Assembly (NCBI RefSeq): GCF_002999235.1
Contig: NZ_CP027236.1
Coordinates: 1,612,001 to 1,676,000, forward strand
Direction of reading: 5' to 3'
Length of the DNA: 64,000 nt
Source: Actinomyces sp. oral taxon 897
GTDB taxonomy: Bacteria; Actinomycetota; Actinomycetes; Actinomycetales; Actinomycetaceae
Positions 1 to 64,000 of the stretch are shown piece by piece. How positions within the stretch are numbered: the first letter of the stretch is position 1; each line of letters starts with the position of its first letter. A program made the translations under genes and the position numbers. The notes under the pieces were generated by a model, which was not told the DNA's origin, did no database searches, and worked only from the letters and a program-made list of their open reading frames with translations.

Positions 1-955
1 GCACGTAGCGGTCCCCCACCCCGGTCTGGACGACGCGGATCCCGCGCTCACGCATGGCCAGGAGCAGGCCGAGGTTGCTCATGACGGTCACCACCAGGGT
101 GTCGGAGGCCAGGGTGCCGTCCTCCTTCATGCCCACGGCGAGCAGGCCCATAATCTGGTCGCCGTCCACCAGGTTGCCCTGGGCGTCCACGGCCAGGCAG
201 CGGTCGGCGTCGCCGTCGTAGGCCACACCCATGTCCGCGCCCACGGCGGTGACGTAGTTCTGGAGCTGCTCGGGGTGGGTTGAGCCGCAGTCGGCGTTGA
301 TATTGAGGCCGTCTGGGGAGGCGTTCATGGCAATGACCTCGGCGCCCGCGGCGCGCAGGGCGGCCGGCCCGACGACGCTGGCGGCCCCGTTGGCGGCGTC
401 CACCACAATGCGCAGGCCGGAGATGTCGGTCCCCACGGAGTCCACGAGGTGGCTGATGTAGGCCTGGTCGGCCACCGTCTCACCCTTGATGACACGCCCG
501 ACGGCGGCGCCGGTGGGGTGGGGCAGCTCGGCGGACAGGGCCGCCTCGATCTGGTCCTCGACGGCGTCCTCCAGCTTGTAGCCGCCCCGGGCGAAGAACT
601 TGATGCCGTTGTCGGGGAAGGGGTTGTGGGAGGCGGAGATGACCACGCCCAGGTCCACGTCCTGGCTGGCGGTGAGGTGGGCGATGGCGGGGGTGGGCAG
701 GACGCCCACGCGGGTGACGTCCATGCCGGCGGCAGCCAGGCCGGCGCTAATGGCGTGGTCCAGGAACTCCCCGGACGCACGGGTGTCACGCCCGACGACG
801 GCGCGGGGACGCAGGTGCCCGGAGTGGCGCGCGTGGGTCGAGTCGGTGGTGGCCAGGACCCGGGCGGCCGCCTGCCCCAGGTGCAGGGCGAGGTCAGGGG
901 TGAGCAGGTCGTTGGCCAGGCCGCGCACACCATCAGTGCCGAAAAGACGTGTCAT
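1..955 (-). CDS. glmM: Phosphoglucosamine mutase (N-terminal 318 residues, cut by window edge)
   Basis: GlmM converts glucosamine-6-phosphate to glucosamine-1-phosphate for UDP-GlcNAc and peptidoglycan synthesis in the cytoplasm. The start is clear: [12 protein letters not shown] is preceded by an AAGGAGGA ribosome site six bases upstream. Family marks are visible: the phosphoserine loop ISASHNP (residues 106-112, Ser109), followed by FPDNGIKF, and the Mg-binding loop DGDADR near residue 247. The sugar-binding and C-terminal domains lie beyond position 1. In actinobacteria glmM commonly follows rplM-rpsI, as here. A 22-bp tandem repeat array begins about 97 bp upstream of the start codon and may lie in its control region (inference). 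Confidence 0.96.
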
Positions 956-1051
956 GGGTAGTCCTCCTTGGTAGGAAACGCCCCCATCCTCCCACGTCAC
1001 CCCCGTGCGCGCTCCCCTCACACTCCCATGGCCCGCCACCCGCCCACCCGC

Positions 1052-1213
1052 GAGAACGGTACTTGTTCGCCGTGAGAACGGTACTTATTGCTCGCGAGAA
1101 CGGTACTTGTTCGCCGTGAGAACGGTACTTGTTCGCCGCGAGAACGGTACTTGTTCGCCGTGAGAACGGTACTTGTTCGCCGCGAGAACGGTACTTATTG
1201 CTCGTGAGAACGG
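1052..1213. repeat. 22-bp tandem repeat array, 8 units (family A, locus 1)
   Basis: The core GAGAACGGTACTT recurs with its first base at 1052, 1074, 1096, 1118, 1140, 1162, 1184 and 1206, exactly 22 bp apart; the last unit keeps only GAGAACGG. The nine linker bases alternate between a TTCGCCG type and a TTGCTCG type. The same family occurs at 4504-4599, 7094-7167 and 37002-37036. Here it lies between rpsI and glmM, upstream of glmM. No spacers and no coding sense; its function is unknown. Confidence 0.97.
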
Positions 1214-1239
1214 GGCCGCACACCCCGCTGCCCCGCCCC

Positions 1240-1445
1240 ACGGGTCTGGGCCGGAGCAGTCAAGCGGGCAGGCAGGCGCTGGGCCAGAACAATCAGGCGG
1301 GTGCTGGGGCGGGCGAGCAGGCACAGCCAGACGGGCGGGCAGGTGCCGAAGTAGTCACGTGGGCAGGCGGTAGGTGCCGGGACGGGCAGGCAGGTGCCGG
1401 AGCAGTCAGGCGGGCGGGCGCGGGCCTGGGCCGGAGCGCACACAG
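1240..1445. repeat. Degenerate GC-rich direct repeats, non-coding
   Basis: This stretch is built of imperfect copies of phrases such as GGCAGGTGCCGGAGCAGTCA and GGGCGGGCAGGTGCC separated by short spacers. No ORF with codon-like character was found. It fills the gap between the 22-bp array and the rpsI terminator hairpin. Confidence 0.5.
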
Positions 1446-1462
1446 GCCCCAGCCTCAAGACG

Positions 1463-1498
1463 ACGCTGGCGACCACTCCTGGGAGCGGTCGCCAGCGT
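1463..1498 (-). terminator. Hairpin downstream of rpsI
   Basis: Perfect 12-bp inverted repeat (1463-1474 against 1487-1498) with a 12-base loop, 42 bp beyond the rpsI stop. There is no strong T-run on the minus strand after the stem, so termination is an inference from position and stem strength. Confidence 0.6.
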
Positions 1499-1540
1499 GG
1501 GCCATCGCGTACCGAGGCACGTCGCACCCGGTAGGCCCGG

Positions 1541-2035
1541 TCAGCGCTTGGAGTACTGGGGGGCGCGGCGGGCCTTGTGCAGGCCGGCCTTCTTGCGCTC
1601 CACGACGCGGGCGTCGCGGCTGAGGAAACCGGCCTTCTTCAGGGCCGGGCGGTTGGCCTCGCGGTCGATCTCGTTCAGGGCGCGGGCAATGCCCAGGCGC
1701 AGGGCGCCGGCCTGGCCGGACACGCCACCGCCGTGGATGCGGGCCACGACGTCGAAGCGGCCCTCAAGGTCCAGGATGGTGAAGGGGGCGCGCACGAGCT
1801 GCTGGTGCAGCTTGTTGGGGAAGTAGTCCTCCAGGGTGCGGCCGTTGAGGGTCCACTGACCGGTGCCGGGCAGCAGGCGGACGCGCGCGACGGCCTCCTT
1901 GCGGCGGCCCAGGCCGGCGCCGGGGGCGGTGACGGACTGACCGCGGCCAGGGGTGGAGTCCTCTGTCTCAGTGGTGTAGCTGGAGGGGGCGTTCTCCTCG
2001 TCCAGCGCGTCAATGTCGACGGTGTTATCAGACAC
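1541..2035 (-). CDS. rpsI: 30S ribosomal protein S9
   Basis: S9 is a small-subunit head protein whose C-terminal tail reaches the P-site tRNA. The S9 core starts at [12 protein letters not shown] and ends with the canonical RRAPQYSKR. At 164 residues it is longer than the usual 130 or so because of an acidic, Ser/Thr-rich N-terminal extension of about 40 residues. The start is GTG with AAAGGA upstream. It follows rplM by 41 bp, the standard rplM-rpsI pair, and a stem-loop lies downstream. Confidence 0.97.
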
Positions 2036-2076
2036 TGTTGGTCCTTTGCTTGAGCGTGGTGCCGAGCGCTGCGCGC

Positions 2077-2520
2077 TTACTGGGCGACCTGGGTGATCTC
2101 GAAGGGCTGGGGGTTCTGCGAGGCGTGCGGGTGCTCGCCGCCGACGTAGACCTTGAGCTTCTTCAGCTGGGCACGACCAAGCTTGGTGTGGGGCACCATG
2201 CCCTTGATGGCCTTCTCCACGACGAACCGGGGGCGGGTGGCCAGCAGCTCGCGGTAGGAGGTGGCGGTGAGGCCGCCGGGGTAGCCGGAGTGGCGGTAGG
2301 CGAACTTCTTGTCCGCCTTGCCGTGGGTCAGGACGACCTTGTCGGCGTTGATAATGACGACGTAGTCCCCGCAGTCCTCGTTGGGGGCGAACTGGGGCTT
2401 GTGCTTCCCACGGAGCAGGATCGCGGCCTGAGCGGCCAGGCGGCCCAGGACGACGTCGGTGGCGTCAATGACATACCAGTTCTTCTCGACGTCGCCGGGC
2501 TTCGGTGTGTACGTGCGCAC
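2077..2520 (-). CDS. rplM: 50S ribosomal protein L13
   Basis: L13 is an early-assembly large-subunit protein. The 147-residue product begins [20 protein letters not shown] and contains the typical block [17 protein letters not shown] and YRHSGYPGG. The start is GTG. It is first in the rplM-rpsI unit, with a candidate promoter about 165 bp upstream, which implies a long 5' leader. Confidence 0.97.
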
Positions 2521-2683
2521 GGGCGTTGCCTTCGTTTCTCTTGGCGTGTGGGCGCGCGAAACGGCGTAGAAGCGTCACTGTTCCGCGAGACCACCATGGT
2601 CAGGTGAGTGGTCGGAGCACAGGCGATCCGGGGCGAGTGGGACGGCACCGCAGACGCACTCGTGTGCTGCACGACGGTTCCCC

Positions 2684-2713
2684 ACCATACCGGCGCGCCG
2701 GACAGGGGGTCAA
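2684..2713 (-). promoter_or_regulatory. Candidate promoter for rplM-rpsI
   Basis: On the minus strand a TTGACC -35 box (2708-2713) and a TATGGT -10 box (2684-2689) are separated by 18 bp, a good match to primary-sigma promoters. It lies about 165 bp upstream of the rplM start in the 2521-2929 gap, which otherwise holds no gene. Confidence 0.6.
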
Positions 2714-2835
2714 AAGGTCCGGCCGACCGGCTGGCGTGAATCGTAACACTCAGGTACCGCCCCGAGTCGGGGCCGGAGAAGGCCCCACACGTCCCGCCCG
2801 TACGGCCCGGGGCCCAGTGATGTGAGCACCGCCCT

Positions 2836-2912
2836 CCCCTACACGTCACCCACGCTCCCGAAGGTACGGCCCTGGGTGAGCAGGTGCACCCGCCCCCCTA
2901 CACGTCACCCAC
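2836..2912. repeat. 18-bp direct repeat pair downstream of truA
   Basis: CCCCTACACGTCACCCAC occurs exactly at 2836-2853 and again at 2895-2912, 59 bp apart, in the space between truA and the rplM promoter. No gene or known element is recognised. Confidence 0.8.
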
Positions 2913-2929
2913 ACGGCCTGAGGCCTCCT

Positions 2930-3991
2930 CTAGTCGCAGCCGCACCCGGTGGCAGGCAGCCCGGCAGACGTCCGACCACCCGCTCCGGCGCCGCTCGTCC
3001 CGGCCCCGGAACCATCCGTCCCAGCGCCGCTCGTCCCGGCCATACCGGCACCCTCCGTCCCGGCGCTGGCGCCGTCCACTCCGGCACCCTCCCCAGGCAG
3101 CGCCCGCAGGACGCGCGCCCGCTCGGCCTGGACGGCGAGCTCAGCGTCGGCCGGGTAGGTGACCTCCTCCAGGGTCAGCCCGTGGGGTGGCGCGACCGGG
3201 GCCGCCGTCCGACGTGAGCGAGCGACCAGGAGCGTGCCGGGCCAGTCGGACCCCTTGCGCCCCTGCCCCACGGCCAGGGCGGCCCCGACCAGGGAACGGA
3301 CCATGGAGTGGCAGAAGGCGTCGGCCTCGACCTCCAGGGTGACCAGTCCGGCGTCGGCCCCCTGCTCCACCCGCCGCCAGGTCAGGGACCGCAGGGTGCG
3401 CACGGTGGTGGCGCCCTGTCGGGGCCTGCAGTAGGACAGGAAGTCGTGCTCCCCGAGCAGGGGTGCGGCGGAGTCGGCCATGGCGCCTACGTCCAGGCGG
3501 CCGGGGACCCACAGGACGGTGGCGCGGCGGGCGGGGTCACGGGAGGCCAGGGCGTCGGCCACCCGGTAGGTGTAGCGGCGGGACAGGGCGGAGAAACGGG
3601 CGTCGAAGGCGTCCGGGACCACGGCGGCGGCGCTGACGACGACGTCGCTGGCCCCCCGGGGGACCGCACCGAGCCCGTGCCCGCCAGCACTGGCCTGGGC
3701 CTCACGGGCCAGGACCCCGGCCAGTCGGGTCAGCAGCGCCGCCTGGGGTGCGCGGCGGGAGCGGCCGGGCAGGCGCCCCCAGGCCTCCTCGTCCACGTCG
3801 AGGTGGGCCACCTGGTGGGCGGCGTGGACACCGGCGTCGGTGCGCCCCGCCACGGTCAGGCATACGTCCTGGCGCAGGATAGTGGCAAGGGCGCTGGTCA
3901 GGACCCCCTCGACGGTGCGCAGGCCGGGCTGGGCGGCCCAGCCGTTGAAGGCGGTGCCGTCGTAGGCGAGGTCGAGGCGGAGACGAGGCAT
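2930..3991 (-). CDS. truA: tRNA pseudouridine(38-40) synthase with low-complexity tail
   Basis: TruA converts U38-U40 of the tRNA anticodon arm to pseudouridine. The catalytic Asp is in AGRTDAGVHA, and RLRLDLAYDGTAFNGWAAQP is the standard N-terminus. I chose the ATG at 3991 because GGAGG lies eight bases upstream; the GTG six bases earlier fits less well. At 353 residues it is longer than usual (260-300): the last roughly 50 residues are almost only Gly, Ala, Ser and Thr with a short GCGCD end. This tail is probably disordered. Confidence 0.93.
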   Translation of the reverse strand: MPRLRLDLAYDGTAFNGWAAQPGLRTVEGVLTSALATILRQDVCLTVAGRTDAGVHAAHQVAHLDVDEEAWGRLPGRSRRAPQAALLTRLAGVLAREAQASAGGHGLGAVPRGASDVVVSAAAVVPDAFDARFSALSRRYTYRVADALASRDPARRATVLWVPGRLDVGAMADSAAPLLGEHDFLSYCRPRQGATTVRTLRSLTWRRVEQGADAGLVTLEVEADAFCHSMVRSLVGAALAVGQGRKGSDWPGTLLVARSRRTAAPVAPPHGLTLEEVTYPADAELAVQAERARVLRALPGEGAGVDGASAGTEGAGMAGTSGAGTDGSGAGTSGAGAGGRTSAGLPATGCGCD

Positions 3992-4066
3992 GAGCACATC
4001 CTCCCACCCGTCCTGAGGCGGGGTCAGGAGGGTTATGCACGACCTCGGTGAGACCGTCCCGGATTT

Positions 4067-4197
4067 TGACGCAATCTGAGGATCAGAACCGGACCCACCC
4101 CGCCCCAGCCTCTGTACACCTAATGTCCACGCAGGTCACGGGCCTAGGTCCTGGCGCGTCCAGCAGTGCCCTCCGTTCTGATCCTCAGATTGCGACA
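4067..4197. mobile_element. 131-bp MITE-like element, copy 1
   Basis: Two 23-bp terminal inverted repeats (4067-4089 and 4175-4197, one mismatch) sharing CGCAATCTGAGGATCAGAAC bound a non-coding core. A second element of exactly 131 bp with the same ends lies at 39577-39707, and both contain TGTACACCTAATGTCCACGC. The element has no ORF and no obvious target-site duplication. Size, ends and two dispersed copies fit a MITE moved by a transposase elsewhere (inference); a long structured RNA element is the alternative. Confidence 0.75.
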
Positions 4198-4503
4198 GAC
4201 GCTAGGGATCCGCAGCGACAGACGGTAGAGAGATAATGTGATAAATCGAATAATCAACCTAGGTTTGCGTCAGGACCCGCCACAGGTACCCCGAGCAGCC
4301 CCTCCAGCACCTGTCAGCTATTGGGGAACGCGCCCCGCCCGCCGCGGACGCACGAAGGTCGCCTCCAGGCTCCCGGGCCTGACCCAGAACACACCCCTAC
4401 TCACCGCGGACGCGCCCTGGCGGCCGCGGACGCGCCCTGGACAGCCTCCGCGGTGAGCCTCCCCACAACCAGGGCAGGCCAATGGCGCACAGGAGCCAGC
4501 CGC

Positions 4504-4599
4504 CCGTTCTCACGAGCAATAAGTACCGTTCTCGCGACGAACAAGTACCGTTCTCGCGACGAATAAGTACCGTTCTCGCGACGAATAAGTACCGTTCTC
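4504..4599. repeat. 22-bp tandem repeat array, 5 units (family A, locus 2)
   Basis: CCGTTCTC, the reverse complement of the family A core end, recurs at 4504, 4526, 4548, 4570 and 4592, exactly 22 bp apart, joined by AATAAGTA or AACAAGTA linkers. The array stops about 31 bp before the start codon of the ROK kinase gene, so it occupies that gene's promoter or leader region. Confidence 0.97.
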
Positions 4600-4630
4600 G
4601 CGGAGGAGAGCGGGCCGCTACCCTGGGGCG

Positions 4631-5389
4631 GTGAGCAGCAACACGACCCTGTCCGTCGACTGCGGGGGCGGCGGGATCAAGGCCTCCGTCCTGAACAGTG
4701 AGGGCGCCATGGTCTCCCGCGCCGTCCGCACCCCTACCCCTTACCCCCTGCCCCCGGACCTCCTGGTGGAGACGATCGCGGGCCTGGCCGAGCAGCTGCC
4801 CACCGCCTCGCGGGTCACGGTAGGCATGCCGGGCATGATCCGCCACGGGGTCGTGGTGGCCACCCCCCACTACGTCACCAAGGACGGCCCCCGCTCCCGA
4901 GTCCTGCCCCACCTGGTGGAGGCCTGGCTGCGGTTCGACATGGGCACCGCCGTCAGCCAACGTCTGGGGCTGCCCACCCTGGTGCTCAATGACGCCGAGG
5001 TCGCGGGCGCCGGGGTGGTCACCGGCCACGGCCTGGAGATGATTGTGACCCTTGGCACAGGTCTGGGCAACGCGGTGTTCGACAACGGCGCCCTGGCCCC
5101 GCACGTGGAGGTCTCCCAGGGCCCGGTGCGCTGGGGCCTGACCTACGACGACTACATCGGCGAGCACGAGCGCCTGCGCCTGGGGGACGCCCACTGGTCG
5201 CGCCGGGTGCGCCGCGTGGTGGACGCCCTGCGCCCCATGTACCTGTGGGACCGCCTCTACCTGGGTGGCGGCAACTCCCGGCGGATCACGTCCACCCAGC
5301 TGGCCAGGATCGGCGACGACGTCGTGGTGGTGCCCAACGAGGCCGGCATGACCGGCGGCGCCCGCTGCTGGGACATGGTGCGCCCCTAA
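4631..5389 (+). CDS. ROK-family sugar kinase, polyphosphate glucokinase-like
   Basis: The protein has ROK/ASKHA features: phosphate loop SVDCGGGGIKASVLN at residues 8-22, LNDAEVAGAG with the probable catalytic Asp near 122, VTLGTGLGNAVFDNG, and LGGGNSRR near the C-terminus. The order and spacing resemble PpgK, which phosphorylates glucose with polyphosphate or ATP, but the segment after the third motif diverges and the substrate is not proven. It has 252 residues, a GTG start and GGAGGAG further upstream. It is divergent from truA with the 22-bp array immediately upstream. Confidence 0.75.
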   Translation: MSSNTTLSVDCGGGGIKASVLNSEGAMVSRAVRTPTPYPLPPDLLVETIAGLAEQLPTASRVTVGMPGMIRHGVVVATPHYVTKDGPRSRVLPHLVEAWLRFDMGTAVSQRLGLPTLVLNDAEVAGAGVVTGHGLEMIVTLGTGLGNAVFDNGALAPHVEVSQGPVRWGLTYDDYIGEHERLRLGDAHWSRRVRRVVDALRPMYLWDRLYLGGGNSRRITSTQLARIGDDVVVVPNEAGMTGGARCWDMVRP

Positions 5390-5403
5390 GCCACGCCCAG
5401 GCC

Positions 5404-5592
5404 GCCACACCCAGGATGCCGCGGACGGGGCATCCAAGCCGCCGCCACGCCCAGGCCACCGCGTGCCATTGGCGTCCGCCATCCTGACAGCGGTAACAGG
5501 CCACCGCACCCAGGATACCGCGGACGGCGCACCCGGGACGCTGCACCCAAGCCGCCGCAGACACCGCACCCAAGCCGCCACACACCCAGCTA
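5404..5592. repeat. Degenerate intergenic repeats between ROK kinase and ndh
   Basis: Imperfect copies of CACCCAGGATGCCGCGGACG (about 5407 and 5506) and CGCACCCAAGCCGCC (two copies about 24 bp apart near 5542-5580) fill this gap. No ORF is supported. An AT-richer patch at 5628-5660, directly before ndh, probably holds the ndh promoter. Confidence 0.5.
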
Positions 5593-5681
5593 CCCTGGGC
5601 CACCTCCTCGGGCCCCACCAGGGACGGGATTTTTGTAAGATCTCCATACCGTATTTCCCTCCCCGAGGACAGTGAGGACCC

Positions 5682-7052
5682 ATGAGCGCACACCGCGTCG
5701 TCATTATCGGCTCCGGGTTCGGCGGACTCTTCGCCACGCAGGCCCTGCGGCGCGAGGACGTCGCGATTACCGTCATCGACCGCACCAGCCACCACCTCTT
5801 CCAGCCCCTGCTGTACCAGGTCGCCACCGGCATCCTCTCCGAGGGGCAGATCGCCCCGAGCACCCGCGAGATCCTGACCCGCCAGAAGAACGCCAGGACC
5901 GTGGTGGGCCTGGTGGAGGACATTGACACCACGGCCCGCGTGGTCCGCTGGCGCCACCACAACGACCAGCACTCCACGCCCTACGACACCCTGGTCGTGG
6001 CCGCGGGGGCGGGCCAGTCCTACTTCGGCAACGACCACTTTGCCGTCTTCGCCCCCGGTATGAAGACCATTGACGACGCCCTGGAGCTGCGTAGCCGCAT
6101 CTTCGGCGCCTTCGAGATGGCCGAGATCGAGAAGGACCCGAAGCGCCGGGCGGCCCTGCTCACCTTCGTCGTGGTGGGTGCCGGCCCCACCGGGGTGGAG
6201 ATGGCCGGCCAGATCCGCGAGCTGGCCAGGGACACCCTGCGCGGTGAGTTCCGCCGCATTAACCCCGGCGACGCCCGGGTCATCCTGCTCGACGGCGCGC
6301 CCCACCCCCTACCGCCCTTCGGCCAGGGGCTCGGGGCCAAGACCCGCGCGGCCCTGGAGCGCCTGGGCGTGGAGGTGGTCATGCGCTCCGTGGTCACCGG
6401 CCTGGACGCCGAGACGGTCACCGTCAGGAACCTGGACACCCAGGAGGTCTCCACCATCCACTCGGTGTGCAAGGTCTGGGCCGCGGGCGTCCAGGGCTCC
6501 CCCCTGGGCCGGATCCTCGCCGAGCGCACGGGCGCCGAGGTGGACCGTGCCGGCCGGGTGGTGGTGGACAAGGACCTCACCGTGCCCGGGCACCCTGAGA
6601 TCTTCGTCATTGGCGACCTCATGAGCGTGCCCGGGGTACCCGGGGTGGCCCAGGGGGCCATCCAGTCGGGGCGCTACGTGGCCCAGGCGATCCGACGCCG
6701 TCTGCGGGGCAAGGAGCCCCAGGGGCCCTTCACCTACCGGGACAAGGGCTCCATGGCCACCATCTCGCGCTACCGGGCGGTGGTCAAGATCCGCCGTCTG
6801 GAGGTGTCCGGGTTCGTGGCCTGGCAGATGTGGTGCTTCCTCCACCTGCTCTACATCGTGGGCTTTAAGAACCAGTTCTCCACGCTCATGGACTGGTTCT
6901 TCAGCTTTATCTCCGGACGACGTACCGAGCGCACGGTCACCAACCAGCAAATGGTGGCCCGCCTGGCCCTGGAGACCCTGGGGGCCGGCTCCTCGGGGAG
7001 GCTGGTGGCCGGTCAGGACGTGCTGACCGAGGAGCGCCACGACCACGACTAG
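5682..7052 (+). CDS. ndh: Type II NADH dehydrogenase (NADH:quinone oxidoreductase)
   Basis: NDH-2 passes electrons from NADH to the quinone pool at the inner face of the membrane without pumping protons. The 456-residue protein has an FAD-binding Rossmann motif GSGFGG at residues 10-15, an NADH-binding motif VVVGAGPTGVEMAGQI near 163-178, and a flavin-site segment VIGDLMSVPGVPGVAQ. The C-terminal quarter carries the amphipathic and hydrophobic stretch (WCFLHLLYIVGFKNQF) used for membrane attachment. The ATG is preceded by GAGGACAGTGAGGA. It converges on rplQ, and a shared hairpin lies between them. Confidence 0.95.
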   Translation: MSAHRVVIIGSGFGGLFATQALRREDVAITVIDRTSHHLFQPLLYQVATGILSEGQIAPSTREILTRQKNARTVVGLVEDIDTTARVVRWRHHNDQHSTPYDTLVVAAGAGQSYFGNDHFAVFAPGMKTIDDALELRSRIFGAFEMAEIEKDPKRRAALLTFVVVGAGPTGVEMAGQIRELARDTLRGEFRRINPGDARVILLDGAPHPLPPFGQGLGAKTRAALERLGVEVVMRSVVTGLDAETVTVRNLDTQEVSTIHSVCKVWAAGVQGSPLGRILAERTGAEVDRAGRVVVDKDLTVPGHPEIFVIGDLMSVPGVPGVAQGAIQSGRYVAQAIRRRLRGKEPQGPFTYRDKGSMATISRYRAVVKIRRLEVSGFVAWQMWCFLHLLYIVGFKNQFSTLMDWFFSFISGRRTERTVTNQQMVARLALETLGAGSSGRLVAGQDVLTEERHDHD

Positions 7053-7093
7053 GCCAGCGGACCCGGCCCCGGGGCCACCCGCACCCGAGGCAG

Positions 7094-7167
7094 CCGTTCT
7101 CACGACGAACAAGTACCGTTCTCACGGCAAACAAGTACCGTTCTCGCGAGCAATAAGTACCGTTCTC
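7094..7167. repeat. 22-bp tandem repeat array, 4 units (family A, locus 3)
   Basis: CCGTTCTC recurs at 7094, 7116, 7138 and 7160, exactly 22 bp apart, with AACAAGTA or AATAAGTA linkers. This copy lies between two convergent genes, ndh and rplQ, so it cannot be upstream of either one. Confidence 0.96.
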
Positions 7168-7174
7168 ACGAGTA

Positions 7175-7208
7175 GGGGCCCGGTCACCTCTGGAGGTGAC
7201 CGAGCCCC
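7175..7208. terminator. Bidirectional hairpin between ndh and rplQ
   Basis: A 16-bp stem with one mismatch (7175-7190 against 7193-7208) lies between the two convergent genes. It has no T-tract, and its position suggests it ends both transcripts. Confidence 0.7.
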
Positions 7209-7233
7209 GTGCGCTCACGCGGAGGACGTCGGC

Positions 7234-7333
7234 TCAGGCCTTGGCCGCGCCCTTCTTGGCGACCGCGCCCTTCGTGTCGGCCTCAGTCTTGGCGGCCTCA
7301 GGCGCCTGGGAGATGGCAGCCTCCGCAGCAGCC
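7234..7333 (-). pseudogene. Out-of-frame remnant of the L17 C-terminal tail
   Basis: Directly after the rplQ stop, one base out of frame, 33 codons continue the same Ala/Glu/Lys-rich composition ([10 protein letters not shown] ... KKGAVAKKGAAKA-like end) up to a TGA at 7234-7236. Removing one G in GAAGGCTGAG (about 7334-7342) would rejoin it to L17. It is therefore the lost end of the rplQ tail, either a real one-base insertion or a sequencing error in a repetitive region. Confidence 0.75.
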
Positions 7334-7951
7334 TCAGCCTTCCGCAGCAACCTTGGCGGCGGCCTTAGGCGTCTCCTCGGCGTCCGCGTCCTTCTGGGCG
7401 GCCTCAGTCTTCTCAGCGGCCTCGGCGTCAGCGCCCTTCGTGGCGGCCTCGGCGTCCGCGCCCTCCTCAGCCTCGGCAGGAGCCTCCTCAGCGGCCTCAG
7501 CAGGAGCCGCCTCGGCCTTCCTCGCGGCGACGGCCCTCTGCGCGGCCCGCTTGGCGGTGGTCACGGCGTCGTCCACGACCTCCTTCTTGGCCACCGGCTC
7601 CAGGACCAGGGAGATCACGGCCATGGGGGCGTTGTCGCCCCTGCGCGGCATGGTCTTGATAATGCGGGTGTAACCGCCGTCGCGCCCCTCAAGCTGGGGG
7701 GCGATCACCTCGAAGAGACGGTACACGGCAAACTTGTCCGTGATCTTCTTCATCACCGTGCGCCGGGCGTGCAGGTCGCCACGCTTGCCCTTGGTAATGA
7801 GCTTCTCCACGTAGGGGCGCAGGCGCCGGGCGCGCGCCTCCGTCGTCGTAATGGACTCGTGGACAATGAGCTGGGTGGCGAGGTTGGCCAGCATGTGGCG
7901 CTCGTGCTGGGCGCTTCCGCCCAGGCGGGGACCCTTGGGGGGGCGAGGCAT
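7334..7951 (-). CDS. rplQ: 50S ribosomal protein L17 with acidic Ala/Glu tail
   Basis: Residues 1 to about 120 are ordinary L17 ([38 protein letters not shown]), a large-subunit protein near the exit tunnel. The remaining 85 residues are an Ala/Glu/Asp/Lys-rich tail, common in actinobacterial L17 but variable. The frame ends at a TGA that looks premature: coding sense resumes one base out of frame and runs 100 bp further. The L17 core is unaffected. ATG start with GGAGA upstream. It is the last gene of the alpha operon after rpoA. Confidence 0.95.
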
Positions 7952-7981
7952 TGTTGTCTCCTAGTAGTTGACGAGCGGCTC

Positions 7982-8989
7982 TCAGGCCTGCTGCTCGTCG
8001 CTGAACGTGGGGTTGTTGGTGAAGTCGTCGTCCTCAGGATCGAAGTCGACCGGGGTGCCCTTGAGGGCCAGGCCCAGGTCGGCCAGCTTGTCCTTGATCT
8101 CGGAGATCGACTTGGCACCGAAGTTACGGATGTCGAGCAGGTCGGCCTCGCTGCGGGAGACCAGCTCGCCAACGGTGTGAATGCCCTCACGCTTGAGGGC
8201 GTTGGAGGAGCGGGCCTGCAGGTCCAGCTCGTCAATCATCATGGCGAGGTCCTCCTGGAGGGCCTCGTCCACCGGGGAGGGACCCACCTCAATGCCCTCG
8301 GCCTCGACATTGAGCTCCCGGGCCAGCCCGAAGAGCTCCACGAGGGTCTTGCCGGCGGAGGCCAGCGCGTCACGCGGGGTAATGGAGGCCTTGGTCTCCA
8401 CGTCCACCACCAGGCGGTCAAAGTCCGTGCGCTGCTCCACGCGGGTGGCCTCGACGGCGTAGGACACCTTCTTGACCGGGGAGTAGATCGAGTCCACCGG
8501 GATCCGGGAGATCTCCGCCTGCGGGTCCTTGTTCTGGTTGGCGGACACGTAGCCCCGGCCGCGCTCGACCGTCAGCTCGATCTCCAGCTTGCCCTTCTCG
8601 TTGAGGGTGGCGATCACCAGCTCAGGGTTGTGGATCTCGACCCCGGCGGGGGGCGTGATGTCGCTGGCGGTGACGTCCCCGGGGCCGGACTTGCGCAGGT
8701 ACATGACCACCGGCTCGTCGTTCTCGCTGGAGAGGACGATCTCCTTGATATTGAGGATGATCTGCGCGACGTCCTCCTTGACCCCCTCAATGGTGCGGAA
8801 CTCGTGGGGGACGCCCTCAATGCGCACGCTGGTCACCGCCGCGCCCGGGATGGACGACAGCAGCGTGCGCCGCAGGGAGTTGCCGAGGGTGTAGCCAAAG
8901 CCGGGCTCAAGGGGCTCGAGGACGAACCGCGAGCGGCGGTCCTCCTCGACGACCTCCTCGGTGAGCGTGGGTCGCTGTGCGATGAGCAC
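7982..8989 (-). CDS. rpoA: DNA-directed RNA polymerase subunit alpha
   Basis: The 335-residue alpha subunit contains an assembly domain ([20 protein letters not shown]) and a C-terminal domain with the helix-hairpin-helix segment [18 protein letters not shown] and [14 protein letters not shown] that binds UP elements and activators. The start is the GTG at 8989, with AAAGGA upstream, giving [10 protein letters not shown] longer frame reaching 9124 has low-complexity sequence and no ribosome site, so I rejected it. It precedes rplQ by 30 bp. rpsD, often directly upstream in other actinobacteria, is absent. Confidence 0.97.
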
Positions 8990-9080
8990 GTGGTTTCCTT
9001 TCGTCGCGGCGCCCGCTATATGACGCCGTTCCTGCTGGTGGTGGGGCGACGGCGCGGCCGCACCCGGTGCCCCGGCGGGA

Positions 9081-9127
9081 CCGGTGGCCGACGACGGGGC
9101 ACGCAGCGGACCGCCGTCGGCCACCGG
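9081..9127 (-). terminator. Hairpin between rpsK and rpoA
   Basis: A perfect 13-bp inverted repeat (9081-9093 against 9115-9127) with a 21-base loop begins three bases past the rpsK stop. It may act as an attenuator before rpoA, or it may be a remnant at the place where rpsD usually sits. Confidence 0.5.
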
Positions 9128-9129
9128 GC

Positions 9130-9531
9130 TCAGACGTGACGACGCTTGGGGGGACGGCAGCCGTTGTGGGCCTGGGGGGTGACGTCGGTAATGGAGCCGA
9201 CCTCCAGGCCGGCGGCCTGCAGGGAGCGGATCGCGGTCTCGCGGCCCGGGCCGGGGCCCTTGACGAAGACGTCGACCTTCTTCATGCCGTGCTCGGCGCC
9301 GCGGCGGGCGGCGGCCTCGGCGGCCAGCTGGGCGGCGTAGGGCGTGGACTTGCGCGAGCCCTTGAAGCCGACCTGCCCGGAGGAGGCCCAGGCGATGACC
9401 GCGCCGTGGGGGTCGGTCAGGGAGACAATGGTGTTGTTGAAGGTGGACTTAATGTAGGCGTGGCCGTGGGCGACGTTCTTGCGGTCCTTGCGACGCACCT
9501 TCTGCGCGCCAGAGCGGGTCTTGGGAGGCAT
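9130..9531 (-). CDS. rpsK: 30S ribosomal protein S11
   Basis: S11 lies on the platform next to the mRNA exit. The 133-residue product starts [20 protein letters not shown] and holds the family blocks [20 protein letters not shown] and [19 protein letters not shown], ending in KRRHV. GAAGGAA lies just upstream of the ATG. The longer upstream frame to 9579 has no supporting ribosome site. Confidence 0.98.
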
Positions 9532-9600
9532 GTTTCCTTCTTCGTGATGAGATCGTGTGCGCGCACCGGGGCGTCTCACGCCTGTGCGCAGGCGGTTGCT

Positions 9601-9975
9601 TTACTTGGCCTTCTTCTTACCGGCCACGGTGCGCTTGGGGCCCTTGCGGGTACGCGCGTTGGTCTTGGTGCGCTGGCCGTGCACCGGGAGGTGACGGCGG
9701 TGGCGCAGGCCCTGGTAGCAGCCGATCTCGATCTTGCGACGGATGTCAGCCTGCACCTCACGCCTCAGGTCACCCTCGACCTGGTAGCTGGAGTCAATGT
9801 GGGTGCGCAGCCTGACGAGCTCCTCCTCGGTGAGGTCCTTGACGCGCGTGTCCGGGTTGACGCCCGTCGCGGCCAGGGTCTCGGTGGCGCGGGTGCGGCC
9901 GATCCCGAAGATGTAGGTGAGTGCGACCTCGACTCGCTTCTCGCGAGGCAGGTCGACACCGGAAATACGTGCCAC
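9601..9975 (-). CDS. rpsM: 30S ribosomal protein S13
   Basis: S13 sits in the small-subunit head and contacts the P-site tRNA and the large-subunit bridge. The 124 residues include [20 protein letters not shown], the helix-two-turn-helix [12 protein letters not shown], and a basic tail [20 protein letters not shown]. It is 69 bp from rpsK, within the infA-rpmJ-rpsM-rpsK group. Confidence 0.98.
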
Positions 9976-10121
9976 GGTGTGGTCTCTCCTGTGTGCTCCC
10001 GGAGGTCGTCACCCGTCTGTCCGCTATCGGCGGCCCCGGCCTCCGGGGACCGGGGGTCGCGACGCGACGCGCCGCGTGGGACGGGTGCTGTTCAGCGGCC
10101 ACCTGGGTGGCCGGGTGGTGC

Positions 10122-10235
10122 TCAGCCCTGACGCTGCTTGTGGCGCGGGTTGGAGCAGATGACCATGACGCGGCCGTGGCGACGGATCACCTTGCAGCTG
10201 TCACAGATCTTCTTCACGCTCGGCTTGACCTTCAT
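10122..10235 (-). CDS. rpmJ: 50S ribosomal protein L36
   Basis: This is the smallest ribosomal protein at 37 residues, [20 protein letters not shown] and onward, with the zinc-binding Cys/His set (CDSC, C, H). The four-ligand form is the zinc-dependent type. GGAGGG lies upstream of the ATG. It sits 34 bp after infA. A short 8-bp hairpin (10096-10113) follows its stop. Confidence 0.96.
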
Positions 10236-10269
10236 GATTGCCCTCCGCCGCCCCGTGAGGGGAGGCTTG

Positions 10270-10491
10270 TCACTTGTACCGGTAGACGATGCGGCCGCGG
10301 GACAGGTCGTAGGGGCTCAGCTCCACGACCACACGGTCCTCGGGGAGAATGCGGATGTAGTGCTGCCGCATCTTTCCGGAGATGTGCGCGAGCACAATGT
10401 GCCCGTTGTTCACCTCCACCCGAAACATTGCGTTCGGAAGGGCCTCGACGACCGATCCCTCGACCTCGATGACGCCATCCTTCTTAGCCAT
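10270..10491 (-). CDS. infA: Translation initiation factor IF-1
   Basis: IF-1 is a 73-residue S1/OB-fold protein that blocks the A site during initiation. [20 protein letters not shown] is diagnostic, as is the end [15 protein letters not shown]. The start codon, with GGAGGA upstream, overlaps the last eight bases of the signal peptidase gene (ATGGCTAA). IF-1 translation may therefore be coupled to that unrelated upstream gene. Confidence 0.98.
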
Positions 10492-11260
10492 GTTCCTCCG
10501 CCGGTGCTTTCTCGCTCGAACTCCCCGACGACGACGCCGTCGGGTCAGCGCCCCCGCCCCCCTGCTCCACCTGCGAGGGGGAGTCCCCAGGGGATGGCCT
10601 GGGCGCGCCGACTGCCAACGATACGGCAGTATCCCGCTCCCCCTCCAGGCCAGAAGGCGCGTGATCGCGGTGTTTCCGGCCACATCTGCGGCGCTCCCTC
10701 AGGGCGGCGACGACCTGCCAGGCGGCGTAGGCCAGCAGCGCCACCCCGGCCAGGAGGCGCCCGACCTGCTTGACCTCGGGTCCCACCAGGGTCAGCAGGC
10801 GCCCCAGGACCGGCACGTGGTAGCGCTCCAGGCCCAGGACCTGGGCGGGCCTGACCGGGGCGGGGTCGGGGGCGGCGTTGGCGTCCCCCTGGATGGTGTA
10901 GGTGGTCGTGCCGTCGTCGAGCACGTTGAGCGAGACGATCCGGTGGGTGACCAGGTCCCTGCCGCCGGTGGCGCTCTGGTAGGTGACCACCGAGCCCACG
11001 CTCAGGCGGGTGGCCTGCTCCTCGCTCAGCGGCCGCACCACCACCAGCGAGCCCGCCGGGATGGTGGGGGCCATGGAGCCGGTCAGGACGGTCAGGGGCA
11101 CCCAGCCCATGACGGTGGGCACCAGGGAGGCCAGGGCCACCACCGTCAGCGCCCCCAGGCCGACGACGGCCTCCAGCGCCCCCACGCCCCAGCGCAGCGC
11201 GCGCGACCGGGCCAGCCTCCTGACGGGGGAGGCGGACCCGGTCGGGACTGCGTGTCGCAT
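10484..11260 (-). CDS. SipW-type (ER-like) signal peptidase I
   Basis: This is a membrane-bound serine signal peptidase of the archaeal/ER class. The catalytic Ser is in GSMAPTI (Ser62), His replaces the bacterial Lys in VTHRI (His106), and an acidic residue follows in IQGDAN (Asp126). TM segments lie around residues 28-58 and 160-182. The 60-residue Ser/Gly/Glu-rich tail is probably cytoplasmic and disordered. It is 29 bp downstream of the TasA-like gene, its likely substrate, and overlaps infA by eight bases. It is foreign to the usual map-infA junction. Confidence 0.85.
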
Positions 11261-11289
11261 GGGGGCGCCACCGGCTCACGCCGGGCGGC

Positions 11290-11901
11290 TCAGAGCGAGG
11301 GACGCATCTTCTGCTCGAGGACCACCTTGAAGGAGGGCACGTCCAGGGCCTTGCCCTGGCCCTCGGGGGCCTTCTGCCAGCCGGTGCCCTCGTGGGTGCC
11401 GTCGCCGTTGTTCTCGATAATGCCGGAGTGGGTGTTGTCCGCCCCGAAGGTGTACTGCACGAGGATCTTGACGTTGCAGGACTTGCCGTCGTCCGCGGTG
11501 GTAATGTCCGCGAGGTTGACGTTGCCGCAGTCGTAGGACGGCGTCGCGGTGACGCCCTCGGCCAGGGTGTAGCCCTCCTCCGCCACCACGCCCAGGGCGG
11601 CGTGGAGGTTCTTGCCCTGGAGGTGGAGGGTGACGGTGGTGGAGTACTCCACGACGTCACCGGGCACGATCTTGTCGGTGGCGGGGTCGAAGGGGACGGT
11701 GGCGTCGCCGTTCTCGTCGGTGGCGGCGGTGTTAATGGTCCAGGTGGGGGTACCGGTGGTGGTCAGGGACAGGGTGCCGGTGGCCACCCGGGACTCGGAC
11801 AGGGTCTTCTCGTCATACCACCGAGCGAAGGTGGCGCCGGATCCGGCCAGGAGTGCGACGGCTGCACCTGTGGCGACCAGGGCACGGGTGGAACGGGACA
11901 T
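11290..11901 (-). CDS. SipW-dependent (TasA/CalY-like) secreted protein
   Basis: The 203-residue protein opens with an alternate-type signal peptide: basic MSRSTR, hydrophobic ALVATGAAVALLAGSGATFA and then RWYDEKTL, the pattern of SipW substrates such as TasA and camelysin. The rest is a Thr/Asp-rich beta-type domain with two conserved Cys (residues about 124 and 142), no LPXTG and no second TM. The start is fixed by AAGGAGG seven bases upstream. Family proteins form fibres or act as proteases; the role here is unproven. It is paired with the signal peptidase downstream. Confidence 0.75.
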   Translation of the reverse strand: MSRSTRALVATGAAVALLAGSGATFARWYDEKTLSESRVATGTLSLTTTGTPTWTINTAATDENGDATVPFDPATDKIVPGDVVEYSTTVTLHLQGKNLHAALGVVAEEGYTLAEGVTATPSYDCGNVNLADITTADDGKSCNVKILVQYTFGADNTHSGIIENNGDGTHEGTGWQKAPEGQGKALDVPSFKVVLEQKMRPSL

Positions 11902-11967
11902 GAGCATCCTCCTTGATGCATCGCGTAGGTTCGAGAGGGGAAGCAAGCAGTTCTGCTCACCGAGCAG

Positions 11968-11996
11968 AGACTACACCGAGCCTGGGACGGCGACAA
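11968..11996 (-). promoter_or_regulatory. Candidate promoter for tasA-like-sipW-infA
   Basis: TTGTCG (11991-11996) and TAGTCT (11968-11973) with a 17-bp spacer on the minus strand, about 67 bp upstream of the start codon. A hairpin with 6-bp arms (11953-11967) immediately follows the -10 box and could shape the 5' leader. Confidence 0.5.
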
Positions 11997-12116
11997 CCGC
12001 CCTCCTGGTCCCATAGCACCGGCTGCGTCACTCCCCCGCCGGGAGACCGGGTGGGACCTATGCGCCGCCTCGCCCGAGAACCGCTCCCCCCGCCCACGCA
12101 CCGCCCTGAGGGGGCC

Positions 12117-12194
12117 GCCTACCCGCGGGCGGGGACGGGAGACGGCCGTTCTCGGCACCGTCGCCCTGTACACCGCAGCCTACCCGCGGGCGGG
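12117..12194. repeat. 17-bp direct repeat pair in the map-tasA gap
   Basis: GCCTACCCGCGGGCGGG occurs at 12117-12133 and 12178-12194, each containing the palindrome CCCGCGGG. The 350-bp gap between map and the TasA-like gene otherwise holds the map hairpin and the promoter. No gene is supported. Confidence 0.75.
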
Positions 12195-12224
12195 AGGCGA
12201 GCAGCGCCCGCGCCGCCGTCTCAC

Positions 12225-12240
12225 CACCCCCGCGGGGGTG
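12225..12240 (-). terminator. Palindromic hairpin after map
   Basis: CACCCCCGCGGGGGTG is a perfect palindrome 15 bp past the map stop and could form a short GC stem. It marks a probable boundary between the secY-adk-map unit and the tasA-like-sipW-infA unit. No T-tract is present. Confidence 0.45.
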
Positions 12241-12254
12241 CGGCGCATGGGCCC

Positions 12255-13148
12255 CTAGCCGGCCCGCTCGGTCAGGGGCCTGGGCGCGATCCCGAAGGGG
12301 GCCAGGCCCTCCACCCCGCCGTCGGAGGCCGTGAGCACCCACACGCCACCGGGCACGAGCGCCACCGTGTGCTCCCACTGGGCCGCCCGGGAGCCGTCCT
12401 GGGTGACCACCGTCCAGCCGTCGTCGAGCTCACGCACGGCGGGCCCGCCCGCGGTCAGCATGGGCTCCACGGCCAGCACCATGCCGGGGCGCAGGCGCGG
12501 CCCCTTACGGCGCACCGAGTAGTTCAGGACGTCGGGGGCCATGTGCATCTGGGTGCCAATGCCGTGGCCGACGTACTCCTCCAGTATGCCCAGCTCCATG
12601 TCCTCACGCTCACGGGCCGCGGCCACCACCTCCTCGACGGCGTCGCCCACGGCGTTGAGGCGCTCGCCACGGCCGGTGGCCTGGCCCTCCATGGCGCGGG
12701 CCAGGGCGGCGACGGCGCTCCACAGGGCCTCACGGGTGGTGGTGTCCAGGACCCGGTCGGAGTCACTGGCGTAGCGCCCGCCCACCACCGTGGTGAAGGC
12801 CGCGTCCCCGTGCCAGGCGGTGCCCTCCTCGTCCAGGACGTAGGCGCCGCAGTCGAAGGTGACCAGGTCCCCCTCGGCCAGGACCCGCGGGCCCGGGATC
12901 CCGTGGACGACCTCCTCGTTGACCGAGACGCAGACGGTGGCCGGGTAGTCCTGGTAGCCCAGGAAGTTGGAGACCGCCCCCGCGCGCCGGATGGTCTCGG
13001 CGCTGACGGCGTCCAGCTCGGCGGTGGTCACGCCGGGGCGTACCGCCTCGCGCAGGGCGGCGTGGACGTCGGCCACGACCAGGCCCGCGCGCCGCATCTG
13101 GCGTACCTGGTCGGGTGTCTTGATCTGGATGTGGTCGCGGCCCAGCAT
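12255..13148 (-). CDS. map: Methionine aminopeptidase, type I
   Basis: The enzyme removes the N-terminal Met from nascent proteins using two metal ions. All five ligands are visible: Asp in TFDCGAYV, Asp in WHGDAAFT, His in VGHGIGTQMH, Glu in AVEPML and Glu in QWEHTV. It has 297 residues, with an ordinary N-terminus (MLGRDHIQIKTPDQVRQMRR) and a slightly long C-terminus. GGAGGAGACC precedes the ATG. It is third in secY-adk-map, a standard actinobacterial order. Confidence 0.96.
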   Translation of the reverse strand: MLGRDHIQIKTPDQVRQMRRAGLVVADVHAALREAVRPGVTTAELDAVSAETIRRAGAVSNFLGYQDYPATVCVSVNEEVVHGIPGPRVLAEGDLVTFDCGAYVLDEEGTAWHGDAAFTTVVGGRYASDSDRVLDTTTREALWSAVAALARAMEGQATGRGERLNAVGDAVEEVVAAAREREDMELGILEEYVGHGIGTQMHMAPDVLNYSVRRKGPRLRPGMVLAVEPMLTAGGPAVRELDDGWTVVTQDGSRAAQWEHTVALVPGGVWVLTASDGGVEGLAPFGIAPRPLTERAG

Positions 13149-13226
13149 GGTCTCCTCCTGGATAACGTGGTGGGTCAGGGGCAGGACGGCGACCCACCTA
13201 CGCCACAGGCCTGCCGCGACCCGCTC

Positions 13227-13811
13227 TCAGGCCCCGACGCCCCGGGAGGCCAGTGCGGTCATGAGGCGGTCGGTGACCTCCTCCAGGGTACCGATCCCGT
13301 TGACGCGCACCAGCAGGCCACGCCGCTCGTAGAGGGCGGCCAGGGGCTCGGTGGCCTCGGCGTAGACCTCCAGGCGACGGCGGATGACGGGCTCGGTGTC
13401 GTCCGCGCGCCCCTGCTCGGTGGCGCGCTTGAGGAGCCGCTCAATGACGGCCTCGGCGTCGGCGGTGATCTCCACCACGACGTCCAGGGCCCGTCCGTCG
13501 CGGGCCAGCATGGCGTCCAGCTCGTGGACCTGGGCCTCGGTCCGGGGGTAGCCGTCCAGCAGGAACCCGTCTGAGGCGTCTGGCTGGGCCAGGCGGTCGG
13601 CGACCATGGCGTTGGTGACGGAGTCCGGGACGTACTCGCCCCTGTCCATGTAGGTCTTGGCCTGGGCGCCCAGGGGGGTGCCCCCCGAGACGTTGGCCCG
13701 GAAGATGTCCCCCGTGGAGATGGCGGGGACGGCCAGGCGCTGGCAGACGCGGGCGGCCTGGGTGCCCTTGCCGGCCCCGGGGGGGCCCAGGAGGACCATG
13801 CGTGCGCTCAT
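13227..13811 (-). CDS. adk: Adenylate kinase
   Basis: Adk interconverts AMP plus ATP with two ADP. The P-loop GPPGAGKGTQAARV (residues 9-22), the AMP-binding STGDIFRANV and the LLDGYPRT motif are present. At 194 residues, with no Cys cluster, it is the short-lid form without a zinc finger. The ATG overlaps the secY stop as ATGA, so translation is probably coupled. Confidence 0.97.
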   Translation of the reverse strand: MSARMVLLGPPGAGKGTQAARVCQRLAVPAISTGDIFRANVSGGTPLGAQAKTYMDRGEYVPDSVTNAMVADRLAQPDASDGFLLDGYPRTEAQVHELDAMLARDGRALDVVVEITADAEAVIERLLKRATEQGRADDTEPVIRRRLEVYAEATEPLAALYERRGLLVRVNGIGTLEEVTDRLMTALASRGVGA

Positions 13812-15100
13812 GAGAGGAACCCTTCGTAGTGGCGCTGCTGAAGCTGGGAGTTGATCTCCTTGACGGTCTGGAGACCGACACCCACCATAATGAGGATAGT
13901 CGTGCCGCCGAAGGGCAGGTGCTGCGACAGGCCCAGCCAGATGACCGCCAGGGTGGGCAGGAGGGCCAGGACCACCAGGTAGAGGCTGCCCGCCGTGGTG
14001 ACCCGGTTAATGACGTAGGACAGGTACCGGGAGGTGGGCTCACCGGCCCGGACGCCGGGGATGAAGCCGCCGTACTTCTTCATATTGTCGCTGATCTCCG
14101 CCGCGTCGAAGGTGATCGCCGTGTAGAAGAAGGTGAAGAACAGGATGAGGACGCCGTAGGCCGCCAGGTAGATGGGCTGGGTCTGCTGGAGGTTGGTCTG
14201 GATCCACTGCACCCACCCGCTGGTCCGGTCGCCGAACTGGGCCACGAGCTGGGGCACGGAGAGGATCGAGGAGGCGAAGATGACGGGGATGACGCCGGCG
14301 GTGTTGATCTTAATAGGGATGTAGGTGGTGGACCCCCCGTACTGGCGCCGCCCGATCATGCGCTTGGCGTACTGCACGGGGATGCGGCGGGTGGCCTGCT
14401 CCACGAAGACCACGGCCAGGGTGGCCAGGAGGACCACGGTGATAATGGCCAGGAACTTGCCCGTGCCCCCGTTGCCCCCGATGACGGAGGCCATGTTCTG
14501 GGGGAAGCGCGCCACGATGGAGGTGAAGATGAGCAGGGACATGCCGTTGCCGATGCCCTTCTCGGTAATGAGCTCGCCGAGCCACATAATCAGGCCGGTG
14601 CCCGCCGTCATGGTCACGATCATGAGGGCCAGGTTGACCGGCGAGGAGTTGGGGATGACCTTCGCCGTGCACCCGGGGAAGAGCTGGCCGTTGGCGGCGG
14701 TGGCCACAATGGTGGCGGACTGCAGGACGCCCAGGCCGATGGTCAGGTAGCGCGTGTACTCCGTGAGCTTGGCGGTACCGGACTGGCCCTCCTTGTGCAG
14801 CTCCTCAAAACGGGGGATGACCACGCGCAGCAGCTGGATAATAATGGAGGCGGTAATGTATGGCATAATGCCGAGCGCGAAGACGCTCAGCTGGAGCAGG
14901 GCCCCTCCGGAGAATATATTGACCAGGCCCAGCAGGCCCGCGTCCTGGCTCTGACCAATGCATTGCTGCACATTGGTCAGGTTGACGCCCGGCGTCGGCA
15001 GGACCGACCCGAGCCGGAACAGGGCCATAATGCCGAGGGTGAAGAGGAGCTTGGTCCGCAGGTCCGGTGTCCTGAAGGCCTGAGCGAAGGCGCGAAGCAC
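13808..15100 (-). CDS. secY: Preprotein translocase subunit SecY
   Basis: SecY is the pore of the Sec translocon. The 430-residue protein has about ten TM helices. Typical blocks are TKLLFTLGIMALFRLGSVLP, LGIMPYITASIIIQLL, EEGIGNGMSLLIF-like (TEKGIGNGMSLLIFTSI) and FNPAEISDNMKKYGGFIPG-like (DAAEISDNMKKYGGFIPGVR). GTG start with GGGAGGG upstream. A 300-bp leader region separates it from rplO, with a strong hairpin at the rplO end, so secY probably has its own promoter there. Confidence 0.97.
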   Translation of the reverse strand: MLRAFAQAFRTPDLRTKLLFTLGIMALFRLGSVLPTPGVNLTNVQQCIGQSQDAGLLGLVNIFSGGALLQLSVFALGIMPYITASIIIQLLRVVIPRFEELHKEGQSGTAKLTEYTRYLTIGLGVLQSATIVATAANGQLFPGCTAKVIPNSSPVNLALMIVTMTAGTGLIMWLGELITEKGIGNGMSLLIFTSIVARFPQNMASVIGGNGGTGKFLAIITVVLLATLAVVFVEQATRRIPVQYAKRMIGRRQYGGSTTYIPIKINTAGVIPVIFASSILSVPQLVAQFGDRTSGWVQWIQTNLQQTQPIYLAAYGVLILFFTFFYTAITFDAAEISDNMKKYGGFIPGVRAGEPTSRYLSYVINRVTTAGSLYLVVLALLPTLAVIWLGLSQHLPFGGTTILIMVGVGLQTVKEINSQLQQRHYEGFLS

Positions 15101-15349
15101 TCGTCCCTCCCAGGAAGTCGCGTGTGGGTGGAGCGACCCCGGGTACGGCGTCGCGTGGTGGCACCGGTGGTGGCACCACAGGCCACCCTACCGCGTGCCG
15201 GGCCCGACCCTGAACCCCGGGGCCTGCGCGCCCGCCGCGGCCCTGGCCACGCCTGCCGCGGCCGCGCCCGCGGGTGCGAGCCTGCGTGCGCCCACCTGAC
15301 CACACCCGCCGCGGCCGCGCACCTGAGGTGTGGGTGCGCCCCTACGTAG

Positions 15350-15382
15350 CGGTCCCCGGCCAGCAGTGCTGGCCGGGGACCG
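15350..15382 (-). terminator. Strong hairpin after rplO
   Basis: Perfect 16-bp inverted repeat (15350-15365 against 15367-15382) around one central base, 20 bp beyond the rplO stop. It separates the spc ribosomal group from secY. The rest of the 15101-15401 gap is GC-rich and without a recognisable gene. Confidence 0.7.
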
Positions 15383-15401
15383 GGGAAGCAGGCAGGAGCG
15401 C

Positions 15402-15878
15402 TCAGCGGGCGGTGAGCGTGCCCCCGGCGGCCTCGACCTTCTCCTTGGCGGAGGCGGACCAGGCGTCGGCGGTAATGGTCAGGGCCACGGTGACGTCGCC
15501 ACCGCCGAGGACCTTGACCGGCTGGTTCCTGCGCACGGCGCCCGCGGCGACGAGGTCCTCCACGGTGACCGTGCCACCGTCGGGGAACAGCTCGGCGATA
15601 CGGCCGACGTTCACGGGCTGGTACTCCACCCGGTTGGGGTTCTTAAAGCCCTTGAGCTTGGGCAGACGCATGTGCAGCGGCATCTGACCGCCCTCGAACC
15701 CGGGGCGGACCTGGTAGCGGGCCTTGGTGCCCTTGGTGCCGCGGCCAGCGGTCTTACCCTTGGAGCCCTCGCCACGGCCCACACGGGTCTTGGCCTTCTT
15801 GGAGCCGGGAGCGGGACGCAGGTCGTGCAGCTTAATGACCTGCCCCTTCTCCTCCTGCGTGTTGCTGGTGTCAGCCAT
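15402..15878 (-). CDS. rplO: 50S ribosomal protein L15
   Basis: L15 is a 23S-binding assembly protein. The 158 residues start [20 protein letters not shown] and hold the family stretch [20 protein letters not shown] and [27 protein letters not shown] lies six bases before this ATG, so I take it over the in-frame start at 15920. It begins one base after the rpmD stop. Confidence 0.97.
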
Positions 15879-15879
15879 C

Positions 15880-16074
15880 TCAGACCTCCTCAACGGTGAC
15901 CAGGTGGTGCACCGTGGCAATCAGGCCGCGCACGCTGGGGGTGTCCTCGCGCACGACGGACTGGCGGATCTTACGCAGGCCCAGGGTCTTGAGGGAGGCA
16001 CGCTGCCGGTGGGTACCACCAATGCCGGAGCGGACCTGGGTCACCTTGAGCTGCTTGGTCGTGGTGGTAGCCAT
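15880..16074 (-). CDS. rpmD: 50S ribosomal protein L30
   Basis: The 64-residue L30 has the core [20 protein letters not shown] and [20 protein letters not shown]. The ATG overlaps the rpsE stop as TGATG. The GTG three bases earlier is possible but unnecessary. Confidence 0.96.
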
Positions 16075-16781
16075 CACGCACCAACTCCTTCAGCGGCCTT
16101 CTCGGCCTCCTTCTTCTCGGCCTCGGCCCGCTTCTCGGCCTCCCCCTCGGCACGGGCCCGCAGCATGGACTGCGGGGCGACGTCCTCCAGGGGCAGGCCG
16201 CGGCGGGCGGCGACGGCCTCGGGCTGCTCCAGCCTCTTGAGCGCGTCCACCGTGGCGTGCACGATATTGATCGCGTTGGAGGAGCCCAGCGACTTGGACA
16301 GGATGTCGTGGACGCCGGCGCAGTCCAGCACCGCGCGCACCGGGCCCCCGGCGATGACGCCGGTACCGGGGGACGCGGGGCGCAGGAAGACGATCCCGGC
16401 GGAGTCCTCACCCTGGGTGATGTGCGGGATGGTGCGGCGGATCATGGGGACGTGGAAGAAGTTCTTCTTCGCGATCTCCACGGCCTTGGCAATGGCGGAG
16501 GGGACCTCCTTGGCCTTGCCGTAGCCCACGCCGACGGTGCCCTCGCCGTCACCCACGACGACCAGTGCCGTGAAGGTGAAGCGGCGGCCGCCCTTGACGA
16601 CCTTGGACACGCGGTTAATGGCGACGACGCGCTCAATGTACTTGTCGTCGGTGCCGCGGCCGGAACGGTCACGGCGGTCGTTGTTGCGGTCACGGCGCCC
16701 GCGGCCCTCGCCGCGACGCTCGTCGGTGCTGCGGGCCGAGCCGTCGGACGACGCGGACCTGTCTCGCTGCGGTGCAGCCAT
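16074..16781 (-). CDS. rpsE: 30S ribosomal protein S5
   Basis: S5 is a fidelity-related protein at the mRNA entry. The core includes [34 protein letters not shown] and [19 protein letters not shown]. At 235 residues it is long: a 48-residue Arg/Asp/Ser-rich N-terminal extension and an Ala/Glu/Lys C-terminal tail flank the core. The frame overlaps rpmD by one base. Confidence 0.97.
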
Positions 16782-16814
16782 CAGATGCTCCTTAGTTCTC
16801 TCGTCGTCCGGCGC

Positions 16815-17204
16815 TCACAGTACCAGGCCGCCCTCGCGGGCGCCCTCCGCGACGGCCGCCACACGACCGTGGTACTTGAATCCGCCCCGGTCGAAGACGA
16901 CCGTCTCGATGCCCAGGGCCCTGGCGCGCTCGGCCACGAGCTCGCCGACCCTGTGGGCGGCACCGACCTTGTGGCCCTCCACGTCCGCGTCCCTGACGGC
17001 CTTCTCCAGGGTGGAGGCGGAGCACAGGGTGTGGCCGATGGTGTCGTCCACGACCTGGGCCACCATGTGGCGGTTGGACCGGGTGACCACCAGGCGCGGG
17101 CGCTCGGGGGTGCCGTTGACGTGCTTGCGCACGCGCTGGTGGCGGATCTTGCGGGCCGTCACCTTCCTGGCGGCGCCCTTGCCCCTCTTGATCGCGTAAG
17201 CCAT
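16815..17204 (-). CDS. rplR: 50S ribosomal protein L18
   Basis: L18 binds 5S rRNA. The 129-residue protein has [20 protein letters not shown], the typical RPRL core, and ends [23 protein letters not shown] start two bases after the rplF stop; the GTG six bases earlier would overlap that stop. Confidence 0.97.
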
Positions 17205-17206
17205 GG

Positions 17207-17746
17207 TCACTTACCAGCCTTTCCGACCTTGCGGCGCACGTTCTCGCCGGCGTAGCGCACGCCCTTGCCCTTGTAGGGCTCCGGCGGACGGATCTTGCGG
17301 ATGTTCGCGGCCACCTCGCCGACCTGCTCCTTGGAGATGCCGGAGACGGCGATCTTGAGGTTGCCGTCGACCTTGAGGGTGATGCCCTCGGGCGCCTCGA
17401 CGACCACGGTGTGCGAGAAGCCCAGGAACAGCTCGATGGCGGTCCCCTTCTGGGCGGCGCGGTAGCCGGTGCCGACGATCTCAAGGTTCTTGGTGTAGCC
17501 CTCGGTGACGCCCACGACCATATTGTGGATGAGGGTACGCGACAGGCCGTGCAGGGAGCGCGAGAGGCGCTCGTCGTTAGGGCGGGTCACCAGGACGGAG
17601 CCGTCCTCCTGGCGGGTCACGCTCAGGGGCGCGGCGATGGTGCGGGTCAGGGTGCCCTTGGGGCCCTTGACCGTCACCTCCCGGCCGTTGATGGTGACGT
17701 CCACGCCGGCGGGGACCGGAACGGGAAGTCGTCCGATACGAGACAT
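17207..17746 (-). CDS. rplF: 50S ribosomal protein L6
   Basis: L6 lies near the factor-binding site. The 179 residues show [32 protein letters not shown] and the C-terminal signature [23 protein letters not shown]-like AACGGAGGAGAACA is upstream. Confidence 0.98.
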
Positions 17747-17767
17747 TGTTCTCCTCCGTTCCTTCTC

Positions 17768-18166
17768 TTACCAGACGTAGGCGAGGACTTCGCCGCCCAC
17801 GCCCCGGGACTCGGCCTGCCGGTCGGTCAGGAGGCCGGAGGAGGTGGACAGGATGGCCACCCCCAGGCCGCCGAGGACCTTGGGCAGGTTGGTGGACTTG
17901 GCGTAGACGCGCAGTCCGGGCTTGGAGACGCGCTTGAGGCCCTGGATGGCGCGCTGGCGGTTGGCGCCGTACTTCAGGGTCAGGGTGAGCGTCTTGCCCA
18001 CCGCGGCGTCGGCGACCTCGTAGGAGGCGATGTAGCCCTCGGCCTTGAGCATCGCGGCAATGTTCACCTTGAGCTTGCTCGACGGCATGGAGACGGAGTC
18101 GTGGTGGGCGTTGTTGGCGTTGCGCAGACGGGTCAGCATGTCTGCGATCGGGTCTGTCATAGTCAT
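17768..18166 (-). CDS. rpsH: 30S ribosomal protein S8
   Basis: S8 is a central-domain 16S binder and, in other bacteria, a translational repressor of its operon. The 132-residue protein begins [20 protein letters not shown], as in other actinobacteria, which supports the ATG at 18166 over the one six bases later. Conserved blocks are [20 protein letters not shown] and [17 protein letters not shown]. Confidence 0.97.
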
Positions 18167-18224
18167 AAGTGGGCCTCGGCCCTTCCTCGTCGCGGTTTCC
18201 TCACCGGACCTGCGACGTAAGTTC

Positions 18225-18410
18225 TTACCAGCTGGACTTGGTCAGGCCGGGGAGCTCGCCGCGAAGCGCCATCTCCCGCAGGCAGATACGGCACAGGCCG
18301 AACTTGCGGTACACCGAGTGGGGGCGTCCGCAGCGCTGGCAGCGCGTGTAGGCGCGGACACCGAACTTGGGCTTCCGGTTGGCCTTCTCGATCAGGGCGG
18401 TCTTCGCCAT
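18225..18410 (-). CDS. rpsN: 30S ribosomal protein S14, zinc-binding (type Z)
   Basis: The 61-residue protein carries two Cys pairs, RCQRCGRP and LCRICLRE, making it the short zinc-ribbon type of S14 that organises the 30S head. It sits in the normal place between rplE and rpsH. Many actinobacteria keep a second, zinc-free S14 elsewhere; none is in the window. Confidence 0.97.
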
Positions 18411-18411
18411 G

Positions 18412-18969
18412 TCACTTCTCCTTGAAGGGGAAGCCGAGCTGCTTGAGCAGCGAGCGGGCCTCCTCGTCGGTCTTGGCCGTGGTCACCACGGTAATGTCCA
18501 TACCGCGTACGCGGTCGATCTTGTCCTGGTCGATCTCGTGGAACACCGCCTGCTCCGTCAGACCGAAGGTGTAGTTGCCGTTGCCGTCGAACTGCCTGGG
18601 GCTCAAGCCCCGGAAGTCGCGGATACGGGGCAGGGCGATGGAGATGAGGCGGTCGAGGAACTCCCACATGCGGTCCCCGCGCAGGGTGGCGTGGGCCCCG
18701 ATGGGCATGCCCTCACGCAGCTTGAACTGCGCGATGGACTTGCGGGCCCGGGTGACCTGGGGCCTCTGTCCCGTGATGGCGGCCAGGTCGCGCACGGCGC
18801 CCTCGATCATCTTGGAGTCGTGGGCGGCCTCGCCCACACCCATGTTGACGACGACCTTGACAATGCGCCCGACCTCCATCACGTTGCCGTGCTGGAACTC
18901 CTTGAGCAGGGCGGGGCGCACCTCCTGGACGTACCTGGTCTTCAGGCGGGGGGTGATCTTCTCGGTCAT
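18412..18969 (-). CDS. rplE: 50S ribosomal protein L5
   Basis: L5 binds 5S rRNA and contacts the P-site tRNA. The 185 residues show [40 protein letters not shown] and the end [12 protein letters not shown]. Start ATG at 18969, two bases past the rplX stop. The longer upstream frame overlaps rplX and is a shadow. Confidence 0.97.
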
Positions 18970-18971
18970 GG

Positions 18972-19382
18972 TCACAGGTCCTCCCCGGACTTCTTGGCGT
19001 AGCGCACCCGGACGGTACGCTTGCGGCCGTTGGAGCGCACACCCTGCTCGACCCGGAAGCCCACGCGGGTGGTCTTCTTGGTCTTGGGGTCGACCAGGGC
19101 CACCTTGCACAGGGGGATGGGGACCTCGACGGTCTCAATGCCGCCGGACTGCCCCTGCGCGTTCTGGCGGACGTGACGGGTCCTGAGGTTGACGCCCTCG
19201 ACGAGGACCTTGTCCTCGGCGGGGAAGACGCGCAGGACGCGGCCCCGCTTGCCCTTGTCGCCGGGCTGGAGGGGGTCGAGGCCCTCGTCGGCGCGGCGGG
19301 CGTTGCGCTCGGCCAGCTTCTTGGGGTCCGAGGTGCGTCCGCGCACGACCTCGACCAGGTCGCCCTTCTTAATGCGTGCCAT
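18972..19382 (-). CDS. rplX: 50S ribosomal protein L24 with an internal insertion
   Basis: L24 is an early-assembly initiator protein with a KOW motif. Its start [15 protein letters not shown] and the block [20 protein letters not shown] are normal, but between them lies an insertion of about 30 residues (from [14 protein letters not shown] to PLQPGD) where most bacteria have GKDK. The length is 136 residues against about 105 usually. Charged and helical in look, the insert would sit in the loop beside the KOW turn. In frame and without disruption. Confidence 0.95.
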
Positions 19383-19384
19383 GT

Positions 19385-19753
19385 TCAGATCACCTCTGGG
19401 GCGAGCGAGACGATGCGCATGAACTTCTTCTCACGAAGCTCACGGCCGACGGGACCGAAAATGCGCGTGCCGCGCGGGTCGCCGTCGTTCTTGAGGATGA
19501 CGGCGGCGTTCTCGTCAAAGCGGATGTACGAGCCGTCCGGGCGCCGACGCTCCTTGCGGGTGCGCACGACGACCGCCTTGACGACGTCGCCCTTCTTGAC
19601 GTTGCCACCGGGGATGGCGTCCTTCACGGTAGCGACGATCGTGTCGCCGATACCCGCATAGCGCCGACCCGAGCCGCCGAGCACACGGATGCACAGGATC
19701 TCCTTGGCACCGGTGTTGTCGGCGACCTTCAGTCGCGACTCCTGCTGGATCAT
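19385..19753 (-). CDS. rplN: 50S ribosomal protein L14
   Basis: L14 lies at the subunit interface. The 122 residues start [20 protein letters not shown] and include [20 protein letters not shown] and [20 protein letters not shown]. It is the first gene of the spc group: a 320-bp gap with a candidate promoter lies upstream, after the rpsQ terminator. The longer upstream frame reaching 19933 is not supported. Confidence 0.98.
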
Positions 19754-19944
19754 TGAGTGTTCTCCTGTCGTCGAGCCGGTTCTCGGCGTCCCGGGGGTCG
19801 CAGAGCCTAGCCGAACGTTCCTGATAGGTAATGCGCACTTCTCTGCCCGCCAGGGGGCGAGTGGAGTCCCGGTACCTCGCCAGACACAGGCACCCGTGGC
19901 ACGAGGTCTCTGGCGGGCGCACCCGGGGCGCACGCAACTCCGTA

Positions 19945-19973
19945 AGCCTAGTGCACGCCGTGACGCGGCAAAA
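19945..19973 (-). promoter_or_regulatory. Candidate promoter for the spc group
   Basis: TTTTGC (19968-19973) and TAGGCT (19945-19950) with a 17-bp spacer on the minus strand, about 190 bp upstream of rplN. The candidate before rpsJ has the same TTTTG-17-TA layout, which adds some support. Confidence 0.45.
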
Positions 19974-20024
19974 CCTCAGGACGAAGTCCGCCCTTGTGCC
20001 TTTGCTCACCGACGCAAGACACGA

Positions 20025-20059
20025 CGACGCCGCAGCCACCGGAAGTGGCTGCGGCGTCG
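20025..20059 (-). terminator. Terminator hairpin after rpsQ
   Basis: Perfect 15-bp inverted repeat (20025-20039 against 20045-20059) with the 5-base loop CGGAA, 18 bp after the rpsQ stop. It probably ends the S10 transcript before rplN. Confidence 0.75.
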
Positions 20060-20076
20060 GCTGGTGGACGGTCAGG

Positions 20077-20364
20077 TCACTTGGCCTTCTCCACGATCCG
20101 GGTCAGGCGCCAGCGCTTGGTGGCGCTGAGTGGACGGGTCTCCATGATCTCGACGAGGTCGCCCACGTGGGCGGTGTTGTTCTCGTCGTGCACCTTGTAC
20201 TTCTTGGTGCGGCGCAGGACCTTGCCGTACAGGGAGTGCTTGTAGCGCTCCTCGACCAGGACGACGACGGTCTTGTCCATCTTGTCGGAGACGACGTAGC
20301 CGCGGCGGACCTTGCGCTGGTTTCGCTCGGTGGCCTGGGCCGTGGTGGGGGTCTGCTCGCTCAC
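20077..20364 (-). CDS. rpsQ: 30S ribosomal protein S17
   Basis: S17 is an OB-fold primary 16S binder. The 95 residues contain [20 protein letters not shown] and [20 protein letters not shown]. The GTG start overlaps the rpmC stop as GTGA. The N-terminal 17 residues (Thr/Gln/Ala-rich) extend past the usual start. Confidence 0.97.
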
Positions 20365-20606
20365 TTGGACTCCTCCGTGCTCGGTGCGGTGCGGATGCCG
20401 AGCTCACGCTCGCGCACGATGGTGTAGATGCGGGCAATGTCGCGGCGCACGGCCTTGAGCCGTCCGTGGTCCTCGAGCTGGCCGGTCGCCGAGGCGAACC
20501 GCAGGTTGAACAGCTCGGCCTTGGCCTTGGAGAGCTCCTCAGCGAGGCGCTCGTTGTCCATGCCGTCCAGGTCGGTGGGGGTCAGCCCCTTGGAACCGAT
20601 AGCCAT
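20361..20606 (-). CDS. rpmC: 50S ribosomal protein L29
   Basis: L29 is a two-helix protein at the tunnel exit that helps dock SRP and trigger factor. The 81 residues include [20 protein letters not shown] and [19 protein letters not shown]. The ATG overlaps the rplP stop as TGATG, and its stop overlaps rpsQ. Confidence 0.97.
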
Positions 20607-21025
20607 CAGACGTCACCACCCTCACGAGTCACGAAACGGGTCTTCATGGGAAGCTTGTGCTGCGCGCGGCGCATGGCCTCACGGGCGAGGGCCTCGTCGA
20701 CACCGCCGAGCTCGAACAGGATGCGCCCGGGCTTGACGTTGGCGACCCACCACTCGGGGGCGCCCTTACCGGAGCCCATACGGGTCTCAGCCGGCTTCTT
20801 GGTCAGGGGACGGTCCGGGAAGATATTGATCCACACCTTGCCGCCGCGCTTAATGTGGCGGGTCATGGCGATACGGGCCGCCTCGATCTGGCGGTTGGTG
20901 ACGTAGGCGGGCTCCAGGGCCTGGATGCCGTACTCACCGAAGGCGATGCTGTTACCGCCCTTGGACAGGCCCGAGCGGTGCGGGCGGTGCTGCTTACGGA
21001 ACTTGGTCCGACGGGGGATGAGCAC
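20606..21025 (-). CDS. rplP: 50S ribosomal protein L16
   Basis: L16 helps form the A-site and the peptidyl transferase region. The 139 residues begin [20 protein letters not shown] and contain [20 protein letters not shown] and [20 protein letters not shown]. It follows rpsC by three bases. Confidence 0.98.
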
Positions 21026-21028
21026 GGC

Positions 21029-21835
21029 TCAGGCCTCCGTTCCCTGCTCAGCGGCAGCGTTCTCGGCGACCGGCGCCTGCTCGGTCTGCTGCTCGGTACT
21101 CTGACGCGCGCCACGCTCACCGCGACGGCCGCCGCGACGGTCGGACCGACCGCCCCGACGCTGACCGGCCTCGGCCTGCTGGCGGGCGAACTCACGCTCG
21201 GTGAGGTCGCCCTTGTAGATCCACACCTTGACGCCGAGACGCCCGAAGGTGGTCTTGGCCTCGTAGAAGCCGAAGTCGATGTTCGCACGCAGGGTGTGCA
21301 GCGGCACGCGCCCCTCGCGGTAGAACTCGCTGCGGCTCATCTCGGCCCCGCCCAGACGGCCCGAGCACTGCACCCGGATGCCCTTGGCGCCGGCGCGCAT
21401 GGCCGACTGCATGCCCTTGCGCATGGCCCGGCGGAAGGACACGCGGCTGGCGAGCTGCTCGGCAATGCCCTGGGCCACCAGCTGGGCGTCCAGGTCGGGG
21501 TTACGCACCTCGAGGATATTGAGCTGGACCTGCTTGCCGGTCAGCTTCTCCAGCGAGGCGCGCAGGCGCTCGGCCTCGGCGCCGCGCCGGCCGATGACGA
21601 TACCGGGGCGGGCGGTGTGCAGGTCCACGCGCACCCGGTCGCGGGTGCGCTCAATGTCGACCTTGGAGATGCCGGCGCGCTCCATGCCGTCGCCCATGAG
21701 ACGGCGGATCTTGACGTCCTCGGCCACGAAGTCGCGGTAGCGCTGGCCGGGCTTGGTGGAGTCGGCGAACCAGCGCGAGCGGTGGTCCGTCGTAATGCCC
21801 AGGCGGAACCCGGTCGGGTTGACCTTCTGCCCCAT
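21029..21835 (-). CDS. rpsC: 30S ribosomal protein S3
   Basis: S3 guards mRNA entry. [20 protein letters not shown], the KH-domain motif [12 protein letters not shown] and the C-terminal domain [20 protein letters not shown] are all present. After the conserved [14 protein letters not shown] comes a 45-residue basic then acidic tail ([23 protein letters not shown]), giving 268 residues. The start overlaps the rplV stop as TAATG. Confidence 0.97.
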
Positions 21836-22212
21836 TACCGGGCTCCTTCCTTCTTGGCGGAGTCGGCCTTCTCGCCGACGACGATCGTAATGTGGCTGGT
21901 GCGCTTGAGGATCCGGCTGGCGCGCCCCTGGGCGCGGGGCCGGAACCGCTTGAGGGTGGGGCCCTCGTCGGCGTACGCCTCGACAATGAACAGGTCGTGC
22001 TCGTCGAACTGCTCCCCGTCCCGCTCCGCCTTGAACCTGGCGTTGGCGATGGCGGACTCAATGACCTTGCGCACCGGCACCGCAGCGGCCTGCGGGGCGA
22101 ACCGGAGCACGTTGACGGCCTCCAGGGCGCGCTTGCCGCGGACCACGTCCACGATTCGGCGGGCCTTCATGGGCGTGGTGCGCACGTACTTGGCCTGCGC
22201 CTTAGCTTCCAT
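21835..22212 (-). CDS. rplV: 50S ribosomal protein L22
   Basis: L22 lines the exit tunnel, and changes in its hairpin loop alter macrolide response. The 125 residues hold [20 protein letters not shown] and [21 protein letters not shown] see no oddity in the loop. Confidence 0.97.
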
Positions 22213-22243
22213 AGTTCCTAAGCCTCTCTACTTCCGGCGCTCG

Positions 22244-22522
22244 TCAGCGGCGCGACTTGCGGTCGTCCTTGACGTGCCCGCGGAAGGTGCGGGTCGGAGC
22301 GAACTCGCCGAGCTTGTGGCCCACCATGGACTCGGTGACGAAGACCGGGACGTGCTTGCGGCCGTCGTGGACGGCGAAGGTGTGTCCGAGGAAGTCCGGG
22401 GTGATGACCGAACGGCGGGACCAGGTCTTGATGACGTTCTTGGTGCCCTTCTCGTTCTGGGCGTCCACCTTCTTCATGAGGTGGTCGTCGACGAAGGGAC
22501 CCTTCTTCAGGCTGCGCGGCAT
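22244..22522 (-). CDS. rpsS: 30S ribosomal protein S19
   Basis: S19 lies in the 30S head next to S13. The 92-residue sequence [20 protein letters not shown], with [20 protein letters not shown] and [14 protein letters not shown], is textbook. Confidence 0.98.
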
Positions 22523-22534
22523 ATCAGGCTCCTA

Positions 22535-23371
22535 TCAGCGCTTCTTGCCGGTCCGACGACGACGCACGATGAGGCGGTCGCTGGACTTGTTGGGACGACG
22601 GGTACGGCCCTCGGGCTTGCCCCACGGGGACACGGGGTGGCGGCCGCCGGAGGTCTTGCCCTCACCACCGCCGTGGGGGTGGTCCACCGGGTTCATGACC
22701 ACGCCGCGGACGGTCGGGCGCACGCCCTTCCACCGCATGCGGCCGGCCTTGCCCCAGTTGATGTTGGACTGCTCGGCGTTGCCGACCTCACCGACGGTGG
22801 CGCGGCAGGCGGCCTCCACGTTGCGGATCTCCCCGGAGGGCATGCGCAGCTGTGCGTACTTGCCCTCCTTGGCGACCAGCTGGACGGAGGTGCCGGCGCT
22901 CCGGGCGATCTTGGCCCCGCCCCCGGGACGCAGCTCCACGGCGTGGACCACGGTGCCGGTGGGGATGTTGCGCAGGGGCAGGTTGTTGCCAGGCTTGATG
23001 TCGGCGCTGGGACCGGCCTCGACGATGTCACCCTGGGCAAGGTTGTTGGGGGCGATAATGTAGCGCTTCTCGCCGTCCGCGTAGTGCAGGAGGGCGATGC
23101 GGGCGGTACGGTTGGGGTCGTACTCAATGTGGGCGACCCGCGCGGGCACGCCGTCCTTGTCCGCGCGACGGAAGTCGATGAGACGATAGGCGCGCTTGTG
23201 GCCGCCGCCCTTGTGACGGGTGGTGATGCGGCCCGAGGAGTTGCGCCCACCGGTCTTGTGCAGGGGGCGGACCAGAGACTTCTCCGGCTTGGAGCGCGTG
23301 ATCTCCACGAAGTCGGCTACGGAGGCGCCGCGTCGGCCCGGTGTCGTGGGCTTGTACTTACGGATTCCCAT
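22535..23371 (-). CDS. rplB: 50S ribosomal protein L2
   Basis: L2 is required for subunit joining and peptidyl transfer. The 278-residue protein includes [20 protein letters not shown] and the C-terminal active-site loop [20 protein letters not shown] with the conserved His. Confidence 0.98.
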
Positions 23372-23391
23372 GTCAGTGTCCTACCTTCCGG

Positions 23392-23697
23392 TCACTGGGC
23401 CACGTTGCCGAAGATGTCGATGGTCCCCTCGCGCAGCGTGACGATCGCGCGCTTGGTGTCCTTGGACTTCCCGATGCCCGTGCGGGTGCGGCGCGTCTTG
23501 CCCTTGCGGTTCTGGGTGTTCACCGAGGCGACCTTGACCCCGAAGATGGCCTCGACGGCCTGCTTGATCTCGGTCTTGTTGGAGCCCGGAGCCACGATGA
23601 ACGTGTACTGGCCGCGGTCCATGCAGGCGTAGGACTTCTCGGAGACCACCGGGGCGATAATGACGTCGCGGGGGTTCTTGGACTTCTCAAGGCTCAC
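23392..23697 (-). CDS. rplW: 50S ribosomal protein L23
   Basis: L23 is the docking site for trigger factor and SRP at the tunnel exit. The 101 residues show [40 protein letters not shown] and [20 protein letters not shown]. The start overlaps the rplD stop (4 nt). Confidence 0.97.
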
Positions 23698-24353
23698 TTG
23701 GACTCCTCCTTGCCCCTGCCCAGGAAGTCCTCCAGGGCGCTGGCGGTGAAGACGACGTCGTCGGACTTCAGGACGTCGTAGGTGTTGAGCTGGTTGGCGC
23801 TGAGCAGGTGCACCTCGGGGACGTTGCGCAGGCTGAGCCGGGTCAGGTCGTCCTCGTGGGAGACCACGACCAGGGCCCTCTTGCGGCTCGTGAGGTGGCG
23901 CAGCGCGGCCAGCGCGGACTTGGTGGAGGGCACCTGGGAGGTGACGAACTCGGTAATGACGTGGACGCGGGCGTTGCGGGCGCGGTCGGACAGGGCGCAG
24001 CGCAGCGCGGCGGCCTTCATCTTCTTGGGGGTCCGCTGGGAGTAGTCGCGCGGCTGGGGACCGTGGACCGTGCCGCCGCCCACGAACTGGGGGGCGCGGG
24101 TGGAGCCCTGGCGGGCGCGGCCGGTGCCCTTCTGGCGGTAGGGCTTGCGGCCGCCGCCGCGGACCATGCCGCGGGTCTTGGTGGCGTGGGTGCCCTGGCG
24201 GGCCGCGGCCAGCTGGGCCACGACGACCTGGTGCATGAGGGGGATGTTGGGCTCGACGTCGAAGATCTCGGCGGGCAGCTCGACCGTGCCGGTCTTGGCG
24301 CCCGTGGGGTCCACGACGTCGATCGTCAGCGCCGAGGTGGTGGTCTCGGTCAT
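23694..24353 (-). CDS. rplD: 50S ribosomal protein L4
   Basis: L4 is an assembly and tunnel protein that represses the S10 operon in gammaproteobacteria. The 219 residues include the tunnel-loop [20 protein letters not shown] and [20 protein letters not shown]. Start 4 bp after rplC. Confidence 0.97.
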
Positions 24354-24357
24354 GGTG

Positions 24358-25026
24358 TCAGGCTCCCTTCACCGCGGTACGGACGACGACGACCGCGCCC
24401 TTGGGGCCCGGGACGGCGCCGTTCACGAGGAGAACGCCCTTGTCGGCGTCGACGCCGCGGACCTTGAGGTTCTGGACCGTCGTGGTGGCGTGGCCCATGC
24501 GGCCAGCCATACGCAGTCCCTTGAAAATGCGGCCGGGGGTGGCGCAGGCGCCGACCGACCCGGGCTTACGGTGGTTACGGTGCGCACCGTGGGAGGCCGA
24601 GACGCCCTTGAAGCCGTGACGCTTCATGACGCCGGCGAACCCCTTGCCCTTGGAGGTACCGGTGACGTCGACCATCTGGCCGACCTCGAAGATCCCGGCG
24701 TCCAGCTCCTGGCCGAGGACGAGCCCACCGGTCAGGGGGGTGCGGATCTCGGCGACGTGGCGACGGGGGGCCACCCCGGCCTTGGCGAAGTGGCCGGCCA
24801 TGGGCTTGGTCACCTTGCGCTCGTCGATCTGCCCGAAGGCCAGCTGGACGGCCTCGTAGCCGTCGTTCTCAACGGTCCGGATCTGGGTGACGACGTTGGT
24901 GTCCACGCGCACCACGGTGACGGGGCGCAGGACGCCGTCCTCGTCCCAGATCTGCGTCATGCCGAGCTTGGTGCCGAGCAGCGCCCTGACGGGCGCGCCG
25001 GCAGCCGGCTGGTTAAGCGTAGTCAT
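24358..25026 (-). CDS. rplC: 50S ribosomal protein L3
   Basis: L3 initiates large-subunit assembly. The 222 residues have [40 protein letters not shown] and [20 protein letters not shown], which carries the Gln/Arg-rich loop near the peptidyl transferase centre. It lies eight bases after rpsJ. Confidence 0.97.
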
Positions 25027-25034
25027 GGCAGTCC

Positions 25035-25343
25035 TCAGAGCTTGATCTCGATGTTGACGTCCGCCGGGAGGTCGAGACGCATGAGCGAGTCGACGGCCTT
25101 GGGCGTCGGGTCGATAATGTCGATCAGCCGCTTGTGTGTGCGCATCTCGAAGTGCTCACGGCTGTCCTTGTACTTGTGCGGCGACCGGATGACGCAGAAC
25201 ACGTTCTTCTCGGTCGGCAGCGGCACCGGGCCCACGACCGTCGCACCAGCGCGGGTCACGACGTCGACGATCTTGCGCGCCGAAGAGTCAATGACCTCGT
25301 GGTCGTAGGACTTGAGCCGGATGCGGATCTTCTGTCCCGCCAT
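25035..25343 (-). CDS. rpsJ: 30S ribosomal protein S10
   Basis: S10 (NusE) acts in the 30S head and in antitermination with NusB. The 102 residues start [20 protein letters not shown] and contain [20 protein letters not shown] and [20 protein letters not shown]. It leads the S10 operon. The 316-bp gap upstream holds a candidate promoter and no gene. A longer frame to 25535 is rejected. Confidence 0.98.
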
Positions 25344-25567
25344 GGCGCCAAACCTCTCTCGTACTTGCTTTGACTGGTCCACGCACTCGGGCGTGTCGCC
25401 GCGCGACAGCGTCGAGAACTCCACTGTGAAGAAGAATCGGGACCGGTCCTGGCACATGGAAGCCCACGGCAGTGGGTCCATCAGACTGGTTCCTGGGACG
25501 ACCCCAGGAGGTGGCCGACCCTGGCCCCGTGACACCTGGTGCGCCCCGGTTCAGGCCGACCTGCACT

Positions 25568-25596
25568 AAGGTACCAGCCCCTCCACGCACCCAAAA
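25568..25596 (-). promoter_or_regulatory. Candidate promoter for the S10 operon
   Basis: TTTTGG (25591-25596) and TACCTT (25568-25573) with a 17-bp spacer on the minus strand, about 225 bp upstream of rpsJ. A long leader would leave room for regulation, but I saw no clear leader fold. Confidence 0.45.
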
Positions 25597-25659
25597 CCCC
25601 AGTGGGTGTGAGTCCTCCCACCAGCCCCCGCGCTCGGGCGTGTCGCGCCTCCCGGCCGC

Positions 25660-26610
25660 TCAGGAGCCGGGGGCGGGCGCCCTGCGGTGGGCCCCGGCGC
25701 GGTGGGCCCCGGCGCGGCGGCCCGTCCGGCCCCGGGAGGGAGGGTAGCCGGCCCGCCAGAGGTACAGGCCGACTAAGAGGGTGCCGCCCCCCAGCCACAC
25801 GGCCCACCACGGGAAGCGGGGGAGCTGGGAGACCCCTCCGGCGGCCTCCAGGTCCGCGACGGGGGTGGGCGTCACGCGCTCGGCGGTGACCAGGATGCGG
25901 TGGGTGTTAATGCCCAGAGGGGTGCAGGTCACCAGGGTGACCAGGTCGCGCCCGGGCTCGGCGCGCAGCGCCTCGGTCTCGTCGGGCTCCACGACCCGGC
26001 TCTCGGTGACCCGGTAGGTCAGGACCTCGCCGAAGACCTCCAGGGTCAGGGTGTCCCCGGTACGGACCCGGTCGAGGTCGGTGAACATGGTGGCCTCGGC
26101 CAGGCCCCGGTGGCCGGTGATGACCGAGCGCGTGCCCGCCCCGCCCACCGGCAGGCTGGTGCCCTGGAGGTGCCCGAGCCCGGCCAGGAGCACCGAGTCG
26201 GAGGTGCCGTGGTAGACGGGCAGGTCGAGGTCGATGCTGGGGATGCGCAGGCGGGCCATGAGCCCGGCGGGGTTGACGCTCAGGATGCTCTCGTAGTCCA
26301 GGGCCTGGTCCCCGGTGCCCGAGCCGGTGGGGACGTTGGTGTTGGCCTCCAGCACGGCGCCCACGGACAGGGCGTCGTTGTAGGCGTGGGCGGCGGCGAG
26401 CTGGGCCGCGGCCTCGGGCTGGGCCTGGTCCACCTGGGCGTGGTAGTCCGAGACGATCCGGGACTGGTTGTACTGGGAGACCCAGGCCGCCACGGCGGGG
26501 TAGGAGAAGACGAGCATCCCCGCCAGGGCCAGGACGGCGGGGAGCGCGGACAGGGCCGAGAGCCGCCAGCGCCGGGCGGGCTCGGCGCGGTGGCGCCTGG
26601 TGTGCGGCAT
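25660..26610 (-). CDS. Class C (pilus-specific) sortase
   Basis: This is a membrane transpeptidase that polymerises the adjacent pilin into a fibre. The catalytic triad is visible: His167 in ITGHRGL, Cys229 in TLVTCTPLG and Arg238 in NTHRILV. A TM or signal segment lies at residues 20-43 and a second TM at about 275-292 near the C-terminus, as in class C enzymes, followed by an Arg/Gly/Ala basic tail. I start at 26610 because AGGAGA lies upstream of MPHTRRHR. It follows the pilin gene by 99 bp, with a strong hairpin between them. Confidence 0.92.
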   Translation of the reverse strand: MPHTRRHRAEPARRWRLSALSALPAVLALAGMLVFSYPAVAAWVSQYNQSRIVSDYHAQVDQAQPEAAAQLAAAHAYNDALSVGAVLEANTNVPTGSGTGDQALDYESILSVNPAGLMARLRIPSIDLDLPVYHGTSDSVLLAGLGHLQGTSLPVGGAGTRSVITGHRGLAEATMFTDLDRVRTGDTLTLEVFGEVLTYRVTESRVVEPDETEALRAEPGRDLVTLVTCTPLGINTHRILVTAERVTPTPVADLEAAGGVSQLPRFPWWAVWLGGGTLLVGLYLWRAGYPPSRGRTGRRAGAHRAGAHRRAPAPGS

Positions 26611-26642
26611 CGGTTCTCTCCTGCTTCTACGGGGTGGGGACA

Positions 26643-26680
26643 CGCCGGTGGCGGGGAGGCTGACCTCCCCGCCACCGGCG
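26643..26680 (-). terminator. Intercistronic hairpin between pilin and sortase
   Basis: Perfect 17-bp inverted repeat (26643-26659 against 26664-26680) with a 4-base loop, 30 bp after the pilin stop and 33 bp before the sortase start. It has no T-tract. It could end part of the transcripts or protect the pilin mRNA 3' end, giving more pilin than sortase (inference). Confidence 0.75.
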
Positions 26681-26709
26681 GACGTGGTCGGCGTCGGGCC
26701 GTCGCCCGC

Positions 26710-28320
26710 TCAGCCGTGCCGACGGCGGGAGCGGACCACCAGGGCCGTGCCCGCGCCCAGGAGCACCAGGGCGCTACCACCGAGCATCATGAGGACCTTG
26801 CCGGCGGCACCGGTCAGCGGCAGCCCCGGGACCCCCTGCTTGGTGTTGTTGACGGTGATGTCGGTGCCCGCGGTCTGGCCGGCGTTGACCTTGACGGCGG
26901 TCAGGGCCTGGTCGCCGGTGGGCAGGACGAAGCCGGCGGGGGCCTGGACCTCCTCCAGGACGTAGCAGCGTGCGCTGTGGTCCAGGGACGTGGTCGGCTT
27001 GGGGTCGCCCACGTTGTACTTCTGGCCGACCTTGGAGTCCACGAACAGGCCCTCGATGTTCACCACGCCCGAGGCGTCGGACTCGAACTCGGTGACGTCG
27101 TTGACGGCAATGGGGTCACCGGTCTTGGTGGAGGCGTCGCAGGTGGCGGCAAAGGGGTCGGAGGAGGCGTAGACCTTGAACTTGGCGCCCGTAAGGCCGG
27201 TGTCGGCCTTGTCCGCGTCGGCCTTGAGGACCTTGAGGTCACCCCAGCCGGTGACGACCTCGTTGGTGGGGACCTTCTTGCCGTCGTCGGGCTGGTCGGG
27301 CTCACCGGGCACGGTGCGGGTGTCCACGTTGAAGTAGCCGGTGTTGGGGATCTGGCCCGTGGCCGGGACCTGGTCCACGGTGGCGGTGAAGGTCACCGTG
27401 ACGGTGGCGTTGGGCTGGCCCTTGAGCGCGGTCAGGCCCTCGGCGGTGAAGGACACCGTCGGGTTCTGCCCCTCGGTCGTCGTGTACTGGCTGGCGGGCA
27501 CGTCCTGGGTGGTGCCGCCCGCGGTGATCGTCACGGACTTGACCTTGCCGTCCTTGAGCGCGCTGTCCAGCGGGTCGGAGACGACGAAGTAGGAGAAGTA
27601 CTGCTCCTGGGGCGTGCTGGCCAGGCTGGGCACCTTGACGCTCACCGGGAAGTCGACCTGGTCCCCGGTCCTGATACCCGCCTTGTTGAGGCCGAAGTCC
27701 TTGGTCGGGGCCTGGACCACGGTGTTCTTGGGGTAGACGTTGACGTCGTAGAGCCAGGTCCCGTCGCCGTTAGCGGCCTCGGCGGCGGTGTTGGGGAAGG
27801 GGACCGTCACCAGGAAGGGGGCCGCCTTGCGGATGACGCTGGCGGGAGAGGTCGTCTCGCACACCAGGTAGGCGGCTACGGGCAGGTCGGCCAGGGTGGT
27901 GGAGCCGTCGGCACCGGTCATCCCGGCCGTCCCTGTGTCGAAGGTGGCGGCCAGGCCACCGGGCAGGGTCAGCTGGGGGCTGGCCCAGTCAGCGCCGCAG
28001 GCGTCCTCGGGGACCGTCAGGGTGTCCAGGCCGTTCCAGGAGGCCTGGGCGGTCAGGTCCAGGTTGGTGACCCGGTAGGCGGTGAAGGTGACGTCGGGCA
28101 CGGGGGTGCCGGTGACGTTGGTCTTGCCGTCAGGCGTGCCCTCCGGGGTCTGGGAGCCGGTCTCGTGCTTGTGCACGGTCAGGGAGCCCTTGGCGGCGGG
28201 GTCGATATTGCCGAAGCTGGGCTCGGTGGCCTGGGCCACGGAGCCCAGGCCGATCAGGCCCAGGCTGATCGCCATGGCGGCGCCCAGGAGACTGTTGCGC
28301 CTGGAGTGGGTCCGTGTCAT
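26710..28320 (-). CDS. Fimbrial shaft pilin (SpaA/FimA/FimP type), LPXTG-anchored
   Basis: This is the major subunit of a covalent pilus. It has a signal peptide at residues 1-31, a pilin motif YDVNVYPKN with the acceptor Lys198, Ig-like isopeptide domains, an E-box-type stretch CYVLEEVQAPAGF near residue 463, and the sorting signal LPLTG at 500-504 followed by a TM helix and RSRRRHG. At 536 residues it has the size of Actinomyces FimA and FimP; I cannot say which of the two types it is. The start is fixed by AAAGGA before MTRTHSRRN. It is second in the tip-pilin-sortase operon. Confidence 0.93.
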   Translation of the reverse strand: MTRTHSRRNSLLGAAMAISLGLIGLGSVAQATEPSFGNIDPAAKGSLTVHKHETGSQTPEGTPDGKTNVTGTPVPDVTFTAYRVTNLDLTAQASWNGLDTLTVPEDACGADWASPQLTLPGGLAATFDTGTAGMTGADGSTTLADLPVAAYLVCETTSPASVIRKAAPFLVTVPFPNTAAEAANGDGTWLYDVNVYPKNTVVQAPTKDFGLNKAGIRTGDQVDFPVSVKVPSLASTPQEQYFSYFVVSDPLDSALKDGKVKSVTITAGGTTQDVPASQYTTTEGQNPTVSFTAEGLTALKGQPNATVTVTFTATVDQVPATGQIPNTGYFNVDTRTVPGEPDQPDDGKKVPTNEVVTGWGDLKVLKADADKADTGLTGAKFKVYASSDPFAATCDASTKTGDPIAVNDVTEFESDASGVVNIEGLFVDSKVGQKYNVGDPKPTTSLDHSARCYVLEEVQAPAGFVLPTGDQALTAVKVNAGQTAGTDITVNNTKQGVPGLPLTGAAGKVLMMLGGSALVLLGAGTALVVRSRRRHG

Positions 28321-28389
28321 AAAGCAGTCCTTTCGTATGCGCGTCGAACGCGGAACGTGGTGGTAATTCATTGCCGGTGCTACTGGTGG

Positions 28390-31383
28390 TCAGTGTGTGT
28401 GAGAGCGGTACCTCCTGATAAGGCCGGCGGCCAGGGCCACGCAGAGGAGGACCCCTCCCGCCGCGAGGAACAGGTAGGCTCCGCGCCCTCCGGTCAGGGG
28501 GATAGAGGGGACCCCCGACTTGGTGTTGGTAAAGGGCGTGTCAAAGGAGTAGTCCAGCGCGTCGGCCCGGATGGCGAAGGTGTGCACGGTGGCATCGAGG
28601 CTGTACCCGGCGGGGGGCCGGGCCTCCACCAGCGTGTAGTCGCCGTCGCCCCAGGGCAGGTCGGTCACCTTCAGGAAGCCCGCACGCGGGTCGCTGTCCC
28701 GGTAGGTGCCCTGGGCGGAGGCCGGGCACCGGTCGGCGGAGTCGGCCACGCAGTCCTCGACCACGGCCTGCAGTCCGGTGCCGGACGGGCCGGTGAGGGT
28801 CCACGCCGAGCCCGTCAGGGGCGCGCCGCCCTCGTCCGCCTTCCCCCAGGTCACCGAGCCGGGCAGACGGGTGTTCCTCACGTTCCCGTCACGCACCACG
28901 TCCGTGGGGCTGCCGTCGTCGCCATAGGTGTCCTGGAGGCCCACCTCCAGCGACGTCCGCGTACCCGCGCCCGGGGCCCGGCACCCGGGGTGGGCGGACC
29001 AGTCCACGCCCTTGGGACCGGTGCCGGGGGCGGCCAGGTCGAGGCACAGGGTCTGCGTCAGGACCTGGTAGCCGGCGGGGGCCGCGGACTCGGTGACGGT
29101 GTACAGCCCCCAGCTCAGGCCGGTGAGCCTGAAGGCGCCCGGGGCCGGGTCGGTGTCCGCGAAGGTCCCGGTGGCGCAGGGGGCGCCGGTGCAGTCCGCC
29201 ACGACGGTCCCACCGGGCACGCCCGGGCCGGTCAGGGTCCAGCTTGTACCGCCCAGCGGCGTCGTCCCGTCCTGGTCCACCTTGTGCCAGGTGAGCGTGG
29301 CTGGCTTGCTCGTGTTGACGACGCGGCAGGTCACCCGGTCCTGGTTGGCCACGGTCAGGGTGGTGCCGCTCACGGTGGAGCTGTAGGGGACGCCGGGGGC
29401 GTCGAGAGTGCCGGGGGTCTGCGCGCACTCCCACGCCCCGGCCTGGTAGCCGTCGGCCTCGGGTGAGGCGGAGGACTCCGACAGGGTGTAGCCGCCGGGG
29501 CGGACCACCGTGACCGGGGCGGCGCCGGACCCACGCACGAGGCCGGGCGGGGCGGTGGAGCCGTCGCTGGCCTGGAGCGACCACTGGCTGGCGTCCAAGG
29601 CGGGGACCTCGGCGGTGGCGTAGTGGGCCTCCACGGTCTTGACCAGCTCGATGGTGGGCACCCGCACGGCGACCTTGTAGTCCTCGACCTCCCCGCTCAT
29701 GGTGACGCCCTGGGGGCGCAGGGGCTGGCCGTCGTCGCTAATGCGCACCCGCAGGTAGGTGTCCGGCTGGCTGCCGGTCTCCCCGTCCACGGAGCGCACG
29801 ACGTCGTCGGGCACGGTCCAGTGCAGGGTGGCGCCGCCCGCGGAGCAGGGCTGCTCGTCGCTCTTCTCGGCGTCGTCGAAGACCTGGTTGTGGTTCCAGT
29901 CCACCCACCCGGCGACGACGCCCTGGCTCTGGCAGGTCACCGCCTGCTCGACCACGGCCCCGGGGGCGGTGCTGTAGCCGTCCGGGGGCGGGCTCACGCC
30001 GTCCTCGTCACTGACCACGGGGTCGGTCGGGCCGTTGACGTCGTCACCGTCGGCGCCCGTGGAGTAGAACTGGTAGCCCTCGGAGTCCAGCAGGGAGCCC
30101 AGGCGCGGCCCGGAGACGCTCATACGGGTGCGCTCAATGGCGCTGGAGTCGAACAGGTCCGCGCTGTTGGAGTGGGTGATCTGCCCGCCCTCCCAGGTGG
30201 GCTGGATGAGGGCGGAGGCGCTGCCGTAGCTGGCGGGGGCGTCACCGTAGTCGGTGGCGATGACCAGGCCCAGTGCGACGGCGGAGTAGCCGGAGCCCTG
30301 CATGGTAATGGTCGCCTTGGTGGCACCCTGCATGAAGACGGACACCGCGGGGCCGCCCAGGCCGTTGGGCCGCGAGTAGCTGCCGCCGTCCTGGTAGACG
30401 CACTCGCTGCCGGTGTTGTCCAGGCGCAGCGTCCGGTCGTTGTCGGACAGCGTGCCCACGGTGGTCACCTGGGTGCTCTTACCCGCCCGGGTGTCCTTGC
30501 AGTGCTCCGAGCGCATGCCGTCCAGGAGGCGCCAGGTGACGTCCTGGTCGGCGGGGACCGTCGCCTGGATCCACTCCCCCGCGTAGGGGTCCGTCACGCC
30601 CTTGGGCGCCGGGTTGGAGGCCTCGGCGTCGGCGAGGACGAGCCCGTGGAGCGCCACCGGGGTCTCGGTGCCGTCAGAGGCGACGATCTTGGCCGAGCAG
30701 GACATGTCGAAGCTAATGCGCGAGTACCCGCCGGTGGGGGTGCGGTCCGCGTTCGCGTCGTTCTTGTCCTTGCCGTCCCAGGTCTTGTCACCGTTGTAGG
30801 CGTAGCCGTTGGCCAGGCCGATCACCATCTGGTTGTTGTTGCGGTAGTCGGCGGGGTACCTCAGGCCCGTGTGCCACACCTTGCTGCCGTCGGACCAGTC
30901 GGCGGCGCCGCCGATGTTGTACAGGTTGTCCAGGACGTCGCCCGCCCAGGTCCCCGGGCGGGTGGCCACCAGGGGCCCCTTGGCCAGGTCGGCGGGGAAG
31001 TTGGAGGCGTGCCCCAGGTGCTGGAGGTCGGAGAGCGTGCAGGTGGTAAAGAGGTAGCCCGCGTCGCCCATGTCGCGGTAGTTGACGAAGACCTTGCTCT
31101 GGCCGTAGTCGAGGACCGGGACGTTGGGCCGGTCCCGCCCCTTGAAGTCCTTGTCGTAGCTGGCCCACTGGAGCCACTGGATCGTGTCCCGGTAGTGGCT
31201 CGTGCCGCCGGTTGCGAACACGGCGGGCAGGGCGTCGTCGGAGAGGCTGGCGGGCAGTGCGGCTGCGGGCGGGAGGGAGGGCGCCCCGGCACCTGCCAGG
31301 GTGAGGAGGACGGCAGCCAGAAGAGCACAGACGCCTGCGCCAGCCCTCCGTACGGAGGAGAAGCGCGGAACAGAGAGCATCAT
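28390..31383 (-). CDS. Large fimbrial tip/adhesin protein, LPXTG-anchored
   Basis: A 997-residue surface protein. After a signal peptide (residues 1 to about 45) comes a 370-residue adhesive N-terminal region, then a GEVEDYKV domain near residue 590 as found in CshA- and FimB/FimQ-like proteins. Several prealbumin-type repeat domains follow (SWTLTGPGVPGG and SAWTLTGPSGTG). The end carries IPLTG (961-965), a TM helix and RRYRSHTH. GGAG sits four bases before ATG 31383 and seven before ATG 31380; either may be the start. Gene order matches the Actinomyces fimQ-fimP-srtC1 and fimB-fimA-srtC2 loci. Confidence 0.88.
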   Translation of the reverse strand: MMLSVPRFSSVRRAGAGVCALLAAVLLTLAGAGAPSLPPAAALPASLSDDALPAVFATGGTSHYRDTIQWLQWASYDKDFKGRDRPNVPVLDYGQSKVFVNYRDMGDAGYLFTTCTLSDLQHLGHASNFPADLAKGPLVATRPGTWAGDVLDNLYNIGGAADWSDGSKVWHTGLRYPADYRNNNQMVIGLANGYAYNGDKTWDGKDKNDANADRTPTGGYSRISFDMSCSAKIVASDGTETPVALHGLVLADAEASNPAPKGVTDPYAGEWIQATVPADQDVTWRLLDGMRSEHCKDTRAGKSTQVTTVGTLSDNDRTLRLDNTGSECVYQDGGSYSRPNGLGGPAVSVFMQGATKATITMQGSGYSAVALGLVIATDYGDAPASYGSASALIQPTWEGGQITHSNSADLFDSSAIERTRMSVSGPRLGSLLDSEGYQFYSTGADGDDVNGPTDPVVSDEDGVSPPPDGYSTAPGAVVEQAVTCQSQGVVAGWVDWNHNQVFDDAEKSDEQPCSAGGATLHWTVPDDVVRSVDGETGSQPDTYLRVRISDDGQPLRPQGVTMSGEVEDYKVAVRVPTIELVKTVEAHYATAEVPALDASQWSLQASDGSTAPPGLVRGSGAAPVTVVRPGGYTLSESSASPEADGYQAGAWECAQTPGTLDAPGVPYSSTVSGTTLTVANQDRVTCRVVNTSKPATLTWHKVDQDGTTPLGGTSWTLTGPGVPGGTVVADCTGAPCATGTFADTDPAPGAFRLTGLSWGLYTVTESAAPAGYQVLTQTLCLDLAAPGTGPKGVDWSAHPGCRAPGAGTRTSLEVGLQDTYGDDGSPTDVVRDGNVRNTRLPGSVTWGKADEGGAPLTGSAWTLTGPSGTGLQAVVEDCVADSADRCPASAQGTYRDSDPRAGFLKVTDLPWGDGDYTLVEARPPAGYSLDATVHTFAIRADALDYSFDTPFTNTKSGVPSIPLTGGRGAYLFLAAGGVLLCVALAAGLIRRYRSHTH

Positions 31384-31880
31384 GGGACTCCGGTAAGAAA
31401 ATAGGGGAAGAAAGAATACGTGGCGAGTCCGCCTAAGGCACGGGATGCCAGGCGGTCGCGATACCGGATACCACCCTAACCAGGGCCCCCCGCCCCGGCG
31501 CAAGCCAGAAGCGGTTTCTTTACGGAATTGCAACCAGGAGGGAGGTGAATTGTCTCGACGTGATTACAACGGGCACCGGGCCGTAACGACCCAGTTGCAC
31601 GCCAGTAACGATAAAGGCGTGAATGAGAATAGCGTCATACAACGGGTCGGCACTGGGGCGGCTGCCGGGCTGGGGCGGCGCCGGGCCGGGCTGGGGCGGC
31701 CAGGCTAGTGGCAAGCCGCCACTCCCCCACGCCGCCCCGCCCCGCAGCCGCCAGGCCCGCCCAGTAACCGTCCACAGCCAGCAGGCCGCCAGCCGTCAGG
31801 CCTGCCCCGCAGCCGCTGGCCCCGCCCACCGGCGCGCAGGCCAGGGGCCCATGACGGCCCGCCCCCGGCCCCGCGAAGGT
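31384..31880. other. Intergenic region upstream of the pilus operon
   Basis: About 500 bp without a supported gene. Positions 31505-31640 are clearly lower in GC than the surroundings and probably carry the pilus control region. A weak promoter-like TTGCGC-19-TAGGGT lies nearer the gene on the minus strand. Positions 31655-31710 hold repeats of GGGCTGGGGCGGC. No operator could be identified. Confidence 0.45.
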
Positions 31881-31927
31881 GAGAAAAAAGGTCTGCCCCG
31901 GATCGTGGGTACGATCCGGGGCAGACC
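31881..31927 (-). terminator. Intrinsic terminator of tuf
   Basis: Perfect 17-bp stem (31890-31906 against 31911-31927) with a 4-base loop, followed on the minus strand by CTTTTTTCTC. It lies 56 bp after the tuf stop. This is the only hairpin in the window with a clear T-run. Confidence 0.92.
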
Positions 31928-31982
31928 CTCGGGCTGAGCCGCTGCTCAGTCAGGTAGGCGGAGAGACCCGCCGGTCAGGACC

Positions 31983-33173
<1,191 letters not shown>

Positions 33174-33452
33174 TGGTGTCCTCCTGGGACTCGGGTAGTG
33201 CTCTTCGTCGGGTCTCGACCAGCCTATGCTATCGCTGGTCTCCGCGCGGAGCACACACTAATGGATTGTCGGGAATCTTACTGGACATGGCACCCACTGG
33301 CCTAACCCAGTGGGGTGGTGCGACGGCCGGAGCCGTACTGGTGGCCAGCCGTCGCGTGAGGGGCGAGGTGCCCGGGCACCGCCCCGGAGGCGCGGGCGGG
33401 CCGGATGCGGGGCCCGCTGTGGGCCAGGCCGGACCGCCCGCGGCCGGGCGCC

Positions 33453-35588
33453 TCAGAGGCCCTTGGCCTTGGCGATGATCTCCTCGGCCACGTTCCTGGG
33501 CACCTCGGCGTAGGAGTCGAAGCTCATGGAGTACACGGCGCGGCCCTGGGTCTTGGAGCGCAGGTCACCGACGTAGCCGAACATCTCGCTCAGCGGGACG
33601 GCGGCCTTGACGACCTTGACGCCCACGGCGTCCTCCATGGACTGGATCATGCCACGGCGGGCGTTGAGGTCGCCGATGACGTCACCCATGTACTCCTCGG
33701 GGGTACGCACCTCCACGGCCATGACGGGCTCCAGGAGCACCGGGGAGGCCCTCCTGGCACCCTCCTTGAAGGCCATGGACCCGGCGATCTTGAAGGCCAT
33801 CTCGGAGGAGTCGACCTCGTGGTAGCCGCCGTCGACGAGGGTGGCCTTGACGTCCACCACGGGGTAGCCCGCCAGGACGCCGGTGAGCATGGCGTCCCGC
33901 ACGCCGGCGTCGACGCTGGGGATGTACTCGCGGGGCACGCGGCCGCCGGTGACGGCGTTGACGAACTCGTAGTGCTCCTTCTCCTCGCCCTCGGCGGCAT
34001 CCTCGGCGACCAGGGGCTCGAAGGACATGAGCACCTTGGCGAACTGGCCGGACCCACCGGTCTGCTTCTTGTGGGTGTACTCGACCTTGTCGACCTTCTT
34101 GCGGATGGTCTCGCGGTAGGCGACCATCGGGTTGCCCACGTTGGCCTCGACCTTGAACTCACGGCGCATACGGTCCACGAGGATGTCCAGGTGGAGCTCG
34201 CCCATCCCGCCGATGACGGTCTGGCCGGTCTCGCTGTCGAGCTCGACGGTGAAGGTCGGGTCCTCCTCGGAGAGCTTCTGGATGGCCGTGCCCAGCTTCT
34301 CCTGGTCGCCCTTGGTCTTGGGCTCGATGGCGACGTGGATGACCGGGTCGGGGAAGGTCATGGACTCCAGGACGATCGGGGCGCCCTGGGCGCACAGGGT
34401 GTCACCGGTGGTGACGTCCTTGAGGCCGATGAAGGCGTAGATGTGCCCGGCGTGGGCCACGTCCACCGGGTTCTCCTTGTTGGAGTGCATCTGGAAGAGC
34501 TTGCCGATGCGCTCCTTCTTGCCCTTGGTGGCGTTGAGGACCATCTCGCCCTGGGAGACCTTGCCCGAGTAGATGCGCACGTAGGTGAGCTTGCCGTAGA
34601 AGGGGTGGGCCGCGATCTTGAAGGCCAGGGCGGAGAAGGGCTCGTCCTCGCTGGGACGGCGCACCAGGACCTCGTCCTCGTGACCGGGCTTGTGGCCCTC
34701 GGTGGCCGGCACGTCCAGCGGGCTGGGCAGGTAGTCCAGGACGGCGTCGAGCATGGGCTGGACGCCCTTGTTCTTGAAGGCGGAGCCGGCCAGGACCGGG
34801 AAGGCCTTGCCGGCGATGGTCAGCATGCGGATGCCGGCCTTGAGCTCGGCGACGGTCAGCTCCTCGCCCTCCAGGTACTTCTCGGTGAGCTCGTCGTCGG
34901 CCTCGGCGACCGTCTCGACCAGCTGGGCGCGCAGCTCCTCGGCCTTGGCCACCAGGTCGGCGGGGATCTCCTCGTACTCCACCACCGAGCCGCGGGTGTC
35001 CTTGCCGTCGGCGTCCTTCTCGGGGAAGCGCACGGCACGCATCTCCAGCAGGTCCACGACGCCGGAGAACTCGCTCTCGGAGCCGATGGGGAAGTTCAGG
35101 ACGATCGGGGTGGCGTGGAGCCGGTCACGGATCGTCTGGACGGAGAACTCGAAGTTAGCGCCCAGCTTGTCCATCTTGTTAATGAAGCAGATGCGCGGGA
35201 CGTTGTACTTGTCGGCCTGGCGCCACACGGTCTCGGACTGGGGCTCCACACCCTCCTTGCCGTCGAAGACCGCGACGGCGCCGTCGAGCACGCGCAGGCT
35301 CCGCTCGACCTCCACCGTGAAGTCCACGTGGCCGGGGGTGTCGATAATGTTGATCTGGTTGTCGTTCCAGAAGCAGGTGGTGGCGGCGGAGGTGATGGTG
35401 ATCCCACGCTCGGCCTCCTGCTCCATCCAGTCCATCGTGGAGGCGCCGTCGTGGGTCTCACCGATCTTGTAGTTGATGCCGGTGTAGAACAGGATGCGCT
35501 CGGTGACGGTGGTCTTGCCGGCATCGATGTGGGCCATAATGCCGATATTGCGGACCTTGGTGAGGTCGGTCAGCACGTCGAGTGCCAC
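33453..35588 (-). CDS. fusA: Elongation factor G
   Basis: EF-G translocates tRNAs and mRNA. It has 711 residues with GTPase motifs [26 protein letters not shown] and [10 protein letters not shown], and domain [25 protein letters not shown] start with AAGGA upstream. It lies 86 bp after rpsG in the str operon. Confidence 0.98.
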
Positions 35589-35674
35589 TAGAGGTGTCCT
35601 TCTTTCGGAGTGTGAGCAGAGGTGTCGGCCGGGTCCCGCGGGGACGGTCCCCGACCGACGTGCCTACCGGGGGA

Positions 35675-36145
35675 TTACCAGCGGTAGTGGGCGAAGGCCT
35701 TGTTGGACTCGGCCATGCGGTGCATGTCCTCACGGCGCTTGACCGCGGCACCCAGGCCGTTGGAGGCGTCGAGGATCTCGTTCATGAGGCGCTCGGTCAT
35801 GGTGTTCTCGCGGCGCTTGCGGGAGAAGTCCACCAGCCAGCGCAGGGCCAGGGTGGTGGCGCGGCCGGGGCGGACCTCGACGGGCACCTGGTAGGTGGCC
35901 CCGCCCACGCGGCGGGAGCGGACCTCCAGGGCGGGGCGGATATTGTCCAGGGCACGCTTGAGCACGGAGACCGGGTCCTGGTCCGTCTTGGCGCGCACCC
36001 CCTCCAGGGCGCCGTAGACAATGCGCTCGGCGGTGGACTTCTTGCCGTCCAGCAGGACGCGGTTGACGAGCTGGGTGACGACCGGGGAGCCGTAGACAGG
36101 GTCGACGGCGAGCGGGCGCCTGGGTGCGGGACCCTTACGAGGCAT
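35675..36145 (-). CDS. rpsG: 30S ribosomal protein S7
   Basis: S7 nucleates the 30S head. The 156-residue sequence [20 protein letters not shown], with [20 protein letters not shown] and ends [12 protein letters not shown], is the normal form. The ATG overlaps the rpsL stop as TAATG. Confidence 0.98.
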
Positions 36146-36519
36146 TACTTCTTCTCCTTCTTGGCGCCGTACTTCGAGCGGGCCTGCTGGCGGCCCTTGA
36201 CACCCTGGGTGTCCAGGGCGCCGCGCACGATGTGGTAGCGGACACCGGGAAGGTCCTTCACACGGCCACCACGCACGAGCACGATGGAGTGCTCCTGGAG
36301 GTTGTGGCCCTCACCGGGGATGTAGGCGGTGACCTCGATGCCGCTGGACAGGCGGACACGGGCGACCTTACGCAGGGCGGAGTTGGGCTTCTTGGGGGTG
36401 GTGGTGTACACGCGGGTGCACACGCCGCGTCGCTGCGGGCTGCCCTTGAGCGCGGGCGTCTTGGACGACGTGCGCTTCGTCGAGCGGCCCTTGCGGACCA
36501 GCTGCTGAATGGTTGGCAC
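36145..36519 (-). CDS. rpsL: 30S ribosomal protein S12
   Basis: S12 is the decoding-centre protein. The 124 residues include [20 protein letters not shown] and [17 protein letters not shown]; the two Lys that are altered in streptomycin-resistant strains are both wild type. GTG start with GGAG seven bases upstream. It is first in the str operon, so the promoter should lie in the non-coding DNA just above 36520. Confidence 0.98.
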
Positions 36520-36814
36520 TGAGACTCTCCATCTTGACGTGCATCGAGAACTGTCGCTGCTCTCACGCTGACCCCACCCCCGGGGCGCACGGCACCGCGG
36601 TGAGGGCCGGCCCGCCTGCGTCGGCCGGGGGCGCGACTGATGACGTCCGGAGCCCCGCGGATGGGGCCCGTCGGTTCCCGCTGCGGCAGACCCGCATCAC
36701 GAGGGGGTCGCGTGAGGCCCGGCCTCGCTGGGAACGGAGAAGTGGCGGCCCGCGCTCGGGCACCGCAGGCCAGGGTACGTGCTCGACGCCGTCGCCCGCC
36801 ATCCCAGGGCGGCC

Positions 36815-36859
36815 ACGGTTTCAGTGGTCCTCACCACTGGAACGGTTTCAGTGGTCCTC
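36815..36859. repeat. 18-bp direct repeat pair upstream of rpsL
   Basis: ACGGTTTCAGTGGTCCTC occurs at 36815-36832 and 36842-36859, offset 27 bp, about 300 bp upstream of rpsL in a 1.36-kb gene-free region (36520-37879). Confidence 0.85.
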
Positions 36860-36876
36860 GCTGCTGGAGGCGCGCC

Positions 36877-36959
36877 AGCCGCCCTGCACCCGGGCGGACC
36901 TACTCACCATGTGCCGCACCCCTGACGGTCCCACGAGCCGCCCTGCACCCGGGCGGACC
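36877..36959. repeat. 24-bp direct repeat pair upstream of rpsL
   Basis: A 24-bp sequence beginning AGCCGCCCTGCACC and ending GGGCGGACC is repeated exactly at 36877-36900 and 36936-36959, offset 59 bp. No gene or known element. Confidence 0.85.
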
Positions 36960-37001
36960 CGGGGCGCACTGGCCACCCGCCCGGGGCCGCACCCAACCCG
37001 C

Positions 37002-37036
37002 GAGAACGGTACTTGTTGGCCGTGAGAACGGTACTT
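37002..37036. repeat. 22-bp tandem repeat, 2 units (family A, locus 4)
   Basis: GAGAACGGTACTT starts at 37002 and 37024, again exactly 22 bp apart, with the linker TTGGCCGT-type. It is the shortest array of the family, placed about 480 bp upstream of rpsL. Confidence 0.93.
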
Positions 37037-37264
37037 ATAACGTGGACAGGGCAAGGACCTGGTTGCGGGAGTCAGGCCGTCAGGTTCAGCCTCCCTGTCG
37101 GGGTGTCCGCCAGCTGCGTGGGAGTCGGCCCCTCATCGGCTGGTCCCCGTGCCGCTACGTGGGGGTGTCTGCTGGTGGTGCGGGGGCCGGGGCCAGGGCC
37201 GGAGGTGGCCGGGGAGGCCGTGGTGGCTGCCAGTGGTGTGTTCATCGGGGGCCTGGGTGGCGGT

Positions 37265-37465
37265 GTTGCACATTCATCCCGGGGTGCTGGTCGGGATGGT
37301 GGCGTCATTCCAACGTTTTCCCGCCCCGGGAGGCGGAGGTGAGCAGGATGAATGTGCAACGCGGGCGCCGTTGCACATTCATCCTGGTTCCCAGGCCCAG
37401 GCCACCAAGCAGATCCGCATGATCCCGCCGTTTACTGATCGTGGTTTGTAAAAAGAATGTGCAAC
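37265..37465. repeat. Four alternating copies of GTTGCACATTCATCC
   Basis: The 15-mer lies at 37265-37279 (+), 37346-37360 (-), 37370-37384 (+), and partially at 37455-37465 (-). The middle two form a perfect 17-bp hairpin (37345-37361 against 37369-37385, 7-base loop). No ORF of merit covers the block. It may be a decayed small mobile element or a regulatory hairpin. The remaining DNA to 37879 shows nothing recognisable. Confidence 0.85.
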
Positions 37466-37879
37466 TCCGCCAGCCGGGTCGGCTGACGGCCTGCTTATGG
37501 CCGCCAGCTGGCCTGCCACCGGGCCGCCAGCCACCACACCCAGACACGCGACACGACCAGAACAAGCCCACAATCAGGTTCTGCTCCGTTCGCACCACGC
37601 CTGCCAGGCCCTACGCACCCGGTCGTACCTGGCACCGGGCCGACAAGGGCGGTTGCAGGCGCCGCTGTCTCCTACCGCACCTGGCCGCGGCCCCGGCAGT
37701 CACCCACACGGCGTGGGTCCCGTACACCTCCTGAGTCAGGCCTGGCAACGCCCATTGTGCGGACCATCACACCAACTCACGCCCTGCACCTCCTGCGGTG
37801 GGCCGGTGGACCCGGCCCTGCCGTCCGAGTCACGGTCACGAGGCCCGTACCCTGTACCTCCTGCGCTGGGCCCAGCACC

Positions 37880-39355
37880 TCAGCTGGGCCCGGCTGCAGT
37901 CCGTACCAGCTTGCCGCACCGCTTACTGCGACTCCCCCGGAGGATCTCCATGAGCTCCCCACGCCAGGGGACGTTGATCCCCAGGTCCTCGACCTGGCCA
38001 ATGAGGGCATCGACGTCATCCGGGTTGACCGTCCCCGCCATCTGGCGCGCCTCGGCGAGGGTGTTCTCCTTGAGCACGGGCCACCCGTAGTGGACACCTG
38101 CGGCACAGGCCCCCAGGGGCAGGAAGAAGGCGCCCAGCATGAGCGTGAGGGCTGCCGTCTTGGGCTTGGCGCGGGCCACGGCGACGAAGCTCACGATTAC
38201 CGTGAAGAAGGCGAGGACGGCGCCACCTATGACCGCACCTCCTGCCGTCCAGATGGTTTTGTCAACGGTGCCCTGGACGAGGTCGAGGATGTGGAGGGAG
38301 GTGAGGAAGGTGTAGGTCCCCCAGCCCAGGAGCCCGATCGTGACGACCAGCATGAGAGTCCCCAGCGGTAGGGCGGCGGTGTGCCGTCTGGCCGGGGGCG
38401 GGGGCAGGACGGGTCGGGGGCTCTCGACGGGTCCTCCCCACGGGGCGGGCTGGGGCTCGGCTTGAGGGCGGGCAGCTGGCTGGTAGGCCTCCCGGGGTCG
38501 GGGCGTCGGCTGGGAGGCTCGCCAGCTCGGAGACTGGGGCGCGGGCTGTGCCGCCTGGGACCACGTGCCCGCCGAGGACTGCGTACTCGCCTGGGACCGG
38601 GGCACTGCTGGTGGCAGAGGCGACTCGACGGGCTCTCCCCACCGGGCGGGTGGGGGTGCCGCCTGGGAGCGGGGCCGGGGTGCTGGCGGGGGTGCTGCCT
38701 GGGACCACGTACCCGCCGGGGACCGCGCCCCCGCCTGGGCCCGGTGGTCGGGCATAATCGGGGTCCGCACCGGTCCGCCGCCCGCAGGTACGCCCCGGCT
38801 CGGGAAGACGGTGGTCGGGTCGGGGGTGGACATGACTGTGGTGCGGTCGCCTGAGTAGGGGAAGCCCTCGTCGTAGTCGCCTGCGGGCAGGGCGGTGGTT
38901 GGTGAGACGCCTGCGGGGAAAGCAGTGGTCGGGTCCGGTGAGGGGTAGGCCTGCGTGGCCGGACCAGGGGCGGGCACGACCGTGGTGCGGTCCCCCGAGG
39001 AGGGGAAGCCCTCGTCGTAGTCGCCTGCGGGCAGGGCGGTGGTTGGTGAGGCGCCTGCGGGGAAAGCAGTGGTGGGGTCCGGCGAGGGGTAGGCCTGCGT
39101 GGCCGGACCAGGGGCGGGCACGACCGTGGTGCGGTCGCCTGAGGAGGAGAAGCCCTCGCCGTCGTCCTGCCACTCCTCCCTCCACTCCTCCAGCTCCTCG
39201 GCCGGGATGGAGGTCGTCGGCTCGTTTGAGCCGGGAAGGTCACCAGAGGAGGCAGCGTGCCGGTGCGGCCTCGCGCCCGAGGGCGGGGTGCCCTGGGCGC
39301 CCTGGCTGAGGGACTGCGTGGGTTGTGATCCTGGATCGCGGGAAGGCAGGCGCAC
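37880..39355 (-). CDS. Pro-rich repeat protein with C-terminal membrane domain, unknown function
   Basis: I do not recognise a family. The 491-residue protein has a long Pro/Ala/Ser/Thr N-terminal part with two nearly identical 48-residue repeats (GDRTTVVPAPGPATQAYPSP to AGDYDEGFP) and a partial third. Another Pro/Gln-rich stretch follows, then three or four TM helices (LPLGTLMLVVTIGLLGWGTY, IGGAVLAFFTVIVSFVAVA, LGAFFLPLGACAAGVHYGW) and a short soluble end. The start is the GTG at 39355, which has GAGGAG nine bases upstream; the frame is open to 39433 but only with a TTG. The layout (disordered cytoplasmic arm plus membrane domain) resembles membrane proteins found near actinobacterial T7SS loci (inference). 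Confidence 0.7.
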   Translation of the reverse strand: MRLPSRDPGSQPTQSLSQGAQGTPPSGARPHRHAASSGDLPGSNEPTTSIPAEELEEWREEWQDDGEGFSSSGDRTTVVPAPGPATQAYPSPDPTTAFPAGASPTTALPAGDYDEGFPSSGDRTTVVPAPGPATQAYPSPDPTTAFPAGVSPTTALPAGDYDEGFPYSGDRTTVMSTPDPTTVFPSRGVPAGGGPVRTPIMPDHRAQAGARSPAGTWSQAAPPPAPRPRSQAAPPPARWGEPVESPLPPAVPRSQASTQSSAGTWSQAAQPAPQSPSWRASQPTPRPREAYQPAARPQAEPQPAPWGGPVESPRPVLPPPPARRHTAALPLGTLMLVVTIGLLGWGTYTFLTSLHILDLVQGTVDKTIWTAGGAVIGGAVLAFFTVIVSFVAVARAKPKTAALTLMLGAFFLPLGACAAGVHYGWPVLKENTLAEARQMAGTVNPDDVDALIGQVEDLGINVPWRGELMEILRGSRSKRCGKLVRTAAGPS

Positions 39356-39576
39356 GGCGGTTAGCTCCTCATGTGGCGACGGCCTGTCAGCCTGTGCAGG
39401 CTCCAGGTCGTCTACTGGTCCTCTGGTCCCCAAAGCCTACGCGCCCGAGCAGGCCGGGAGAAGACACGCCGCCCCGCCCGGGACCCGGCCATGTCGCTGG
39501 CGCGGCCAGGAGACGCCCCGCCCTGGGACCGGATCAGGCTCTATGCACGGTCCCGGTGAGGCCGGGTACCTGGTTT

Positions 39577-39707
39577 TGTCGCAATCTGAGGATCAGAACC
39601 AAGCCCACCTCGTTCTCAGCTTTGTACACCTAATGTCCACGCAGCTCAGAGGCCTGAGCTCTGATGAGGTCGGGAGTGACCACCGCTCTGATCCTCAGAT
39701 TGCGACA
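39577..39707. mobile_element. 131-bp MITE-like element, copy 2
   Basis: It has the same length as copy 1 (4067-4197) and the same 23-bp ends (39577-39599 and 39685-39707, one mismatch). The two copies align without gaps, with TGTACACCTAATGTCCACGC conserved in the middle while other internal positions differ. Copy 2 also contains a small internal stem, AGCTCAG/CTGAGCT. No ORF, and no clear target duplication. Confidence 0.75.
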
Positions 39708-40199
39708 CGCGCGCAGAACACGGCCAGCAGACAGGCGGCAGGATACCCAGGACGCCACATAAACCATTAAGGTTCGCGCCCGGGAGACCACCTTGCCGCC
39801 CTCCGGACCAGGCCCCACACAAGTGGGAACGATGCGGTGCAGCTTGGGCCAGCAGGTGCTGACCGGGCTGAGGCACCCATACGAACAGGTGCAGCACAGA
39901 CTGGCGGTCAGGCGAGGCCCGGCCAGAAGAGGCACGCGCAAGCAGGGCAGTGGGTCCTCAGCGACCCTGGTCCCCTGGGTGTAGAGGCGTTCTGCGCAGG
40001 CAGAAGCAAGTCACTCCAGTAGCGCGCTGGTACTTCCCCAAAGAGCGCCCTTGTGCAGGCAGAAGTGGCGCCGCTCCTGCAAGCTGGTGTCCCAAGAACC
40101 CAGGCGCCGCCGGTAGGCAGCCAATTCAGAGCCGCGCGACCCGTCAGGCCGATCTGTCAATGTACCCGACGACACACCCACCGCAGGTGAATGACACTC
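39708..40199. other. Gene-free region
   Basis: About 490 bp with no supported gene. Two loosely similar phrases around GCAGGCAGAAG (about 39998 and 40054) are the only structure I see. GC content falls towards 40200. Confidence 0.4.
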
Positions 40200-41079
40200 T
40201 CAGTACCCACTCGACATAATGAGCACGAAGACCAGGACGTAGCACGCAATCCACGCGGCCATGCCAATGAGCCAGCCCTTGAGAAAGGCGTGGTTGTACT
40301 GATTGGTCACAGCACCGAGCCTGGCCGCCATGGAGTTCGCCATTGACATGGGAATGAGTCCGAACAGACCGAAGAAGAAGCTGATCCAGAACGTCGGTGC
40401 GGTGGACGGCAACAGGGCGGCAACCTGCGGACTCACCGGCGCCCCCACAACGGGAGCAGGCTGCCCACCCGCGTACTGCCCGACCACAGGGACGGCGACA
40501 AACGCAACCTGGTGCGACACAGGCTGCCGGACTCTCGGCTCCCACCTCCCAGCGAACCATTCCGCGCCCGAACGCCTCAACGGCATGAGCGCCAAAGCAA
40601 GGAAAATGACGATACCAGCGACTGTTATCATCACAAAACCCCACACGTCTGCAAAACCAGCCAATATCGAGCAATAAAAATTCGCCATAAAAACAGGGAA
40701 CACTGCTCCGATCGTAGTCATTATCATAAGTACGCGACTTCGCTTCCGTAGCCCTGCCAGTACCGACAGGATCGACGCGACAACCATAATAATGAGAAGA
40801 AGCAGACCAATAAAATAATTAATAGTTGGCACACCCTCCAGACAGTCATAATGAACCGGTGTAAGCCATTCGATATAATTGATACAGAGATCCTCTCGAT
40901 TCGGAAAAATCGTGATTTGGACGAACGTTCTAATTATCTGCCTCAACGCATACACCCCGAACGCCTCAGCGACAGCCAGACTGCAGGATACGGATACCGG
41001 CCTTCCATTAAACATCCTAGCACCAGCGAAGCAGGTAATAATGCCAATAGGACAACATAAGATCGTAAACAACAAACTA
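40200..41079 (-). pseudogene. C-terminal part of a CD225-like membrane protein gene, cut by IS630
   Basis: The open frame encodes a hydrophobic protein with about seven TM helices. It begins with LLFTILCCPIGIITCFAGAR and ends with a second block, PTFWISFFFGLFGLIPMSMA, then KGWLIGMAAWIACYVLVFVL. Both blocks have the spacing of CD225/dispanin domains (inference). The frame runs without a start codon straight into the IS630 end at 41080. On the far side of the IS, 42249-42363 encodes a Pro-rich N-terminus of the kind these proteins carry. The two parts are one base out of frame, so a further indel exists, or the C-terminal part now starts internally (for example ATG 41015). GC is lower than in the neighbours. 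Confidence 0.6.
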
Positions 41080-42246
41080 TGGCTGGAATTAAACAAGATC
41101 GGTGTGTGGTGGTGTGGTTGGGAGGTGCTCGAGGTCGTAGTCGAAGGTGCGGTTGGTGATGTAGGTGGTGAAGGCCGTGAAGGTTTTCTCCGGGGTGTCG
41201 CGTTGGAGGTTGGCGATGTTGTTCTTGGCGGCGTCCCGTACGTGTTCCGTGGGGTTGTGGTCGGGGGCGTAGGGGGGAAGGTAGATGGGTGTTATGCGTT
41301 CCAGGGCCTGGCCGGGGGCGTAGAGGTCGGTCAGGGCCCTGGCGTGGTGGAACCTGGCGTTGTCCAGGACGACGGCGATCTTCTTTCCCTCCTCGGTCTC
41401 GCGTTGGAGGCGGCCCCGTCATGAGGATGGTCTGCTCGGTGTTCTGGTCTCCCTCGATGGGGTAGATCCTCATTCTCCTGGTCGTCAGGCTCAGCGCCCC
41501 GAAGAACGACTGGCTCGCCTTCTCACGGTCCACGTACAGCCTTGTCCTCCTCCCGGGGAGGCCACGTGCGCCTTGTCTCGGCCTCGTGGCGGGCGCGGAC
41601 CTCGTCGACGGTGTAGACCTCCCAGCCCTCCTGGAGCAGGTCGTTGACCTGGTGCCGGGTCCCGGTCATCCGCCTGGTGACGGCCTCCTCGTCGCGGCGC
41701 CCCCCGAACGGGTCGGGGCAGCAGAGGCTCATTCCCAGGAAGCGCATGAGCAGCAGGTCAGGAGGAGTCCGACCTGTACTCGACTCCGAATCCTGTCTGC
41801 ACGACGTCCCTGAGGGCCGGGACGTCCCAGAAGGCGGCCTTGACTCCCGACTCCGAGGGCGGCTTACTGAGAATCTCCTCCAGCTCCTCCTTCTGCGCCC
41901 TCTTGAGTTTTGCGGCGTTCTCGTTTCCGGCGTGACCGGTCACCACGGATCCCAGCCTGTACCTCCGCCATTCCGAGAGCCACTCGCGTACCGTCTTCTC
42001 GGTCCGCTCAACCATCTCCGCGATAATGTCCAGGCCGACGCCACGGGCGGCGTACACAATCGCCTCCGCCCCCGTCCGCACAAGCTTGTAGGTGTCCGAA
42101 CGCTTCTTCCACCTGATGAGGACGTCCCGCTCCCCGCCCGTCACGTCGACCCGCACAAGACCACCCCTGTACGAGATACTCCGCAGACGTCAACCAGGAA
42201 CCCCGCAGAAGCCGCCCCAGAATACCGTTTTGTTTAATTCTGGCCA
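41080..42246 (-). mobile_element. IS630-family insertion sequence, 1167 bp, with TA target duplication
   Basis: The ends are imperfect inverted repeats: TGGCTGGAATTAAACAAG at 41080 and, on the other strand, TGGCCAGAATTAAACAAA from 42246. Each end is directly flanked by TA (41078-41079 and 42247-42248), the target duplication typical of IS630/Tc1 elements. Length and a minus-strand DDE transposase agree. The transposase is frameshifted, so this copy is probably immobile on its own. Confidence 0.88.
41089..42156 (-). pseudogene. IS630-family transposase, three frameshifts
   Basis: Segments in three frames together give a full IS630 transposase. The N-terminal helix-turn-helix part (42156-41758) contains DIIAEMVERTEKTVREWLSE and ends VEYRSDSS-stop. 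The next part (about 41757-41540, LLMRFLGMSLCCPDPFGGRR to EAETRRTWPPR) is in another frame. It is followed by LYVDREKASQSFFGALSL with the first catalytic Asp. After a further shift near 41420 come VVLDNARFHHA (second Asp) and YAPDHNPTEHVR (Glu). The stop TAA lies inside the left inverted repeat. One shift could be programmed; three indicate decay. Confidence 0.85.
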
Positions 42247-42248
42247 TA

Positions 42249-42363
42249 CGTACGGGGCAGGAACCGTCGGGACGGGAACCTGCGAGGTGAGAGTCGGGGG
42301 CGGCCCGGGCTCAGGCGGAGGAGCGGGAAACCCACCAGGAGGGGGAGGGAAAGAAGAGGTCAT
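42249..42363 (-). pseudogene. N-terminal fragment of the gene interrupted by IS630
   Basis: ATG at 42363, with AGGA eight bases upstream, opens a frame MTSSFPPPPGGFPAPPPEPG continuing to VPTVPAPYV. It runs into the right end of the IS at the TA. Pro-rich leaders like this usually precede membrane domains such as the one at 40200-41079. It is the likely 5' end of that gene. Confidence 0.6.
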
Positions 42364-42880
42364 GCATCTATCCTACAGCCGGGTCCAGCATGGTCTGTGC
42401 GAGCACGGCACTACCACTTCCTGCCCTCCTCTCCTGTTGCACGCCGAGTGCACATGATGTTATAGGAGCCAGCAGCACCACAACCACTCAGACGCTGCCT
42501 TCAGCACCTCATCCGCCAACTCTCCCTCAGGAACTGGTGCGGCAACCTTCTACCGCATGCCGGAAGACACGGAGTGTCTCCAGGTCACCTGGGCACACAG
42601 GCCGCACCGGAACGTCAGACCTCCTTTAACACATAAGAAGACCTGATGCGGTTGCAGGACAGGAACTTGTCACGGAATCTTTCTGCCCCATCTCAACGGG
42701 ACATAGGTCCCGGAAATGCTCGTCCTAGCTGCAGATATACCCGAGGAGCACCTGCCCGGACAGGGCGGTAAAGCTCAGTTCCTGTCATACCGCCAGAATC
42801 CGCACCCACAGCAGGCAGGCACCTCTACACTAGTGGCGTCCCACCCAATCACAGTCTCCTGTCACGTTTTTGGAGCCGTA
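42364..42880. other. Gene-free region before the lipoprotein genes
   Basis: About 520 bp. Short open frames here lack ribosome sites and codon-like character. It must hold the promoter of the plus-strand lipoprotein gene at 42881; TAGTGGCG and nearby AT-rich spots are possible parts, but none is convincing. Confidence 0.4.
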
Positions 42881-43267
42881 ATGACTAACATCCTGACACC
42901 TCGTCGTGCAGTCCTCACCCTGCCCCTGGTCGTAGCCGCAGCAGCCAGTCTGGCATCCTGCGGCTCCTCCAACAAGTCCGGTAAGTCCGACGCCTTTGAC
43001 ATCACCGGCACCTGGAAGGTCAGCTCCGGGTCCTACGGAATCGTCAGCAAGGGCGACGTCGTGTCGTTCAACGGGTCGAAGACCGCGCTGTTCAGCCCGT
43101 CGGACACCTACGCCTTCTACCAGGAGAGCGGCACCTACCACCTGGACCTGACCGGCTTGCTGGGGTCCGGGAACAAGTTCACCGTGGAGGTAGTCAACAA
43201 CGACACGATCAAGTTGTACCTCAGCAAGAGCTCCGAACCGAAGCTGAGCCTGTCCCGGGTGAGCTGA
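42881..43267 (+). CDS. Small lipoprotein, unknown function
   Basis: The 128-residue protein has a signal sequence (MTNILTPRRAVLTLPLVVAA) and a lipobox LASC, so the mature protein would be lipid-anchored at Cys27. The remainder, SSNKSGKSDAFDITGTWKVS onward, looks like a small beta-barrel with Gly/Ser/Tyr-rich strands (GTWKVSSGSYGIVSKGD, SDTYAFYQESGTYHLDL), a layout reminiscent of lipocalin-like or DUF4923-type lipoproteins; no family is assigned. GGAG lies five bases before the ATG; the longer in-frame start at 42716 is rejected. Confidence 0.75.
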   Translation: MTNILTPRRAVLTLPLVVAAAASLASCGSSNKSGKSDAFDITGTWKVSSGSYGIVSKGDVVSFNGSKTALFSPSDTYAFYQESGTYHLDLTGLLGSGNKFTVEVVNNDTIKLYLSKSSEPKLSLSRVS

Positions 43268-43344
43268 AGACAACGGTGCGAGGCCTTGACAGGCCCTTCC
43301 GGACAGGCACGCTCTGTCATCCTATCAACGTAAGAAAGGACCTC

Positions 43345-43632
43345 ATGAAAACGCCAACCAAGGTTCTGACGGCATCAGTGATCGCCGCTCTGTGCCTGCC
43401 TCTGAGTGGTTGTGCCAGCGCAGGCGACACCACCTGCGCGGAGTTTAAGAAGCTGGACCGCGAGGAGAAGAACGACCTCTTGGAGTCACTTCTGAGACAG
43501 CACGATCTCAGCACCTCCTCAATGAGCAACGTCCTGGGCGTCAGCGCGGCCGTTGAGAGCTACTGCTCAAAGTCCTCACATGCCGCTGACCCCGTTGACA
43601 AAGCCGTGAACTGGGAATCCTCGACGTGGTGA
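43345..43632 (+). CDS. Small lipoprotein, unknown function
   Basis: A 95-residue precursor with a signal sequence and lipobox LSGC, followed by ASAGDTTCAEFKKLDREEKN and a short helical domain with two further Cys (TCAEF and ESYCSK) that could pair. The Cys-helix-Cys plan recalls HdeA-like acid-stress proteins, a weak resemblance only. AAAGGA lies four bases before ATG 43345. It follows the previous lipoprotein by 77 bp on the same strand. Confidence 0.72.
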   Translation: MKTPTKVLTASVIAALCLPLSGCASAGDTTCAEFKKLDREEKNDLLESLLRQHDLSTSSMSNVLGVSAAVESYCSKSSHAADPVDKAVNWESSTW

Positions 43633-43714
43633 GCGCTAAGATCACAGGTAGCAGTCCGGGCACCCACTCAACCTGCTTCCTATTATCCACACATATCTTC
43701 TGTAAGGAGTCAAG

Positions 43715-44029
43715 ATGACAACGTTCCTCTCCGTCCTTATTTTCGTCAGCGTGTTCACCCTGATCTGGAACTGGGACAGCATCAAGTCGCGCCGGGGAGC
43801 CACTGGGGCGACGGCCCGGGGGATCTCTGCCGTCGGACACGGGATCCGCTTCCTGTACATCAAGGGACTGGGTATCCTGTGTACCTGCGGCGGGATCATG
43901 CTCCTCGTGAACAGCTTCCAGCCCACGTTCTTTGATTGGAAGCTCTTCTTCACCGGGCTGCTCGGAGGGATCTACGGCGTCTACCTGCTGGCCCCTGGCG
44001 AGAGCAAGTGGGTGTGGATTCCCTTCTAG
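43715..44029 (+). CDS. Small membrane protein, unknown function
   Basis: 104 residues with TM helices at about 2-19, 50-67 and 76-92. RRGATGATARGISAVGHGIR forms a basic loop. No motif is recognised. AAGGAG five bases before the ATG supports it. It ends the plus-strand trio, with a strong terminator directly after. Confidence 0.72.
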   Translation: MTTFLSVLIFVSVFTLIWNWDSIKSRRGATGATARGISAVGHGIRFLYIKGLGILCTCGGIMLLVNSFQPTFFDWKLFFTGLLGGIYGVYLLAPGESKWVWIPF

Positions 44030-44056
44030 AACCTCACCACCGATGACATAGCACGT

Positions 44057-44098
44057 GCGGGCGGGTGCCCCGAGGGAGTCCTCGGGGCACCCGCCCGC
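44057..44098 (+). terminator. Terminator hairpin after the membrane protein gene
   Basis: Perfect 19-bp stem (44057-44075 against 44080-44098) with the loop GAGT, 28 bp after the plus-strand stop. It ends the plus-strand trio. Confidence 0.8.
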
Positions 44099-44129
44099 AT
44101 GGTGCAAGTCAGCTGACCCTGCCACGAAC

Positions 44130-44172
44130 AAGCTTCTTCCCGGCACCCATTGCGGGTGCCGGGAAGAAGCTT
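44130..44172 (-). terminator. Terminator hairpin after the WXG100-size gene
   Basis: Perfect 19-bp stem (44130-44148 against 44154-44172) with loop ATTGC, 72 bp past the minus-strand stop at 44244. The two hairpins sit tail to tail between convergent transcripts. Confidence 0.8.
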
Positions 44173-44243
44173 TGCACAGACCTCCAGGTCAGGAGGCGCC
44201 TGTCACTGCCACAGACCCGGGAGCCTGGTGGCCAGGACAGGAG

Positions 44244-44537
44244 TCAGCGCAGCTGAGAGGCCAGAGACTTGTCCGTCTCCTCCAGGGTGCGGACGACCTG
44301 GTCCAGGTTCTGGGAGATCGTGGTCAGCGCGTCAATCGTCTTGGTAGCGCTGGTAGTGAACTCCTGGTAGGAGGTCTGGAATGCGCCCGAGGCCGAGTCC
44401 GTCACGAACCCGGAGGACACCAGGTTGTCTACCTGCATGCGGGCACGCTGCAGCTCCTGGGTAATCTGGTCGCGCGTGTTGCGCAGCGCCTGGGCCTGCT
44501 GACGCATCTCCTCGTACGAAGCGCTGATGTTAGCCAT
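44244..44537 (-). CDS. WXG100-family (ESAT-6-like) protein lacking Trp-X-Gly
   Basis: A 97-residue two-helix protein, the usual size of T7SS substrates. Helix one is YEEMRQQAQALRNTRDQITQ, helix two TSYQEFTTSATKTIDALTTI. The turn, normally WXG, reads VSSGFVTDSASGAFQ: no Trp, but the SGF...SGAF pattern is typical of an actinobacterial subgroup. A C-terminal secretion signal of the YxxxD/E kind is not obvious. It has its own promoter candidate and AAAGGA before MANISASYEE. It is likely exported by the ATPase encoded at 48902-53353 (inference). Confidence 0.82.
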   Translation of the reverse strand: MANISASYEEMRQQAQALRNTRDQITQELQRARMQVDNLVSSGFVTDSASGAFQTSYQEFTTSATKTIDALTTISQNLDQVVRTLEETDKSLASQLR

Positions 44538-44588
44538 AGTGGCATCCTTTCGTGTGGCGAGGTTGTTCCTCGAGTTATCTTTGGTCCG

Positions 44589-44618
44589 AGTCTGCCCCAG
44601 AATCCACCCACTTGTCAA
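44589..44618 (-). promoter_or_regulatory. Candidate promoter for the WXG100-size gene
   Basis: TTGACA (44613-44618) and CAGACT (44589-44594) with an 18-bp spacer on the minus strand, about 52 bp upstream of the start codon. The perfect -35 box suggests strong, separate expression of this gene. Confidence 0.6.
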
Positions 44619-44663
44619 TGGGGATCGCCTCATCGACGTCACAGGAGGTACTGGTAAGCAGGA

Positions 44664-45125
44664 TCAGGAGACTCCGTCTTCGACCGTAATCGAGTCCAGG
44701 AGCTCCTCGATCGGCTCCAGCAAAGGCTTGAGAATCCTCGGATCCGGTCCCAGCCAGGTCCGTGCCACAATGTCGACTCCATTTAGTCGCATTGCGTGGC
44801 AGCACAGGAAAAGCGCCTGCGAGCCGGAAGTCTGCGGATCTGAGGTCACAGACCCAACCGACCGATAAACTGTACGTCCGTGAGGAAGTGTCGCCTTCTC
44901 GGACACGCGCGGCCCTCTCTCCGAGGGTGCCACAGTAATCATCGCAGGCAGTCTGTCTTGTTCCTCCCCCTCAGCCGGGAGGGTGATCAGCTCCATGAGG
45001 ACGACCAGTTCCTCATCCTCAGCAAGGATACCGAGGTTTGCCAGGACTCCCATTGCCTGGTCTGCTGGCGCCACAGGAAGATCCGTCCAGGTCTCCCCCA
45101 GGTTCATTACCAGTCTCTCTGCCAT
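44664..45125 (-). CDS. Hypothetical soluble protein in the T7SS-like locus
   Basis: 153 residues, no signal sequence or TM. Opening MAERLVMNLGETWTDLPVAP and ending in a helix, RILKPLLEPIEELLDSITVE, it has the strand-then-final-helix look of Mog1/PsbP/LpqN-type folds (weak inference). The previous gene has a similar beginning and end, so the two may be paralogues. The ATG overlaps the upstream stop as TGATG. It is possibly a chaperone or immunity partner of the effector-type protein at 45811-47196. Confidence 0.7.
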   Translation of the reverse strand: MAERLVMNLGETWTDLPVAPADQAMGVLANLGILAEDEELVVLMELITLPAEGEEQDRLPAMITVAPSERGPRVSEKATLPHGRTVYRSVGSVTSDPQTSGSQALFLCCHAMRLNGVDIVARTWLGPDPRILKPLLEPIEELLDSITVEDGVS

Positions 45126-45763
45126 CACACGAACCTCATGGTCTCGACGACAGAGTCACACAGACCGATAAGTGCCTCGGCCAGATCCTGGCTCTCCTTG
45201 TCATCACGCAAGGTGATCCTTCCCATGACCATGAACCAGTCATCTGGGTGAGAGGGGTCACCCACCAGGTACTGCAGTTCAGTCACCAGTACTTTGGCAC
45301 CTTCAGGTAGGGATGAAACTGCTATCTGGTACAGGTCAGCCGATTCCCGGATAGCCTTGCGAACGCCTTCAGTGGCCTCCTGGACCTCAGTAGTCCGCAG
45401 TACGACAAGCTCACCCGCTTCCAGAACCGTCGCGCCTGGATGCGAGGAGGCAACGGCAAGAAGCGTGTCCATAGGATCCGCTCCTTCCTGAGCCCGGAAG
45501 GGAAGGACTGCAAGAAAAGTGCCGGTGCGCACCTCGGCGACCGGGTCCGCTTCCAGGAGCACCAGTTCACAGGTGGCCTCCGCCAGGTTGCGGAACTGGG
45601 AAAGCAACTGCCCTTCCAATACCGCCCTTGCCTTAACAGCCTCATCAGTGGTGTGCCCGCCCGTCATTCTCTGCGCCAAGGCCCGCGCCTGGATCTGGAC
45701 GTCACCTTGAAGGTCCACGCTGGTCCAGAACTCAGGCAGAATGTACTCTAGCCTTACACTCAT
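45125..45763 (-). CDS. Hypothetical soluble protein in the T7SS-like locus
   Basis: 212 residues, soluble, starting MSVRLEYILPEFWTSVDLQG and ending KESQDLAEALIGLCDSVVET. I take ATG 45763 because AGGAG lies six bases upstream; the ATG at 45769 overlaps that site. Its plan (W near residue 13, central beta-rich part, final helix) parallels the downstream 153-residue protein. No family recognised. It lies 47 bp after the effector-type gene and is overlapped by the next. Confidence 0.7.
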   Translation of the reverse strand: MSVRLEYILPEFWTSVDLQGDVQIQARALAQRMTGGHTTDEAVKARAVLEGQLLSQFRNLAEATCELVLLEADPVAEVRTGTFLAVLPFRAQEGADPMDTLLAVASSHPGATVLEAGELVVLRTTEVQEATEGVRKAIRESADLYQIAVSSLPEGAKVLVTELQYLVGDPSHPDDWFMVMGRITLRDDKESQDLAEALIGLCDSVVETMRFV

Positions 45764-45810
45764 AGCCATCTCCTGTCTTCTCCACAGCCCAACTCGAGGC
45801 AGCTTGGTGG

Positions 45811-47196
45811 TCAGGACCTGTCAGGTTGCCCTAGAGGAGTCAGCGGTTTAGGATTCCACAAGCGATTCCAGTAGTTGGAGCCCACCTGCTCGACACCATA
45901 CTGATTGTTGTGCATGTTTTTGACCCAGTCCTTCTTGGCCTCATCAAAAGCTCCTTCGGAACTGTACTTGGCAACCTGCTTAACGGTTTCTGCCACGCCA
46001 TCACGCACCGCAGCGTTCCGTGCGGACGCAAACACCTTGCAGTGGTTCGAGGCCTCAGTTGCCCACTCAATAGGAGCGGTCAGAGGAGCCTTGATTTTCT
46101 CCACCACATTATTTGCTTTGCTCATTACCTGAACCAGCTTGCCACTTTTGTCGACACTACCCTTCGTGGCGCCCTTAACCGCCTGAACTACTTCCGACCG
46201 ACTGGTTCCACTGAGAATTTTCTTAGTTACCCCATGAGCGCCAGCCTTCTTTGCAGCCGCCTCTGCGGTCTTTCTTGCGGCAGCACCAGCCTTGGCCCCG
46301 GCAAGGCTGCCGCGCAGACCTACGGCCGACAATGCCAGCATACCGAGATCAAGAGCAGTCTCAGTGGCGTACTGCGTAACACTCATCTCGCCGTTAGCGA
46401 GCTTGGAAGTATTAATGGCCAGGTTACAAGCAGTTGTCGCGGCGGTCAACGCGAAGCCGAGCAGGAGTAGCGCCGACCCTACAGGCGGGCAAGCAATTGC
46501 AACAAGGACCGTAATACCAGCAAGCACTATGCCTGCCCAATCCAAAAACGGCTTGACGTACTCGGCTATTGAGCGCAGGCCCTGGAGGAACTCCCGGAAA
46601 CGCTCCCACAACCCATCCTTGAGAGGACTATTTTTGTCTGCCTCCTGCAGGGCGGAGACCGCCTTGGTCGCAGCCTTGTCGCGCGCCTCGATCGCAGCCT
46701 TGAGTTTGGCCCTGGCCGCGTTAACCGATGCCTGAGCCGACTCCTTACGACGCCCCAGGCGCTGGCACTCCTGGGAAATCTCTGTCATGCGCCTGGGATC
46801 TCGACAGGTAATGAGCTCAGTTTGCAAGGAAATCTGCTGTCGTCGCGCATCGCGGACCGAGTCCTGCGCCGGAGAGGCCTGATTAAGGGCTGCCACGGAA
46901 TCACGTTGCGCCTGCTGCAGACAGGGCGCATACTCCTTGAGGGCGTTGGCGGCGTCCTCGCACCGGCTGTGCGCCTTATTCACCTCTACGGCCAGCTCCT
47001 CGGCCCGATTACGCAGTTCCTGAGCCGTATGTCCCTGCGAGCGGTAGGAGATCGACTGCAGAGACCGATGTGCCCTACTGATTGTTTCCGCGATATCGCG
47101 GTAACGCTTTGCCGCTGCGCTGACCACGCTAGGGTCACCAGGAACCGGATCACTGGAATACCCTAGGGCCGACCAGTCGGTGGGACGGGATGACAT
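45811..47196 (-). CDS. Putative T7SS-secreted, effector-type protein
   Basis: 461 residues. Residues 1-70 (GYSSDPVPGDPSVVSAAAKR, then SLQSISYRSQG) follow the helical T7SS-signal pattern placed at the N-terminus of many actinobacterial secreted proteins. A long coiled region follows to about 190, then a hydrophobic pair of helices (about 220-262, IVLAGITVLVAIACPPVGSA) and an Ala/Gly-rich pretoxin-like region (ATETALDLGMLALSAVGLRG). The C-terminal 110 residues (ASNHCKVFASARNAAVRDGV to NPKPLTPLGQPDRS) match no toxin I know. The architecture resembles LXG/polymorphic-toxin proteins. The start overlaps the upstream stop as TGATG. Confidence 0.7.
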   Translation of the reverse strand: MSSRPTDWSALGYSSDPVPGDPSVVSAAAKRYRDIAETISRAHRSLQSISYRSQGHTAQELRNRAEELAVEVNKAHSRCEDAANALKEYAPCLQQAQRDSVAALNQASPAQDSVRDARRQQISLQTELITCRDPRRMTEISQECQRLGRRKESAQASVNAARAKLKAAIEARDKAATKAVSALQEADKNSPLKDGLWERFREFLQGLRSIAEYVKPFLDWAGIVLAGITVLVAIACPPVGSALLLLGFALTAATTACNLAINTSKLANGEMSVTQYATETALDLGMLALSAVGLRGSLAGAKAGAAARKTAEAAAKKAGAHGVTKKILSGTSRSEVVQAVKGATKGSVDKSGKLVQVMSKANNVVEKIKAPLTAPIEWATEASNHCKVFASARNAAVRDGVAETVKQVAKYSSEGAFDEAKKDWVKNMHNNQYGVEQVGSNYWNRLWNPKPLTPLGQPDRS

Positions 47197-48740
47197 CAGT
47201 TTTCCTCTTCCTTCTTCATGCCAGCGGCCAACCGCTCACGCAGACGTCGTGCCAGGCTAGCTCGTTCCTCATCCTGCCGCGTCGCGCTCTGCCCGGCGCT
47301 GGCACCAATACCGGCAGCCATTCCCATGCCGCCGTACATCATGCTGCTATCACGACGCTCCTCGGCAGAGCTGGTTCCCTCCGTCGAGGTGGTAGTCGTG
47401 TCCGTGCTGCCGTCTGACGCCGTCGTACCATCGTCAGAGGACGGGTCGACCATGCCGTCCGTGGGGTTGGGGATCAGTGGGTTATCCGCGCTGCCCGGCA
47501 GGGAGCCTCCCGATCCGACGTCGAGCCCACCAACACCATCGCCATCACTGACGTCCTGACCGAGCGCTGTCCTCAGGGCAGCAGTTGCAGAGAGGTCCGC
47601 TGCCCCACTACCTGGTGACGCACCACCCTGTCCTGCCCCAGCGTCACCACTGGCATCAGCCCCCAGGACCTTACGAAGGTGGTCCTGGACGTCACTACCA
47701 CCGACCTCGCGGCCCCCCTCCGCGCCATCACTCCCCTCGGCAGAGCTGACAATACCACTGGCCCCACCACGGTCTGCCCCGACCTCACTGACACCGTCCC
47801 TGTCCGGCTGAGAGTCAGAACCGGTAGGAGCGGCCTGAACCTGCCCGTGCGGCACTCCTTCCACGGCGCCGGGAGCAGTCTTTCCGGTACCGGTCACCAG
47901 GCCCAACGCCTTCCTCAGGGCACCGGCCGCACCGGTCTCGGCATCAGCGGCATTGACAGCCCCACCTCCCGCCTCGGCCTTCCCTCGACGTGCCATGAGG
48001 GCAGTCAGCGCAATAAGGCTCAGACCGGAGACGGAGCCGACCCTGAGAGTGACCCCGCCGTCAGGATGGGACTCCAGGACCACGTCCACAGCCTGGCCCA
48101 GGAGTTCCTTGAGCTTAGCGACCTCAGGGTACTTCGTTGGGTCGAGGTCAGGATTCGCTGTAGTGTCAGTGACCTCAGGAGTCTGACCTGGATCGACAGC
48201 GTCCGTGGGATTAATGGTCGCGGTAGGGCCTGCCGTACCGTCCACCGCACCAGGATCCTTGGCAGCCTCAGTACGCGGATCCGAAATCCCTCCCCCGGAA
48301 GAGGAACCTCCGCCTACCGGAGGAGCATTGTAGTCACCCGTGGACCAGTTACGCCCTCCACCGGAGGCGCCGCCGCCAGGTGATCCAGGCGAAGAAGGTG
48401 CACTGGGCTGGGTCGGAGGCTCTTGACAGGGCGGGTCCTGTTTGGGCTGTTTGCCCTTGCCGTCATCGTTAGGCGCGAGCTTATTGTCAACATCTGTCCA
48501 GGTGTCACGAACCTGCTCAAGGTCTTTCTTGTGCTTTTCCAGGGAGTCAACCAGGTCCTGACGTTTGACCCTCCACGAGTCACAGAAACTCCGGACCGCG
48601 GAGGCTAGTCCAGAGTGTCCGACGCTATCCGCCAGGACCCCGTCATCATGCTGCATTGAGTCAAAAGCAGATTTAATACTGGTAATCGACCTGATGGCGT
48701 CATTGAAGTCCGCCTCGACGATCTTCAGATCTGCCGTCAT
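47196..48740 (-). CDS. WXG100-like N-terminal domain protein with long disordered tail
   Basis: 514 residues. The first 90 (MTADLKIVEADFNDAIRSIT to LEQVRDTWTDVDNKL) form an Esx-like helical hairpin. The rest is Gly/Ser/Pro/Asp-rich, with one moderately hydrophobic stretch (SVSGLSLIALTALMARRGKA, about 240-259) and a basic end RQDEERASLARRLRERLAAG. There is no signal peptide. Such proteins accompany effector genes in actinobacterial T7SS loci as co-secreted partners; the role here is inferred. GAGGAG lies six bases before the ATG. It leads the second gene block, 160 bp after the ATPase gene. Confidence 0.7.
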   Translation of the reverse strand: MTADLKIVEADFNDAIRSITSIKSAFDSMQHDDGVLADSVGHSGLASAVRSFCDSWRVKRQDLVDSLEKHKKDLEQVRDTWTDVDNKLAPNDDGKGKQPKQDPPCQEPPTQPSAPSSPGSPGGGASGGGRNWSTGDYNAPPVGGGSSSGGGISDPRTEAAKDPGAVDGTAGPTATINPTDAVDPGQTPEVTDTTANPDLDPTKYPEVAKLKELLGQAVDVVLESHPDGGVTLRVGSVSGLSLIALTALMARRGKAEAGGGAVNAADAETGAAGALRKALGLVTGTGKTAPGAVEGVPHGQVQAAPTGSDSQPDRDGVSEVGADRGGASGIVSSAEGSDGAEGGREVGGSDVQDHLRKVLGADASGDAGAGQGGASPGSGAADLSATAALRTALGQDVSDGDGVGGLDVGSGGSLPGSADNPLIPNPTDGMVDPSSDDGTTASDGSTDTTTTSTEGTSSAEERRDSSMMYGGMGMAAGIGASAGQSATRQDEERASLARRLRERLAAGMKKEEEN

Positions 48741-48826
48741 CGGGCTTCTCCTCTCATTGACCAGAAGGACAGGAAACAGGTCCTAGCGTCTACCAGGCAC
48801 GAGGCTAGAGCAGCAGGCCCGTGGTG

Positions 48827-48850
48827 TCGATGGGGAGAGATCCCCATCGA
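48827..48850 (-). terminator. Hairpin after the FtsK/SpoIIIE ATPase gene
   Basis: Perfect 10-bp stem (48827-48836 against 48841-48850) with the loop GAGA, 52 bp after the ATPase stop. A second GC stem (GCGGCCGG/CCGGCCGC) lies closer to the stop. It separates the 8-gene operon from the effector block. Confidence 0.6.
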
Positions 48851-48901
48851 ACCCACCGCGGCGGCCGGCCCGAGCGAACCGGTACCGGCCGCGAGCGCGC
48901 C

Positions 48902-51900
48902 TCACTCCACGAGCGGGATCTGGACCTTCACGGCCTTGCCCGCACTCACCCAGTAGCCCCGTCCGGGGGGCATCTCGCCGCGGCGGACCTTGGGGATGTC
49001 GGTGCGCAGGAGCATCTCCCCGTCCATGGAGTCGGGCTGGAGGAGCAGGCCGGTGCGGGCGTTACGGACCTCCTGGAGCAGGGGCCAGGAGGAGTTCCAC
49101 TGGAAGGTCTCTCCCTCGGCCACCACCAGGTGGCCGTTGCGCTTGGCCTTCTTGACCGCGTCTATGAGCGGCATCTCCACCGGGGTCTGGAGGAACTCGG
49201 GGTAGCCCTCAATAAAGAGGGCCACCTGCGGATGCCCCTCAGGGGCCTCGACGGACAGGACCTCACTGGCGGCGGTCAGGGCGTCACGGATCCGCTCATC
49301 CCCCGTGACAGAGGTGTCCCACAGGCCCTCGACGCGGGCCAGGGACGAGCGGCGGCCGGAGATGTGGATACGTACCACGTCCGGATCCCAGGCCCTGAGG
49401 GTGGTGGCCAGCCAGCGCAGGGCGGTAACGCCACCGGACTCGGCCTGCCCGGCCACCAGGACCGCCCCCACCGGGGTGTAGCCCCACGGCCCCAGCGTGT
49501 CGGAGGACATTCCCAGGGTCGGCAGACCTGCCACGGTCTTGGGCAGCGCGGAGGTCGAGAGCTCGTCGGGCAGCTTACCCACCCCTGTCGGCCTGGTCCG
49601 TCCCCGGCGCTCCAGGTAGTGGCCAAAGGACTCCACCAGGCGCGACTGCGCCAGGACGTTGACATTGTCGCCCAGGATGGCCAGCTGGAGCTCCTCGTCC
49701 TTGCGGTCCACCTGCATGGCGCGCCCCGGCGGGCTCTTGGGGGACAGGACGTCCTTGGGCAGGTTGAAGTACATGTAGCCCTCCTCGTCCGTCTGGCGCA
49801 GGACCACCTTGCGCTGGAAGGTCCCTGCCATGGAGGTGGAGATCGCCTGGGGACGCTCGGCCCCGGCCGCCACGTGCACCCCCACGCCGCGCCCGTCCAC
49901 CAGGATCCGCTGGAACAGGTCCAGGACGGCCAGGCCGTCGGAGTTCTTCTCGTACTCGGTCCTGAACGACCCGATCCCGTCCACCAGGAGCAGGATGCGC
50001 GGCTCCTCCTGGTTGCCCGAGATACGCCGGTAGTCGGTGATGGTGGCGGCGCGGGCGGCGGCGTAGCGCTCGCTGCGGGTGTCAATGAGGTCGGTGAGGT
50101 AGCGCAGCAGGCGGGTGACGCGCTCGTCGTCGTCGGCCTCCACCACCGCCCCCACGTGCGGCAGGGACTCCAGCATGGCCAGGCCCCCGCCAGCGGCGTC
50201 CAGGGCGTAGACGTCCACCGGACCCGAGCGCGGGGTAATGGCCGCGGCGATCGCCAGGGAGCGCAGCGCCGTGGACTTCCCCGAGCCGGAGGCCCCGTAG
50301 AAGGCGATGTGCCCCTCGTCGTCGGGGCGGAAGTACTCCGGGTGCTGGTCCTGATGGTCGGGGTCGTCCACCACCCCCAGGAGCAGCTCGGTGTCGCGGC
50401 GCTGGGGCAGGCGGTTGAGGTCGTAGGTGGGGGCCAGCTCCTCCAGCCAGGGCTTGCGGGGCGAGGGGATCCGGGCCGACTCCGAGGCCGCCCTGATCGT
50501 GGCCACCACCCTGTCAATGTCCTGGGGCACGGACTCGGTGGAGACCTCCACGCGGGCCACCTGCCAGGGGCGAGGCATCCCGAAGGTCATCTCGTCCACC
50601 CCCACCGGGGCGGTGGACACCTCCGAGGTGGTGCGCGCCCCCGGGTAGGCGGACTGGAACTGGGTGATGCGCCCCGGTCCGGTCTTGGCGGCCGCGCGCC
50701 CGGGGATCTCGGGCGGGAAGTGGGCGGCGGTCTTCTCCCCCAGGACGTCCTGGGAGTCGGACTCGTCGGCCATGCGCAGGGCCACCCGCAGGTTGGTGTT
50801 GGCCCGCAGGTTGTCCTTAATGACGCCCGCCGGGCGCTGGGTGGCCAGGATGAGGTGCAGGCCCAGGGAGCGGCCCCGCTGGGCCACGTCCACGACGCCG
50901 TCGACGAACTCGGGGACCTCGGTGGCCAGGGCCGCGAACTCGTCGACCACGATCACCAGGCTGGGCGGGCAGTCGGGGTCACCCATCTTCTCCAGGGTGA
51001 CCAGGTCCTTGGCGCCCTTCTCGTTGAGCAGGTGCTCGCGGTGGCGCAGCTCGGCCCTCAGGCTGGTCAGGGCCCGGCGAACCAGGTAGGGCGACAGGTC
51101 CGTGACCAGGCCCACGCAGTGGGGCAGCTCGGTGCAGCGGGCGAACGCGCTGCCGCCCTTGTAGTCCACGAACAGGAAGGTCAGGCGGTCCGGGGACAGG
51201 GCCTGGGCCATGCCCAGCACCCAGGACTGGAGGAACTCGGACTTGCCCGCACCGGTGGTGCCGCCCACCAGGGCGTGGGGGCCGTGGGTGCGCAGGTCCA
51301 GGGCCAGGGGGGCCTCCGCCCCCTGGCCCACCAGGGAGCGCAGGCTCAGGGCCTGCTTGAGGGGAGCGGCCGGGCCGTCGTGGTCGATGACGGAGTGGTT
51401 GGCCCGCCACCGCCCCACCTGGGCGTCGGCGGAGTCGGCCAGCTCCTCGCCCGTGAGCCCCACGAAGGAGATGGAGCGCGGCAGGTCGGAGTCGTCGTCC
51501 ACGGGCACGCCCATGTCCACCACAGGGGCCAGGTGGCGTCCCAGGTGACGGACCTGGTCGTGGCTCAGGGACTCGGGGACCACGTCGGTGGCGGCCCGGG
51601 AGCGGCGCACGTAGCCCACGGTGCCGCCCACACCCTGGCCCGTGGGCGCGAGCTGGAGGAAGCTGCGGCAGGCGGCGGGCAGCTCGGTGACCTGCGGGGC
51701 GATCCAGATGGTGTGTACGCCCACGTCGGGGCCCTGCTCCACCACGCGGATGAGCCGGGCCCGGTCCACGGCGGGGTTGTCCACCACCACCACGACGGCA
51801 GGGACGTGGGCGTCGTCACCGCTGTCGTCGTCCTCCTCCTCGGTGGGGCCGCGGCGCGTCGGCTCGGTGGCGCCCCGCTGGGCGATGAGCTCCTCGAGGC

Positions 51901-53353
51901 GGGCCAGCAGGACCATGCCGGTGGCGCCGTCGGAGGCCAGGTGGAGGTCGCCCAGGGGCGAGTGGGGCGAGCAGGTGTGGGGCAGCCACTCCACCCAGTC
52001 CCAGCGCCCCCGCCCGGTGGTGTCGGTCAGGCACACCAGGGCCACCTCGGCGGGCGAGTGGAGGCTGACGAGCTGGGCGACCACGGCCCGGGTGGCCCCC
52101 TCCAGGTCGGGGGCCGCGCCGCACAGGCCCAGGGATCCGTCCTCCCGCAGGTTGACCACGATCGGCACCTGGTCAATGGTGGAGAACCGCTCCCGCAGCA
52201 CCATCAGGGCCTGACGGTGCTCCTTGACGGCGTCCTGGGCGTGCGGCTCCTCGATCTCGGTGCGGGGGGTGTCGGTCCCCAACCCCAGGCGCAGCTGGAG
52301 GAACTCGGGGTGCTCGGGGCGGCGGCACCACAGCGCCGGGCCCAGCCCCATGACGTCGGCGTAGACGTCGTTGACCGACGGGTACTGGGCGGTGCGTGCC
52401 TGGCGCTCCCGGGCGAAGACCCTCACCAGGTTGGCGCGCGCGTCCACCACCGCCTCAGCGAAGCGACGCCGGTCACGTTTCCACTCCTGCCTGCGCCGCA
52501 GCCGCTGCTCCGCCCAGGTGCCGATCATGAGCACCGGGGACAGGCCCACGAACACCAGGCTCATCACGTTGCGGCTGAACAGGTACATGCCCGCCCCCAT
52601 GACCAGGGGGGCCACCAGCGCCAGCAGGGGAAAACGCTGGGCCGGCTGGAAGCGCGGCGGGGTGGGCAGGGTGATCTTCTCGTGCGGGGTGCGGGGTATC
52701 ACCCGTGGTGAGCGCAGGTAGGGCACGTCGGTGCTGCCTGAGCCCGAGCGGGTCCCCGGGACGTTGCTGGCGGTGGTCAGCAGGCTGATCCGCAGGCTCG
52801 TCTCCCCTACCGTGACCACGTCCTGGGTGCTGACGGCCAGGCGTTGGACCCGCTGGTCGGCCACGGTGACGCCGTTGGCCGAGTTCAGGTCGTGGACCTC
52901 CACCTGGGTGCCCACGGTAATGCGCATGTGCCGCTTGGAGACCAGGGGGTCGTTGAGCACGACGCCGCAGTGCCGCGAGCGCCCCACCTCCGTGGAGCCC
53001 GGTGGCAGGGGGAAGGAGGTCCCGGCGTCGGGCCCGCTGAGGACCTGGACGACGGCGGCCTCCATGGCGCGCGCGTGCTCCTTGGGCACGGGGGCGAGGT
53101 CGACGACGTCGCCGCTGCCCAGCCCGGACTCGTCCAGGGGGGTCACGGGGGTCAGGACGGTGGGCGGGTGGGCGCCGTCGGGGTCCAGGACCCGCAGGGT
53201 CACCGTGCCGGGGTCCACCGGGTCACCGGCCTTGAGCGGGCCGGCACTGGCCAGGGCGGCGGCGACGTCGCCCACGGTGGCGGTGGCGTCGGCGGTCACC
53301 TGGAGGTTGGTGGCCTGGCCGGCGCGGCCGCGCACGCTCAGACGGATCTTCAT
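48902..53353 (-). CDS. Type VII-like secretion ATPase: YukD-FHA-FtsK/SpoIIIE (EccC/EssC-like)
   Basis: A 1483-residue motor. Order: a ubiquitin-like YukD-type domain (1 to about 90); an FHA domain (about 95-190, VGRSRHCGVVLNDPLVSKRH); two TM helices (about 240-282); then three FtsK/SpoIIIE ATPase modules. Module 1 has GGTTGAGKSE (about 697-706) and VIVVDEFAAL (about 796-805). Module 2 has GASGSGKST (about 1018-1026) and a Walker B LLLVDGIG near 1121. Module 3 keeps the fold, but its P-loop is degenerate (VAGQAESGGVT, about 1300). EccC and EssC drive export of WXG100 proteins. FHA at the front is EssC-like, and the YukD fusion is unusual. The start overlaps the upstream FHA gene as ATGA. Confidence 0.93.
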   Translation of the reverse strand: MKIRLSVRGRAGQATNLQVTADATATVGDVAAALASAGPLKAGDPVDPGTVTLRVLDPDGAHPPTVLTPVTPLDESGLGSGDVVDLAPVPKEHARAMEAAVVQVLSGPDAGTSFPLPPGSTEVGRSRHCGVVLNDPLVSKRHMRITVGTQVEVHDLNSANGVTVADQRVQRLAVSTQDVVTVGETSLRISLLTTASNVPGTRSGSGSTDVPYLRSPRVIPRTPHEKITLPTPPRFQPAQRFPLLALVAPLVMGAGMYLFSRNVMSLVFVGLSPVLMIGTWAEQRLRRRQEWKRDRRRFAEAVVDARANLVRVFARERQARTAQYPSVNDVYADVMGLGPALWCRRPEHPEFLQLRLGLGTDTPRTEIEEPHAQDAVKEHRQALMVLRERFSTIDQVPIVVNLREDGSLGLCGAAPDLEGATRAVVAQLVSLHSPAEVALVCLTDTTGRGRWDWVEWLPHTCSPHSPLGDLHLASDGATGMVLLARLEELIAQRGATEPTRRGPTEEEDDDSGDDAHVPAVVVVVDNPAVDRARLIRVVEQGPDVGVHTIWIAPQVTELPAACRSFLQLAPTGQGVGGTVGYVRRSRAATDVVPESLSHDQVRHLGRHLAPVVDMGVPVDDDSDLPRSISFVGLTGEELADSADAQVGRWRANHSVIDHDGPAAPLKQALSLRSLVGQGAEAPLALDLRTHGPHALVGGTTGAGKSEFLQSWVLGMAQALSPDRLTFLFVDYKGGSAFARCTELPHCVGLVTDLSPYLVRRALTSLRAELRHREHLLNEKGAKDLVTLEKMGDPDCPPSLVIVVDEFAALATEVPEFVDGVVDVAQRGRSLGLHLILATQRPAGVIKDNLRANTNLRVALRMADESDSQDVLGEKTAAHFPPEIPGRAAAKTGPGRITQFQSAYPGARTTSEVSTAPVGVDEMTFGMPRPWQVARVEVSTESVPQDIDRVVATIRAASESARIPSPRKPWLEELAPTYDLNRLPQRRDTELLLGVVDDPDHQDQHPEYFRPDDEGHIAFYGASGSGKSTALRSLAIAAAITPRSGPVDVYALDAAGGGLAMLESLPHVGAVVEADDDERVTRLLRYLTDLIDTRSERYAAARAATITDYRRISGNQEEPRILLLVDGIGSFRTEYEKNSDGLAVLDLFQRILVDGRGVGVHVAAGAERPQAISTSMAGTFQRKVVLRQTDEEGYMYFNLPKDVLSPKSPPGRAMQVDRKDEELQLAILGDNVNVLAQSRLVESFGHYLERRGRTRPTGVGKLPDELSTSALPKTVAGLPTLGMSSDTLGPWGYTPVGAVLVAGQAESGGVTALRWLATTLRAWDPDVVRIHISGRRSSLARVEGLWDTSVTGDERIRDALTAASEVLSVEAPEGHPQVALFIEGYPEFLQTPVEMPLIDAVKKAKRNGHLVVAEGETFQWNSSWPLLQEVRNARTGLLLQPDSMDGEMLLRTDIPKVRRGEMPPGRGYWVSAGKAVKVQIPLVE

Positions 53354-54165
53354 GCGGTCTCTCCTGTGCTCTGCGGGCGTGCGGGGGCTGCGGGGCGGGG
53401 CCCGGGTGGAGTGGGGCGGGGCCCGGGTGGGGCGGTAGGTGAGGTGGGCGGGGTGGGGTCGCCAGCGGCGTGGTCCAGCAGCGGCAGGTCCCTGACCGTG
53501 ACCAGGCGCGCCGCCAGGGCGTACTCCACCAAGGCGTTACGGCGGTAGGAGGCGTGGGAGCGCGGCCCGCCCCGCATCCCCTTGACCCCCAGCCGGTCCA
53601 GCTTGTCGCAGACGTTGTCCAGCTTGCGGTTGAAGCGGGTCATGGACCAGCCCAGGCGGGCGGCGGCGTCGGCGTTGCGGGGCAGGTCCACCGGCCCGGT
53701 CCCGGTGCGCCGCAGCCAGGGCTCGGCCAGGGACAGGATGAGCAGGTGCTGGCTGGGGGTGAGGCTGACCTGCCCCACCGTGGTCTCCCCCTGGGAGGGG
53801 CCCGGCTCAGGGGGGTTGACCTCGTACAGGGGGCCGGGGACCTCCAGGAGGATCTCGTAGGTGGTCGCGCCCGCGGTGAAGACCAGCGCCATGCGGGGGA
53901 AGACCAGGGGGACCCGGGCGCCGGGGGCCACCCAGGAGCGTGAGCTTCCCTCCGCCTCGGCCACGGTGGTCCCCAGGCGGCTGCCGACGTTGACCACCCA
54001 CCACAGCCCGGTCTGCCACTGCAGGATGAGGAAGCGTCGGTGGAGGAAGGGGTTGTCGTCCAGGGCGAGGTCCCCCTCCCGCCCGATGGTGAAGGCCTGG
54101 TCGCGGGGGATCCGGTGGATCTCCCCGGCGAAGTCGAGGACCAGCGCCTCGTCCTGCCCGCTCAT
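53350..54165 (-). CDS. FHA-domain protein with C-terminal helix-turn-helix-like region
   Basis: 271 residues. Residues about 20-115 form an FHA-like domain (FTIGREGDLALDDNPFLHRR, then VGSRLGTTV), which reads phosphothreonine. Residues about 150-215 (LTPSQHLLILSLAEPWLRRT, AAARLGWSMTRFNRKLDNVC) look like a helix-turn-helix, followed by a Pro-rich tail. This could be an FHA-linked transcription regulator or an adaptor. The ATG overlaps the kinase stop as ATGA, and its own stop overlaps the ATPase start. Confidence 0.8.
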   Translation of the reverse strand: MSGQDEALVLDFAGEIHRIPRDQAFTIGREGDLALDDNPFLHRRFLILQWQTGLWWVVNVGSRLGTTVAEAEGSSRSWVAPGARVPLVFPRMALVFTAGATTYEILLEVPGPLYEVNPPEPGPSQGETTVGQVSLTPSQHLLILSLAEPWLRRTGTGPVDLPRNADAAARLGWSMTRFNRKLDNVCDKLDRLGVKGMRGGPRSHASYRRNALVEYALAARLVTVRDLPLLDHAAGDPTPPTSPTAPPGPRPTPPGPRPAAPARPQSTGETA

Positions 54166-55802
54166 GGCGTGGGCACGCAGGTGGTCACCGGGGCCGAGGT
54201 GGTCCCGTCCTGGGAGCGGGCCACGACCTCCACGCAGGTGCGCCCGGGCAGGGGGTTGACCGTGGCCGTCAGCTCGGTGGTCTCCTGGACCGGCTGGGGG
54301 GAGGCCGGGTCGTTGACGCGGTACAGGAAGGTCACCCCCTGCGTGTCCCCCTCCCACATCCAGGTCAGGCGGACGACGCCGTCCCTGAGCACCGCCGTGA
54401 GGTCGGTGACGGCGGGGCCGTTGGGGACCCCCGGGGGCGGCTTGAGCTTGGAGGTGGCCGAGGGCCGGGCGGTGGAGGTGGCGTAGGTGGTCGGCTCCTG
54501 GCGCACCAGCGCCCGGTAGGCCAGGAGGCCGACGCCCGCGACCAGGAACACGGCCAGGAGGCTGACCAGGACCGTCCGGGGCCGGGGGCGTCGGTCGGCG
54601 TGGTCCTGGCCGTCGCCACCGGCGTGCTGTGGGCCGTCAGGGGCCTGGGCGCCGGAGCCGTCCTGAAGGGGCTCCTGGTGGTGCCGCACGGCGTCCGCCT
54701 CATCGGGCGACGAGGGCGGGAGGGCACCAGGTGGCGGGCCGCCGGGCGGCAGGGGGGTATCCGGCCTCCCCGGGCGCGGGGCGCGGGGCACCGAGCGGGT
54801 GTCGTCGCTGCCGGTGGGGCCGGGCCGGGTACCAGCGGAGCCCGGCCGGGTGCCGGTGGGGTCGATCGAGGTGACCGGTCGCAGGACGGTGGCGTCCGCG
54901 CCGTCGGGCCCGGGGGCGGGGGCCAGCTCCTCCTCCATGACGTCCAGGGCCGTGACGCCCAGGTGCAGGTCGGTCTGGATCTGCTGGAGGGCGCGGGCGA
55001 AGGCGTAGGCGGTGGGGTAGCGCCCGGAGGGACGCACAGCCATGGCCGTGCGCAGGACGCGCTCAAGCTGGTCGGGCACGTCGGGGCGCCCGATCGGCGG
55101 TATCTGACCGGCCAGGGCCCGCCGGTACAGGGCCATCCGGCTGTCGTCACGGCCGGTGGCGTCCGCGTGGGGGGAGCGCCCCGACAGGAGGGTGTAGACC
55201 GTCGCCGCCAGGGAGTACACGTCCGCGGCGGGGGTCAGGGCCTCCTCGTCGGTCTGCTGCTCGGGCGACGCCCAGGGCGGGGAGGCGCCGCCGAACTCGT
55301 CGCCGACGACCTGGTCCTTGATCGGGGTGGCGATCCCGAAGTCGGTGAGCACCGGGTGCTTGAAGGAGGTCAGCAGAATGTTGGCGGGCTTAATGTCCCG
55401 GTGCAGGTAGCCGGCCCGGTGGATGGTCTCCACGGCACCGGCCACCTGGATCCCCACCTCCAGGGCCTGGGCCACGCTCAGGGGGTGGGCGGCCGCACGC
55501 CTGCCCAGGTGGGGCGGCGGGCAGTACTCCATCATGAGGTAGTTGCGGCCGCCCTCCACGGTCCCGGCCCCGTAGACGGACAGGATCGAGGGGTGGGAGG
55601 ACATGCGGGCCATGAGGTTGGCCTCGGCCTCGAAGTGGGCGCGCTGGGCGGGCGTCGTCCCCTGGCGGATCACCTTGACGGCGACGTCGCGGCGCGGGAC
55701 GGCCTGCTCGTAGAGGAAGACGTCGGCGAACCCTCCTGCCCCCAGGAACCCCTTGGGGGTGGCTCCGGGGATGGCTGGGGCCTGGGGCTGTGCGGTACTC
55801 AC
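54162..55802 (-). CDS. PknB-type Ser/Thr protein kinase, membrane-anchored
   Basis: 546 residues. The kinase domain is at residues about 15-275 with the Gly loop LGAGGFADV, Lys43 in VAVKVI, HRDIKPAN (134-141) and DFG (154-156). An Ala/Pro-rich juxtamembrane stretch follows, then a TM near 410-432 and an outer domain of about 110 residues with a fibronectin-III-like look (VRLTWMWEGDTQGVTFLYRV) and two Cys. No PASTA repeats. It sits between a PP2C phosphatase and FHA readers, so its substrates probably include the neighbouring FHA partners or the ATPase. GTG start overlapping the upstream stop as GTGA. Confidence 0.93.
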   Translation of the reverse strand: MSTAQPQAPAIPGATPKGFLGAGGFADVFLYEQAVPRRDVAVKVIRQGTTPAQRAHFEAEANLMARMSSHPSILSVYGAGTVEGGRNYLMMEYCPPPHLGRRAAAHPLSVAQALEVGIQVAGAVETIHRAGYLHRDIKPANILLTSFKHPVLTDFGIATPIKDQVVGDEFGGASPPWASPEQQTDEEALTPAADVYSLAATVYTLLSGRSPHADATGRDDSRMALYRRALAGQIPPIGRPDVPDQLERVLRTAMAVRPSGRYPTAYAFARALQQIQTDLHLGVTALDVMEEELAPAPGPDGADATVLRPVTSIDPTGTRPGSAGTRPGPTGSDDTRSVPRAPRPGRPDTPLPPGGPPPGALPPSSPDEADAVRHHQEPLQDGSGAQAPDGPQHAGGDGQDHADRRPRPRTVLVSLLAVFLVAGVGLLAYRALVRQEPTTYATSTARPSATSKLKPPPGVPNGPAVTDLTAVLRDGVVRLTWMWEGDTQGVTFLYRVNDPASPQPVQETTELTATVNPLPGRTCVEVVARSQDGTTSAPVTTCVPTP

Positions 55803-58207
55803 CGTGCCTCCTCAATCGTCAGGGTGACGTTCTCACCGAGGTCAATGACGTCGCCTGTGCGCAAAAACGTGCTGCCGTGCTCGGGGACGCGATGGGGGGC
55901 CTCGCCGGGGCGCAGCAGGACCGTGCCATTGCGTGAGCGCAGGTCCTCCACGGTCAGGTCCCAGCCCTCCACGCGGATGGCGCAGTGGGACTTGGAGATA
56001 CCCAGGTCGGGGCTGGCCACGGCAATGAGGTGGGGGGTGGGGCCCCCGGAGCGGGTGGTGACCTGGGGCCTGCGCCCGACGACGACGTCGGCGTCCAGCA
56101 CCGCGGTGGCGCCGGTGGACGCGCGCAGCAGCCCCAGGGGCGGACGCCGGACCATGCCGGTGGCCGAGGTCACCTCGGCGCCGCACTGCCGGCACCTGCT
56201 GGCGTGCACGGGGTTGGGGTGGTTGGCGGGGCAGAAGGCGGCCAGGACCATGGGCGCGGATCCGTCCGGCACCGTCCCCGGGGGCAGGGGGAGGCCCGTC
56301 CCCAGGGCCTGGTGCTCCGCACGCAGCTGGGCCGAGGAGACCGTGCACCCGTCATGCCGCCAGTCACCCCCCGCAGCCGGGACCCCGCCGGGCGAGTCCG
56401 GGAGCCCACCGGGAGGCCCACCAGGGAGACCACCGGGCGGGTCCGGGACCTGGCCAGGGAGTTCGCCCGGGGCCCCACCGGGCAGGCCGCCTGGGATCCC
56501 ACCGGGCAGGCCGGTCCCGCCCGCCGGGCCCGGCAGGGCAGCGGCGTCGCCTCCCTGGGGGAGGGCGGCCTGGTGCTCCGCACGCAGCTGGGCCGAGGAG
56601 ACCGTGCGCCCGTCATGCCGCCACTCATCCCCCGCGGCCGGGACCCCACCAGGGAGCCCGGCGGGCGGGTCCGGGACCTGGCCCGTGCCCTGGCTCGTAC
56701 CCGGCGCCTGGGGGTCGCCCTGGGGCTGGTGGCGTGCGCTGACCGCATCCAGGGGGCTGACGTCGTCGCAGTGGACCTGGCGGATGGCGGCGTCCTCGAC
56801 CCGGTGCGGGGTCAGGGACGTGGCATCGAAGAGGTGGCCGAAGTAGTCCTCCTCGACCTGCTCCACGCTGGCCGGTCCGGGGTCCTGGGGCGGCCGGGCC
56901 GGAGCCGGAGGTGCGGCCGGGACCGGAGGTGCGGCCGGGATTGGGGCCGGGGGCGCGGGCAGGGGTGCGGACGGGACCGGGACTGGGAGCGCGGCCGGGA
57001 CTGGGGGTGCGGACTGGGCCGGGTCCGGGGCGGGGGACGGCGCCCCGGAGCCGGGCTGGTCCCCCGGCCCCTCGAGGCCGGCCCTGGACATCCCAGGCGT
57101 CCCAGGGACACCAGAAACCTCAGGAGCTCCAGGAGTATGAGGCACCTCAGGAGCTTCAGGCATTTCAGGCGTCCCAGGAGCACCGGGCACTTCAGAAGTT
57201 TCAAGAACTCCGGGAATATTAGGTGTCATAAGAACCTCAGGTGCCTCGGGAACCTCAGGAGTCCCAGGCGCCTCAGGAGTATCGAGGCTGCTGACCTGGT
57301 CCTCAGGGCCGGGGACCGCGGTCTCCTGGGCACCCTGCGCCCACCGGGGCCCGGCGTAGGGGTCCACGTCCTCCGGCCGCAGGGTCGCCCCGGCGTCGCC
57401 AGCGGGCGCGGGCTCCAGGGACGCCGGCTCCGCAGGCACAGGCGCCGGGACGGGGGCCGCCGACCAGGTCGCGGGGACGCGCCCCGCCGGCTCCGCGGGC
57501 ACAGGGTCCAGGGGCGCGCCTCCCGGGGAGGGGGGCGCTGGCACGCCCGCCACAGCAGGCCCACCCAGCACGGCAGGCTCAGCCACCACCGCGGGCCCGC
57601 CCACCACGGCCGACTCGGCGGCCACGACCGGCCCGGCCACCACCGCGGGCGCCGCGACAGGCGCCGGACCAGGCGCCCCGGGGCCAGGCGCCGGGTCGGG
57701 CACCGGGGTGACCGGGTCAGGCACCGGTTCACCGGCCCCCCGGTCCGCGGGCCCCGGGCCGGTACCCGGCTCCTGCCAGGTCAGGGTACTGGCCTCTACC
57801 AGGCCCGAGCGCAGCGGCAGGCCCGGCGTCGTCCCGACGTCGGCGGGCTCCAGGACCACGGTGAGGTCCCGGACGCCGGTGAAGCAGGCCTCGTCCCAGA
57901 CCACCACCCTGGGGGCGCTGAAGACCTGCTCGCCGCCGTCGGCCACGACCCGGACCTGGAAGGCCCCGCGCCCCACGACCCGGACGGCGTCCTCCTCCAC
58001 GGACACGGCCAGGAAGTCGGGTAGGGTGAAGACGTCGTTGCCGTGGGCGCGCACCAGGACCTGGAGGACCTCCTCCAGCCCCTGCCCGGCCTCCGTCTCC
58101 TGCCACATGCTCTCCAGGAGCCCCAGGTCCTCACGCAGCGCGACCAGGCCGCGCGGGGACACTGCCAGGGGCACGCTTCCCGGGATCCACCTCGGTGTCG
58201 TCCTCAT
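55799..58207 (-). CDS. Long FHA-domain protein with zinc ribbon
   Basis: 802 residues. An N-terminal domain of about 150 residues (WIPGSVPLAVSPRGLVALRE) is followed by a very long Pro/Ala/Gly/Glu-rich linker. Then come a zinc-ribbon-like CPANHPNPVHASRCRQCGAE near residues 660-680 and a C-terminal FHA domain (VVVGRRPQVTTRSGGPTPHL, ISKSHCAI, DLRSRNGTVLL). The linker includes an internal duplication of the phrase WRHDGRTVSSAQLRAEHQA. Probably a phospho-dependent scaffold for the secretion machine (inference). It overlaps both neighbours by four bases. Confidence 0.85.
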   Translation of the reverse strand: MRTTPRWIPGSVPLAVSPRGLVALREDLGLLESMWQETEAGQGLEEVLQVLVRAHGNDVFTLPDFLAVSVEEDAVRVVGRGAFQVRVVADGGEQVFSAPRVVVWDEACFTGVRDLTVVLEPADVGTTPGLPLRSGLVEASTLTWQEPGTGPGPADRGAGEPVPDPVTPVPDPAPGPGAPGPAPVAAPAVVAGPVVAAESAVVGGPAVVAEPAVLGGPAVAGVPAPPSPGGAPLDPVPAEPAGRVPATWSAAPVPAPVPAEPASLEPAPAGDAGATLRPEDVDPYAGPRWAQGAQETAVPGPEDQVSSLDTPEAPGTPEVPEAPEVLMTPNIPGVLETSEVPGAPGTPEMPEAPEVPHTPGAPEVSGVPGTPGMSRAGLEGPGDQPGSGAPSPAPDPAQSAPPVPAALPVPVPSAPLPAPPAPIPAAPPVPAAPPAPARPPQDPGPASVEQVEEDYFGHLFDATSLTPHRVEDAAIRQVHCDDVSPLDAVSARHQPQGDPQAPGTSQGTGQVPDPPAGLPGGVPAAGDEWRHDGRTVSSAQLRAEHQAALPQGGDAAALPGPAGGTGLPGGIPGGLPGGAPGELPGQVPDPPGGLPGGPPGGLPDSPGGVPAAGGDWRHDGCTVSSAQLRAEHQALGTGLPLPPGTVPDGSAPMVLAAFCPANHPNPVHASRCRQCGAEVTSATGMVRRPPLGLLRASTGATAVLDADVVVGRRPQVTTRSGGPTPHLIAVASPDLGISKSHCAIRVEGWDLTVEDLRSRNGTVLLRPGEAPHRVPEHGSTFLRTGDVIDLGENVTLTIEEAR

Positions 58208-59142
58208 GGCTCCTCCGTCTCCTGGTGCTGGTGGCCGTGGCTGCGCGGTGGCGCGAGGTGCGCCGGGTGCCCCGCACTCCTGGTGGGCAGCCGAGGGATG
58301 GTGTCGTCGCTCACACTGGGGGCCGTGGACTCGTCTACGTCACCCGCCTCCCACGGAGGCAGGGCCTGGACGACGTCGACCACCACCACCGTGACGTTGT
58401 CGTGACCGCCTGAGGCCAGGGCGTGGCCCACGAGCTCGCGGGCCGCCTGGCCGGGGTCGGCCACGCCCCGGGCCACCGCCTCGATCCGGGTGGCGGCGAC
58501 CTCGTTGCTCAGCCCGTCGGAGCAGATGACGAACCGGTCGCCCGCACGGGCCGGCAGGAGGAACTGGTCGGCGTAGACCTGTGCGCCGCCACCGGCCCCC
58601 AGGGCCCGGGTGATGACGTTGCGGCGCCCCGAGGTACGCGCCTGCTCCGGGGTCAGGCGTCCGGCGTCGACCAGCTCCTGGACCTCGGAGTGGTCGTGGG
58701 TGACCTGGCAGAAGGAGCTCTCGGAGACGTGGTAGGTGCGCGAGTCCCCGACATTGACCACCCGCAGGCAGGGCCTGCCGCTCTGGGAGGACAGGACGAC
58801 GCCGGTCAGGGTGGTCCCCGGTGCGAACCCGGCCCGCTCCAGGCCGGCCACGCTCACCGCGGCACGGTCAATGCGGTGGGCCAGCGCCCGCGCTCCCACG
58901 AGGTCCTGCCCGACCAGGTCCCGGAAGGCGTCCAGGGCCAGGGCGGAGGCCACGTCGCCCGCCTCGTGGCCCCCCATGCCGTCGGCCACCAGGAAGACCG
59001 GGGAGCGTGCCAGGTAGGAGTCCTCGTTGTGCCTGCGCACCAGCCCGGTGTCACTGGCCGCGCCCGAGCGCACGCGCAGGACGGGCCCCGCGGGGCCGGG
59101 CGGCTGGGGCGGGGCGACGGGCGGGGACGCGGACACGCTCAC
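58204..59142 (-). CDS. PP2C-type Ser/Thr protein phosphatase
   Basis: 312 residues. PPM-family metal and phosphate motifs are all present: RHNEDSYL, VADGMGGHEAGDVAS, VNVGDSRTYH, CSDGLSNEV and SGGHDNVTVVVVDV. It reverses phosphorylation by the kinase encoded three genes on. It ends with a His/Pro-rich soluble tail (HGHQHQETEEP) and has no TM, unlike PstP. Start GTG 59142 overlaps the upstream stop as GTGA. Confidence 0.93.
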   Translation of the reverse strand: MSVSASPPVAPPQPPGPAGPVLRVRSGAASDTGLVRRHNEDSYLARSPVFLVADGMGGHEAGDVASALALDAFRDLVGQDLVGARALAHRIDRAAVSVAGLERAGFAPGTTLTGVVLSSQSGRPCLRVVNVGDSRTYHVSESSFCQVTHDHSEVQELVDAGRLTPEQARTSGRRNVITRALGAGGGAQVYADQFLLPARAGDRFVICSDGLSNEVAATRIEAVARGVADPGQAARELVGHALASGGHDNVTVVVVDVVQALPPWEAGDVDESTAPSVSDDTIPRLPTRSAGHPAHLAPPRSHGHQHQETEEP

Positions 59143-60518
59143 CAGGCCTCCACCCTCAGGCTGCGGTCCCCGAAGCGCACGGTGGAGCCCGCCGGGGCCT
59201 CGAGGACGTCCCCGGGCACCGCTACCGTGGCCGACCCGCCCGGGGAGACCACGACGGTGCCGTTGGTGGAGCCCAGGTCGTGCACCAGCACCCGGGATCC
59301 CTCCAGGCGCAGGGCCACGTGGGTCTTGGAGACGGAGTAGTCGGGGACGGGCACCAGGACGGCGCCGGTCCACGGGGGCACGGCCACGGGGTCACGCCCC
59401 AGCAGGACGGTGCCGCCCAGCATCACCTGCTGCCCGGTGTCCAGGAGGAGACGGGCGGCGCCGGACCCGCGCGCCACGGTGCGGTCCGCCTCCTCCGACG
59501 ACGGCGCGGGCCCGGGGCCGGCGACCTGGGCCGCACGCACCTGCAAAGGGACCACGACCGGGTCGCTGGCGCTGGTTCCGCGCTGGATGGGGACGGGGGC
59601 CAGCGGCGAGGAGGGCGGCTGGGCCGGGGCGGGCGGGACGGGGCCCACTGGAGCGGGCGGGACCGAGCCCGACGACGCCGAGGGCTGGGACGGCGTGACC
59701 GGCGGGGCAGGCGGGAGCGCCGGGGCAGGCGGGGCGGGCGTCGCCTCGGGGCCCTGGCCGCCAGCTCCCTGCTCCCAGGGCACGGCGGTAATAAAACCGG
59801 ATGAGGCCGCAGGCGCCGAGGAGGCTGCGGGGGGCGGGGGGACCGGAGGACGACACCCGGCCAGGTCGAGGCCGCCGACGACGGTGTTCTCCAGGCTCTC
59901 CTCCCCGGCGGGGGCCGGGGACGACGCCCAGGCGCCCAGGGCCGCCTCGTGCCCCTGGGACGCGCTGGCCTGCGGAACCACCCCGGTGGCCCGCACCGAC
60001 CCGGTTCCCGGGACGGCGTCCCGCCGCCTGGCCCCTTCCGGCCAGGCACCGGCCCTGACGTCAATAATGTAGATCCCGGCGCACCGCTCGTACCAGGACC
60101 GCCTGAGGGGGTCCAGGGTGCCGAAGAAGACGACGAGCGGCACCAGGCCGAAGCTCGCCAGCCCGGTCAGTGCCCCCAGCAGGGTCCAGGCCAGCACCCT
60201 GGGGAGCACCTGCCCGGGCCGGTCCCAGCGCACGTAGGCGACCCCGAGCAGCCGCATTCCCGGGGTCTGGCCGGAGATGCGCACCGGCCAGAAGAATATG
60301 GCGAAGACAGCCAGGAGGTATACCGCTATCACCATGTAGACAGGGAACTCCGAGTACCCGCTGAGGAGGGCGGAGAACACGATCGCCAGCATGATCGCCG
60401 AGACAATGTGCAACAGCACATAGTCCACGAACCAGGCCGCCCAGCGTCGGCCTATGCCCGCGGGCACGGTCTGACGCAGGTGGGCGGGCAGCACCCCGGG
60501 GGCGGTGGTAGGGCTCAT
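59139..60518 (-). CDS. RDD membrane domain-FHA fusion protein
   Basis: 459 residues. The N-terminal RDD domain has three to four TM helices (WFVDYVLLHIVSAIMLAIVF, VYMVIAVYLLAVFAIFFWPV, GLASFGLVPLVVFFG). A Pro/Ala-rich cytoplasmic linker of about 190 residues leads to a C-terminal FHA domain (VLLGRDPVAVPPWTGAVLVP, VSKTHVALRLEG, DLGSTNGTVV). It would hold an FHA reader at the membrane. ATGA overlap with the transglutaminase-like gene, GTGA with the phosphatase gene. Confidence 0.9.
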   Translation of the reverse strand: MSPTTAPGVLPAHLRQTVPAGIGRRWAAWFVDYVLLHIVSAIMLAIVFSALLSGYSEFPVYMVIAVYLLAVFAIFFWPVRISGQTPGMRLLGVAYVRWDRPGQVLPRVLAWTLLGALTGLASFGLVPLVVFFGTLDPLRRSWYERCAGIYIIDVRAGAWPEGARRRDAVPGTGSVRATGVVPQASASQGHEAALGAWASSPAPAGEESLENTVVGGLDLAGCRPPVPPPPAASSAPAASSGFITAVPWEQGAGGQGPEATPAPPAPALPPAPPVTPSQPSASSGSVPPAPVGPVPPAPAQPPSSPLAPVPIQRGTSASDPVVVPLQVRAAQVAGPGPAPSSEEADRTVARGSGAARLLLDTGQQVMLGGTVLLGRDPVAVPPWTGAVLVPVPDYSVSKTHVALRLEGSRVLVHDLGSTNGTVVVSPGGSATVAVPGDVLEAPAGSTVRFGDRSLRVEAW

Positions 60519-63034
60519 GACCGGCCTCGATTCGAGTGGGGGCGCCGCAGGCGGACGCGGGGACGGGAGGGGGTGGGACGGCGGGTGCGCCCGGCGGCCC
60601 GGCGCTCGGCACGGCGTCGGGTGCGCCGCTCACGGCGGCCGTCCCGCAGGGAGCGCAGGGCGACCACCGCCAGGACGCGCCGACGGCGTCGGGTCGCCGC
60701 ACGCAGCCGGGCCAGGACGGCGTCGGCGTCCTCCCAGACCTGCTCGGAGCGGATGTGAGAGGCGTCGGCGCCACCGAAGACCGACCCGTCCACGGACACC
60801 GCCAGGGCACCCACACTACCCGGGGCGGGCTGGGGACGGAACACGCTCCCGGGTACCTGCGCCCGCCCGTCGGTGAGCGCCTGGAGGAAGCGGGCCTGCT
60901 CCGGGCGGGTGGCGCTGCGCGGCACCCCGGTACCCAGGTCGGTGGCGCGGTCAATGAGCTCGTCCCAGCCGCCGCCGACCTGGTCCAGGCCGGTGCCCCC
61001 GGTGCGGCGCCGGTGGCGGCGGCGCGCCTTGAGCCCGACCACCACCAGGAAGGGCGAGCTGACCACGAGCAGGCCGCCGGTCAGGCGGGCCGCCAGGAGG
61101 AGCCAGTACCTCCAGGCGGAGGCGTCGTCGGTGTCCCGGTCGTGGTCGTCGGTAATGTCGGGGGGTAGCTCGGCGGGCTCCTGCGGGGGCACCGGGGGCT
61201 GGAGGACCTGGGGGCGCGGGTTGGGCTTGGGCCTGGGGACCTCGGTCTGCGGGGTCCGGTCGCGCGGCGGGGTGGGGTCGAAGGGGACCCAGCCGGCGCC
61301 GTCGAAGCTGACCTCGACCCAGACGTGGGCGTCGGTGCCCAGGATCCTCTGCTCGCCCTCGGAGTAGGTCTGCGGGTAGAAGCCCATGACCACCCGGGAG
61401 GGGTAGCCGGCCTGGCGCACCATGAGGGCCATGGCGACGGCGTACTGCTCGTCGTCCCCGATCATGGCCGCGTTGACGTCCAGCAGGCTCTCCAGGCGGG
61501 CGGTGGAGTGGCTGGGCAGGCTCAGTCCGTCCGACCCGTTGGAGAAGTAGCCCTGGGTGGAGAAGAACTGCTGCATGGCACGCACCCGGGAGACGGGGGT
61601 GTCGGCCTCCCCCACCGCCTCGGACAGGCGCTCGCCCACGCCGTCGGGCACGTTGGTGAGCTCGGGCTGGACCAGGGTGCTCCCGGCGCGCCCGGTCAGC
61701 TGCTGGTCGCTCCACACCGGTGGGGTGACGAGAGTCACGGTATAGCTGTCCCCGCTGCTCAGGCCCCGGGTGGTCAGGGCCGAGCCCAGGGACGAGGAGT
61801 AGTACAGCCCGTCCATAATGGCCGCGGAGTCGGCGCTGGTGACGTCAATGGTGCGCAGCTCCCCGCCGCCGGGCATCCAGTAGCCGGAGTAGTCCTTGAT
61901 GGTGATGCCCAGGGTGGAGGTCGTGGCGTCCTCGGGCAGGGCGTCGTCGGTCACGGTGGTCCCGGTGCGGTAGAAGCTGTCGGAGCCCTGCCCGGTGCCC
62001 ACCCGCATGACGACGCCGTCGTAGGCGTCCAGGGTGGCCAGGCGGATCCGCTCCCCCTCCTTCAGGCCGGTGACAGTGAACAGGGTGGCGTCCTTCTGGT
62101 TGTCCACCCAGTAGTGGAAGCTCGTCAGGGGCGAGGCGTACTCCTCCAGGTCCAGGGGCGGGCGGACGTGGTCACGCAGGACGTCGCGGTGCTCCCCGCC
62201 CTGGAGGACGGGGGCGGTCAGGGCGGACGCCACCAGGGCGACAGCGACCATGGCGAGCGACCCGGCCACCGTGAGCCAGCGCCTGCCCTGGCCCGTGGGG
62301 CTGCCCACAATGCCCCGGCCGGCCTCCCGCCGGCGCCGGTGGGCCAGCCAGGAGGTCCACAGCAGGCCCGTGGCCAGGACGGTCCCGGCTGCGGGCAGGG
62401 CCAGGGGGGCGTTCTGGGAGCCCCACAGCACGCCGACCAGCCCCAGGGCCGCCACCGGTACCAGCGCCCAGGCCTGGCGGCGGGTGGTGCGCAGCGCGGT
62501 GGTGACCGCGGTGACCGACGCCAGCAGCCCGGCCAGGTAGGGCACGATGGCGGGGCCTACGAACGCCCCTGCGGGCGGGCTCAGGGTGAGCAGGTCCTTC
62601 CAGGCCTCCACGGCCCCGGTGACCAGCCCCTGGAGGGTGGCGAGGGTGGGGACCAGGCGTGAGGTGGTCGTGGCGGGCAGGGCCAGGGCGCCGCCCGCCA
62701 GGAGGTAGGTCAGGGTGGTGGCCAGGAGCGTCTCCAGCAGGCTCCACCGCCACCGGGCCCCGGCCAGGCCAATGAGGCTGCCCAGGGCAATGCCCCCGGC
62801 CACCGCCGTATAACCGCTGGTGTCCCCGAATACGGCGCCGTGGGTGGCCCCGGCGGCTCCCAGGAGGAGGACGACGGCGCCCAGGCTCACCCAGTCCACG
62901 CCCCGGGCGGGCGCCTGATCGGCCTCACCGGTGCTCTGAGCCCGGGGCCCGTCGGTGGCCCCGGTCTGCCCGGTCACGGGCTCAGGAGTATCAGTGCTCT
63001 GCCCGGTCACGGGCTCAGGGGTGTCAGCGCTCAC
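60515..63034 (-). CDS. Transglutaminase-like membrane protein (TgpA type), catalytic Cys replaced
   Basis: 839 residues. About seven TM helices in the first 290 residues lead to an outer region with a transglutaminase-core fold, a further TM near 650 and a basic Arg-rich cytoplasmic end. In the core the usual GxCEQ reads GDDEQYAVAMALMVRQAG (about residue 527), so the nucleophile Cys is Asp, while the His (DAHVWVEV, about 570) and Asp (FDPTP, about 586) are kept. The codons are clean (GGG GAC GAC GAG). It is therefore probably a non-catalytic binding module. GTGA overlap with the DUF58 gene. Confidence 0.9.
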   Translation of the reverse strand: MSADTPEPVTGQSTDTPEPVTGQTGATDGPRAQSTGEADQAPARGVDWVSLGAVVLLLGAAGATHGAVFGDTSGYTAVAGGIALGSLIGLAGARWRWSLLETLLATTLTYLLAGGALALPATTTSRLVPTLATLQGLVTGAVEAWKDLLTLSPPAGAFVGPAIVPYLAGLLASVTAVTTALRTTRRQAWALVPVAALGLVGVLWGSQNAPLALPAAGTVLATGLLWTSWLAHRRRREAGRGIVGSPTGQGRRWLTVAGSLAMVAVALVASALTAPVLQGGEHRDVLRDHVRPPLDLEEYASPLTSFHYWVDNQKDATLFTVTGLKEGERIRLATLDAYDGVVMRVGTGQGSDSFYRTGTTVTDDALPEDATTSTLGITIKDYSGYWMPGGGELRTIDVTSADSAAIMDGLYYSSSLGSALTTRGLSSGDSYTVTLVTPPVWSDQQLTGRAGSTLVQPELTNVPDGVGERLSEAVGEADTPVSRVRAMQQFFSTQGYFSNGSDGLSLPSHSTARLESLLDVNAAMIGDDEQYAVAMALMVRQAGYPSRVVMGFYPQTYSEGEQRILGTDAHVWVEVSFDGAGWVPFDPTPPRDRTPQTEVPRPKPNPRPQVLQPPVPPQEPAELPPDITDDHDRDTDDASAWRYWLLLAARLTGGLLVVSSPFLVVVGLKARRRHRRRTGGTGLDQVGGGWDELIDRATDLGTGVPRSATRPEQARFLQALTDGRAQVPGSVFRPQPAPGSVGALAVSVDGSVFGGADASHIRSEQVWEDADAVLARLRAATRRRRRVLAVVALRSLRDGRRERRTRRRAERRAAGRTRRPTPSRPRVRLRRPHSNRGRS

Positions 63035-64000
63035 GAGTCGACCTTTCTCATGGCCCGGCCCAGCAGGTCGAGCTCGGGCAGGGTCAGGACGGGCAGCCCG
63101 GCCAGGCGCTGGGAGCGCAGGGCGGCGTCGCCGTCCACGCGCAGGGCGATAGACCGGGTGCTCAGGGGGAGCTCGACGTGGGCGCGGTGGATGCTGGCAA
63201 TGGGGACCAGGGAGCCGGTGACCAGGACGGTGACCGAGGCGTCGGGGACGGCTGCGGCGGCGCAGCGGGTGACCTCCATGAGGTCACCGCGGTCGGCCAG
63301 GCGCTCAATGGTGGTCAGCAGGTCCAGGACCCGGGTGGAGGTGGGCAGCAGCGGGACGCCCGCCTGGGTGACCAGGCTCAGCTCACGGTGCTCGCGCAGG
63401 GCGGTCAGGGCCAGGGAGGCGGTGACGCTCACGGCCGTCTCAAAGTCCTCGTCACTGGCCCAGGAGGCCGGGTCCAGGTCCAGGACGAGCAGGAGGTGGG
63501 CGCGGCGGGTCTCCTCGAACTGGCGGACCATGAGGCGTCCAACGCGGGCGGTGGTGCGCCAGTGCACATTGCGCCGGTCGTCCCCGGGCACGTAGTCGCG
63601 CAGGGCGTGGAAGGACACGTCCGAGCTGGACAGGTCCTGGGTGACCGCGCCCTCAATGTCACGGATGAACCCCAGGGCGGTGGTGTCCAGGGCGGTGGTG
63701 CGCGGGTGGATGTAGAGGTCCAGGGGGTCGGTCCAGCGCTGGGTGCGCCGCACAAGCCCCAGGGCGTCCCCGCGCACGGAGGTGACCGGGCCCACGGTGA
63801 CCAGGCCGCGGCGTCGGGTGGGGACGGTGAAGACCTCCTCGTGCGTCTGCCCCGCGCCCAGGCGGGGCACCCGGAAGACGGCCAGGCCCCGGCCCACGGG
63901 CATCTCAATGGTGCTAGAGCCCACGGCCCGGCCCGCGGCGCCACGCAGGACCACGTTGCCCAGGGCGGGCTTCCCCACGGTCACGCGGGTGGAGGCCAGG
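63031..64000 (-). CDS. DUF58 domain protein (5' end beyond window)
   Basis: 323 residues of the C-terminal part. The DUF58 signature is DYVPGDDRRNVHWRTTARVG, followed by a vWA-like fold (HLLLVLDLDPASW, TASLALTALREHR). DUF58 proteins usually follow a MoxR AAA+ ATPase and precede a transglutaminase-like protein, so a moxR-type gene is expected just beyond 64000. The frame is open to the edge; its N-terminus with the usual two TM helices is not seen. It is the first visible gene of the 8-gene overlapping operon. Confidence 0.9.
   Translation of the reverse strand, partial: LASTRVTVGKPALGNVVLRGAAGRAVGSSTIEMPVGRGLAVFRVPRLGAGQTHEEVFTVPTRRRGLVTVGPVTSVRGDALGLVRRTQRWTDPLDLYIHPRTTALDTTALGFIRDIEGAVTQDLSSSDVSFHALRDYVPGDDRRNVHWRTTARVGRLMVRQFEETRRAHLLLVLDLDPASWASDEDFETAVSVTASLALTALREHRELSLVTQAGVPLLPTSTRVLDLLTTIERLADRGDLMEVTRCAAAAVPDASVTVLVTGSLVPIASIHRAHVELPLSTRSIALRVDGDAALRSQRLAGLPVLTLPELDLLGRAMRKVDS

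Follow-up and report, generated by a model that had tools for sequence, protein, structure and literature searches.

What kind of system is encoded where a Ser/Thr kinase, a PP2C phosphatase and several FHA proteins share an operon with an FtsK/SpoIIIE-type ATPase? The question is raised by a locus of Actinomyces sp. oral taxon 897 (GCF_002999235.1, NZ_CP027236.1), for which the whole stretch analysed, hereafter the window, comprises the 64,000 nt from 1,612,001 to 1,676,000 of the forward strand. A preliminary description had proposed a compact variant of the type VII secretion system (T7SS), in which a YukD-FHA-EssC-like motor, kinase, PP2C and FHA proteins occupy one operon, with the DUF58, transglutaminase-like (Tgm) and RDD proteins as candidate membrane parts. 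The former portion of that proposal stands; as core membrane parts, DUF58 and Tgm are weakened. Judged from sequence, the locus as a whole is best explained, with a probability of roughly 0.7, as a T7SS of a subtype outside T7SSa-T7SSj.

The operon and the cassette behind its motor

The genes concerned are listed below in their order along the operon and the cassette that follows it.

L005:2592-8717, upstream outside the window: 2041-aa Ig/Fn3 protein; 11 Big_9 and fn3 stretches (Pfam); ATGA overlap with the MoxR gene
L005:1597-2595, upstream outside the window: MoxR; Pfam AAA_3; 9-nt gap to the DUF58 gene
63031..64000, minus strand: DUF58 protein, C-terminal part; Pfam DUF58 E 7e-16; the full gene (518 aa, L005:31-1587) crosses the window end
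60515..63034, minus strand: TgpA-like membrane protein with transglutaminase-like domain (Tgm); Pfam TgpA_N 2e-11, Transglut_core 6.6e-17; hydrophobic segments
59139..60518, minus strand: RDD-FHA membrane protein, FHA pThr-competent by its residues; Pfam RDD 2.4e-10, FHA 9e-7
58204..59142, minus strand: PP2C/PPM Ser/Thr phosphatase; Pfam PP2C over cut-off; NCBIfam Stp1_PP2C 182.6 bits (cut-off 230)
55799..58207, minus strand: Pro-rich protein with conserved Cys (zinc-ribbon-like) and C-terminal FHA (FHA-Zn); Pfam FHA 8.6e-8; pThr residues conserved
54162..55802, minus strand: membrane Ser/Thr kinase, one TM (410-428, hydrophobic segment), extracytoplasmic tail; Pfam Pkinase 9.6e-33
53350..54165, minus strand: FHA-like protein with degenerate FHA and HTH-like C-terminus (FHA-HTH); FHA 15.3 bits against a cut-off of 20.7
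48902..53353, minus strand: T7SS motor ATPase; YukD-like 1-90, FHA 98-191, two hydrophobic segments 241-281, NTPase domains
47196..48740, minus strand: 514-aa protein, DUF6317/WXG-like N-terminus; Pfam DUF6317 E 0.0015, under cut-off
45811..47196, minus strand: 461-aa candidate substrate, T7SS_signal domain; Pfam T7SS_signal 3.8e-12
45125..45769, minus strand: 214-aa protein, predicted Mog1/PsbP-type fold, candidate substrate chaperone
44664..45128, minus strand: 154-aa protein, distantly like the gene after 214-aa homologues elsewhere (hhalign E 3.5e-4, 42 columns, probability 37)
44244..44537, minus strand: WXG100 protein; Pfam WXG100 E 2e-16

Pfam assignments agree with the gene identities originally proposed (DUF58; TgpA_N with Transglut_core; RDD with FHA; PP2C; FHA; protein kinase; YscD-type/FHA with FtsK_SpoIIIE), and the sequence past position 64000, to which the preliminary description had pointed, contains MoxR and then the Ig/Fn3 giant. 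The operon consists of ten genes, these two and the window's eight, in the order FN3-MoxR-DUF58-Tgm-RDD/FHA-PP2C-FHA-STPK-FHA-ATPase. All seven junctions originally described as 4-nt ATGA/GTGA overlaps (63031, 60515, 59139, 58204, 55799, 54162, 53350) were re-read as such; the program-made list of open reading frames probably begins the PP2C and FHA-HTH genes too far upstream, and the overlaps place their starts at 59142 and 54165. With genes called by a simple, rough codon-bias gene finder, also used for the loci of relatives, 4-nt overlaps were counted at 144 of 235 operon junctions in relatives and, within these loci, between 83 of 359 further same-strand gene pairs (other comparison sets: 32/116 in other loci of the own genome and 6/47 in window positions 1-44000), an enrichment that rules out chance as the source of the overlaps. 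That the operon is a real unit follows from its conservation over many genera.

The motor belongs to the EccC/EssC family of FtsK/SpoIIIE ATPases: two of its NTPase domains have an intact Walker A motif and a third is without the Lys, EssC is its best NCBIfam match at 550.7 bits (EccCa 368, EccCb 302; each under cut-off), and PDB matches include YukB (9qks, E 7e-65) and EccC5 (E 7e-49). Regarding the YukD and FHA domains previously assigned to its N-terminus, the FHA (residues 98-191) is clear, and YukD has no Pfam match in the window protein, yet is favoured by profile comparison and by an AlphaFold model. Specifically, the YukD profile aligns with residues 1-92 at E 5e-5 (hhalign, probability 67.5%; score 28.6 versus a maximum of 16.2 among 100 column permutations) and with the N-terminus of the T7SSd-type motor at E 2.5e-9 (probability 96), and the modelled order of strands and helices is in line with YukD, followed by the FHA. 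Pfam YukD matched two of 36 relatives (best E 0.12), and a search with the EsaB protein returned seven near-identical matches only. Fold searches with the model of residues 1-200 gave two lists made up of FHA rows, so that a YukD match could not appear there.

The residues that bind phosphothreonine are intact in the motor's FHA in 119 of 131 distinct motor rows, a count in which several 'changed' or 'gap' rows (e.g. L166, L181, L061, L146) seem to stem from miscalled gene starts; the Arg and Ser are lost in L115, L119 and L126, and His takes the place of the Asn in G420 and G475. Since 33 of the 119 intact rows have no kinase within the stretch examined, a local kinase is not needed for an intact FHA. 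For the remaining signalling proteins, residues were counted over 71 rows, being the window and the first 70 matches from larger sets (80-138 proteins per component), near-identical rows included. The HRD and DFG motifs of the kinase are present in 71/71, the Asp motifs of PP2C in 70-71/71, and the RDD-FHA keeps G-R, S and H, and G in 71/71 and N in 70/71. With few exceptions, key residues are thus kept in kinase, PP2C and three FHA domains including that of the motor, and the fourth is degenerate. Of the three separate FHA proteins claimed at the outset, two carry a Pfam FHA; that of FHA-HTH falls under the cut-off and lacks S-x-x-H and N-G, on which ground this protein was dropped as a phosphothreonine reader, and the HTH seen earlier at its C-terminus has no Pfam match. 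The zinc ribbon read into FHA-Zn is reflected in a Cys set conserved in 59/71 rows, although no Pfam zinc family was matched.

The second cassette follows the motor on the same strand (44244-48740) and places a WXG100 gene beside it. Among 70 named loci taken from the best 80 of at least 586 relatives, 56 have a WXG-type gene among the three genes after the motor. Relatives of the 514-aa protein are mostly about 100 aa long (47 matches in neighbourhoods, some duplicated). The 461-aa protein has a hydrophobic segment at 228-246, and such a segment is found in 51/51 distinct homologues.

Conservation across relatives and the ecc/ess genes

A motor match above 890 bits was found in 55 of 198 genomes sampled from the host's order, the own genome included; relatives were counted with an alignment query, a single-protein query of the contigs of the sampled genomes having returned none. 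Forty-nine of the other 54 loci are informative, the remaining five (G511, G524, G449, G482, G517) being too short upstream (<9.5 kb). Components were labelled by BLAST and HMMs built from the window proteins and their best matches, which therefore favour close relatives, within roughly 12 kb on the upstream side of each motor and 3 kb on its downstream side. So labelled, 25 loci have at least six of seven core signalling and membrane genes, eight have a part like the bifidobacterial PFNA operon, and 16, with G539 and G578 counted among them, lack DUF58 and Tgm nearby. The relative order is the same in 23 of the 25 fuller loci, across six family codes (G530 and G453 differ), ten of the 25 coming from one genus (g252) and six from another (g2). 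Likewise, the exact order from Tgm through ATPase recurs in 35 of 64 named loci, again from the best 80 of at least 586 relatives, 16 of those 80 having less than 9.5 kb upstream; one locus, of Arthrobacter ipis, is in both samples (G008 = L085). A motor of the EssC/EccC family with fused YukD-like and FHA domains, a kinase, a phosphatase, FHA readers and envelope proteins form a conserved co-operonic set, with WXG100 and T7SS_signal genes beside the motor.

Of the membrane parts suggested by the preliminary description, DUF58 and Tgm are weakened as core parts because 16 of the 49 loci have a motor but neither of these genes within the 12 kb preceding it, and the module looks accessory. Fourteen of these 16 loci keep at most one core gene. 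The RDD-FHA protein persists in six of the 16; over the 49 loci it is retained about as often as Tgm (34, by label and one weak, G522, against 32). The window's own genome also has similar module-like genes next to a T7SSa-type locus, and the module is therefore not tied to this operon's motor.

As had been stated, no EccB, EccD, EccE, mycosin, EsaA, EssA or EssB gene is seen in the operon. Searches for EssB/YukC (PF10140) gave no match in the own genome and did match the B. subtilis control, and no EsaA or EssA domain occurs among the locus proteins scanned with Pfam. Canonical ESX genes elsewhere had been named as a finding that would count against a compact variant, and EccB, two EccD-type genes, a mycosin-like subtilase and two WXG100 genes do lie in the own genome at G000:C1:8.7-19.4 kb. 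It is conceivable on this ground that the motor is auxiliary and uses the EccB, EccD and subtilase of that locus, but this is highly improbable: the canonical locus already holds its own EccC-type motor, and among 33 further genomes that carry the operon or a PFNA-like version of it only one has an EccB match and two an EccD over cut-off (the window's own genome served as positive control; 14 control genomes gave no EccB match). The canonical locus is thereby ruled out as a general partner set, although in this one genome its EccB and EccD may be shared. Where sources name the motors of relatives, they are called FtsK/SpoIIIE, S-DNA-T or FHA-domain proteins or 'cell division'-like, not T7SS; given this and the lack of an EccB match in 32 of 33 genomes, ecc/ess-based annotation would miss these systems.

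Named systems and alternative readings

Among named systems, T7SSd of the Actinomycetota (Garrett, Higginson, Palmer 2024, PMC11217815) shares with the operon an EssC-type motor with an N-terminal FHA region, WXG100, a membrane kinase and an Ig-like giant. A YukD-like domain stands at the motor's N-terminus in both, and the N-terminal domains match mutually (hhalign 97%). That the operon is simply T7SSd as already named, plus surrounding genes, is nevertheless unlikely. By domain, counterparts of TsdD (kinase) and TsdA (WXG100) are present, but the motor lies outside the TsdC clade, and the giant differs from TsdI in topology, having in a hydropathy scan a single N-terminal hydrophobic segment (41-59) and none at the C-terminus, where TsdI, which also has a signal peptide, has its TM. 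The ATPase phylogeny that had been called for, against EccC and EssC, placed the motor in a clade of its own. In each of two trees a branch with support 100 sets the window-type motors apart (X_own_3212k was left out of the second for its long branch); in the first tree, a starred branch does so for 11 T7SSd-type rows, which are of Bifidobacterium/Alloscardovia type and relatives and not the Olsenella motor of PMC11217815. An AU test (p 5.9e-5) adds little, because it grouped the window row alone with T7SSd rows, an arrangement that the row's own clade already excludes. The operon further has MoxR, DUF58, Tgm and RDD-FHA, a PP2C and another two FHA proteins in addition to the T7SSd set, and a T7SSd-type locus in the sample (G468; WXG100-STPK-Ig giant with C-terminal TM-ATPase; across residues 1-1000 its motor shares 62% identity with the one from Bifidobacterium sp. 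LC6) shows no MoxR, DUF58, Tgm, RDD or PP2C label within 35 kb.

Two other subtypes resemble the operon in part. T7SSe likewise has a kinase, a PPM phosphatase, a separate FHA protein and an FHA-bearing motor, but is confined to Bacillota, with a separate TseB and a DUF6382-FHA where the operon has RDD-FHA (PMC11217815). T7SSb (EssC/YukBA) supplies the motor's best NCBIfam match, and in topology the membrane kinase is reminiscent of the pseudokinase EssB/YukC; the operon differs in its intact kinase motifs, in a genome without EssB, in the fusion of the YukD-like domain and in having one FHA with pThr-binding residues.

The bifidobacterial PFNA operon, as far as it is described in the available parts of PMC8430577 and PMC6803598, has a kinase, fn3 protein, AAA ATPase, DUF58 and transglutaminase in the same order, a phosphatase and fha in some species, and neither secretion motor nor WXG100; neither main text contains the term 'FtsK' or the term 'secretion'. 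The present operon, set beside PFNA by description, has the fn3-aaa-atp-duf58-tgm order by domain and a kinase in a different position. We read it as joining two literatures, those of T7SSd and PFNA, and among the papers listed by searches of the open-licence PMC literature none connects its motor with MoxR, DUF58 or transglutaminase.

A more far-reaching and tentative reading, held at less than even odds, is that Thr phosphorylation acts as the switch of a T7SS subtype widespread in actinobacteria, in which the balance of kinase and PP2C decides whether RDD-FHA, FHA-Zn and the motor's FHA lock into one membrane complex; that the ubiquitin-like component 'missing' from T7SSd-like systems is part of the motor by fusion; and that the PFNA host-interaction operon is the envelope and sensing half of such a secretion system. 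An alternative to the main reading, likewise held at less than even odds, is that one transcript carries two units: a WXG100 motor, and an envelope-sensing module (MoxR-DUF58-Tgm-Fn3, together with kinase, phosphatase and FHA) that is independent of it, stands outside the secretion machine and regulates only expression or wall remodelling. The loci whose motor lacks DUF58 and Tgm (16/49), the similar genes beside the T7SSa-type locus, the 33 intact motor FHAs without a nearby kinase and the PFNA operon, described in the parts available without a secretion gene (PMC8430577), all speak for such a division; the pThr-binding residues of the motor's own FHA, the retention of RDD-FHA in loci that have lost the module, and the relative order kept in 23 loci speak against it.

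A possible phosphorylation switch

Because kinase, phosphatase and phosphate-reading proteins lie in one putative export operon, export may be switched by phosphorylation, as the preliminary description had proposed for Thr, and phospho-control of T7 assembly has been raised as a possibility (PMC11217815). If so, the operon would be a T7SS whose writer, eraser and readers share a transcript, and a direct test bed for such control. T7SSd has been reported to have no ubiquitin-like protein (PMC11217815), and the fused YukD-like domain offers a specific answer to why it seemed to lack a YukD protein; a re-examination of PFNA, studied for host cytokine binding, as secretion-linked is likewise suggested.

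In the mechanism we envisage, the step held with most confidence is export of WXG100-type proteins and the 461-aa protein by the motor. Next in confidence is gating, in which the membrane kinase would phosphorylate Thr on its partners, candidates being its own tail, the FHA proteins through their Pro-rich linkers, or else the RDD protein; RDD-FHA, FHA-Zn and the motor's FHA would then assemble around the motor, and PP2C would reverse this. Ranked third, MoxR-DUF58 and the TgpA-like protein may prepare a way out across the cell wall, which the Ig/Fn3 giant would span. Least confidently, the 214-aa protein, whose family gave no PDB match by sequence search, might shield the hydrophobic segment of the 461-aa substrate; it resembles the T6SS Eag chaperone SciW, a likeness of fold only, in combining a Mog1/PsbP-type fold with a position beside a substrate that has a hydrophobic segment.

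Operon layout and subtype status

The operon that ends in the motor, an FtsK-type ATPase encoded at 48902..53353 on the minus strand, and its flanks comprise the following features.

Beyond 64000, upstream of MoxR: protein of 2041 aa carrying Big_9 and fn3 repeats, its stop overlapping the MoxR start by 4 nt
Beyond 64000: MoxR, 9 nt before DUF58
48902..64000, minus strand, in order: DUF58; TgpA-like protein resembling transglutaminases (Tgm); RDD-FHA; PP2C; FHA protein with conserved Cys (FHA-Zn); membrane Ser/Thr kinase; degenerate FHA protein (FHA-HTH); 1483-aa FtsK-type ATPase
161 nt downstream of the motor: cassette encoding a 514-aa protein whose N-terminus is WXG-like, a T7SS_signal protein of 461 aa, proteins of 214 and 154 aa, and a WXG100 protein

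The preliminary description holds for the seven consecutive 4-nt overlap junctions, which are ATGA or GTGA in 7/7 cases, and the moxR gene that it proposed seeking past 64000 is present. GC content is 0.73-0.78 across 50-64 kb and falls to 0.59-0.62 across 44-48 kb. Two very large TPR-repeat proteins are encoded on the same strand directly upstream of the Ig/Fn3 gene (L005:8862-12050 and L005:12130-14982, in the stretch beyond 64000).

On sequence grounds, this locus type is a conserved T7SS subtype, unclassified in the literature searched, because it has a distinct motor clade and its own partner set, the criteria found in the available part of PMC11217815. Secretion, phospho-gating and a path through the envelope are its putative roles.

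Family and N-terminus of the motor

The motor scores 550.7 bits against NCBIfam EssC (cut-off 778) and 368 bits against NCBIfam EccCa (cut-off 509). In a 45-row tree, window-type motors are separated from the rest by a branch with support 100 and have more distant actinobacterial motors as their nearest rows; EccC- and EssC-type rows, against which a phylogeny had been suggested, lie apart, and T7SSd-type motors form another starred group. The 22 window-type rows stay together (support 100) in a second tree of 44 rows, on which an AU test forced only the window row with T7SSd rows and adds little. The window's own genome carries, besides other FtsK-type proteins, six EccC/EssC-like motor genes including the window's (recognized by FtsK_SpoIIIE matches, frames 1420-1729 aa long; chromosome contig C1 at 20.9, 332.7, 1662.8, 2235.5, 2725.8 and 3212.0 kb), each in a different neighborhood; the 3212 kb motor is a long branch in the tree and an unsure case.

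Structure prediction bears out a two-domain N-terminus: the AlphaFold model of residues 1-200 (36 rows, mean pLDDT 91.9) shows a domain of strand-strand-helix-strand-strand order at 1-88, followed by an FHA domain at 100-191, the latter matched by FHA structures in a fold search. Residues 1-92, compared by profile with a set made of one EsaB and 16 YukD domains taken from actinobacteria (seven genomes), scored 28.6 (E 5e-5, probability 67.5), against a maximum of 16.2 for 100 column permutations and 7.7-13.2 for seven other families. A domain copy fused into the motor would pre-assemble its contact. The available part of PMC11217815 reports T7SSd without a ubiquitin-like protein; the YukD match of the T7SSd-type motor N-terminus (probability 96%, E 2.5e-9) suggests that this protein is fused to the motor.

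Conservation of the operon and its phospho-signalling genes

A motor match above 890 bits, a threshold chosen by us, was found in 55/198 genomes drawn from the order, own genome included. Neighborhoods of the other 54 were classed by HMM labels, with at least 9.5 kb upstream required, using seven core genes (DUF58, Tgm, RDD-FHA, PP2C, FHA-Zn, kinase and FHA-HTH). At least six of these occur in 25 of the 54 loci, in identical relative order in 23/25 (exceptions G530 and G453); these fuller loci span seven family codes, yet 10 come from one genus code and 6 from another. Eight loci have the PFNA-like part only, and five were too short to classify, one of which (G511) reads RDD/FHA-PP2C-FHA-kinase-FHA-ATPase as far as the contig end. 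Among named loci (the best 80 of at least 586 relatives, 64 with enough upstream DNA), 35/64 show the exact order Tgm-RDD/FHA-PP2C-FHA-kinase-FHA-ATPase, in genera including Actinomyces, Arthrobacter, Cellulosimicrobium, Nocardioides, Microbacterium, Brachybacterium and Tessaracoccus; the remainder are 12 near-full, 8 PFNA-like, 3 with RDD-FHA only and 6 with none. Nine RDD-FHA-labelled genes, picked from loci that keep some or hardly any of the module (Fn3-MoxR-DUF58-Tgm with kinase, PP2C and FHA genes), gave RDD in 9/9 and an FHA match in 8/9, over cut-off in 7/9. Several Microbacteriaceae (L098, L120, L125, L132) have, in place of the module upstream of the ATPase, two genes of ~1085-1164 and 1282-1298 aa.

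The FHA residues that bind pThr are conserved in the motor (window and first 70 hits: G-R 70/71, S and H 71/71, N 70/71, G 71/71). Of the three separate FHA proteins first described, RDD-FHA and FHA-Zn keep these residues equally well (71 rows per family); FHA-HTH is degenerate, with a conserved but different motif, L-H-R instead of S-x-x-H, and N-G absent (71 rows). Kinase HRD and DFG are invariant (71 rows), and PP2C Asp motifs occur in 70-71/71 rows. Across 131 distinct rows the motor FHA is intact in 119, gapped in 4 and changed in 8. Its Arg and Ser are lost in the mycobacterial L115 and L119 and in L126 (Rhodococcus); the available stretches of L115 and L126 lack the kinase label.

DUF58, transglutaminase-like and RDD proteins had been proposed as membrane parts, a suggestion weakened for DUF58 and Tgm by their absence upstream of the motor in 16/49 informative loci, two of which (G428 and G525) keep kinase, PP2C and FHA genes. 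The module may instead be an exchangeable regulator and not part of the channel, because it is absent upstream in those 16 loci and also adjoins a T7SSa-type locus, and because the motor FHA stays intact without a local kinase: intact rows number 77 with a kinase in the available stretch and 33 without, so that a local kinase is not required.

Canonical ecc genes and related systems

Canonical ESX genes elsewhere, considered from the outset as possible true partners, do exist in the own genome: C1:8.7-23.6 kb encodes EccB, a pair of EccD-type proteins and a mycosin-like subtilase, along with two WXG100 genes and an EccC-type motor belonging to this set, and an EccD-type gene adjoins another motor at C1:2.23 Mb. 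Among the 33 other genomes (25 with the operon, 8 with the PFNA-like form), EccB occurs in 1 (own genome as positive control, 14 control genomes silent) and EccD over cut-off in 2, plus one weaker match; the operon is therefore independent of them in general, and the set was rejected as a general partner. A genome search found no EssB in the own genome. Around the EccB/EccD/subtilase/EccC-type locus lies a second Fn3-MoxR-DUF58-Tgm-kinase module, accompanied by PP2C and FHA genes (L006:8-8336 and L007:11415-14173, start of C1); the module thus associates with two T7SS types in one genome.

The bifidobacterial PFNA operon has the order pkb2, fn3, aaa-atp, duf58, tgm, to which some species add prpC, fha and a hypothetical gene; the main texts of both sources mention neither FtsK nor secretion (PMC8430577, PMC6803598). 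Conversely, PFNA, DUF58, MoxR and transglutaminase go unmentioned in the available part of PMC11217815. By gene order, G208, a genome from another class, resembles PFNA plus motor (kinase-Fn3-MoxR-DUF58-Tgm, then motor). A T7SSd-type locus (L184:7020-19827 and L185:758-2934) carries WXG100, kinase, a 1775-aa Ig giant with a C-terminal TM and a motor, then a gene of the 214-aa family paired with one for a T7SS_signal protein, as in the window; its motor FHA looks degenerate by eye, unlike TsdC as given in the available part of PMC11217815. The same source reports Tad loci next to T7SS only in Bacillota, for T7SSg and T7SSh. In the own genome, a Tad pilus locus (L024:3919-17263, C1:321.9-335.3 kb; a SAF-domain gene, T2SSE, two T2SSF, a Flp-like gene scoring below cut-off, two TadE and one Tad-domain gene) leads, across an 872-aa gene, to a T7SS-type motor of 1543 aa.
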